Virus record (IMG/VR): IMGVR_UViG_3300032046_000140
Coordinates: 1-31,170 of that record
DNA: 31,170 nucleotides
DNA from: a virus
Reading direction: 5' to 3' (one strand)
Below are positions 1 through 31,170 of this stretch, one piece after another. Every line of letters starts with the position of its first letter. The first letter of the stretch is position 1. The notes under the pieces are model-generated. The model was given only the letters and a program-made list of their open reading frames with translations. It did not search any database and was not told the origin of the DNA. The translations under genes and the position numbers were made by a program.

Positions 1-7
1 AATTTCT

Positions 8-271
8 ATGACCCAAGAATTGGATAAATTAAGAGAAAAATATTTATCTTTATCTCAACAAGATAAAGATAAATTTTTATTAAGTTCTCAATTATTTTCT
101 CCAACAATAATAATAACTTGCCAATGTAAGGACGCTTTTGGTCTAAAAGGCAAAATATATTTTGCTGGCAAAGAAGTATCTACTGATAATGCTGATATGC
201 AATATGGTATAGTTAGTTTGCAATATACTTTACCACTTAGAAAACTTTTAGACAAAAATAATCCATCCTAA
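8..271 (+). CDS. Hypothetical protein, possibly 5'-partial
   Basis: An 87-residue plus-strand ORF at the left edge. The frame stays open upstream of the ATG to the window edge, so the true start may lie outside. The protein begins with a charged, probably helical segment (residues 1-24), followed by a more beta-like, hydrophobic part with a Cys-x-Cys pair near residue 38. I recognise no family. It runs opposite to the late operon and may belong to a convergent transcription unit. The amino-acid composition looks like a real protein, but no ribosome binding site can be judged this close to the edge. Confidence 0.4.
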   Translation: MTQELDKLREKYLSLSQQDKDKFLLSSQLFSPTIIITCQCKDAFGLKGKIYFAGKEVSTDNADMQYGIVSLQYTLPLRKLLDKNNPS

Positions 272-276
272 TTTAA

Positions 277-513
277 GTGAATCGCCTTCCCATCTGCTAT
301 TCTATCCCCAAACCATATAAAAAATCAGATTTTGGCAATATCATAGACCGCCTTATTAATAAAACCAAATTAAGGGTTAATGGCAATGGTATTAAGATGG
401 GGATGTTTGGCAGGGAAGAAATCATTGAGCGCCTTGGCAAGAAATTCAAAGTCCGTGTCTTTGCCCTATTCGGCAAGGTCAAGATTGAAATTGAGGAAAT
501 TAAATCCGCTTAA
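277..513 (+). CDS. Hypothetical basic protein
   Basis: A 78-residue plus-strand ORF with a GTG start, 5 bases after the preceding plus-strand stop. The C-terminal half is rich in alternating Lys, Glu and Ile/Val and looks more protein-like than its antisense reading. No clear Shine-Dalgarno sequence precedes the GTG, so either the start is wrong or translation is coupled to the ORF before it. Its end overlaps the end of a minus-strand ORF by 14 bases, making the pair convergent. No family was recognised. It could be spurious. Confidence 0.35.
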   Translation: MNRLPICYSIPKPYKKSDFGNIIDRLINKTKLRVNGNGIKMGMFGREEIIERLGKKFKVRVFALFGKVKIEIEEIKSA

Positions 514-697
514 GTGGAATGCCTGATTTTGTAGTAACTTGAAGCCCCGAACATCTGCACCGCCAGAACCGGCCGAATTGTTTTTTATAACTTTGGCAAT
601 AATTACACCATAAGTTATCCGGCTGGCTTTCTTTCAAAGTAGGTTTGGCTCTATACCTATATATAATAGACTTATCGGAAGTCTCAATTTGGGGCAT
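500..697 (-). CDS. Small putative zinc-ribbon protein
   Basis: A 65-residue ORF with a C31-x2-C34 knuckle and a second C47-x-C49 pair, suggesting a small metal-binding ribbon. Ribosome binding is weak: no good AGGAG lies before the ATG. It would be the last gene of the leftward late series, after the spanin-like genes. Its end overlaps a possible plus-strand ORF. The function is unknown. Composition and the paired cysteines support a real gene, but an untranslated operon end is possible. Confidence 0.38.
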   Translation of the reverse strand: MPQIETSDKSIIYRYRAKPTLKESQPDNLWCNYCQSYKKQFGRFWRCRCSGLQVTTKSGIPLKRI

Positions 698-769
698 ATA
701 ATACCTTCATATTTACCTTAAATCCCTTATCTTGGGGCTGTTATAGGGCAAAAAAGGGTGGTTTTGGGG

Positions 770-979
770 CTATTGCAGGTTTGTTGCCTTTATCTTGGCA
801 TTCATCACCCTATCCACTGCCCTATCGGATAAAAGCCATCCATCATATTTAGCAGTTATGGTTTCTCCTGATTTTATCTTGACAAGTTCGGCTTGATCTA
901 ATACATAAACAGATATTCGGCTACAACCGCCCAAAACTGTCAAGGAAATCAGAAGGAGTGCCATCAGGTTTATTCGCAT
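770..979 (-). CDS. Small lipoprotein, o-spanin (Rz1-like) candidate
   Basis: A 69-residue protein with a textbook lipoprotein signal: basic start (MR), a hydrophobic stretch, then a lipobox ending Leu-Gly-Gly-Cys at residues 16-19. I chose the ATG at 979 over the longer ORF because AAAGGA lies 8 bases upstream and the lipobox is then correctly placed. The mature part is about 50 residues and charged. The gene begins inside the preceding membrane-protein gene, in another frame, with 59 bases shared. Overlapping membrane and lipoprotein genes near the end of a late operon are characteristic of Rz/Rz1 spanin pairs that fuse inner and outer membranes during lysis. The role is inferred from architecture, not from sequence similarity. 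Confidence 0.55.
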   Translation of the reverse strand: MRINLMALLLISLTVLGGCSRISVYVLDQAELVKIKSGETITAKYDGWLLSDRAVDRVMNAKIKATNLQ

Positions 980-1106
980 TGTCCAAATCCTTTCGTGCCT
1001 GTTCTGCCTGCTTGCGCCGTTCTGCGGCCTTGCGGCCAAAGTATTTCCATAGGCCAATAATACAAAGCAGGACAGAACCGATAATCCCAAGTATTGAAGT
1101 TAGCAT
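921..1106 (-). CDS. Small membrane protein, i-spanin-like candidate
   Basis: A 61-residue protein with one N-terminal transmembrane helix (about residues 3-23), then a strongly charged helical segment rich in Lys, Arg, Glu and Ala (about 25-45) and a short acidic tail. It starts 1 base after the HNH gene's stop. Its 3' part overlaps the lipoprotein gene in another frame. The topology fits a minimal inner-membrane spanin, but known i-spanins are usually longer, with a full periplasmic coiled coil. It could instead be another small phage membrane protein. The ribosome binding site is weak (GAGG about 12 bases upstream). Confidence 0.5.
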   Translation of the reverse strand: MLTSILGIIGSVLLCIIGLWKYFGRKAAERRKQAEQARKDLDNANKPDGTPSDFLDSFGRL

Positions 1107-1107
1107 T

Positions 1108-1530
1108 TTATGTATGAACCTCTATATGGTGTTTTTTACATAACCAAACTACTTCTAAAGGTCTTTTATAGTTTGGATGATGTCCTTCAGTCCTCGTTAT
1201 CCCACAAATTGCACAAGGCATTTTATTTAATTTACCCGCTCTAATAGCATTATGAACAGTGTCTTTTGCTAATCGCTTAATACGATTTTTAATGTTATAT
1301 CTTGCTTGAATTGCTTGTCTAATTGCTTTTCCTTCTGATGTGGCATATCTTTTATGTGCTAATTCGTAAACCCTTTTCCGATTCTTTCTTTGCCATTCTA
1401 TCGCCCATTTAGAACATTGTTCTTTATGGGTTTCTCTATACCGTTTATTTACTAATCTCTTTTTCTCTGACCTATTGTATTTTTCTATTGACTTTTTTCT
1501 TGACGCTTTCCTTTCCGCTTTTGTCATCAT
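1108..1530 (-). CDS. HNH endonuclease (probable free-standing homing type)
   Basis: A 140-residue protein. The first 100 residues are very basic and helical, likely DNA-contacting. The C-terminal HNH/zinc module has C106-x2-C109, H117-H118 and C131-x2-H134-H135, as in phage HNH nucleases. A strong AGGAGG lies 5 bases before the ATG at 1530, so it has its own translation signal. It sits between the holin candidate and the spanin-like genes, where many phages carry the endolysin. HNH genes of this kind are often mobile passengers in phage genomes. A role in packaging is less likely because the terminase genes are 28 kb away. Confidence 0.82.
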   Translation of the reverse strand: MMTKAERKASRKKSIEKYNRSEKKRLVNKRYRETHKEQCSKWAIEWQRKNRKRVYELAHKRYATSEGKAIRQAIQARYNIKNRIKRLAKDTVHNAIRAGKLNKMPCAICGITRTEGHHPNYKRPLEVVWLCKKHHIEVHT

Positions 1531-1584
1531 ACTTACCTCCTTTTATGAGATAAGTATATCATCTTTTAGCGTATAAATCAATGG

Positions 1585-1806
1585 CTATTTTGGAGATGTA
1601 GTTGACCGAATAGCATCATCGTCAACGGTTCTATTTAACGCTATGTATTTCCCGACAAATTTAATAATCTTTTCCAATACCTCATTGTCCTTGATAGTTG
1701 GCGTCATCTTCACAATGATACTTGCCGCACCTATTATAGCCGCTATTGCTTGTGCCATCTGAAACCAATTCGTCTGAAACCAAGCCACCATTGCTCCTAT
1801 GTTCAT
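1585..1806 (-). CDS. Small membrane protein, holin candidate
   Basis: A 73-residue protein with an N-terminal amphipathic Trp-rich segment, one hydrophobic helix (about residues 16-34) with small residues, and a charged hydrophilic tail. Size, single helix and position before the spanin-like genes fit a pinholin or holin that permeabilises the inner membrane at lysis. It begins with an ATGA overlap on the preceding gene and has GGGGGTG upstream. No specific holin family motif was seen, so the assignment rests on topology and context. Confidence 0.5.
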   Translation of the reverse strand: MNIGAMVAWFQTNWFQMAQAIAAIIGAASIIVKMTPTIKDNEVLEKIIKFVGKYIALNRTVDDDAIRSTTSPK

Positions 1807-1991
1807 TTTTTCACCCCCTTATTTTCTGTTCCGCCATTCCCTAATATATGCTTCACCGTGACTATATCTTTGTGCAAGGAATGTTTTATAATATCTGGCA
1901 TTCCGCACATATTAATTAACTTCTGGTGGTCATCCAGAATGAAGTTTATCTTTTGGATTGCGCCTATTTTTAAAGTTAATGTTTCAATCAT
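1803..1991 (-). CDS. Hypothetical protein
   Basis: A 62-residue soluble protein of unknown function. It begins with a beta-like segment, then a helical, His- and Asp-containing middle, and ends with a basic tail. Both ends overlap neighbours by four bases (ATGA type), which supports translation as part of the tightly packed small-gene run before the lysis candidates. No motif recognised. Confidence 0.55.
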   Translation of the reverse strand: MIETLTLKIGAIQKINFILDDHQKLINMCGMPDIIKHSLHKDIVTVKHILGNGGTENKGVKK

Positions 1992-2164
1992 TCATTCTTC
2001 CTCAATTCTGCCACCGTTGCTATATCTTTGTCTGTTTTACGCTTTGCAAACACAGACCATTTACAATTACTGCGTAGGCAAATTATCTTAAAATCTTCCC
2101 ACGCACAGAGATTATAATGGCAAACAGGACATTCAAATCTATTTTTTCTTAAATCTTTAATCAT
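1988..2164 (-). CDS. Small zinc-ribbon protein (58 aa)
   Basis: A 58-residue reading frame that fills the gap between two neighbours exactly: its ATG overlaps the upstream stop (ATGA) and its TGA overlaps the next ATG. It contains C12-x2-C15, C29 and C34, a likely Zn-binding ribbon, and several Trp and basic residues. Perfect four-base overlaps on both sides make it a convincing gene despite its size. The function is unknown; a nucleic-acid-binding or folding role is possible. Confidence 0.6.
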   Translation of the reverse strand: MIKDLRKNRFECPVCHYNLCAWEDFKIICLRSNCKWSVFAKRKTDKDIATVAELRKNE

Positions 2165-2478
2165 TTTTTTATAGTCAACACAAGCGTATCAATTTTATCC
2201 CTAATATAAATAAGGTTTTCTTTTATGTTTGTAATATCACTTTCGGTATTGCAAAGACGCTGTGTATTTATATTTATCTGTTTTTCCTGTTTGGCAATTA
2301 TTTCTGAATGATTATTAACAATCGCAAGTAATTTTCCTGCGCCAAAAACAATTATCGCAAAGGTAGTAAATATGGTAATGGAGATTTTAACCCAATCCGC
2401 AATATCCAATTTTATTCTTGACCCGTTAATTCTTCTATCTGGGACTATTTTTCCATTGTGAAGTTTTATATTGCCCAT
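2161..2478 (-). CDS. Membrane-anchored coiled-coil protein
   Basis: A 105-residue protein. About 25 polar residues precede one transmembrane helix (about residues 29-51). A long helical segment follows with heptad-like Ile, Leu and Asn spacing, a probable coiled coil. The start is the ATG at 2478, because AGGAG lies upstream and the extra N-terminal extension in the open frame runs antisense-like through the fibre gene. Small TM-plus-coiled-coil proteins near lysis genes can act as spanin, antiholin or haemolysin-XhlA-like factors. This is context inference only. Confidence 0.6.
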   Translation of the reverse strand: MGNIKLHNGKIVPDRRINGSRIKLDIADWVKISITIFTTFAIIVFGAGKLLAIVNNHSEIIAKQEKQININTQRLCNTESDITNIKENLIYIRDKIDTLVLTIKK

Positions 2479-2491
2479 ATTTTTTCTCCTT

Positions 2492-3802
2492 TTAATAAGA
2501 CATAACATATACAATTCCAGCCGCTCCATTACCACCTGCTCCTGAATTACCTGTAGCGTTCTTTGAAGCCCCACCACCACCGCCACCTGCACCATAAGTT
2601 GCTCCGTTGCCACCTATTCCTGCATTTGTAGTAGTTGAAGCACCACCACCACCGCCACCGCCACCACCCCATACTAAATTAGTAGTGGAAGCAGTCCCAT
2701 TGCCACCTGCTCCGCCAGAAGTGCCAGCCGAGCCGCCAGCAAAACCTGCCCCATCCTTATATCTTCCACCTATTCCACCACTACCACCATCAGTGGCGAC
2801 ATTAGATGTAGATATGTCACCTGCACCACCACCACCGCCACCATCATAAGTTCCATCTGAACCATCTTGACCTGTGCCACTATAAAAAGCAGTGCCACCA
2901 CTACCGCCATTACCCCCCAAAGCAGTTACATAAGTTCCAAAACTTGAATTTCCACCAGTAGTCCCAGCATTTCCATTAGTGCTATCTGCGGTTACAGCCA
3001 CACCGCCTGCATTTCCTGCCCCTATTGTAACTGCTACAGTCCAAGTTAAGTCAGAAGCATTAAAACTACGAACAACATAATCACCATTATTACCACCAGA
3101 ACCACCACCTCTGGCAGTATCATTTGCGCCCCTTCTTCCTGAACCACCGCCACCGCCACCGCCCAATAAATAAACCTCAACAATTTTCATATTGGAAGTT
3201 GCAGTCCAAGTTCCAGAGGAAGTGAATATTTGAACATTTGCCGCAGGATTTGTCCATACAGGATTAGCACCTACTCCTTGTGTAGTTAAAATATATCCTG
3301 CTGTCCCTGCGCCTAATCTTGTCCAAATAGTGCCGTTAAAAAATACTAAATCTCCCTGCGCCTGACTTGAAATAATTAAATTAGTGGCAATAACATTTGA
3401 TAATAAACTGCCATCCAATGCTGGTATTCTTGCATTAGCATCAAGTTTGACTAATTGATTTGCGGCCGTTCCATAAGGAAGATTTGCTATTGGGATGACC
3501 CCTGCGCCTGAAGGGATATTTGCAAATCCTGTCAAGGCCGTGCCACTGACTTTTAAAGCGGTGGTAATTTGAGCAAGTTTAGTATCAACTATTGCGGCCG
3601 AAGCAGATACTTTCGCATTGGTAATCTGTAGGTCGCTATCTGTTCCTAAAGCGATAGCATCCCAATTAGCCCTAATTAATGCTGGGGTATCCTTGAGTTT
3701 CTGATTGTCTGTAGGTTTGCTCGCATCCCAAGCACCAAAAACAGAATTATAAAACAATAAAAATCCAATAATTAAAAATCCTAATCTTTTAAATTTTAAC
3801 AT
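2492..3802 (-). CDS. Glycine-rich tail fibre/adhesin with signal peptide
   Basis: A 436-residue protein. Residues 1-21 look like a Sec signal (basic start, long hydrophobic core, likely cleavage after Val-Phe-Gly). A fibre-like region (about 22-190) follows, with the Trp-Asp-x-Ser-Lys-Pro start often seen in phage fibres. From about residue 205 the protein is a glycine-rich domain with runs of 6-9 glycines, ending in a Gly-Ile-Val-Tyr-Val strand. Such domains form packed polyglycine helices in phage receptor-binding tips. The ATG at 3802 is preferred over TTG at 3808 because AAGGGGG lies 6 bases upstream. It lies downstream of the J-like gene, the normal place for a host-recognition fibre. 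The signal peptide is unexpected. Confidence 0.75.
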   Translation of the reverse strand: MLKFKRLGFLIIGFLLFYNSVFGAWDASKPTDNQKLKDTPALIRANWDAIALGTDSDLQITNAKVSASAAIVDTKLAQITTALKVSGTALTGFANIPSGAGVIPIANLPYGTAANQLVKLDANARIPALDGSLLSNVIATNLIISSQAQGDLVFFNGTIWTRLGAGTAGYILTTQGVGANPVWTNPAANVQIFTSSGTWTATSNMKIVEVYLLGGGGGGGSGRRGANDTARGGGSGGNNGDYVVRSFNASDLTWTVAVTIGAGNAGGVAVTADSTNGNAGTTGGNSSFGTYVTALGGNGGSGGTAFYSGTGQDGSDGTYDGGGGGGAGDISTSNVATDGGSGGIGGRYKDGAGFAGGSAGTSGGAGGNGTASTTNLVWGGGGGGGGGASTTTNAGIGGNGATYGAGGGGGGASKNATGNSGAGGNGAAGIVYVMSY

Positions 3803-4031
3803 CTTCAACCCCCTTTGTGATTTGTTCCGCCTTTTCGGCGTGTATTACACTATCTAAAACTATTTTTTCCAAATCAGGTATTTTAATTCCTTCCTTAACT
3901 CCAACGGTATAAAAATTCCTTTTACTTACAACGCCTATTTCTCTTAATTGATACTGCAATATGCCATCTTTAAATGTTCCATCCTCATTCAGTTCAATAA
4001 TTAACCTAAGTGGTATTATTTCTTTAGCCAT
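3789..4031 (-). CDS. Small protein downstream of tail tip gene
   Basis: An 80-residue acidic protein, mostly predicted beta in the first half and helical in the second. It lies between the J-like gene and the glycine-rich fibre and overlaps the fibre start by 14 bases. AGGAG precedes its ATG. No family recognised. A small tail-associated or fibre-linked protein is plausible from position. Confidence 0.6.
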   Translation of the reverse strand: MAKEIIPLRLIIELNEDGTFKDGILQYQLREIGVVSKRNFYTVGVKEGIKIPDLEKIVLDSVIHAEKAEQITKGVEDVKI

Positions 4032-4042
4032 ATTTTCTCCTA

Positions 4043-7000
4043 TCAGACTCCGTGTGCGTGAAAATCAAAAGCACCTATTTGTGCTGTTCCTGACAAATCA
4101 TATAATTTAACTGTGAAACCGGTAATACTTGGCACTACGCTGAATTTATGCACATATCCATCACCACTTAAAATATCTATATTTACAGAAGGATTTTCGT
4201 GGAATACTTTTGAGAAAGTGACTGCCTTGCCATCTGCGGCAACTGAAACTGTATCATTTCCAAACACATCTATGTCCGGCAAATCCGCATAGGAATTGAA
4301 TTCTGAACACTGCAAAACCTGTGCAGTGGAAACTCTGTTCATTGTCATTCTTAATTGAAACCAACGGCACTTATAATCTCCGGCCTGCCAAGGCAACCAA
4401 GCCGTCCAAGTATTCACATCAGGGTCAACTCCATCCACAGAAGTTCTTATTTCAAAAGTAGTAGCGCCTGCAATTTCTTCGCCAAGAAACCTCAATGTTT
4501 CACTATCAGCAAAAGTTCCCTCTCCAAAGTCTTGCCAAGTCGCATCTCCAGAAACAGTTATTATAGTTCCTACTCCAATTTTGAAAGTAGCAACAAAGCC
4601 AATATCCCTTACCGGAGCAACATAAGTTCCTGTTAAATAGGTAGCATCAATTTCAAGATTATTCCCCACTTTAGAAGTGTGTGTTTTTGTGCCTGCCCAA
4701 CCGGTCTGCTCAGAATAACTTATTATGATATTGGTGAAAGGAATATTGTCTATCGTAATGACCGCCACTTTGGCAGTTGTGGAATAGTTGCCAGAAGTAT
4801 CTATTGCTTTTATCCAATATGATTGTGAAGCACCTGTTCTAAAATTGAGAAGTATCAGATTATTATTTTTTATATTACTTGCCAAAACTTCTGCGGTATC
4901 CCAACTTCCACCGCATCTTATTTCATACCCAGAAAGGTCAATATCAGTAATGTGTATCCACCCAAAATATAGCCTATCCCTACTCTGGTTTACCAAAAAA
5001 GTAGTTACATTACTCGGCGGCGCTGACTTGCCTATTAATTGTATGGTTGACTGTGGTGAATTGGCAATGGCATTTTCTAATCTATTATAGGCCACACTCG
5101 TTACTGCCACTTTATAAGTTATCCCATCAATTAAGTTTCCAATAATGGCAAAGTGAATTCCGGAAGTTTCTCCTTTGTATCCCCAACTTGCACCATTGTC
5201 ATCAGATAGATAAATCTTCGCCTTTTCATAGGCCAGAACTTTTGTGCTGTCAATCGGCTTCTGAAACCACACATCTATTACATTCTCAATCGTGCCATCA
5301 TTAAGTTTAACCAATCTTTCAGTCAAAGTCAGGCCTGCAACATCCGGAGTTTCAAAAGTAAGCGCAGAATAATTATTATCCGGCAGAACGATGGTATCAG
5401 TGTTATAAACATCTTCATCGTATTCTATGGCATTTATTTCCACTTCATTATTTCCAGACCTTTTCAAAGCCACCACCCTGAACGGTTTGATTACTATATT
5501 CTCCAAACCTATGGCATAGACATCATACATTAATGGTTGCTGTCCGAAAGCATCATTGACATTTATATAATTCCAAATGCCTACATCATTGGAAACCGTC
5601 CTTTCTTCCTGCGTATCATCGCTGAACCTTATTCTAATTCTGTAGGTTTTGCCACTTTCAATTGTTATATCGCGGTCTAAATATATTCTTGTAGTGGTGG
5701 AGTTGGCCTGAACCCTGCCGGAAAATCCCCATTGTGGCACATCGTGGCTAACATTTATCAAATCTCCGGCCTGACAAGCAATCGCATCTATACCTGCCTT
5801 CAGCGTTATTGTCCTGTTTATATTCTTGGCTATGTTAAGGACATATCTGCCTTCCCGGATACATTGACTTTGCCTTGTGCAGAATAATCTTAATGATTTC
5901 TTCCTCACCGGATCACCTACGGCAAGTGCCGCCTCATCTTGCACCGAGATAATTTCCTGTTTATAGTCCTTGTCTTTATCCAAAAACTGTATCTCTATGA
6001 CATTAGGAATTTCCTTTATTGACTTCCAATTCTCCTGAAAACTGTTTGCTATGATATTGCCCATACCGAACATTTGAACAGGAGTATCTGCCTTATCTAT
6101 TTTTAATTTTATAGCGCCTGCCGAATAAAAAGGAAATGTTCGGAATGTCGCTGTCAACTGGGTTATTAAATCCAATGCTCTTGTGGAACTATCTATAACT
6201 ATATCTAATCTAAATCTTTTTTCATATCCGCCTTCACCATCGCTAACTCTTTCTTCACAGTATTTAGCCATCTCTAATAATTCAGCATTATCAAGCAAGG
6301 ATGCAGTAATATAATCACCCAATCCATATCGGGTATTGATAAGTAAATCTTTCATACACCATATTGGATTGGCAGAATATTTGGTTACATAAGTTGAATT
6401 ATCCCAAGTGCATTCGGCATCATCACTAAATCTTTTCCAAGCACTCACTCCATCCCAATAATAATTTTCCCAATCTACTTCTGCGCCACCATACATTATT
6501 TTCGGGACACTGATTTTTTTCGCCTTGAGCAATACTGTAATATTAGGCACAGCGCCATTCAATTGGTCTGTGGCCAGTGCTTCTATTCCCAATACTGCCA
6601 CATTCGGATATATCAATGGCTCATCTTGAGTAATCTCATCTATGCCCATAAGATATAAATCACCTTGTTTCATCGGGTCTAATGAACTATCGTCGGAAGT
6701 TCTGGTAACCCTGATATCGTATTGCCCTGCGGTAAGACCAGCCTTGCGGTATACCCTGCGCACATTAGACCTTGATAAAGCACTTATGGTAGTGCTGACA
6801 GGAGTTGACCAGTTATCTTCATCCCCATTACCTACATTATAAACTCTATATTCTACCGAATAAGTTACTGACCAAGACTGTATGTTGCCACCAGTGGGTT
6901 GTTGAAATAAACCGCCTACCAAAGTTAAGTTTAATTCAAAGGCAGTAACATCCGTTTTTACTGTGGTCTTTTTTTGTTTATTGTTTTTTGTAAGATTAAT

Positions 7001-7684
7001 ATTAAAAGATTGGATACTGTGGCTATCGTTGAAATTAGATATTGAAGTTTGGGTATTTGTGCCTAATCTTTCGGTAAGAGTAATACCAGCAAAATTGGCA
7101 GAAGGGTTTTCGTTTATTTCAACATCTCCAATATCCTCTATCTCGCCCTCACATAAGGCCAGCAATATGTTCAGATATTGTTTATCCCCATCAGTGCGGA
7201 TAAATTGATTGATTATATTTCCGCCTACCCTGTGTTCTCCATAGACAATCGGAATAGGAATTCCGACATCCTGCATAGTTTGTATCCCATCCCATCCATA
7301 AGTCGGACTTCCCTCATCAAGCCCCTCACCAGTTCCAAATGAAGGTGTGCGCGGTTTTTGAAATGCAGAATAAATTGAATATATAACCATAGCGGCCATT
7401 GCCGCGTAGGCTACAACAGCATAAATTAGTTCAGCCCACCACGGAAGCCACCATATAACAGCAGGCACTTTTATTTCTGGAGTTAAAATTATCTCATCTT
7501 TATCCTTTAAGACTATTCCTAAATCCTGAACTCGCCTGCCAGTTACTATTATTCTTAATTCATTATATTCAAATCCGCATTCCCCAAGATAAGAAAGTAA
7601 AATCTTATTCCTATTAAAAGGCAGTTTGATTTCTTTGCGACCTTCATTTTTGAAGATGTCAGGAATTAGTTTAATTGTTATCAT
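4043..7684 (-). CDS. Tail tip attachment protein, fused gpI-like and gpJ-like
   Basis: A 1213-residue protein. Residues 1-72 form a beta-grasp-like segment and about 73-110 are a Trp/Ala-rich hydrophobic stretch, as in lambda gpI. The J-type core follows (Gly-Trp-Asp-Gly near 130, then a motif like Pro-Ile-Val-Tyr-Gly), with large beta-rich hub domains. Fibronectin-III-like repeats come after about residue 770, and a C-terminal beta region may contact the receptor. In lambda, gpI and gpJ are separate; here they appear joined. The gene overlaps the NlpC/P60 gene by four bases. It is the central hub and host-specificity protein of the tail tip. The J assignment is strong; the I fusion is inferred from fold and order. 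Confidence 0.88.
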   Translation of the reverse strand: MITIKLIPDIFKNEGRKEIKLPFNRNKILLSYLGECGFEYNELRIIVTGRRVQDLGIVLKDKDEIILTPEIKVPAVIWWLPWWAELIYAVVAYAAMAAMVIYSIYSAFQKPRTPSFGTGEGLDEGSPTYGWDGIQTMQDVGIPIPIVYGEHRVGGNIINQFIRTDGDKQYLNILLALCEGEIEDIGDVEINENPSANFAGITLTERLGTNTQTSISNFNDSHSIQSFNINLTKNNKQKKTTVKTDVTAFELNLTLVGGLFQQPTGGNIQSWSVTYSVEYRVYNVGNGDEDNWSTPVSTTISALSRSNVRRVYRKAGLTAGQYDIRVTRTSDDSSLDPMKQGDLYLMGIDEITQDEPLIYPNVAVLGIEALATDQLNGAVPNITVLLKAKKISVPKIMYGGAEVDWENYYWDGVSAWKRFSDDAECTWDNSTYVTKYSANPIWCMKDLLINTRYGLGDYITASLLDNAELLEMAKYCEERVSDGEGGYEKRFRLDIVIDSSTRALDLITQLTATFRTFPFYSAGAIKLKIDKADTPVQMFGMGNIIANSFQENWKSIKEIPNVIEIQFLDKDKDYKQEIISVQDEAALAVGDPVRKKSLRLFCTRQSQCIREGRYVLNIAKNINRTITLKAGIDAIACQAGDLINVSHDVPQWGFSGRVQANSTTTRIYLDRDITIESGKTYRIRIRFSDDTQEERTVSNDVGIWNYINVNDAFGQQPLMYDVYAIGLENIVIKPFRVVALKRSGNNEVEINAIEYDEDVYNTDTIVLPDNNYSALTFETPDVAGLTLTERLVKLNDGTIENVIDVWFQKPIDSTKVLAYEKAKIYLSDDNGASWGYKGETSGIHFAIIGNLIDGITYKVAVTSVAYNRLENAIANSPQSTIQLIGKSAPPSNVTTFLVNQSRDRLYFGWIHITDIDLSGYEIRCGGSWDTAEVLASNIKNNNLILLNFRTGASQSYWIKAIDTSGNYSTTAKVAVITIDNIPFTNIIISYSEQTGWAGTKTHTSKVGNNLEIDATYLTGTYVAPVRDIGFVATFKIGVGTIITVSGDATWQDFGEGTFADSETLRFLGEEIAGATTFEIRTSVDGVDPDVNTWTAWLPWQAGDYKCRWFQLRMTMNRVSTAQVLQCSEFNSYADLPDIDVFGNDTVSVAADGKAVTFSKVFHENPSVNIDILSGDGYVHKFSVVPSITGFTVKLYDLSGTAQIGAFDFHAHGV

Positions 7685-8076
7685 TTTTTAAACCTGTAAT
7701 AACCACTTAATCTATGTTTTTTATCGTCGCTAACCTTACTTATTACCGTTCCTACCTTGCAGGTATGTATGAACCTATTACCATCAAGCATTACTCCGGC
7801 GTGATTTACTATCCCCTTGCCATTCTTGAATGTCACCACATCAAAAAATTCTGGTTTATTAATTTCCTGCCATTGCTGATGAGCATTCTCTATGAAGTAA
7901 TTCCTACCCTGCCAAGACCAATCCTTGTCATAATCATCATTTATATCAATGAGCGATATTCCGAAATCCTTGTAGATATTAATAATAAGCCCGTAACAAT
8001 CAAGTCCATCCAATCCTCTACCCTGATGTTTATAAGAGATACCAAGATATTTTGTGATAATATCTTTTTCCGTCAT
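7681..8076 (-). CDS. NlpC/P60 peptidase, gpK-like tail tip protein
   Basis: A 131-residue cysteine peptidase of the NlpC/P60 family. It has the nucleophile in Asp-Cys-Tyr-Gly (C27), His in Asn-His-Ala-Gly (H92) and a further polar His (H104). This family cleaves peptide bonds in peptidoglycan stems. Lambda gpK has an additional N-terminal JAMM domain, which is absent here, so this is a short single-domain version. It sits between the L-like and I/J-like genes, exactly the lambda order, so a tail-tip role in local wall opening or tail assembly is more likely than a free endolysin. Confidence 0.87.
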   Translation of the reverse strand: MTEKDIITKYLGISYKHQGRGLDGLDCYGLIINIYKDFGISLIDINDDYDKDWSWQGRNYFIENAHQQWQEINKPEFFDVVTFKNGKGIVNHAGVMLDGNRFIHTCKVGTVISKVSDDKKHRLSGYYRFKK

Positions 8077-8879
8077 ACGAATATTCTATGAGTAGGTACG
8101 CTTGGAAAACCGCCATATCTGGCTATATTGCTCATAGTAGTTTTGCAGGTAGCCTTACGCTTATCACAGGTAGATTGTCCATTGGAATATCCACATTCTA
8201 TTGACTTAAATTTCCATCTACAATAATTCCTGTTATATCTGCCCAGTGGCAGTTCCAAATCAAGAATGTCATACTTGCTTGATAATACAAACTCCACCGT
8301 ATCTTGTGAAGCCGTATAACTATCTATGTAATAAATAAACTTTATATTGGCATCAATGTCAGCCAATTGGTTTGCCCAAACTAAAGTAATCGTAATCTTC
8401 TTGCCTCTTAAATCGTATGTTTCAAGATAACCTTGTATCAGTCTATTTACATTGGCTACTGAAACCTTGAAATTATCAATTTCTCCTTGCGAGTTTTCTC
8501 CTATCTCATCGTGCTTTATAGGAAATCTGGTATAAGTTATACCATCATAAGTTATATCGGTATCGTATTCGGCAAGATATAAGTTTGTCTCAAGGTTATA
8601 GGTTTCGCCATTAGCCATTATATTTTTACTTAAAGTAATATCAATGGTTGAATTTATAGCCGTGATTATTGCATAAGTATCGTCAATGGTATTATGAATA
8701 GTCCGCCCGACATCACCGACCACAAAGTTTGCTTCTGTATCTACGAGATGATTTGTTGAGGTAGATGTGGCAATTCCTGAAATTCGCAAACTATCATAAT
8801 CGTGGATTGTATAAAGGTAGATTGGCTGATTAGCCGCTTTATTTTTCTCTGATTTAAAGGTGCTATCTAATGTATACAT
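8073..8879 (-). CDS. gpL-like tail tip protein with Cys cluster
   Basis: A 268-residue protein. The C-terminal part has four cysteines (C220, C229, C238, C245) followed by Tyr-Gly-Gly-Phe-Pro, the signature of lambda gpL and related BR0599-type tail proteins. In lambda gpL such cysteines hold an iron-sulfur cluster. Residues about 35-95 look like an inserted small beta module (Thr/Asn/Asp-rich, with Val-Gly-Asp-Val-Gly) of a type seen in fibres. The rest (about 1-34 and 96-215) matches the expected hub-ring fold. It shares four bases with the peptidase gene and directly follows the M-like gene. Confidence 0.8.
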   Translation of the reverse strand: MYTLDSTFKSEKNKAANQPIYLYTIHDYDSLRISGIATSTSTNHLVDTEANFVVGDVGRTIHNTIDDTYAIITAINSTIDITLSKNIMANGETYNLETNLYLAEYDTDITYDGITYTRFPIKHDEIGENSQGEIDNFKVSVANVNRLIQGYLETYDLRGKKITITLVWANQLADIDANIKFIYYIDSYTASQDTVEFVLSSKYDILDLELPLGRYNRNYCRWKFKSIECGYSNGQSTCDKRKATCKTTMSNIARYGGFPSVPTHRIFV

Positions 8880-9218
8880 TTATTTCACTGCTTGAAGTGT
8901 AAATTCTATATCATACAATCCATATACGGTATTACTAATTGTCAAACTATCTTCCACAAATCTGACTGTCTTGGTGGCGGCTGAAATAGGGTGCGTCCAA
9001 GTGAACGAAGTCAAAGCACCTTTCTTGGCATTGAATAAAGTCAGTATGGTATCCTTATCTGTGCTATCCCTATTTTTATATACAAGGCGATATTTGGTCA
9101 ATGAACTTGCCCATTTTTGCCTTCTCTGTTCAACTCCATTTTCAAATTGTGATATGGCAGTGCTATATTGTGGAGTTTCATCAAAGACATAATCCGGATT
9201 AAGGAAAAAATCATCCAT
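8880..9218 (-). CDS. gpM-like minor tail protein
   Basis: A 112-residue, beta-rich protein between the tape measure and the L-like gene. Size and position equal those of lambda gpM (distal-tail type), and a segment with Phe-x-Trp-x-His-Pro followed by Val-Arg-Phe is typical of these small tail proteins. Its ATG overlaps the end of the tape measure gene by 8 bases. It probably forms a ring at the tail-tube tip to which the L, K and J proteins attach. The family assignment relies partly on gene order. Confidence 0.7.
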   Translation of the reverse strand: MDDFFLNPDYVFDETPQYSTAISQFENGVEQRRQKWASSLTKYRLVYKNRDSTDKDTILTLFNAKKGALTSFTWTHPISAATKTVRFVEDSLTISNTVYGLYDIEFTLQAVK

Positions 9219-10707
9219 ATCTTTTTACATCTCCTCTTAAACCACTATTAGTCCGCAAGGCATTACTAATAATTCCTTCTATTGTTTTTTTATTCCTGAT
9301 AATATCCTGCACGTCCCACGCGTGTATGACTATAATAGGCTGGTTGATAATCTGTCCGCCTGCCATCCCTTGCCCTCTATTTAATCTATCAAAATTGCTT
9401 CTACCTAAACTCGCCATTCCCCTGCGGGATATAATGCCTTCACCTGCTTGTGCAATAACCGGCACTTCGTCAGTGGCAAGACCTGCGTGTGCCTTAATAA
9501 CTCCACCCTGATGAAATTTCAATCCCAAGATATTAAATGGTGACCATATCCTGCCTAAAGTTGTGCTGATTAACAATTGAGCAATCACCTGTCCTATAAT
9601 ATTCAATACTGCTTTTCCAAAATCAGCGAACATCTGTTTTGCATCATCAATCTGTCCAGCGAGAACATTGCCAAAAAAGTTGCCTAAAGAACTGGCCATC
9701 TGGGTAGCAACATTCTTCATTGTGTCATTCATCACATCCGCCATTGTCTTAATTTCAGTTTCTATCTTGATTTTCATATCCTTCCACTTTTGTATTAAAG
9801 CATCAAAATCCGGAAGAGGCATATTCTTCATATACTTATCTAAATCAGCAAACGCGGCTTTAATATCATCCAATTCGCCAAGAAGGCCTGTGGCTTTCTT
9901 GGTTTCAAAGACTTTTTGCATATTGGCTTGTAAAGTTTTAATTTCTGCTTCTATCGCCGTTATTTGTCCTCTAAACCAATGTGCCAAATCAAACTGGCCT
10001 AATAAATATGAATTCCATTTTAAAACATTGAGTATGGCAATAGTTAATTTATCATAGCCGATGCGTATCATATTAATGGCCTGTTGTGCTTTGCCTAACG
10101 CAGAAACAGTCCTATCACCGAACAATTCCATAGCACCAACTATTAAAGCCAATCCTGCGGCAATAGAGAATAAGATAGGATGCAAAGTCATAAATAAAGT
10201 AAATTTAGAAGGCAGAACTATCAGTATTCCTAATAATCTGACAAACCTGCCTATTACCATTAGCAAAGTTCCACCTATAATTAAAAATATGCCATTAAGT
10301 AAAATAGTCTTTACTATGGTTTCTCTGGTGGCCGGACTTATATTATTAAAGGCAATATATAATCTTCCTAATAATTCGGTAAAAGTCTTGACAGCAGGAA
10401 GCATACTTTCGGCAACAGTAGTCCTTAAACCTATAAAAACTGCATTTAGTTTCTCTGTCTGTCTGGCTACATCTACGGAATATTTTTCTGCACTCTTGAA
10501 AGCCAGTATCAAAGGCGCAGTCATTGCCGTGCCAGTCCATATCATAGTCTGGCCTAATATAGATATTTCCCGGCCTACTTGTTTCATTGTGCGGCCTAAT
10601 TCAATTCCGCGCTGTGCTGTCTTTTGCAGGTTGCTCTGGAATTTCTGCATATTGGCAGAGAATTCATCAAGCAATTTAAGGTGAATATTTATATTGGTTT
10701 CATTCAC
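9211..10707 (-). CDS. Tape measure protein
   Basis: A protein of about 498 residues. It has a long helical N-terminus with repeated Gln/Lys-rich heptads (about 1-60), a central membrane-like stretch with several hydrophobic helices (about 130-200), and further coiled coil (about 250-340). It ends in a Gly-rich tail with an Ala-Gly-Glu-Gly-Ile-Ile motif typical of tape measures. I chose GTG at 10707, because GAGG lies 6 bases upstream; TTG at 10719 is the alternative. It sets tail length and may help DNA cross the membrane. At about 0.15 nm per residue the tail would be near 75 nm, shorter than lambda. It overlaps the HNH gene end by 8 bases. Confidence 0.87.
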   Translation of the reverse strand: MNETNINIHLKLLDEFSANMQKFQSNLQKTAQRGIELGRTMKQVGREISILGQTMIWTGTAMTAPLILAFKSAEKYSVDVARQTEKLNAVFIGLRTTVAESMLPAVKTFTELLGRLYIAFNNISPATRETIVKTILLNGIFLIIGGTLLMVIGRFVRLLGILIVLPSKFTLFMTLHPILFSIAAGLALIVGAMELFGDRTVSALGKAQQAINMIRIGYDKLTIAILNVLKWNSYLLGQFDLAHWFRGQITAIEAEIKTLQANMQKVFETKKATGLLGELDDIKAAFADLDKYMKNMPLPDFDALIQKWKDMKIKIETEIKTMADVMNDTMKNVATQMASSLGNFFGNVLAGQIDDAKQMFADFGKAVLNIIGQVIAQLLISTTLGRIWSPFNILGLKFHQGGVIKAHAGLATDEVPVIAQAGEGIISRRGMASLGRSNFDRLNRGQGMAGGQIINQPIIVIHAWDVQDIIRNKKTIEGIISNALRTNSGLRGDVKRYG

Positions 10708-11239
10708 AAAACACCTCAATCTTTTCGGTAAAATAATTATTCCAATAATCCCTATGATAGATAGTTTTACAATGGCAAGAACGGCATAAGGATATTAGAT
10801 TTTTAATATCGCAATTCTTTTTATCGTAATCAATATGATGTATATGTAAATGTTCATAACATTCAAGTTCAGGAATTCCGCATAATTGACATTGGAAATT
10901 ATCCCTTACTCTAACCCTTTCTTTTGTTTGTTTATCAAAAGAGGGAGTATACGGCTCATAGGATTTACCACCACGCCAATTATGATGATTTTCTTTAACC
11001 AACCATAAATGTGGGTTATCTTTTTTTATCCAATGGTTTTCTTTCATTTTTCCTCTTGTTTCAAGAGAACGTTTGCCACCTTTCAATGTTAAACCTATTT
11101 TTAAACGAGTTTCAATGGATTGTTTTGTGTCTTTCCTATTATTGCGATAAAGAATTAAAGCCCTACGACTATTAGGATTATTATGACTTCTTTGTGGGCA
11201 TTTAATTCCTTTACCATAAGGATGATTTTGATTAACCAT
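10700..11239 (-). CDS. HNH homing endonuclease
   Basis: A 179-residue protein. The basic N-terminal half holds Ser-x-Glu-Thr-Arg repeats resembling NUMOD3-type DNA-binding motifs (about residues 41-70). The C-terminal HNH domain has C117-x2-C120, H134-H135-x-Asp, N147 and C152-x2-C155-H156. It is inserted between the frameshifted tail chaperone gene and the tape measure, overlapping both by 8 bases. GGAGAAG upstream of the ATG supports its start. Free-standing HNH genes are common intruders in tail modules. Nothing suggests a structural role. Confidence 0.87.
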   Translation of the reverse strand: MVNQNHPYGKGIKCPQRSHNNPNSRRALILYRNNRKDTKQSIETRLKIGLTLKGGKRSLETRGKMKENHWIKKDNPHLWLVKENHHNWRGGKSYEPYTPSFDKQTKERVRVRDNFQCQLCGIPELECYEHLHIHHIDYDKKNCDIKNLISLCRSCHCKTIYHRDYWNNYFTEKIEVFCE

Positions 11240-11875
11240 TTTTCTTCTCCAATTTGCCCATTATCTTATCCATAACAATCATTACCTGCGAAAACTTCAT
11301 CGGTTGATTAAGCCAACCGCCATCGTTTGGGAGAAAACCATTTTTATATTCAAGATAAGCCTGCATATAATCCTGCTCAATGCCGCTAACTTGTATCATC
11401 GGACAGCGCGTAACAACAATATCTTCAACGCGGTATGGTGGCACATCAGCATTGCAACCGTATAGTGTCTTGCGTTGTGCATAACAGGTTTGGCAGTTTA
11501 AACCGTTAGTTACAGCCCAAACTGCCAGTATCAGTTTTTTTCTTGCTTTACACCCAAAAAATTTATCTCAACTATTTTGTTCACCAGTTCCAACACCACA
11601 TTGAAAGGTATTGTTTCCAAAACCGTATCATCAATAGCGGCATAATCCTTGCCACTGAGATTTTTTATACCTTTCAAGCCTGCCTTGGCAATATCAAATA
11701 TCCTGCCTGACATTTTTGACATATCAATAGCGCCAGTTTTGTCAATGGCATCTGCAAATAAATTTAATTTATCGCGGTTGGTAATATTACCGAGTAGAAA
11801 TATTGTAGGACTTTCTGCGGTATCGGTTGTTGAGATAAACTCAATGGTTTCTTTTGCATCTATACCTTTTAGCAT
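11232..11875 (-). CDS. Tail assembly chaperone GT, -1 frameshift product
   Basis: Predicted 214-residue fusion made when ribosomes slip back one base at A-AAA-AAC (11534-11540) near the end of the 114-residue G frame. The new frame has no stop for 100 codons, until 11232. The first 30 of those have no start codon upstream of the only candidate (GTG at 11444), so the region makes sense only as an extension. The added part contains a Cys-x2-Cys and an acidic C-terminus. In lambda, gpG and gpGT, made in a fixed ratio, coat the tape measure and recruit tail protein. Position after the major tail protein fits exactly. Confidence 0.8.
11491..11527 (-). promoter_or_regulatory. Frameshift-stimulating stem-loop
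   Basis: A perfect 9-bp stem (TGGCAGTTT pairing with AAACTGCCA) with a 19-base loop starts 6 bases after the slippery heptamer. That spacing is right for a -1 frameshift stimulator. The large loop might also pair further downstream as a pseudoknot, which I cannot decide by eye. Confidence 0.75.
11531..11875 (-). CDS. Tail assembly chaperone G (unshifted product)
   Basis: A 114-residue, mainly helical protein directly after the major tail protein gene, with GAGGT before its ATG. Size, helical content and location match lambda gpG-type chaperones, which bind the tape measure during tail assembly and are absent from the virion. The last codons (GAA AAA AAC TGA) contain the slippery heptamer just before the stop, so most ribosomes end here and a fraction continue into the GT frame. 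Confidence 0.82.
   Translation of the reverse strand: MLKGIDAKETIEFISTTDTAESPTIFLLGNITNRDKLNLFADAIDKTGAIDMSKMSGRIFDIAKAGLKGIKNLSGKDYAAIDDTVLETIPFNVVLELVNKIVEINFLGVKQEKN
11534..11540 (-). promoter_or_regulatory. -1 ribosomal frameshift slippery site A AAA AAC
   Basis: On the minus strand the heptamer A-AAA-AAC is in the correct zero-frame register (X-XXY-YYZ) immediately before the TGA stop of the G frame. This is one of the most efficient bacterial -1 slip sites. Slipping leads into CTG and a 100-codon open frame. Confidence 0.85.
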
Positions 11876-11884
11876 TTTTACCTC

Positions 11885-12826
11885 TTATTCAAACTTCAAT
11901 TGTATCTCATCATTGCCTGCATCCTGACCTAAACTAAATGGAATATCGCGTGTTAAAATTCCATCCCTATCTGCGTCCGCAAGACTATCAATAGTCACCT
12001 TTGGCGCAGTAATAGTGCATTTGTTTCCGGAAGCGCTACCGATAACTATGCTCAATGCCTTTTGAGTTGAAGCAATCCAATCCGCCCAGAAGTCATAAGC
12101 GGCAATAAGTGCGGCCTCTGGATTGAAACTTCCTTTCGGTTTCCTACCGATTACCGTGAATGCTTTTATTGCGTTGGCAACACTCATATCATCACGCACT
12201 GCAATTTCATTAGCCACATTAACAGTAACATCCTGCACCACCAGAGTATCAATAGCATTCAAAGTAAATGCGGCGCTTTCTACAATCGGTGGTAAAGTAG
12301 TTTCATAAGTCGGCGCTGAAGGTAATGCCACATCAACCGGAGCATTGTAAAGGCCGCGCATAATGAATTCCAAAGTAGCATATTGGCCTGCAACGCACCT
12401 GACATTGATTGTCCCTACTGCACCTGTGATTTTCTTTAACACCGCACTGGAACTGTCCAAGTCATAAACATAAATTGTTACTGATTTCTGGCCTGAAGAA
12501 GTCGGCACATAAGTTACACTTGAACCTGCACTGGCAGTTTCTGCAAAAGAACAGGCCTCTAATAAATCACCTATCCTACCTGCCGTGCCTTTTGTGCCAC
12601 TACCTTTGAGTTCACACTCAAAAGTTACTTCTATATACCTCTTGCCTATAACTGGACTGACTGGCGAAATATTATTGCGGATATTATTCCTTTCCAGCAG
12701 GTCGCCTATGTAATTGACTTTGACATTCTTCGCCTCAATTGCATTATTGGCTACTGTTGGTGTAGGGTCTGTGCCGTAAACATTCTCCTCTTTGGCCAGT
12801 AAAACCCTATTTCTTACGGTTTGCAT
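11885..12826 (-). CDS. Major tail (tube) protein
   Basis: A 313-residue, beta-rich, Ala/Thr/Val-rich protein with a tail-tube type N-terminus (about residues 1-80, ending in a strand like Ile-Glu-Val-Thr-Phe-Glu-Cys). It lies between the tail terminator and the G/GT chaperone genes, the standard place for the tube protein. AAGGAGG lies 7 bases before the ATG, consistent with high expression. At 313 residues it is longer than a minimal tube protein, so the C-terminal part (about 170-313) may hold an extra surface domain. The call rests on position and composition. Confidence 0.8.
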   Translation of the reverse strand: MQTVRNRVLLAKEENVYGTDPTPTVANNAIEAKNVKVNYIGDLLERNNIRNNISPVSPVIGKRYIEVTFECELKGSGTKGTAGRIGDLLEACSFAETASAGSSVTYVPTSSGQKSVTIYVYDLDSSSAVLKKITGAVGTINVRCVAGQYATLEFIMRGLYNAPVDVALPSAPTYETTLPPIVESAAFTLNAIDTLVVQDVTVNVANEIAVRDDMSVANAIKAFTVIGRKPKGSFNPEAALIAAYDFWADWIASTQKALSIVIGSASGNKCTITAPKVTIDSLADADRDGILTRDIPFSLGQDAGNDEIQLKFE

Positions 12827-12838
12827 ATTCTTCCCTCC

Positions 12839-13279
12839 TTATCTTATTGTTGCAATTTGTTCAAACATTACATCTACATTTATACTAAAACTTCGGACAG
12901 GAAACTCCACAAAATCATACGCGGTTTCTTTAATTTCCAACTTATGCGCGTATCCGCCCAAAGTGATATCGGAACTTAATGCCTTCTTAACATCATTTTC
13001 TAAATCAAGAATGCCTTTGTCTGTGGTATCACCAACTATCTGCTTATCAACATTTGTAACCTTAATAAACCCTACCACCGCAATTTTGAAATGCAGTTTC
13101 TGTTTGGGATAAACATAATCCATTTCAATCAACCCCAATGGTTCAATGATTATACAGGGATAATTCACCATATTGCTACGCACACCCAAAAGAATTTCAT
13201 AATTATTTACATAACTCAAATCTGAACTATTCTGCAATTGAGTTTTTAGTTGATTTAATATATCGCTTGGCTTTGACAT
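12839..13279 (-). CDS. Tail terminator protein
   Basis: A protein of about 146 residues, mixed alpha/beta, with an N-terminal helix (Ile-Leu-Asn-Gln-Leu-Lys) and a beta core containing Pro-Cys-Ile-Ile-Ile-Glu-Pro. It resembles the minor tail or terminator proteins that cap the tail tube at the head side. The second of two adjacent ATGs is preferred, since AAGGAG is then 4 bases away. It lies between the gp10-like gene and the major tail protein, where terminators are normally found. Confidence 0.7.
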   Translation of the reverse strand: MSKPSDILNQLKTQLQNSSDLSYVNNYEILLGVRSNMVNYPCIIIEPLGLIEMDYVYPKQKLHFKIAVVGFIKVTNVDKQIVGDTTDKGILDLENDVKKALSSDITLGGYAHKLEIKETAYDFVEFPVRSFSINVDVMFEQIATIR

Positions 13280-13875
13280 CATTCTCCTTGTAATTCTTTG
13301 TCTATACGATTAATCATAATATCAGCAATTTGTCCTGCACATTCCTCTGCGGTAATTGACATATATCTCCGCGCAGGTATAGTTACTGATTTCTTCAATA
13401 AGAAAAGCGCCACTGCCTTTTTGCCCTTGAGCTGGAATAGGATTAAGTTTCCGGCCTTGCTATAAGCAAAAAAGGTATTCTCAAAATCTCTGGCACGACC
13501 TCTTGGCATACCTGCCGGAGTAAGTGCGGCGCGTAAAGGTATTGTCAACCAATTCACGCGTTTGGGCGTAATTGTTCCACCAGTTTCGTGTATATCAGCA
13601 TAAGGCACTCTTTGGCCTTGCCTGACACCACTACCAATTATACCGTGCAATTGGTTGCCACTGTCATCCACTATACTGCCTATACTGGTGTGCAATCTAC
13701 CAGAACGGACTTTCAAAATCTTACCGCTAATATTCATCTTTAACTGCTGTTCAATAAAAGCGGTAGCATCCACAAAAGATTTATAAGCAATATCATCCTT
13801 GCGTTTTGGGTCAAGTTGCGCAAGTTTATTAATTACACGGTCAACATCTGCTTTATCTATCTTGAGTTCTATCAC
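13279..13875 (-). CDS. HK97 gp10-like head-tail joining protein
   Basis: A 198-residue protein that clearly resembles the HK97 gp10 family. It has an N-terminal helix, Leu-Lys-Val-Arg-Ser-Gly-Arg-Leu near residue 55, a Tyr-Ala-x-Ile-His-Glu-x-Gly-Gly motif near 93-101, and Pro-Ala-Arg-Arg-Tyr near 167. The family functions at the head-tail neck or in tail completion. It starts with GTG in a GTGA overlap with the connector gene, with GAGG 5 bases upstream. A segment of about 40 residues (about 120-160) between the two conserved motifs appears enlarged. Confidence 0.85.
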   Translation of the reverse strand: MIELKIDKADVDRVINKLAQLDPKRKDDIAYKSFVDATAFIEQQLKMNISGKILKVRSGRLHTSIGSIVDDSGNQLHGIIGSGVRQGQRVPYADIHETGGTITPKRVNWLTIPLRAALTPAGMPRGRARDFENTFFAYSKAGNLILFQLKGKKAVALFLLKKSVTIPARRYMSITAEECAGQIADIMINRIDKELQGE

Positions 13876-14741
13876 CGTATCCTCTTATATCCTTGAATAA
13901 TCTTATCTGCTTGTTTTCGTAATTTATCAGGATTACGTTCGCCTTCATCCACACCTTTCATTAAACCTTTACTCTCAAGATAATCTGCCGCACAAAGTTT
14001 TATACAGGCCTGTTCTAAATCAGAAGGAATAGTTGAATAACCAGCATTATAAGTGATTTTGATATTCTCAACATCATCGCTTTCGCTAAAAATATCATCT
14101 TCAAGAATGATCAATCCACCAATTCTATCAGATATTGAAATTTCTGTAGCATCAATCTGTGTATCAGAACCCCAAACCCTATCCGTATCATCATAGATAC
14201 TGGTTACGGAATTCACTGGATATTGTTTCACTAAAAGTTGAGAAGTGCCATCACCTTTATAATATTCCGTATGATTAGTGGCCAGAAAAGTTCGTTGACA
14301 TTCATTTTCTATATCTGCACTGACCATAGATATAAGATTAGTTAGCAAAGTATCATCATCAGTATTTGCCGTATTTATCCCAAGAAATAATTTGAGATTG
14401 TTCAATGTAGTAAGGCCACCTGCCCCTGCTGCGGTTTCCCAGACAATGCAAGTATTAGTTTTTGTAATTTCTGTTGCCCCAGCAGAAGGTGTGAAATACC
14501 ATTTATCATAGATAGTTTTGGCAGAGGTTATGGCAGAAGCGACAATATGATATTTGCCAGTGCTATCATTTATAATACTTGCTCCTGTGATAGTTTCAAT
14601 TACAGTTGCACCATCACTATCAAGAACCTCTACTTTAGATATAGCATAAGGGTCAAAATAATCTCCAGTTTGAGCAAATCTAAAGTTATTCCTTAAAATT
14701 ATCTGATTGTTTATTACTGCACTTTCACGTTCTACTGACAT
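13872..14741 (-). CDS. Head-tail connector (gp6-like) with N-terminal beta domain
   Basis: A 289-residue protein. The C-terminal 180 residues are a typical HK97 gp6/SPP1 gp15-like connector: Leu-Lys-x-Phe-Leu-Gly-Ile near 120, a following helix, Tyr-Pro-Val-Asn-Ser-Val-Thr-Ser-Ile near 178, and a helical C-terminus with Ala-Ala-Asp-Tyr-Leu. The first 110 residues form an extra beta-sandwich-like domain with Tyr/Asp/Thr-rich strands, resembling the N-terminal region of the adhesin gene next door. Such an addition could project from the neck. AAGGAG precedes the ATG. It is separated from the capsid gene by the accessory block. Confidence 0.8.
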   Translation of the reverse strand: MSVERESAVINNQIILRNNFRFAQTGDYFDPYAISKVEVLDSDGATVIETITGASIINDSTGKYHIVASAITSAKTIYDKWYFTPSAGATEITKTNTCIVWETAAGAGGLTTLNNLKLFLGINTANTDDDTLLTNLISMVSADIENECQRTFLATNHTEYYKGDGTSQLLVKQYPVNSVTSIYDDTDRVWGSDTQIDATEISISDRIGGLIILEDDIFSESDDVENIKITYNAGYSTIPSDLEQACIKLCAADYLESKGLMKGVDEGERNPDKLRKQADKIIQGYKRIR

Positions 14742-14755
14742 TATTCACTCCTTTG

Positions 14756-15814
14756 TTATGGACTTATATCATAAGGCGTTGGCATCTCGCTTAATTTCTT
14801 GCCTGTAGTTCCCGAAGTTAAGTGTCCAGATAAAGTCTCATTCCAAACCGCATCTGCAATACTATCATTTGTCAAACTTGAACCGCCAATCAATGAAACT
14901 TGTGCATCAAGATATTTTCCAAATGAAAATGGGATAGTATGTCCTGTTTGCACTTCATCCCAAATATTATCTATATCAGTAGCAGTCAGGCCTGAATAGC
15001 CGCCATTCGTCAATGTCCTTTCCGCGACTGTCCATACTGACGCGGCCGTAATGTCATTGAAACCAGTAACGCCAGTCCCTTTTGCCAAAACAATATTATC
15101 TCCTGCCGTTAAAGTTCGTGTAGCAGAAGTCCACACAGAGGCCGCAGTAATGTCATTAAAACCTGTTATTCCAGTTCCCTTTGCAAGGACTATATTTGTG
15201 CCTGCTGTAAGTAATCTATTATTAGCGATTGAACTCCAAACTAAATCTGCCGAAGCCTGTGTTGTAGTTACTGCATTGGTTACAGAACCTACCGCACCAC
15301 TTACGCTTGCAATTGTTTGCCCTGTTGACCAAGTAGTGCCTGTTAAAGCAACTACAGTAGTCGGATTACTCACATTAGCCCAGTTTATTCCGATATTATC
15401 AGATGTGGCCAAAACACTCGTTCCGATATTCTGATATGTCACTACCAGCGCCTGATGGTCTCCGTAAGTTGTGGAAGCATTATCCACCAAGAATATGTAT
15501 TCCTCGGCTGTAGTTTCGCTTGTAGGTGGGTTAAACGTATAATAATACAACCCGTTAGTTGAATCCTCTGTTAAGTTAGTGGTTTTGTTCGTCCATCCCG
15601 AGGTTTTGAAGGTATCATCACTGAAATCATACCAGTAGCCATTGGAGGCCTTTTGGATTGCGAGGGTTATGGTTTCGCTACCTACGTGGTTGCCTGATGT
15701 ATCAATGACATTATAAATTAGTTTAAAATTATCCTGAATATTACGTATGGCGGCAAATGCTAAAGTTGAAAACATCAGGAATAAGAATCCAAATAATAGA
15801 GATTTTTTTATCAT
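14756..15814 (-). CDS. Secreted-type fibre/adhesin protein with repeats
   Basis: A 352-residue protein with a clear Sec signal (Lys-Lys start, hydrophobic core, Ala-Phe-Ala cleavage site near residue 21). A beta domain (about 25-125) follows that looks like a carbohydrate- or protein-binding sandwich. Two near-identical copies of a 26-residue repeat around Val-Leu-Ala-Lys-Gly-Thr-Gly come next (about 200-260). The C-terminus has Val-Trp-Asn-Glu-Thr-Leu-Ser-Gly-His, common at the ends of phage fibre proteins. AAGGAG precedes the ATG. Virion proteins normally lack signal peptides, so this may act at the host cell surface or be processed during assembly. Confidence 0.7.
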   Translation of the reverse strand: MIKKSLLFGFLFLMFSTLAFAAIRNIQDNFKLIYNVIDTSGNHVGSETITLAIQKASNGYWYDFSDDTFKTSGWTNKTTNLTEDSTNGLYYYTFNPPTSETTAEEYIFLVDNASTTYGDHQALVVTYQNIGTSVLATSDNIGINWANVSNPTTVVALTGTTWSTGQTIASVSGAVGSVTNAVTTTQASADLVWSSIANNRLLTAGTNIVLAKGTGITGFNDITAASVWTSATRTLTAGDNIVLAKGTGVTGFNDITAASVWTVAERTLTNGGYSGLTATDIDNIWDEVQTGHTIPFSFGKYLDAQVSLIGGSSLTNDSIADAVWNETLSGHLTSGTTGKKLSEMPTPYDISP

Positions 15815-15860
15815 ACTTGCTCTCCTTCATAACTTTCCTTTAGCACTATCCTGTGTCATA

Positions 15861-16706
15861 TTATTGTCCTTGTAAAATTGGCGATGGATAATTTAAGACA
15901 GTTTCTGCTGCCCAAGTCAAACCTGTATTATTTGCCCCATTATCAGGATTTCCATTATTTGCATTACCACTTAAATCCCAAGCAGTATCTAAATCTGCAC
16001 TAACTCCGTGGACACCTTCATTCATTGGCCAATATCCTTTTAGAGCAGTAGGTTGTATCATTAAAGGCATACCTTTAATTCTTGAAGATGCAAGTAGAGC
16101 AATTTGAGAAGCAGTTAAAACTACATTCCAGATAGCAACTTCGGATATTCTTCCATCAAATTCATCACCAGTAGTGGTCAAGCCGATAAGCAAATTTTCT
16201 GAGATATCTGAACTTCTGGTAAGAGTTGCATCTTGGCTTATTGAATAACTTGGCTCTGTTCCATCTATATAAATATGAGCATTTGCCGCAGTAGTAGAAC
16301 CATCATAGGTTACAAGAACATGATGCCAAACACTATTTGTAAAACTATTTAATGCAGTCGTTCTGAGTAAATCCGTTCCTGAAAAAGGTTGAGTAAACTC
16401 AAGAGAGTTTAATGAACCAGCACCTTCGCCATCTCCCCTGCTAAATATCCATCCTGAATTAGTTGCCCAATTTATTTTACTTACTATACATCCGTAACTA
16501 TCGCCACCAGCGGAATCTGTATTAACCCAAGCCGAAACCGTTATCCCTCCACCGCCCTGAGCAACTAAATTATCTAAAGAAGCAGCAGAACCACAATTTA
16601 CTTGGTCATCTGTGCCATCAAAATCTATTCCCGCCCAGCAATTATTTACGACGAACAATAAACTTAATAATATAACGGCAAAGTTTTTTAAGAAATACTT
16701 TAGCAT
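15861..16706 (-). CDS. LamG-like lectin with signal peptide
   Basis: A 281-residue protein with a hydrophobic signal sequence ending near Cys-Trp-Ala (residue 25). A concanavalin A-like/LamG domain follows (about 27-205): Phe-Asp-Gly-Thr-Asp-Asp-x-Val start, Val-Ser-Ala-Trp-Val strand, Trp-His-His-Val-Leu-Val-Thr-Tyr-Asp-Gly, and Phe-Asp-Gly-x-Ile-Ser-Glu-Val-Ala-Ile-Trp. The tail has Gly-Tyr-Trp-Pro-Met-Asn-Glu and Asp-Leu-Ser-Gly-Asn-Ala. LamG domains commonly bind glycans, and this one lies near glycan-modifying genes. GGGAG lies 8 bases before the ATG. The start overlaps the upstream gene by 65 bases in another frame. Confidence 0.82.
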   Translation of the reverse strand: MLKYFLKNFAVILLSLLFVVNNCWAGIDFDGTDDQVNCGSAASLDNLVAQGGGGITVSAWVNTDSAGGDSYGCIVSKINWATNSGWIFSRGDGEGAGSLNSLEFTQPFSGTDLLRTTALNSFTNSVWHHVLVTYDGSTTAANAHIYIDGTEPSYSISQDATLTRSSDISENLLIGLTTTGDEFDGRISEVAIWNVVLTASQIALLASSRIKGMPLMIQPTALKGYWPMNEGVHGVSADLDTAWDLSGNANNGNPDNGANNTGLTWAAETVLNYPSPILQGQ

Positions 16707-17040
16707 CTGCTAAACTCCCAATATTATCTATTGCATTATCTATTTTACTTAAGGTTATCCCGCTTAAAGCAGTATCCTGAATTTTACTTTCTAAATCTAA
16801 AATCCTTTTATTCTCTGCCTCTATCTGTGCCTGCAATTCTTCTTGGTCAAAGGCGTCTTTTTCTGTCTGCGTCATTTCCCTTACTATGCCATTGTCAACC
16901 TTGTAATATTTAGTAAGAGAATTAAATAAATCTCTTGGGATTTCAAGAATATTAGATAATCCTACAACAATAGATGGGTCAGCAGAATACCATTTCTGGA
17001 TTATTTTTCCTTGAGCATCATATTGGATATATTCTGGCAT
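16642..17040 (-). CDS. Fibre-associated small protein
   Basis: A 132-residue protein beginning with a beta segment, with Tyr-Tyr-Lys-Val-Asp-Asn-Gly followed by Met-Thr-Gln-Thr-Glu-Lys-Asp-Ala (about residues 45-65), then a helical Glu/Lys-rich coiled-coil segment (about 66-90) and a basic C-terminus. This arrangement is common in small phage proteins next to fibre genes and may be a fibre chaperone or assembly factor. AGGAG lies before the ATG. The last 22 codons overlap the LamG gene in a different frame. Confidence 0.6.
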   Translation of the reverse strand: MPEYIQYDAQGKIIQKWYSADPSIVVGLSNILEIPRDLFNSLTKYYKVDNGIVREMTQTEKDAFDQEELQAQIEAENKRILDLESKIQDTALSGITLSKIDNAIDNIGSLADAKVFLKKLCRYIIKFIVRRK

Positions 17041-17041
17041 A

Positions 17042-18793
17042 TTAACTCCTCGGTATTCTTAATCTAATTCCTACTAATCTGGCATCTGAAGTTAAATCAT
17101 CTGAAGCATTATTAGCATCCCGATTAAATCTTATCGTTACTACATCTCCAGCAGCAACACTATCCAAATTTGCTAAAGTAATAGTAGTTTGAATAAGACG
17201 GTTTGCTTCTGTAGTATTCACATCCTCACTTGCACTATTGGTTGTGCCGACTGCTTGCTCTGCCATTGTATCGGCATCTGCTTCTGTTGTAGCAGATACC
17301 CACATTTCCCAAACACAAGTTTCATTTGCTCCTGTATCATTAGCATACCACAATACATCTGCCAGCCAGTTACCTGAACCCATATCATCTGGCACAATAA
17401 AAGTAAAATAGAGTATTTCATCGGTAGAAGCATCAAAGTCTGCTACATAAAATCTGGGAGTGCCTGTTCCTGTAGACTCAATTATAGTTATTGCTGGCGG
17501 GTTATTATCATCCAGCACTGCACCTTGAGGAAGTAAAGTAAAATTATAATAATCTGGTATTGCGGCATCAAGGTCATCCATCACTGTCTGCACATCTGTT
17601 CCAGCTGAAAAAGCAAATTCGTCAAAAAGTCCTATCATATATCCACCACTATCCGTTGCTCCTGTAGTCTCATCTAAAGTTGTAGTTCCTATTCCAAATT
17701 TAGTTCCTGCATTAAGTGTCATCTGTCCACTTGTCCAGTTGATTGCCACATCAGTTCCTGATAAATCAAATGTCCAAGTGAAATTAGTAGAAGCACCAGC
17801 AGAAATAGTTTGTCCAGATATTTCGGTTAAGTCTAAAGTTGGGGTATAAGTAGAACCTGCACCAGAGGCAGTTCCATCTATACCCGTTCCATCCGCTACG
17901 GTTCCTACATAATTTGAGATTGTTGCTTGTTTGTTATTGAAAGTATTCCAATCCGTTGACCATAAGTAACCATTTGTAGTCGTATCTGCTTTAGGGATGG
18001 CTATTGTTAAAGTCGCCCCTTCACTTCCTGCCGCACCGCCTGTTAAAGGGCTTGTAGTAGCCACAGAAGCCACATAATTGCCCGATGTATAGGTAGTTAA
18101 GGCAATATCATTACCAGTCCAAGATTTGCCTACTGAAGTCGTCCAGTAACCTACCGTAGAGTGGTCGCCCCAGCCATAGGCAGTATTCCAGTTAGATGAA
18201 TTATCGGTAATGGTAGTCCAAGTGCCTGATGAGACTTTGCCTAATCCTGTCCAAGCAGAGGTATCTAACCCAAAACCGCCTACTGTATTGCCAATAGCAT
18301 TACCTGCCCAAGTAAGACCTGAAGATGACCAAGTAACAGTCCAGACATTTGAACCTGCTGATGTAGAATTACCGCCCGCACCTTTCAAGGTTACGGTTTC
18401 TGCTGTATCACCTACTAAAAATGGAGTTCCACTATCACCTGCGGCTGTCCAAGAATTGCCACCTGCAGCAGTAGAATTTATAGTAAGTGTATTTCCTGTA
18501 ATTGAGGTAGTGACATTTGTCCCGCCTGCGATGGTAAAAGTTTCAGCAGTATCACCAATTAAAACAGAACCAGTGTCAGCAGCGGCTGTCCAGTTGTTGC
18601 CACCAGCACCAAGAGTTTCTATTTTATCATATAAGGATTTTTTTGAAGCGGCGTGCACAGTATCTACACTCCAAGCCACTCCATAAGTATCATCAACAAC
18701 TTCAGTAGGAAATTTTCTATATAATAGAGAATCTGTGGCAAAGCAAGTTGAGGTAAGGAAAAGGAGAGATAAAGTTAGGATAAGTTTTTTCAT
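17042..18793 (-). CDS. Large tail-fibre-like protein with signal peptide
   Basis: A 583-residue protein with a Sec signal (Met-Lys-Lys, hydrophobic core, cleavage after Cys-Phe-Ala near residue 19). A long Thr/Ser/Gly-rich repeat region follows with phage fibre motifs: Gly-Asp-Thr-Ala-Glu-Thr repeats, Tyr-Gly-Trp-Gly-Asp-His-Ser and Thr-Thr-Asn-Gly-Tyr-Leu. The C-terminal part (about 430-583) looks like a compact beta-sandwich, possibly the binding head. The ATG at 18793 is chosen because it puts the signal at the N-terminus; TTG at 18817 would add eight residues. It is the largest of the adhesin genes between capsid and connector. Confidence 0.75.
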   Translation of the reverse strand: MKKLILTLSLLFLTSTCFATDSLLYRKFPTEVVDDTYGVAWSVDTVHAASKKSLYDKIETLGAGGNNWTAAADTGSVLIGDTAETFTIAGGTNVTTSITGNTLTINSTAAGGNSWTAAGDSGTPFLVGDTAETVTLKGAGGNSTSAGSNVWTVTWSSSGLTWAGNAIGNTVGGFGLDTSAWTGLGKVSSGTWTTITDNSSNWNTAYGWGDHSTVGYWTTSVGKSWTGNDIALTTYTSGNYVASVATTSPLTGGAAGSEGATLTIAIPKADTTTNGYLWSTDWNTFNNKQATISNYVGTVADGTGIDGTASGAGSTYTPTLDLTEISGQTISAGASTNFTWTFDLSGTDVAINWTSGQMTLNAGTKFGIGTTTLDETTGATDSGGYMIGLFDEFAFSAGTDVQTVMDDLDAAIPDYYNFTLLPQGAVLDDNNPPAITIIESTGTGTPRFYVADFDASTDEILYFTFIVPDDMGSGNWLADVLWYANDTGANETCVWEMWVSATTEADADTMAEQAVGTTNSASEDVNTTEANRLIQTTITLANLDSVAAGDVVTIRFNRDANNASDDLTSDARLVGIRLRIPRS

Positions 18794-18838
18794 TGTAATT
18801 TTTGTTCCCTGCGCCAAATCAAAATCTTCCTATGTATC

Positions 18839-19129
18839 TTAGTCATCTGGCGTCTTGACAATTTCCGTCTTATCATTAAAAACCACCTTATCTTTTTGAA
18901 TATCAGTTATAACTTTTCCATCAACCATCTGACCGATAGAATAAAACTTACTATAAATTAAATTACCACAGTCAACTTTTATATACGCAAGAGCCGACTT
19001 TTTATGGTCATAACCATTAGGAAATAATGTCAGGCGCAAAATCAAAAGACACAGCATAGCCGAAGTAATGGTAAAGTAGCCAATCCTTCGTTTAACCAAA
19101 CCGTTGGCACTATTGCTGGTCTTTTGCAT
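18839..19129 (-). CDS. Single-pass membrane protein, GspC/PilP-like tail domain
   Basis: A 96-residue protein with a basic N-terminus, one transmembrane helix (about residues 15-37) and a 55-residue exported-side domain. That domain carries a pattern like Ile-Gly-Gln-x-x-x-Gly-x-x-Ile-x-Asp-Ile-x-Lys-Asp-x-Val-Val-Phe. This spacing recalls the beta HR domain of GspC or PilP in secretion and pilus systems, but it is too short to be sure. Start ambiguous: TTG at 19138 has AAGGAG 4 bases upstream, ATG at 19129 is more standard. It ends the sugar-gene run just before the fibre genes. Confidence 0.5.
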   Translation of the reverse strand: MQKTSNSANGLVKRRIGYFTITSAMLCLLILRLTLFPNGYDHKKSALAYIKVDCGNLIYSKFYSIGQMVDGKVITDIQKDKVVFNDKTEIVKTPDD

Positions 19130-20222
19130 ATTCTTCAATTATCTCCTTTAACCGTAAAGCGCTTTTTTCCCAAGTAAACTTGGAGTGCATTCTATCACTG
19201 GCCTTCTTGGCCTTATTCAGCGCCTCTTGGTAATGATTTAAAACATAAATAACTTTCTCAACAAAATCTTTAGTATCAGGTATCTTTAATTCAACAACAA
19301 GATTATCATAATTAGTCAAGGTATCTTTGGTGGTATTATATTTAAGTGTGTAACCTACCTCATCATCAAAAAAATCCTTACAACCAGTATAATCAATCCC
19401 GATACAAGGGCAACCAGTAGCCATCGCCTCGCCCAAAGGTAAACCCCATCCCTCGCCTAAAGATGGAAAGACAAACAAATGTGCCGAATAATACAAATTC
19501 CTGACATCCTCATAAGGCAAACGCCTTGTATCAAATATAATATTCTTATATTTGCCATATTCCCTGTAAGTATTGAATAATTTAGGAGTAGGTATTTTAT
19601 TCAATATTCTTACCAAAGAGATTAATTTGCCTTTCTCATAGCAGATATTCTTCCAATGTTTGAAAAAATATTTAATGGCATATCCCCAAGTGGATTTAGA
19701 CATTGTAGTCTTAAGGTATATTTCTACTTTAGGAAACTGTTCAACTATCTTGATTAGTTCCTGCACAAATATATACCCCTTGCGCGGATTGGGCGCACCA
19801 AGCCAAAGTATCCTGAATTTCTCATTGCCCTGTGGAAGTTTTCTTTCTTTATAAGGATAAAGTTCCGGCTCAATACCTTCCCAGCAGACATATACCTTTT
19901 TATTGTAATTCTTCTTAAATACATCCCTGCAATATGAACTTGGGACTATCAGCATATCCGCATATTTCAATCTCTTGATATAGGATACTGGTAACTCATC
20001 AAACTCCCACATTGAAAATAGGATATTTATTTTGTCCTTCAACGGATAGAAATGGTCGGCTGGATTTATATGCAAAACCAGTTTAGCGTTCTCATCCAAG
20101 TCAAAATATTTCTCCGAATATTTCTTGAGCATTCTGCTATGTGTGGCATAACCCAAGATGTTACCATAGGGATTTTTGATATTGGTAAACCAGTGCAATT
20201 TTATCTTTCCGTTTTCGCTCAT
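19110..20222 (-). CDS. Glycosyltransferase family 4 (GT-B)
   Basis: A 370-residue GT-B enzyme. The N-terminal domain has Ile-Val-Pro-Ser near 92. The C-terminal Rossmann half has Leu-Gly-Ala-x-Asn-x-Arg-Lys-Gly (141-149) and the donor-binding E-x7-E motif (E257 and E265) within Gly-Glu-Gly-Trp-Gly-Leu-Pro. These are hallmarks of retaining GT4 enzymes using nucleotide-sugar donors. It begins with an ATGA overlap on the 45-residue zinc ribbon gene. In a phage late operon it could transfer sugar to a fibre, capsid or host envelope glycan. The sugar and acceptor cannot be read from sequence. Confidence 0.88.
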   Translation of the reverse strand: MSENGKIKLHWFTNIKNPYGNILGYATHSRMLKKYSEKYFDLDENAKLVLHINPADHFYPLKDKINILFSMWEFDELPVSYIKRLKYADMLIVPSSYCRDVFKKNYNKKVYVCWEGIEPELYPYKERKLPQGNEKFRILWLGAPNPRKGYIFVQELIKIVEQFPKVEIYLKTTMSKSTWGYAIKYFFKHWKNICYEKGKLISLVRILNKIPTPKLFNTYREYGKYKNIIFDTRRLPYEDVRNLYYSAHLFVFPSLGEGWGLPLGEAMATGCPCIGIDYTGCKDFFDDEVGYTLKYNTTKDTLTNYDNLVVELKIPDTKDFVEKVIYVLNHYQEALNKAKKASDRMHSKFTWEKSALRLKEIIEEYAKDQQ

Positions 20223-20356
20223 TTTGTCATTAAACCGCCTTTAACTAATTTCATTTCTACATAACATTTCTGGCATTTAGGTATCGGTTCTCTGGCGCTC
20301 ACTTTAACCTCGTCCCCACAAACAGGACATTTATAAATTGACTTTGTGGTCATCAT
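20219..20356 (-). CDS. Small zinc-ribbon protein (45 aa)
   Basis: A 45-residue reading frame that fills the gap between two sugar genes. Its first ATG overlaps the preceding TGA (ATGATGA), and its TGA overlaps the ATG of the glycosyltransferase. It has C10-x2-C13 and C28-x2-C31, a standard zinc ribbon with a 14-residue loop. The four-base couplings on both sides and intact cysteine pairs make it a credible gene. The function is unknown; it may bind nucleic acid or a partner protein. Confidence 0.65.
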   Translation of the reverse strand: MMTTKSIYKCPVCGDEVKVSAREPIPKCQKCYVEMKLVKGGLMTK

Positions 20357-21102
20357 AGACACCACCTTTTACATCCGCCAAAATGAAACATCATAATTTC
20401 TTCATTAGTAATGGTATTTATTAATGCACCGTTTTCTTCCATCTTAATGTTTGGCTTGGGAGAGTGCATTGCCCTCATCCCTGCATATAATCTGTCACCT
20501 TCTCTCCATTCCCTAAACTCAACCCTTAACTTACCATTTGTCCTTGCCGCAATTACTGCCCTTGTAAACTGTATTTCATCAAAGGCTGAATAATGAGTGC
20601 CTCTTAATATAGTTTCCCAGTCAGACACATTCTTAAATAAATTATTCACTTCTGGAATATTCCTCAACAGAGAAAATATTCCATTCATCTGTTCAGGGTC
20701 ATTGCCAAAGATGTCAAGGTCATTTAAAAATTCATCAGTAACAAAATGGCTCAACCGGCCATAAATAACATCATTATTGGTGTATCCCCAAAAATCGTAT
20801 CCTAGAATTAAGTCCTCAAATATAAGTCCAAAAGCTGGATGGAATTCACTTATCGCGCGACCGTCAATTCTTTGTTTGCCGATTAAATCTACTTCTATAT
20901 CTAGTTTATCTTTTATTCTACGTTCCAATTCTGTTCTGGTCATAGAAACAACTTTTACATTACCACCACCTTGTATCTCTTGGTCAGTAATAATAATCCA
21001 ATCCCAACCATCTTTGGCTTGCATATTACAGTTAGCGATATATTTATCCATCCAATCATATTGCCTATTGAATATATCCAATAAGAATATCTTTTTTAAC
21101 AT
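20353..21102 (-). CDS. DUF6625-like putative glycosyltransferase
   Basis: A 249-residue protein with a GT-A-like beginning (hydrophobic strand Ile-Phe-Leu-Leu-Asp, then Ile-Ile-Ile-Thr-Asp near 36-40) and a Trp-Gly-Tyr-Thr-Asn-Asn-Asp motif (105-111). That motif occupies the place of the metal-binding DxD in related sugar-transfer proteins of bacterial polysaccharide clusters. The canonical DxD is replaced by Asn-Asn-Asp here, which may reduce or alter catalysis. ATG at 21102 is preferred over the GTG two codons earlier, because GGAG lies 5 bases upstream. It overlaps the deacetylase gene by 7 bases. Family name is from memory of the pattern, not a search. Confidence 0.65.
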   Translation of the reverse strand: MLKKIFLLDIFNRQYDWMDKYIANCNMQAKDGWDWIIITDQEIQGGGNVKVVSMTRTELERRIKDKLDIEVDLIGKQRIDGRAISEFHPAFGLIFEDLILGYDFWGYTNNDVIYGRLSHFVTDEFLNDLDIFGNDPEQMNGIFSLLRNIPEVNNLFKNVSDWETILRGTHYSAFDEIQFTRAVIAARTNGKLRVEFREWREGDRLYAGMRAMHSPKPNIKMEENGALINTITNEEIMMFHFGGCKRWCL

Positions 21103-21626
21103 AGCCACTCCGATTTATTTTTGACAGCCGCAAAATGTGGCTCACTCATTTTTAATTGTGTCTTGTATTCTGCCAATGCCTTATTCTTCAATTCAATTTC
21201 CTCTTGGGTAGGGATTACCTCTTTTATGCCTCTTGCGAATAATTCTTCTTTTGTATATGTAGAATAATAAATTACATTAGCCCTGAATAATTCTTTCGCT
21301 ACTTTGTTGACTATATCGTGCGCCTGATGACCACCCTGCAAGGCCGGTGCATAAACTACCTCTGGATTAATATATTTCAATCTTTCATAAAGCAAGTTTT
21401 CTGTAAGGTCTACATCCCTGATACCCATAAACATTACCGACGCACCTAGTATGGCCATCGCCCTGATACTTTCCCTACGGCGTTCAAGCCAATCTGTTTT
21501 AACTCCATAAATAGTCTGATTAAAACCATCCGTAATTATTATCACTAAAGGTTTTTCTCTGATGATTGTATAGGCACAAAATAAGCATTCATCGTCATTG
21601 TGGGGTGCCAAAACTACTTTAAACAT
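21096..21626 (-). CDS. PIG-L (LmbE-like) deacetylase
   Basis: A 176-residue protein with the PIG-L zinc motif Pro-His-Asn-Asp-Asp-Glu (residues 8-13) and the second metal site H100-x2-H103-Asp. These enzymes remove acetyl groups from N-acetylated sugars such as GlcNAc derivatives using Zn2+. ATG at 21626 was chosen because AGGA lies 6 bases upstream and it places the first strand at the terminus. It overlaps the epimerase gene by 8 bases. Length is short but both metal motifs are intact. It suggests that an amino sugar is made or modified by this gene set. Confidence 0.87.
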   Translation of the reverse strand: MFKVVLAPHNDDECLFCAYTIIREKPLVIIITDGFNQTIYGVKTDWLERRRESIRAMAILGASVMFMGIRDVDLTENLLYERLKYINPEVVYAPALQGGHQAHDIVNKVAKELFRANVIYYSTYTKEELFARGIKEVIPTQEEIELKNKALAEYKTQLKMSEPHFAAVKNKSEWLC

Positions 21627-22386
21627 CAATTGTCCTTTTATAATAATCAAGCGTGCGTTTCATTCCTTCCTCAAATCCTATGCCTGTTACTACATTCCGC
21701 GCCTTAGTAATATACTGATCGCATTGGCGTTCGCCTACATATACAGGTGACTTGGTATAGCCCAGATAACCAGCCATAAATTTGAATAATTCATTGATAG
21801 ATACTAACTTGCCATATCCTACATCCACAAGGCCAGTCACCTCTGAAAAGGCCAGCCTAATCAGCATATCAACTGCATCCTCTATATAAACATAATCCCT
21901 TTTGGCCGTGCCATCCCCGACTATCTCAATATCTTCATTGTGCAACATTTTTTTGGCAAATTCATAAACTACATGACTTTTAAATCCTTCACCAAACAGA
22001 TTGAACAGTTTTACATTGATGCTGTTTGGAAAATAATCTGTTATAATTTCGCCTAATTTCTTGCTCAAACCATAAGGACTAACACAAGGATCACTAATGC
22101 AACTTGCCACATTGACTAATCTCGCGCCCTTATACATATCAAATATCCTGTAAGTTCCCCAGACATTGACATTAAAATAAATCTCTGGGTTTTTGATGCT
22201 TTCCGGCACGCTGGTCAAGGCCGCACAATGTATTACCATATCAATATCAAACTCTTTTGTATAAAAGAAAATATTTCTACCTAATTTTAAATCTAAACCG
22301 AAAATGAAATGTTCATTGGATTGTGTTAATTTTTTAACAATTGCCTTACCTACAAATCCTTCACTACCAGTAATTAATATCTTCAT
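21619..22386 (-). CDS. NAD(P)-dependent sugar epimerase/dehydratase (SDR)
   Basis: A 255-residue extended-type short-chain dehydrogenase. It has the Rossmann motif G7-x2-G10-x2-G13, Cys-Ala-Ala-Leu-Thr after strand 4, and catalytic S95 with Y105-x3-K109, then Arg-Asp-Tyr-Val-Tyr and Glu-Asp-Ala-Val near 165-175. This family epimerises or dehydrates nucleotide sugars (UDP-glucose 4-epimerase and GDP-mannose dehydratase relatives). It is shorter than a typical 310-340-residue member, so it may be a compact variant with a reduced substrate lobe. ATGA overlap with the methyltransferase-like gene before it. Confidence 0.88.
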   Translation of the reverse strand: MKILITGSEGFVGKAIVKKLTQSNEHFIFGLDLKLGRNIFFYTKEFDIDMVIHCAALTSVPESIKNPEIYFNVNVWGTYRIFDMYKGARLVNVASCISDPCVSPYGLSKKLGEIITDYFPNSINVKLFNLFGEGFKSHVVYEFAKKMLHNEDIEIVGDGTAKRDYVYIEDAVDMLIRLAFSEVTGLVDVGYGKLVSINELFKFMAGYLGYTKSPVYVGERQCDQYITKARNVVTGIGFEEGMKRTLDYYKRTIDV

Positions 22387-22847
22387 TGTATAAATATGGT
22401 AGCCTTCTGCCCCTGATTATTTGGTATTGTATATAATACGCTTTTATAATCAGCCATATCAAATATAGCCTTATAGCGTTCACGCTCACTATCATCAAGC
22501 ATAATAGGTTTACCTAATTTAATTGCCTCGCCAAAACATCTTACCCTTTCTCTGCCGTCAATAATAATGAAATCCGCACCTGCGGTATTGTGAATATGCT
22601 TAAAATATCTTTCGTCAGTCAGGGGATATAAATTAAAATCTATATTGAATAAATGCAATTCATTTGCTATCGCCTTAATCTTGTCATGCCATTCCTGCGT
22701 ATGTTCCATAGTAATGACTTGTCCTACTCTCTCCGCAAGCCAGATGGTAGAGTAGCCTGTTCCCCATTCAAAGATGGTATAATTTTTATTCAGGATTTTT
22801 TCTATTTCTGCTATCGTATTAGGCGACCAGTCGGGCTTGTATTCCAT
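22383..22847 (-). CDS. Small Rossmann methyltransferase-like protein
   Basis: A 154-residue protein with a SAM-binding type motif, Glu-Trp-Gly-Thr-Gly-Tyr-Ser-Thr (27-34), an acidic strand end Met-Glu-His (48-50), and Ile-Ile-Ile-Asp-Gly-Arg (94-99). This arrangement matches compact class I methyltransferase-fold proteins found in glycan clusters. GGGAG lies 8 bases upstream of the ATG. The first 29 bases overlap the previous gene. It may methylate a sugar, but the short length leaves room for a non-catalytic role. Confidence 0.72.
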   Translation of the reverse strand: MEYKPDWSPNTIAEIEKILNKNYTIFEWGTGYSTIWLAERVGQVITMEHTQEWHDKIKAIANELHLFNIDFNLYPLTDERYFKHIHNTAGADFIIIDGRERVRCFGEAIKLGKPIMLDDSERERYKAIFDMADYKSVLYTIPNNQGQKATIFIQ

Positions 22848-23676
22848 CTATAATCTCCCAAAAGATTTTGTTACGATTACGCAAAAATTCTAACATCCCT
22901 GCCTCACCAGAATTGAACCATTCCTCTGTGGTATGCTGAATTTTATCATTGGTGATTATCTCCCTGCCCATAAGTTTCATTTCGGTAACCATACGGCAGG
23001 ATACATCATAACCATTAGGTAAATAAACTATGCCCTTGCACTTAGCCATCTCTGCCAGAGATTGTTCATAAGGCAGGCCTGCTATTTCAACATATTCCAA
23101 CCCATTTTCCTCACAATAAACTATTGCTTCCTTATAACCCTTCACCCAAGCTCCTGCCTTTAAAATAAAATATTTATTAGTCTGCGGAATATCCTTAAAT
23201 GAAAGTATCAAATCAAGTTGTTTATCGGAGAACACTCCGCCCATAATCTCCGAAGGCATTGTTTTCAGTTCAGGGAATATCCTGCAATATTCATTCCTTT
23301 GCCTGATTGACTTCCAGAACAAATATTCTGCTCCAAGCATAAGTTTTATTACCGGTATTGAATAACCTTGCGGACAATCACACTTGCCTTTCATAAAGTT
23401 ATGCAAATGAATTGACCTATATACGCAGTATTTATAATCGCATTCCTCAATTACATATTGGCAATATTTGGCAAGTTCAGGCATTATCGTCTTGTCCATA
23501 TTATAAAAGTTGCCAATTACAAGAAAATCATCTTCCCTTAATTGGCTTAATTTCAATTCATTTGATTTTATTTTTTTGTAAGGATAGGGACAGGTATCAA
23601 TATGCACCTGAATTGACAACTCTGAACCACCTATATATTTATCTGCAAAATTATCAGCCACAAAGATTATTCTCAT
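22819..23676 (-). CDS. Putative GT-B glycosyltransferase
   Basis: A 285-residue protein with an N-terminal nucleotide-sugar-type motif, Gly-Gly-Ser-Glu-Leu-Ser (16-21), a Cys-rich central region (about 70-105), and a C-terminal half resembling the donor-binding part of GT-B enzymes. There Pro-Asn-Gly-Tyr-Asp is followed by Glu-Met-Lys-Leu-Met-Gly (about 227-243). The usual E-x7-E is not clear, so catalytic activity is uncertain. It has ATGA coupling to the upstream methyltransferase gene. Confidence 0.65.
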   Translation of the reverse strand: MRIIFVADNFADKYIGGSELSIQVHIDTCPYPYKKIKSNELKLSQLREDDFLVIGNFYNMDKTIMPELAKYCQYVIEECDYKYCVYRSIHLHNFMKGKCDCPQGYSIPVIKLMLGAEYLFWKSIRQRNEYCRIFPELKTMPSEIMGGVFSDKQLDLILSFKDIPQTNKYFILKAGAWVKGYKEAIVYCEENGLEYVEIAGLPYEQSLAEMAKCKGIVYLPNGYDVSCRMVTEMKLMGREIITNDKIQHTTEEWFNSGEAGMLEFLRNRNKIFWEIIDGIQARLVA

Positions 23677-24275
23677 TTAGCCTTATACTCCACAAATTGA
23701 TGGTGTTCACTGGCATCATTGGTATCTACTGTAGTAATAGGATTAAAATACCTGCCTATAATTTCCCATATATTAGCGCCAGCATCACTATCGCCTAATT
23801 CATAATCACTATAACCCCTGCTACTCACCAATAGACTACCGACAGGATAAAGCATTTCCGTTAAATTAATTAATATATTTTTTAGTTCTATAATTGGTAT
23901 ATGCTGGAATACGACATCGGCAATGACATAATCAATCATTCTTATATTTTTTATGTTATCAATGGGATACTCTATGAGTTTAAGAATAAGGCCATTTTTA
24001 TCTTTTAAATATTGCTTTGCAAAATTAATCATATTGGGATAATCATAACCTATAAGGCGTGCCGGTATCTGTGTTTCAAGAATGTATTTCAAATTCCTTC
24101 CCACGCCACACCCAAAATCTAAAACAACCTTGTCATTAAAATCAAACCTATCAATCATAAGTTTATTCGCTTCAAATCCGCCAGTGTTCTTATAATGAGG
24201 GTTAGAAATAAAATGCTTGGCTTCCTCAATATTCGCTATTTTAGACCAGTCCATATTATTCCTAACCCTCATCAT
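23673..24275 (-). CDS. Class I SAM-dependent methyltransferase
   Basis: A 200-residue protein with motif I Val-Leu-Asp-Phe-Gly-Cys-Gly-Val-Gly (50-58), an acidic motif II (Ile-Gly-Tyr-Asp-Tyr), and a hydrophobic strand with Asp-Val-Val-Phe-Gln-His-Ile-Pro (motif IV region). These show a standard small-molecule type methyltransferase. It is the first gene of the sugar block, 23 bases after the capsid gene stop, with AGGA upstream. Target probably a sugar or a lipid-linked glycan by association; a protein or DNA target is not supported. Confidence 0.83.
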   Translation of the reverse strand: MMRVRNNMDWSKIANIEEAKHFISNPHYKNTGGFEANKLMIDRFDFNDKVVLDFGCGVGRNLKYILETQIPARLIGYDYPNMINFAKQYLKDKNGLILKLIEYPIDNIKNIRMIDYVIADVVFQHIPIIELKNILINLTEMLYPVGSLLVSSRGYSDYELGDSDAGANIWEIIGRYFNPITTVDTNDASEHHQFVEYKAK

Positions 24276-24298
24276 AGTGTTATCCTAAACGGCTAAAT

Positions 24299-25603
24299 TT
24301 AGGCAGTTATAATCTTGGTAAAGGCCGTTTCTCTACCCAGTGATAACGCCCACCTTGAAATCATACGGAAGCGAGTTTCATCTTGGTCAAACAAACCGTA
24401 TGGGTCAAGTTCAAGCGCCATAGCACCTATACGCCTACCGATGATATACTTCTGGAAATCGCCGAACAAACCAAAGATACATCCTGCGCCGGAGTCAGTC
24501 ACGGCAATTTTCTCGGACATCAACCAAGGATACCCCAATATCGTAGATGGCATTGTGTCAGAAAGCGGTTGCATAATCGGCCTGTTAGTGCTGTCAATCA
24601 TCCCGCGCACATAATGCTGTGCTAACCTATTGAGCATAAACCTTGCGTTAGCGAGGTCGCCTTCACTCAATTTATAAATCGCTTCGCTCAACTTTGTAAC
24701 GGTAATGGTTGACATTGAACCTGCGAGATAGACAATATTAGTCGTCAGGATGCCGGAGCAAAGTAGGCCTGAACAAGGAATACCAGTTCCATTCAATGCC
24801 TTATTGTCAATATCAAGCGCGATGCCGTAAGCAAACTGTTCAGTCAGGATAGACGCGATATCTATTCTGCTGTCTTGAAGTAATTCGTTAGAAGAAATTG
24901 CATAAGCGGTGGCCTTACTTGCTGTCAAGGTAACACGGTCAAAGGTAGGATCACCTTGTGCCATTGCAACTGCCTCACCTTTCCAATTAACCGTAGCAAG
25001 CGCGGCTTCGGTGGGTATATACATAACATCTGATGTCATACCCACTATTCTTGCTATCTGCAAAAAGAATGCTCTTGACCTTGCTAACTGCACAATATCC
25101 CACTGGTATTCAATAGGAACTAAATAACCACCTGTTGCTACTGCGCCTTCAGCCAAACTGGCCTTAACATTCATCTCGGCCAATGCTTCTCTGGCTTTAG
25201 GATCATTGATTTTGGGATGCACTGCACGCACCCAAGCAATGAGGAACTTGCAGAATTTATTTACTTCTTCCTCTTTATGGAATGCGTCAAATCCGGGTCT
25301 ATCAATAGACTTACTTTTGATAAACCTACCTTGATGATTTAAGTTGTAGCCCAAGAAATCGTCTGAACCTATCATCGCAGGCATACCCAATTTGTTGAGA
25401 GGTAACGCCTCAATCTTGGTGACGCGGTCACCGATTGCCTTGATATCGGTCGTGGCCTTCTCAACACTTTCCTTCAAGGCCTTTGTGCCTTCTTCAACAG
25501 CACCCTTGATAATTGTTACATCTGCCAATAATGATTTTTGGCAATGCGGACAAACTGTCGCATTTACCTCAATATCCTTTTGGCAAAAAGGACATTTTTT
25601 CAT
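24299..25603 (-). CDS. Major capsid protein (HK97 fold) with N-terminal zinc ribbon
   Basis: A 434-residue capsid protein. Residues 4-21 carry a C4-x2-C7 ... C18-x2-C21 zinc ribbon. A helical coiled-coil segment (about 28-67) follows in the place of the scaffolding delta domain. The HK97-fold core starts near residue 145, with Gly-Gly-Tyr-Leu-Val-Pro, a strand-rich P domain and A domain, and a C-terminal Arg-Met-Ile-Ser-Arg-Trp typical of HK97 family shells. The prohead protease gene lies immediately upstream, so the N-terminal part is likely removed during maturation. A zinc ribbon in this place is unusual. AAGGAG lies 12 bases before the ATG. Confidence 0.9.
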   Translation of the reverse strand: MKKCPFCQKDIEVNATVCPHCQKSLLADVTIIKGAVEEGTKALKESVEKATTDIKAIGDRVTKIEALPLNKLGMPAMIGSDDFLGYNLNHQGRFIKSKSIDRPGFDAFHKEEEVNKFCKFLIAWVRAVHPKINDPKAREALAEMNVKASLAEGAVATGGYLVPIEYQWDIVQLARSRAFFLQIARIVGMTSDVMYIPTEAALATVNWKGEAVAMAQGDPTFDRVTLTASKATAYAISSNELLQDSRIDIASILTEQFAYGIALDIDNKALNGTGIPCSGLLCSGILTTNIVYLAGSMSTITVTKLSEAIYKLSEGDLANARFMLNRLAQHYVRGMIDSTNRPIMQPLSDTMPSTILGYPWLMSEKIAVTDSGAGCIFGLFGDFQKYIIGRRIGAMALELDPYGLFDQDETRFRMISRWALSLGRETAFTKIITA

Positions 25604-25604
25604 A

Positions 25605-26513
25605 CTATTTATTCTCCTTTTGTAATGCCGTTGAAACCATTCCTGACAAATTATCCTTACTTAATAGTGCAATAGGTCTTTTGACCACACCTTCAAGGAC
25701 TTTTAGGAAAGTCTCATCAGCGATTAATTTCTCAATTATAAGTTTTGTATTAGAATCGATAACATCCAAAACCTTCTGCTTAAATTCCTCTGCCAATTTA
25801 ATATCTTCTGCACTTTTCTTTTCCCACAATGAATGACAAATTGCCGCCGCTTGCTCTGGCTTTTTACCTTCATCAATCAGCATAGGGATACATCTATTTA
25901 TAAAATGTTCTTCGGTTTCGTTATCCTGTGGTTTAGGTTTTTGTTCAATGGCAGGTTCTTTCAATTCTCCATTCTCAAAACTTTTTATTGCCACTTCCAA
26001 TAATTCCTTTTCTACCTCGTGAAGATTTAATATTATATCTCTACGCTGTTGGACTGCGTGCCTGTTACTTGGCACAAGCACCTGACTTATCTCAACCAAT
26101 TCCACATCCGTGAATTCCCGGTTGTAACCATCCTTGGCTAAATCTTTATCTTCATAGGCAAATGGAATAAATCCAATGCTGAACCCTGCAATATTCTTTT
26201 GTGCTAAAACCCAAGCCCAATCTGCCTCTGGATTGCCTTCATTAGCATAATATTTAAATTTTGCCTCAAGGCCTTGGTCAGTAACCTTAATATTCTGCGC
26301 TTCGCCTATCTGCTTGCGCAGATCATCATATCTGTGGCTACTTAATAATACTGGATGATCTTTATAATATTTCAGCCGCTTTTTGAAAGCGTCTGCATTT
26401 ATTTTTTCTTTATCCCTGTCCACATCAGCAGTGCTGACCACCACATCCATTGTAAAGTCTTGCTCATTAATTGACTTTACTATACCCTTATAAACTTTAA
26501 AAACTTTATCCAT
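25605..26513 (-). CDS. Prohead protease with scaffold-like C-terminus
   Basis: A 302-residue protein. The N-terminal half is an HK97-type prohead protease (U35-like) with catalytic H60 in Ser-Ser-His-Arg-Tyr-Asp and nucleophile S112 in Gly-Phe-Ser-Ile-Gly-Phe. The C-terminal half is long, acidic/basic and helical, with Glu-Glu-His-Phe-Ile-Asn-Arg-Cys and a Gln-Ala-Ala-Ala-Ile-Cys motif (about 205-240) often found in phage proteases. It probably acts as scaffold before self-cleavage. AAGGAG is placed well before the ATG. It precedes the capsid gene with one base between. Confidence 0.88.
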   Translation of the reverse strand: MDKVFKVYKGIVKSINEQDFTMDVVVSTADVDRDKEKINADAFKKRLKYYKDHPVLLSSHRYDDLRKQIGEAQNIKVTDQGLEAKFKYYANEGNPEADWAWVLAQKNIAGFSIGFIPFAYEDKDLAKDGYNREFTDVELVEISQVLVPSNRHAVQQRRDIILNLHEVEKELLEVAIKSFENGELKEPAIEQKPKPQDNETEEHFINRCIPMLIDEGKKPEQAAAICHSLWEKKSAEDIKLAEEFKQKVLDVIDSNTKLIIEKLIADETFLKVLEGVVKRPIALLSKDNLSGMVSTALQKENK

Positions 26514-26524
26514 TGGTTATCTCC

Positions 26525-26776
26525 TTATTTTGGCTCATCAATGTTTACTCGCGGAATATCATCTATATCAACGAAATGAACATTGTAGCGCTCAAAAATA
26601 TCGTCAATCCTATCTTGACCTAAATTCTTAATATCTAATAAAAAGCGTTGAAGCATATCAAAGTAATGCTTGCGGTCTGCCAATATTTTTAGACTTGCTT
26701 CGGATGTAGGATAATCTGTTGTATTACTTACCGCGTGCCAATCAATCTTATAATTGACTTCATTTTTAGTTATCAT
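26525..26776 (-). CDS. Hypothetical small protein between portal and protease
   Basis: An 83-residue soluble protein with a mainly helical middle (residues 25-55) and an acidic end. The ATG at 26776 has GAGG 8 bases upstream; the GTG at 26785 is a weaker alternative. It lies between portal and protease genes, where small decoration or unknown head genes are common. No family recognised. Confidence 0.55.
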   Translation of the reverse strand: MITKNEVNYKIDWHAVSNTTDYPTSEASLKILADRKHYFDMLQRFLLDIKNLGQDRIDDIFERYNVHFVDIDDIPRVNIDEPK

Positions 26777-26786
26777 ATTTATCACC

Positions 26787-28802
26787 TCATTCCAATATTG
26801 GTATAACTGTGCATCGGCAATTTATAACCTCACCTGCCTCACCAGACATATCTCCGGGATACATTAGGCCATTAGCAAAACGCTGTGACATTAGCACCGT
26901 TTGCCCTTCAAGCGCTTGATGGCTTTGTCGCACAAATTCATCACCGGCCGTCAGCCACTGCTTTTTTGGTATGCCATTTTCCTCATAATAAATAAAACTT
27001 CCACCATTCACCGCCCCTGCGGTTTCTGTGCGTGCAATCATCAAGGCACGGCCTGCCGCCATATTATAAATATCACGCACCCTATCGGCCAATTGCATTA
27101 TAGTTTCACCTGCCTGAACACCTTCCGTCAGTGCTTCTTTCATCTGGTTTTTGACCGTTTGGTTTATGCGTGTAATTTTCTGCGCGCTCATTGCAAGATA
27201 ATTGCTTAACCTTGCATTCAATTCCTCATCAGCCATAGATTTTTGGCCTATGAATTGTTTGCCGAATTCAATTCCTGCCTTCAATGCCGCCAATATATAT
27301 GGCATTGTCTTTTCTTTTAGTTGAGTATCCTCATCAGACCAGTTCATTCCGGCATCGCTCAAGTGATTGTTGATACTGGTGAGCGCCTTTTTGCGTTGTT
27401 CATAAAAGTAATTCTTTACAACAGAGGCCAATCTATTTTCTAAAGGATTTTGATGTGCTAAAAATTGCTTCCAGATATTCAAACGCTCAAATTGTTTTTG
27501 GGTTAATTGCTTCCCCGGTTGTGTTTCAGGTGATAAATTGATTGCCGATGATAAGCCACCTTCACCTGCTGGCATTTGGCTAAACGATATCCACCATTTG
27601 TCACCCCAAGGATAATCCTCAAAACCAAGACCAAGTTTTTCATTGACATCGTTCAATGGCACGCCGATTGCTATTAAAGTTTGCGCCGTAGTAACCTTTT
27701 CCTTAAAATCTTCCTGATAGGCCACTACTTCACTTAAATCAAACTTGGCTATCATATTTGGGTTATATGGCTGGACAATATATTTATTCAGGACATCCGT
27801 CATCTTGTGCAAAGATGGCATTATGGTATAATTCCAAAACATCTTCATCTGTCCAATAAAGGTGGCATAGTTCAGGCCTTCAGTGACATTAAAGAATGCC
27901 TGCGGCACGCGCCAGATGCCAAGTATCTCTTGTCGCGCAAATTCCTTCTGTTTGACAAAATCCATATCCCTATGCGTAGGCACGACTGTTACTGGCTTTA
28001 GACCGCCTTCCAACACTGCTAAACGGAATGCCTTGCTTACTCCCTTATGGCGCTTTTCAAGCCATTCGGTAAGCCGGTCTATTTGTTCTGTATTTAATGT
28101 TTCATCTGTGGATAACATCATTCCCGGAGTGGCATCATTATCAAAAAACTTCTTGTTGAATATCAATGATTGCCAATCTATATCAATCACAGTCTGTATT
28201 GGTTTGGTAGGCGCAACGCCGCGCAATAAATGGTAGGGGTTAAAATCACGCGTGTGTATTACTTCGTCAGGACTAAATATAGTTTTATTAAAACCAGAGG
28301 CAAGATTATACCGCCAGCCTACTAATTGTCCTTTATCCAAAATTTCCTGAAAGTTGGCAGGATTGAATATCCAAAGCTCGGCAGGCAATTTTCTTGCGCC
28401 GGTTAATTGACCGATACTAATATTCTTGATTATATTTGCTTCGCCATAAAGCGCTAAAAAGCCAATCCACGCCTGCACGAATTCGCTTTCTGTCATTAAG
28501 GGGTTTGGATTATTGAATAAATCAATGATTGGGTCAGAAGTAATTTCTCTTTTGCCGGACTTATCATAAAATTTTAAATCTGCCTGCGGCACATTATCGG
28601 TGATTGCCTTGATTGCTTTATAGACATTACTTATCTGCTCATAAGGTCTGGTTACGGTTTCACCAAATAATTGCTGTTCGTGTCCGGTGAGCCACAACTT
28701 CTCCCATCCACTGACTGTTTTTTGGACAATGCTCTTTAGGGTTTCAATTTCTTTTGCCCGAGCAAGTCCTAATCTGTTTAAAATATTATCTAATATATTC
28801 AT
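26787..28802 (-). CDS. Portal protein fused to SPP1 gp7-like head morphogenesis domain
   Basis: A 671-residue protein. The first 420 residues are an HK97-type portal: Thr-Arg-Pro-Tyr-Glu-Gln near 50, Leu-Phe-Asn-Asn-Pro-Asn-Pro near 92, the Pro-Asp-Glu-Val-Ile-His region and Arg-Val-Pro near 328. The last 87 residues hold the gp7/Mu F signature: Ala-Arg-Thr-Glu-Thr, a Trp then a Gly-x-Glu, and Asn-Cys-Arg-Cys near the end. These are normally separate genes. The start is the ATG at 28802, which overlaps the terminase stop (TAATG) and has GGGGG upstream; the 21-residue upstream extension is not needed. Confidence 0.88.
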   Translation of the reverse strand: MNILDNILNRLGLARAKEIETLKSIVQKTVSGWEKLWLTGHEQQLFGETVTRPYEQISNVYKAIKAITDNVPQADLKFYDKSGKREITSDPIIDLFNNPNPLMTESEFVQAWIGFLALYGEANIIKNISIGQLTGARKLPAELWIFNPANFQEILDKGQLVGWRYNLASGFNKTIFSPDEVIHTRDFNPYHLLRGVAPTKPIQTVIDIDWQSLIFNKKFFDNDATPGMMLSTDETLNTEQIDRLTEWLEKRHKGVSKAFRLAVLEGGLKPVTVVPTHRDMDFVKQKEFARQEILGIWRVPQAFFNVTEGLNYATFIGQMKMFWNYTIMPSLHKMTDVLNKYIVQPYNPNMIAKFDLSEVVAYQEDFKEKVTTAQTLIAIGVPLNDVNEKLGLGFEDYPWGDKWWISFSQMPAGEGGLSSAINLSPETQPGKQLTQKQFERLNIWKQFLAHQNPLENRLASVVKNYFYEQRKKALTSINNHLSDAGMNWSDEDTQLKEKTMPYILAALKAGIEFGKQFIGQKSMADEELNARLSNYLAMSAQKITRINQTVKNQMKEALTEGVQAGETIMQLADRVRDIYNMAAGRALMIARTETAGAVNGGSFIYYEENGIPKKQWLTAGDEFVRQSHQALEGQTVLMSQRFANGLMYPGDMSGEAGEVINCRCTVIPILE

Positions 28803-30217
28803 TATCCCCCTATCTCGTAAATCATTTGTCTTTTGCCTTTTAAATATGCTTTTATGGCCAGACAAAAACTAAAGAAACAATCGCCGTGTCCTTCATCTGT
28901 TTCAACTGCCTGCAAATCATTATCCACATTTAGCATCTGCCGTTTTTGCCGTTCCTCTGGCAATAGGCGCACTTTGCCTTGCGTAACTATTTGGTCAACG
29001 CCACTGGCCATTTCAAATTTTTCTTTGCTGGTAAAGGTTACACCTTTCATTTGCGCTGGCAAGTTGCCTATTTCCCTGAAGCCTTCAAACTCCGCGCGCG
29101 TATCATCATAAAATAAAGTTATTATACCGAATGCCTGTATAGCCTGTCTGCAATAAGCAATCTGCTCTTTATAATCCCAACCATCCATCCACTTGCTGTG
29201 TAATTGTATTAATTTACCTGTGCTGTTTAGACCTAAAACAAAAAAATGGCTTGGATGAGATTTCTTGCCAATATCCAAGCCTGCATATGCACCTTGTTTT
29301 AATTTAGGCGGCCTATGCAATAAGTAATTTTTAATCCGGTTGCAGACAATTCCATCATATTGTTCTTCCTTGAAAAATCCTTCCTCTGCGCGCACCGGAG
29401 AACAAAGCATTTCTTTACGATATGCCTTGTCACCAATGGTATCGTGTATCTCAATAAGCCTATCCTTGCTAAAGTTTTCCGGCCATAAAGGTGTGCCTTT
29501 TTTTTCAGCAGGATAACTGCGGTAAAAATATTTCTTCTTGGTGGCTACTTTGGCAAACAAATCAAGGCGATCTTGTCTTGTGCCTGTCAGATGGAGTTCT
29601 TCGGTAGGCATTAATTCAACTTCTTCAAAAAAGATGCGTTCTATTTTTTGCAGTTGGCTGATATCAAGACGCTTCTCCGGGTCTTTTAAAATATCATCAA
29701 GTATCATTTTGTGCGGATGCCTGCCGCGTTTAAATGTAAGTATACCGCTTGGTATGCAAATAAATTCCTTGCCGTCTTTGCCATAATGAAGAATACTCTC
29801 GGCTTCGGTAAGGTCTTTATAATCCCCAAAAACTTCCGGCAAGGCATTAATGTAACGCTTCAATCTTTTTAAAGCGCCAATGGACAAATCTTCCACATAG
29901 CCCATATATTCCATTTCCATATATGGCCGGTCTAATGTATAAAGTTGCCAAGCAACATATCCTAAATGCACTGTGGATTTTAAAAATAGGCGAGCGCTTT
30001 CTAAAACTGTATGAGAATAGGCCTGAAGAATTGAACACCATTCAATAAGATGTTTTCCGGGAAGGAATATACCTTCAATGCGGTAAACCCCAACACTGAA
30101 TATCTCAAAAAAGAACTGCCTGAAACTATTCTGTGGGGTTTCCGTTATTGATTGATTGGCGCAGGTAATCTCGCATTGTTCCGGAGAACTTTGCGTCGTC
30201 TCCAACAAGTTTTCCAT
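28802..30217 (-). CDS. terL: Terminase large subunit
   Basis: A 471-residue packaging motor ATPase-nuclease. The Walker A-like segment (about 74-82) reads Ser-Ala-Arg-Leu-Phe-Leu-Lys-Ser-Thr, lacking the usual glycines. Walker B follows as Met-Ile-Leu-Asp-Asp (172-175), and a coupling motif is seen as Leu-Thr-Gly-Thr-Arg (210-214). The C-terminal RNase H-like nuclease shows D315 (Gly-Leu-Asp-Ile-Gly), D371/D372 and D446 (Gly-His-Gly-Asp). ATG at 30217 is preferred over the GTG at 30223. Its first 92 bases overlap the small gene upstream. It is the first large gene of the packaging module. Confidence 0.9.
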   Translation of the reverse strand: MENLLETTQSSPEQCEITCANQSITETPQNSFRQFFFEIFSVGVYRIEGIFLPGKHLIEWCSILQAYSHTVLESARLFLKSTVHLGYVAWQLYTLDRPYMEMEYMGYVEDLSIGALKRLKRYINALPEVFGDYKDLTEAESILHYGKDGKEFICIPSGILTFKRGRHPHKMILDDILKDPEKRLDISQLQKIERIFFEEVELMPTEELHLTGTRQDRLDLFAKVATKKKYFYRSYPAEKKGTPLWPENFSKDRLIEIHDTIGDKAYRKEMLCSPVRAEEGFFKEEQYDGIVCNRIKNYLLHRPPKLKQGAYAGLDIGKKSHPSHFFVLGLNSTGKLIQLHSKWMDGWDYKEQIAYCRQAIQAFGIITLFYDDTRAEFEGFREIGNLPAQMKGVTFTSKEKFEMASGVDQIVTQGKVRLLPEERQKRQMLNVDNDLQAVETDEGHGDCFFSFCLAIKAYLKGKRQMIYEIGG

Positions 30218-30668
30218 TACCACCGACCTTGATAAAATTTTGTAGGGTTATACCTTTTTCGCCTTCAATCTCTGCGCGTGCCTCTTTGATTAAGGCGGCT
30301 ATCATACCAATATTGCGCTTTTCAATTCTGGATAATTCATTACCTTCTTTGTCATAATGAATTTTATCTAAACGCCAAGTGAAGGCTTCGTTAATTGCAT
30401 CTTGCAGTAATTTAAGGCGATTGATTTTTTTGGCAAGGGGATGGGATAAAACTCTACGTTCGGCTTCGCGTTGCATCCGCTTGATTATTTTCTGCCATTT
30501 CTTATTCTGGATATAATTATTAAAAACATTAGCAGGAGTAATTTCAATATCATATTCTTCTTCAAAAATATCAGTGCATCGTTGAGAATTATAACCTACG
30601 GCAAGTAAAGCGCAGAGGTTAAGTTGGTCTTTAGCGGATAGTTTGTGTTTGCTTCCCTGATCCGGCAT
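30126..30668 (-). CDS. terS: Terminase small subunit-like protein
   Basis: A 180-residue basic protein with an N-terminal helix-turn-helix-like segment (about 10-50: Leu-Cys-Ala-Leu-Leu-Ala, then Glu-Ile-Thr-Pro-Ala-Asn-Val), a long charged helix (about 55-120) and a glycine-containing C-terminus. Position before the large terminase and the DNA-binding plus helical plan fit a small terminase that marks the packaging site. No catalytic site is expected. GAGGG lies about 10 bases before the ATG. It overlaps the large subunit gene and the upstream gene. Confidence 0.72.
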   Translation of the reverse strand: MPDQGSKHKLSAKDQLNLCALLAVGYNSQRCTDIFEEEYDIEITPANVFNNYIQNKKWQKIIKRMQREAERRVLSHPLAKKINRLKLLQDAINEAFTWRLDKIHYDKEGNELSRIEKRNIGMIAALIKEARAEIEGEKGITLQNFIKVGGNGKLVGDDAKFSGTMRDYLRQSINNGNPTE

Positions 30669-30873
30669 TTGATATACCCTCTATATATGAAACTTTTACT
30701 GTAACCTCAAGCAACACAGGACTATGCTTTTCCAAATCCCTACCCATTAATTCTAACTTTGCTATCTCTAAAGCATCCTTGCTTGAAAACTCAAAGGTAA
30801 TATGTTTACCACCCTCTTTATCAAGATAGGTCTTTTCCAGATAGCCGATTGCCTTGAATTCTATTTCAGGCAT
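30631..30873 (-). CDS. Hypothetical first gene of the packaging operon
   Basis: An 80-residue protein rich in Glu, Lys and Val, with alternating beta-like strands and no recognised family. It overlaps the small terminase gene by 38 bases. Its ATG is only 4 bases after the U-tract of a minus-strand hairpin, and no ordinary ribosome binding site lies between; the nearest purine-rich candidate is inside the stem. Expression may therefore depend on that structure being read through or unfolded. Confidence 0.55.
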   Translation of the reverse strand: MPEIEFKAIGYLEKTYLDKEGGKHITFEFSSKDALEIAKLELMGRDLEKHSPVLLEVTVKVSYIEGISNAGSGKQTQTIR

Positions 30874-30877
30874 AATT

Positions 30878-30915
30878 AAAAAAGCCTACTCCCCACCTGC
30901 GCAGGAAGTAGGCTT
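30878..30915 (-). terminator. Intrinsic terminator-like hairpin before the packaging operon
   Basis: Minus-strand stem AAGCCTACT/AGTAGGCTT (9 bp; 30907-30915 with 30882-30890), followed by six T's (30883-30878). The 16-base loop contains the perfect palindrome CCTGCGCAGG (30896-30905). The form is that of a rho-independent terminator, placed just before the first ATG of the packaging operon. Confidence 0.65.
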
Positions 30916-30917
30916 AA

Positions 30918-30955
30918 TAAAAAATCTGTCAACTGCTGTATACAGTCAACAGATT
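30918..30955 (-). terminator. Second hairpin with U-tract and central palindrome
   Basis: Minus-strand arms AATCTGT and ACAGATT (30949-30955 with 30923-30929) are followed by a T-run. The interior holds the perfect palindrome CTGTATACAG (30936-30945) flanked by direct GTCAAC repeats (plus-strand sense). It can act as a weak terminator or as a protein-binding operator. Confidence 0.5.
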
Positions 30956-30963
30956 AATTTAAA

Positions 30964-30980
30964 ACAGGGAGCGACCCTGT
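30964..30980 (-). terminator. Short hairpin terminator for upstream gene
   Basis: A 6-bp perfect stem ACAGGG/CCCTGT with a 5-base loop, followed on the minus strand by TTTT. It lies 18 bases after the stop of the partial gene at the right edge, as expected for an intrinsic terminator, though the U-tract is short. Confidence 0.5.
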
Positions 30981-30998
30981 ATCTGATTAGAGCTTGCC

Positions 30999-31169
30999 TT
31001 ATATTTCTTCTGAAATCAAGAGGTTACGCTTTAATAGACCAATTACAAATCTTGTTATCCTATCCTTATCCAATCCACCCCAATTTACTCGCAGGCACAA
31101 GGCTCGCCGATAAAGCAACAAAATTTTGGGCTGTAATTTCTTGATAAATGCGATTTCTTCCTCTGTTGC
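30999..31169 (-). CDS. 3' end of a gene entering from the right (partial)
   Basis: A 56-residue C-terminal fragment open to the window edge, ending at TAA. It begins with an acidic Glu run, then a helical basic stretch with a Trp-Gly-Gly and Arg-rich segment, and ends Ser-Glu-Glu-Ile. Composition looks like a real helical, perhaps DNA-binding protein. It is followed by three hairpins. The family cannot be named from this fragment. Confidence 0.5.
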   Translation of the reverse strand, partial: ATEEEIAFIKKLQPKILLLYRRALCLRVNWGGLDKDRITRFVIGLLKRNLLISEEI

Positions 31170-31170
31170 C

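Follow-up and report, generated by a model that had tools for sequence, protein, structure and literature searches.

Why should fibre genes in the structural operon of a tailed phage begin with secretion signals, when tailed phages are assumed to put their fibres together in the cytoplasm? This question is raised by a viral contig of 31,170 bases (the window, that is, the whole stretch of DNA analysed here), which belongs to a lambda-like siphophage and carries its structural operon on the minus (coding) strand. The operon encodes terminase, portal, major capsid protein, a sugar/methyltransferase cluster, fibres, a gp6-like connector, Neck1, a tube-like protein, the tape measure and the tail tip protein J. 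A first-pass annotation had singled out four genes, named here by their left ends (2492, 14756, 15861 and 17042), as fibre-, lectin- or glycine-rich proteins with Sec signal N-termini. They fill two fibre slots: three lie before the head-tail connector (neck slot) and one lies just after J (tail slot) (Table 1). The assignment to protein classes was borne out by the Gly_rich_2 domain and tail PHROGs of 2492 and by the Laminin_G_3 domain of 15861. No Pfam or PHROG family matched 14756 and no family matched 17042; both were called fibre-like on the basis of repeats and homologues. A sequence search of solved structures gave nothing useful, and the AlphaFold2 models were poor (pLDDT 35 for 14756 and 47 for the connector).

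Table 1. Coordinates of the signal-bearing genes, their predicted signal peptides and the neighbouring features in the window.
Feature	Coordinates	Strand	Basis or remark
Gly-rich side-fibre-like protein (2492), 436 aa, ATG, after J	2492..3802	-	PF21722 (Gly_rich_2), tail PHROGs
Predicted signal peptide of 2492: MLKFKRLGFLIIGFLLFYNSVFG, then AWD	3734..3802	-	both scorers
Tail tip protein J, slot marker	4043..7684	-	phrog_31, E 5e-142
Head-tail connector, gp6-like, with extra N-terminal domain	13872..14741	-	PF05135, phrog_442
Connector N-terminal domain, residues 1-103, proposed fibre-docking domain	14433..14741	-	conserved on joining proteins with unrelated C-terminal parts
Neck-slot fibre (14756), 352 aa, ATG, AGGAG upstream, directly upstream of connector	14756..15814	-	strongest signal of the four
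C-terminal tail of 14756, GKKLSEMPTPYDISP, proposed docking peptide	14756..14803	-	P-T-[PL]-Y-D-[VI] tail in six fibres
Predicted signal peptide of 14756: MIKKSLLFGFLFLMFSTLAFA, then AIR	15752..15814	-	both scorers
Laminin-G-like lectin (15861), 281 aa, ATG	15861..16706	-	Laminin_G_3, PF13385, E 9e-21
Predicted signal peptide of 15861: MLKYFLKNFAVILLSLLFVVNNCWA, then GID	16632..16706	-	n/h/c scorer; weak by matrix scorer
132-aa protein without signal, between two signal-bearing genes	16642..17040	-	ORF, PHROG and signal scans
Fibre (17042), 583 aa, ATG	17042..18793	-	DWNTFNNK-type repeat; 83% identical stretch common to 17042 and L060
Predicted signal peptide of 17042: MKKLILTLSLLFLTSTCFA, then TDS	18737..18793	-	both scorers

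The window is overlapped by two contigs from one metagenome, at 99.99% and 99.7% identity. No close relative of the window phage was found among the cultured phages searched; cyanophage S-EIVl has only a short linker in common with it and no signal there, and the search for its host gave no informative prophage. The contigs used for comparison (L numbers) are metagenomic and partial. One of them, L003, is a close relative by DNA identity (85% in the capsid gene and 81% in the tape measure), and in it the capsid and tape measure genes are adjacent, in a scrambled order with no fibres or connector between them and with recombinase-like genes alongside. The major capsid protein of the window (24299-25603) has an N-terminal two-CxxC zinc-ribbon-like stretch (MKKCPFCQKDIEVNATVCPHCQKS) that was not seen at the starts of its relatives in L003 and L004. 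The stretch 19110-24275, inside the structural operon and between the capsid and fibre genes, holds genes for a glycosyltransferase, an epimerase, a PIG-L deacetylase and a methyltransferase, and similar-looking genes lie close to the fibre cassette in L015 and L160. In addition, two ORFs read as HNH-endonuclease-like (1108-1530 and 10700-11239), one of which adjoins the tape measure gene, and these are possible homing genes.

As the first-pass annotation had claimed, all four ORFs exist and their N-termini pass as Sec signals, here by an n/h/c-region scorer written for this analysis, which recognised all of its E. coli controls (12 of 12). Each has a basic n-region, a hydrophobic h-region and small residues at -3 and -1 (Sec/SPI type). 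The cleavage sites had been described as A-x-A or Val-Phe-Gly; this applies to 14756, the only strict A-x-A, and to 2492 with V-F-G, whereas 15861 and 17042 have C-x-A. On the coding strand, the n/h/c scorer flagged only the four genes and a separate 69-aa lipoprotein gene (770-979) with an L-G-G-C motif, and among coding-strand proteins of at least 100 aa only the four score as signal-bearing. A lipobox with Cys at +1 (signal peptidase II) was sought in the four and not found. In the phage-by-phage comparison described below, the core head and tail genes (terminase, portal, capsid, connector, tube, J) gave no signals by the rule used there. A second scorer, a von Heijne-type matrix calibrated on the controls and 1586 background genes, gave 18.2 for 14756, 9.3 for 2492, 6.9 for 17042 and 3.5 for 15861, the weakest of the four, which does not stand out by this score. 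Both scorers were passed by three of the four genes (14756, 2492 and 17042), and so by 3 of 31 genes in the window, against 32 of 1586 background genes (about 2%), many of which are counterparts of these genes from other phages. The chance by counting is about 0.02, which is modest evidence only; the strong evidence is conservation in homologues.

The close homologues of 14756 in L015, L016 and L158 each start with a different but valid signal. The homologue of 2492 in L058, also located after J, likewise starts with a different but valid one. In the window pairs measured, the signals are 24-29% identical, whereas identity over the first 110 residues of the mature part is 55-66%. That the signals are due to chance or to wrongly chosen start codons was rejected, since close homologues keep them and the starts are plausible. 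Judged from these comparisons, the signals look real and selected, and export is likely. The distant homologues of 14756 in L140, L141, L145 and L147, together with the fibre of L159, are without a signal and start at the mature N-terminus. Similarly, a signal-less homologue of 15861 in L156 (45% identical) starts M-S-ITFD, and the predicted cleavage of 15861 falls before GIDFD. Because signal-less homologues begin at the predicted cleavage point, the signal appears to be an add-on ahead of a complete fibre domain. The first-pass annotation had counted homologues that consistently start after the hydrophobic segment as evidence against its reading; the distant homologues, L156 and L159 do start there, but the closest ones (L158, L015, L016 and L058) do not. 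We give a small chance to the hydrophobic N-termini being left uncleaved and kept on virion fibres as membrane-touching tips. The C-terminal docking of 14756 proposed below would point its N-terminus outward, as this explanation has it, but the short hydrophobic cores, basic starts and small -3/-1 residues are as expected of signal peptides, the signal-less homologues start at this very boundary, and in 2492 a conserved domain lies right behind the segment.

The signals are not a general trait of such fibres: 71 of 77 full-length DWNTFNNK-type fibres are without one (6 of 77 have it). Phage by phage, signals are present on fibres in both slots in the window phage and in L161, which has two signal-bearing fibres after J, and in neither slot in L159, whose connector N-terminal domain is 82% identical to that of the window. 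In L158, L160 and L015 there are two to three signal-bearing genes per phage, most of them close to the neck; one more L160 fibre (6182-8188) was left out of the count because of a hydrophobic segment. This all-or-none pattern, for which two phages with signals and one without are fully informative, suggests that signals go with the infection or the host and not with one fibre family. Fibre modules are highly mosaic, and the signals might be role-less relics carried along with them; we give this a very slight probability, because signals persist despite strong sequence divergence, and occur on unrelated fibres of one genome and all-or-none between genomes, all of which looks like selection.

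Signal-like N-termini were also seen on other genes and contigs. On the contig that overlaps the left end of the window at 99.7%, a gene for a lytic transglycosylase of the DPBB/RlpA type also starts with a signal-like segment (L057:9818-10384); in the window phage this gene lies beyond the left end of the window. An 836-aa protein with a signal-like N-terminus (L059:2443-4953) reads like a podovirus tail/nozzle-type structural protein; it has no family match, and more signal-bearing genes adjoin its gene. A second group of signal-bearing fibres (L082, L083, L088, L120 and L133) has signals that end in A before a Q and resemble Bacteroidota signals, and fibres with signals may therefore have more than one origin.

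A scan with the window connector returned L158, L159, L160, L161 and the L015 contig (as L162). The first 103 residues are common to the joining proteins of all six loci (the window; L158:1234-2100; L159:10001-10549; L160:10001-10702; L161:7744-8295; L015:11212-11913). The C-terminal parts are gp6-like in the window and L158 (phrog_442), gpW-like in L159 and L161 (phrog_118, phrog_5774) and of a third, unnamed kind in L160 and L015. A fibre stands directly before the connector in the five other loci, in the same order as 14756, and the gene just upstream of the joining protein ends P-T-[PL]-Y-D-[VI] in 6 of 6 loci, with varied codons; no other ORF of the compared loci was found to have this tail. 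The pairing of tail and N-terminal domain across six loci with unrelated joining proteins suggests docking on the virion neck. The simplest inference from these six loci is that the neck fibre docks by its P-T-x-Y-D tail onto the 103-aa domain, which the joining protein would display there. Of the six P-T-x-Y-D fibres, five carry signals and that of L159 does not; since tail and domain are both present in L159 all the same, export would not be needed for docking. The combination of virion slots with signals, and the working of the same architecture without a signal in L159, would also suit a dual fate, in which export is partial, the cytoplasmic fraction is built into virions as usual and the fibres that are exported do something else. 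We consider this improbable, as no internal start was seen just after the signal in 14756 and uncleaved hydrophobic N-termini would remain on virions.

In the tail slot, the gene after J, 2492, has a conserved N-terminal domain directly after the signal segment, and both 2492 and its L058 homologue show these lambda-like side-tail-fibre traits (position after J, conserved N-domain). From the signals, their retention, the two slots, the tail/domain pairing and the per-phage pattern, we infer the following course of export, cleavage, docking and docking time. The neck-slot fibres 17042, 15861 and 14756 and the side tail fibre 2492 would be exported by host Sec and cleaved by signal peptidase, and the mature forms would stay outside the cytoplasm during the assembly of heads and tails within it. 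Lysis would then mix the compartments, and the fibres would meet finished particles, 14756 docking via its C-terminal P-T-P-Y-D tail onto the connector N-terminal domain and 2492 docking at the tail tip via its conserved mature N-terminal domain. The connector is built in the cytoplasm, so docking would have to wait for lysis; to our knowledge, a delay of docking to lysis has no close precedent in tailed phages. Our best reading, held at somewhat less than an even chance, is that all four are fibres of the virion which leave the cytoplasm by Sec, are cleaved, and are mounted when lysis occurs or afterwards. It agrees with the limitation of signals on the coding strand to these genes and one lipoprotein, with their being kept in L015, L016, L158 and L058, and with the signal-like N-terminus on the phage's own DPBB lytic enzyme.

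Alternatively, the exported fibres could act on the infected or lysogenic cell, by receptor masking, a superinfection block or the freeing of progeny from debris, and never be mounted on virions. The real-looking signals, the lectin domain and the sugar-gene cluster that adjoins the fibres speak for such action. However, the slots and the pairing of tail and connector domain point to the virion, signal-less homologues occupy the same slots, and none of the four has a recognisable outer-membrane anchor, so we regard an exclusive role at the cell as unlikely. The first-pass annotation had offered both surface export and attachment to virions after lysis; export is likely, but the slots, the tail/domain pair and the signal-less homologues in the same slots indicate appendages and not purely cell-surface proteins. 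Taken together, the evidence in sequence speaks for genuine signals and for a place on the virion. It is possible, and we suggest it tentatively, that some tailed phages assemble part of their virions outside the cytoplasm, with Sec-secreted, processed fibres placed on finished particles at or after lysis through a dedicated docking domain on the joining protein.

If whole fibre sets are exported first, phage morphogenesis would include a step beyond the cytoplasm that has gone unrecognised, and those who express or trim such proteins would have to take it into account. The all-or-none pattern among related phages makes the export question testable, and the neck docking pair is a concrete testable interaction. 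In the open-access literature searched, no survey of signal peptides among the fibres of tailed phages came up. For rumen Bacteroides phages, one or two signal peptides each are described, in passages that do not mention fibres (PMC5723332).

Among known systems, a lambda-like side tail fibre resembles 2492 and its L058 homologue in its position after J and in having a conserved N-domain with a variable C-terminus, and resembles 2492 in its Gly-rich tip domain. It differs in the signal peptide, which 2492 carries, side tail fibres of the usual kind being regarded as cytoplasmic. The fibres of the signal-less phages L021, L022, L023, L028 and L159 are alike in repeats or an Ig-like N-domain and occupy the same slot before joining/tail-terminator genes, but lack the signal peptide. 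Filamentous phage pIII and pVIII are virion coat proteins with cleaved signal peptides; they differ from the window fibres in being unrelated proteins that assemble at the inner membrane in a non-lytic, non-tailed phage. WceF, a Pantoea stewartii enzyme that has a tailspike fold and a Tat signal, shares with the window fibres a phage-appendage-like fold and an export signal, but is encoded by a bacterial gene in a polysaccharide operon, uses Tat and not Sec, and lies outside any virion operon (PMC7949094).

Follow-up and report, generated by a model that had tools for sequence, protein, structure and literature searches.

The scaffold of the HK97 capsid protein gp5 (the delta, or mcpN, domain) consists, according to the available portion of PMC10275583, of three parts, namely an N-terminal coiled coil (residues 2-66), a flexible spacer and a shell-binding part. 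In the available portions of PMC10275583 and PMC12749128, N-terminal coiled coils of this kind are described as forming towers towards the procapsid centre, proposed to be 3-, 5- or 6-stranded, and the HK97 towers around the portal are described as binding the portal. The capsid protein of Pseudomonas phage D3 likewise has coiled-coil towers, a linker and a P-domain-associated region, and is cleaved by a protease (PMC12749128, same portion). The staphylococcal phi12 capsid protein (CP) and its satellite homologue Ccm are also HK97-type proteins with a removable delta domain, and a relative whose delta domain differs alters which capsid is made (PMC8569155, available portion).

Here we describe a capsid protein encoded in a 31,170-nucleotide stretch of viral DNA (IMG/VR record IMGVR_UViG_3300032046_000140), which was analysed as a whole and is referred to as the window. 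This protein resembles HK97 gp5 in its HK97 fold, its N-terminally fused scaffold and the protease gene upstream, but differs in a putative zinc ribbon at the N-terminus and in a longer shell-binding part (residues 80-147). The available portion of PMC10275583 mentions no zinc ribbon for gp5, nor does that of PMC8569155 for phi12 CP or Ccm, and the word zinc is absent from the main text of PMC12749128. A search of titles and abstract openings in the open-licence literature found no description of an HK97-type capsid protein that bears a zinc ribbon, and none appears in the available portions of PMC12934983, PMC7824862, PMC12487901 and PMC10535572. An HK97-type capsid protein with a fused scaffold is well known; a scaffold domain with a putative zinc cap appears to be new.

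Organization of the capsid gene and its product

The capsid gene (24299..25603) is a single open frame of 434 aa on the minus strand. The preliminary description had located it correctly without stating the strand, and the plus strand contains many stops over the same interval. In the reading direction, a portal protein fused to a Mu-F-like head morphogenesis domain (26787..28865, minus strand; PF04860 E 2.2e-58, PF04233 E 9.4e-16) is followed by a small protein, the 302-aa S78 prohead protease (25605..26513, minus strand; PF04586 E 1e-9) and, directly after it, the capsid protein. The window portal is 41-44% identical to those of the other five genomes whose protease tails are compared below. 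A cassette encoding a glycosyltransferase, a DUF6625 protein, a PIG-L deacetylase, an NAD epimerase and a methyltransferase lies between the capsid and tail genes (19110-24275). In addition, an HNH endonuclease-like gene with Pfam scores slightly below cut-off (10700-11239) adjoins the gene for a protein which, from its sequence character and with no profile match, we take to be the tape measure.

The N-terminus of the capsid protein reads MKKCPFCQKDIEVNATVCPHCQKS, with cysteines at positions 4, 7, 18 and 21 in the arrangement CPFC-x10-CPHC. This putative zinc ribbon (residues 1-24; 25532..25603, minus strand, as are all parts listed here) leads directly into a predicted 38-residue coiled-coil helix (residues 28-65; 25409..25522), a flexible, disordered linker (residues 66-79; 25367..25408; pLDDT below 50 at 67-79) and a second, helical scaffold part (residues 80-147; 25163..25366; helices 93-99, 111-128 and 135-143), which ends at a putative cleavage site, K147/A148, with a kept lysine. 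The remainder, residues 148-434 (24302..25162), is the HK97-fold core and the predicted mature shell subunit, with a computed mass of 31.2 kDa, compared with 47.6 kDa for the uncleaved protein. Residues 80-147 are located where D3 and HK97 have the P-domain-associated region and may be homologous to it.

Pfam Phage_capsid (PF05065), whose cut-off is 24.2 bits, covers residues 158-430 with a score of 152.6 (E 1.9e-44), and a Foldseek search with the AlphaFold2 model retrieved solved HK97-fold capsids (best E 1.7e-17, target TM 0.67). In the model, four short strands (residues 2-3, 10-11, 17 and 24; pLDDT about 70) accompany the two CPxC knuckles, as expected of a zinc ribbon, and helix 28-65 and the HK97 core follow; knuckles and strands are alike in the model of L170, from a distant lineage. 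The succession of N-terminal coiled coil (28-65), linker (67-79), helices to residue 143 and core corresponds to a scaffold (delta) domain. Within helix 28-65, the hydrophobic fraction at heptad positions a and d is 0.75, a value reached by 0.2% of 2000 shuffles, and the heptad periodicity was also present in each of the seven relatives tested. Sequence, Pfam and AlphaFold2 together confirm the four cysteines, helical segment and HK97-fold core of the preliminary description, and support its placement of the ribbon in an N-terminal delta domain.

Several Pfam zinc-ribbon models match residues 1-25 (E 0.006-0.5), all under their curated cut-offs. DZR, Zn_ribbon_3 and UPF0547 share the two CPxC knuckles with the window protein, but its scores stay below the family cut-offs, and residues 1-25 reached no Pfam ribbon family cut-off (best DZR, 17.2 bits against 27.3). 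To our knowledge, the known members of these three families are not capsid proteins. Both the sequence and the model suggest that residues 1-24 form a ribbon, which may bind zinc.

Recurrence of the ribbon and the start of the capsid gene

The N-terminal tight motif CP[FY]C-x10-CPHC was searched for in 2.9 million viral contigs. Seven loci were found among the matches listed, six of which are HK97-type capsid genes of two distant lineages, comprising L072 (the twin of the window), L147 and L215 on one side (lineage A) and L033, L108 and L170 on the other (lineage B); the remaining one encodes a 97-aa protein. The window virus also occurs in contig IMGVR_UViG_3300035660_000112 (L002), which is 99.99% identical over 11,302 bases and is therefore not independent evidence. 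Starts of the form MKKCPxC..CPxC occurred at 76 loci, where two frames, those of the window twin and L033, matched a capsid profile built from 15 proteins in this analysis. Fifty-five of the 76 frames belong to one widespread 171-aa viral protein family starting MKKCPECGIQ (for example L024:10971). The pattern MxxCPxC-x10-CPxC without a following G, whose scan is a lower bound (at least 119 stretches, 117 frames translated), gave at least 117 frames. At least four of these match the capsid profile (L147, L033, L108 and L170), and the same four are among the five frames of at least 400 aa in the matches listed.

The proteins of L147 and L215 are 67% and 64% identical overall to the window protein, share its four cysteines and were also recovered by a scan independent of the ribbon. 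In lineage B, every member was found through ribbon patterns, and L108 is nearly identical to L170; the L033 and L170 proteins have 49% identity with one another and 21-23% identity with the window protein, and their best PHROG is phrog_617 rather than phrog_10. The L170 model, of modest overall confidence (61), has the same N-terminal strands followed by a helix at residues 29-80. PHROGs recognise the protease of L033 and not that of L170, and Pfam recognises neither. Downstream of the capsid gene, both genomes encode a 153-162-aa protein with a Cys-rich stretch of its own (L033:246-734, L170:10037-10495), which in L033 gives weak HypA and zinc-ribbon matches below cut-off. Beyond these two lineages, a long protease-capsid fusion frame (L245:2755-5403) has a possible internal start, M83, at which a CPFC..CPEC ribbon lies; the capsid part of this frame belongs to a different family (PF25209, E 1.6e-43). 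An incomplete 84-aa open frame in L241 is a probable further ribbon capsid protein.

The ribbons of lineages A and B share 3-6 of 17 unconstrained positions, compared with means of 1.5-2.4 against 58 other phage ribbons. The two may be of common descent, but one unrelated ribbon shares 7 of the 17 with the window ribbon.

No prophage of this anatomy was detected in 84,980 species genomes scanned with the first family alignment, nor did the strict ribbon pattern, which would itself miss L147 and L215, give any match there. Among cultured phages, 50 records were matched by the window N-terminus (E up to 10) and 18 by that of L170 (E up to 1); a capsid annotation occurred in none of these records, some of which have no annotation. 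Of two ribbon matches inspected, MT837450 is a frame, presumably MscL-like, with a C-terminal ribbon. No N-terminal ribbon was found in the capsid matches of the cultured phages S-LBS1, Sc-Yong805-2 and phiKO2, and solved structures gave only weak coiled-coil and ribbon matches to a ribbon-coil profile (best E 0.021). In this analysis, the zinc-capped scaffold domain was found only in uncultured viruses.

A ribosome-binding site, AAAGGAG (25614..25620, minus strand), lies 10 nt 5' of the ribbon ATG within the end of the protease gene, and such sites also precede the ribbon ATG of L147, L033, L108 and L170. Over the ribbon codons, pN/pS was 0.26 (window-L147), 0.48 (window-L215), 0.28 (L147-L215) and 0.31 (L170-L033), with pS of 0.71-0.92 in these four within-lineage pairs, so that synonymous sites are near saturation. 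Between the window and L147, the ribbon is 57% identical and the coil 29%. Given that the ribbon and its ribosome-binding site recur in other viruses and that its amino acids stay constrained although synonymous change is near saturation, these comparisons identify the ribbon ATG as the correct start codon. Translation could instead begin at M74 or M77, both present in frame, in which case the ribbon would never be made. The ribosome-binding sites before the ribbon ATG, the conservation of ribbon and coil as protein and the starts of the aligned lineage-A relatives, none of which lies at 74, led us to reject this as highly improbable. The preliminary description had held that homologues lacking the cysteines, or starting near residue 74, would suggest a misassigned start. 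Cys-less homologues do exist (L003, L004, L217 and L221), but all of them begin at the coiled coil and not near residue 74, which argues that the start is not misassigned.

At the other end of the scaffold, the first 11 rows of a 22-row alignment, which are the window and its nearest relatives, all have the lysine of K147; lineage B has an arginine one column further on, and other distant rows vary. For phi12 CP and Ccm, cuts after K or R are reported (available portion of PMC8569155). Given the S78 protease gene upstream and the lysine kept at the expected cleavage point, the ribbon is likely lost on maturation, the scaffold and ribbon probably being removed together after K147.

Ribbonless relatives and probable exchange of the N-terminal end

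The ribbon-independent scan yielded 15 loci with 13 distinct sequences (L217-219 share one capsid gene). A ribbon is present in three of them (the window twin, L147 and L215), and none was seen in the other ten (L003, L004, L217, L221, L222, L223, L224, L225, L226 and L227, the last partial). Among the seven distinct proteins at least 59% identical to that of the window, itself counted, three have the ribbon and four do not. The ribbonless proteins begin at the coiled coil, for example with V/M-E-L-K-E-V-K-D-A. Since four of the seven nearest capsid proteins start in this way, and the core of L003 is 90% shared, the ribbon is, on these alignments, a conserved but optional cap, which goes beyond the preliminary description in that close relatives have ribbonless capsid proteins.

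Compared with ribbonless L003, the window protein is 33% identical in the coil (residues 26-62), 81% over residues 63-145 and 90% in the core (146-434). Given these values, the N-terminal end of the capsid protein looks to have been replaced as a unit. A core tree, which leaves out L226 (distant), L108 (nearly identical to L170) and L227 (partial), groups the window and L003 as one pair and L215 and L221 as another, both of them combining one ribbon protein and one ribbonless protein. The best core tree implies four ribbon changes and the bootstraps three to four, of which only one is forced by well-supported branches of this weakly supported tree. The ribbon label was no more clustered on the tree than when shuffled (301 of 500 shuffles as low).

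This scatter, and the absence of the ribbon from four of the seven nearest proteins, would be expected if it were a functionless passenger, acquired with a swapped 5' end and discarded on maturation. We consider this unlikely, because in two lineages the ribbon shows amino-acid constraint against a background of nearly saturated synonymous sites and the tight motif sits mainly on capsid genes (six of seven loci among the matches listed).

The contig of L003 and L022 (IMGVR_UViG_3300035659_002352, 14874 bases) has a 127-base exact terminal repeat, indicating a circle of about 14.75 kb. When 37 window proteins were searched against it, only four had matches, namely the capsid protein, the tape measure (in L003, too, presumably so from sequence character), TerL and the protein at 11531-11875; portal and protease were not found. 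Two tyrosine recombinases, a resolvase, a primase zinc domain and a D5-like helicase are also encoded. By its gene content, the element is possibly a satellite with its own capsid, tape measure and terminase. A speculative and rather doubtful extension is that ribbon and coil form an exchangeable recognition tag deciding which capsid proteins co-assemble when related phages and capsid-borrowing satellites occupy one cell. Gain or loss of the ribbon would then be a move in that contest, and L003 would be such a satellite.

Possible role of the ribbon in capsid assembly

The S78 proteases vary in their C-terminal tails. Those of L004 (4158-4991) and L147 (2976-3821) carry a zinc ribbon different from that of the capsid protein, CxxCGxGFT..EFxCxCGxxC; those of the window, L217 and L221 carry the motif RCIPxL..AxAxC; L215 has neither. 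The window therefore combines a capsid ribbon with a Cys-pair (RCIP..AIC) protease tail, L147 has both ribbons, L215 the capsid ribbon with neither tail, L004 the protease ribbon only, and L217 and L221 the Cys-pair tail only. The idea that the ribbon moved as a whole from the protease onto the capsid protein was rejected, since L147 has both and L215 the capsid one only.

These combinations bear on the suggestion of the preliminary description that the ribbon may dock the protease, by which the maturation protease, or some other protein of the core, might be taken into the prohead. The protease gene lies directly upstream of the capsid gene in all six lineage-A genomes that have both, and the protease tails of L004 and L147 have a zinc ribbon, either in place of the capsid one or in addition to it. 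However, the capsid ribbon and the type of protease tail are not associated across the six genomes, so docking is not favoured and seems improbable to us. Many zinc ribbons bind nucleic acid, and the ribbon might also bind DNA or RNA within the procapsid, perhaps to draw nucleic acid in or keep it out. Net charge is +1.5 to +2.5 in four of five ribbons, as such a function might suggest, but that of L170 is -1.4 and no basic patch is kept across six aligned ribbons. With a charge varying from -1.4 to +2.5, nucleic-acid binding, also raised in the preliminary description, finds no support and appears quite unlikely. A third role named there is a possible nucleation of assembly.

We propose that the HK97-type scaffold coiled coil is optionally capped at its free N-terminal end by the ribbon, which would bind zinc and act at the inner tower tips, and we put the probability of this reading at roughly one half. 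By analogy with HK97 and D3, the coiled coils of one capsomer would bundle into towers pointing into the procapsid, and groups of three to six ribbons would come together at the inner tips. In that position they may bind zinc and fasten the end of the bundle, or touch the portal or adjacent towers, and could in this way make the co-assembly of subunits more specific. The protease would then cut after K147, and ribbon and scaffold would leave before DNA packaging. Ribbon and coil would be swapped between related phages as a unit, leaving some lineages without the ribbon. The ribbonless proteins of L004, L217 and L221 count against the cap being necessary, as such capsid proteins exist without it. 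Being conserved yet absent from close relatives, the ribbon probably tunes how the shell assembles.

HK97-type scaffold domains guide capsid geometry and portal uptake, but little is resolved of their flexible free ends. Capsid proteins with and without a putative metal-binding cap, whose cores are up to 90% identical, occur here as a natural set and offer a ready comparison for the role of the tower tips. If the cap does bind zinc, it would provide a metal handle for trapping or labelling them.
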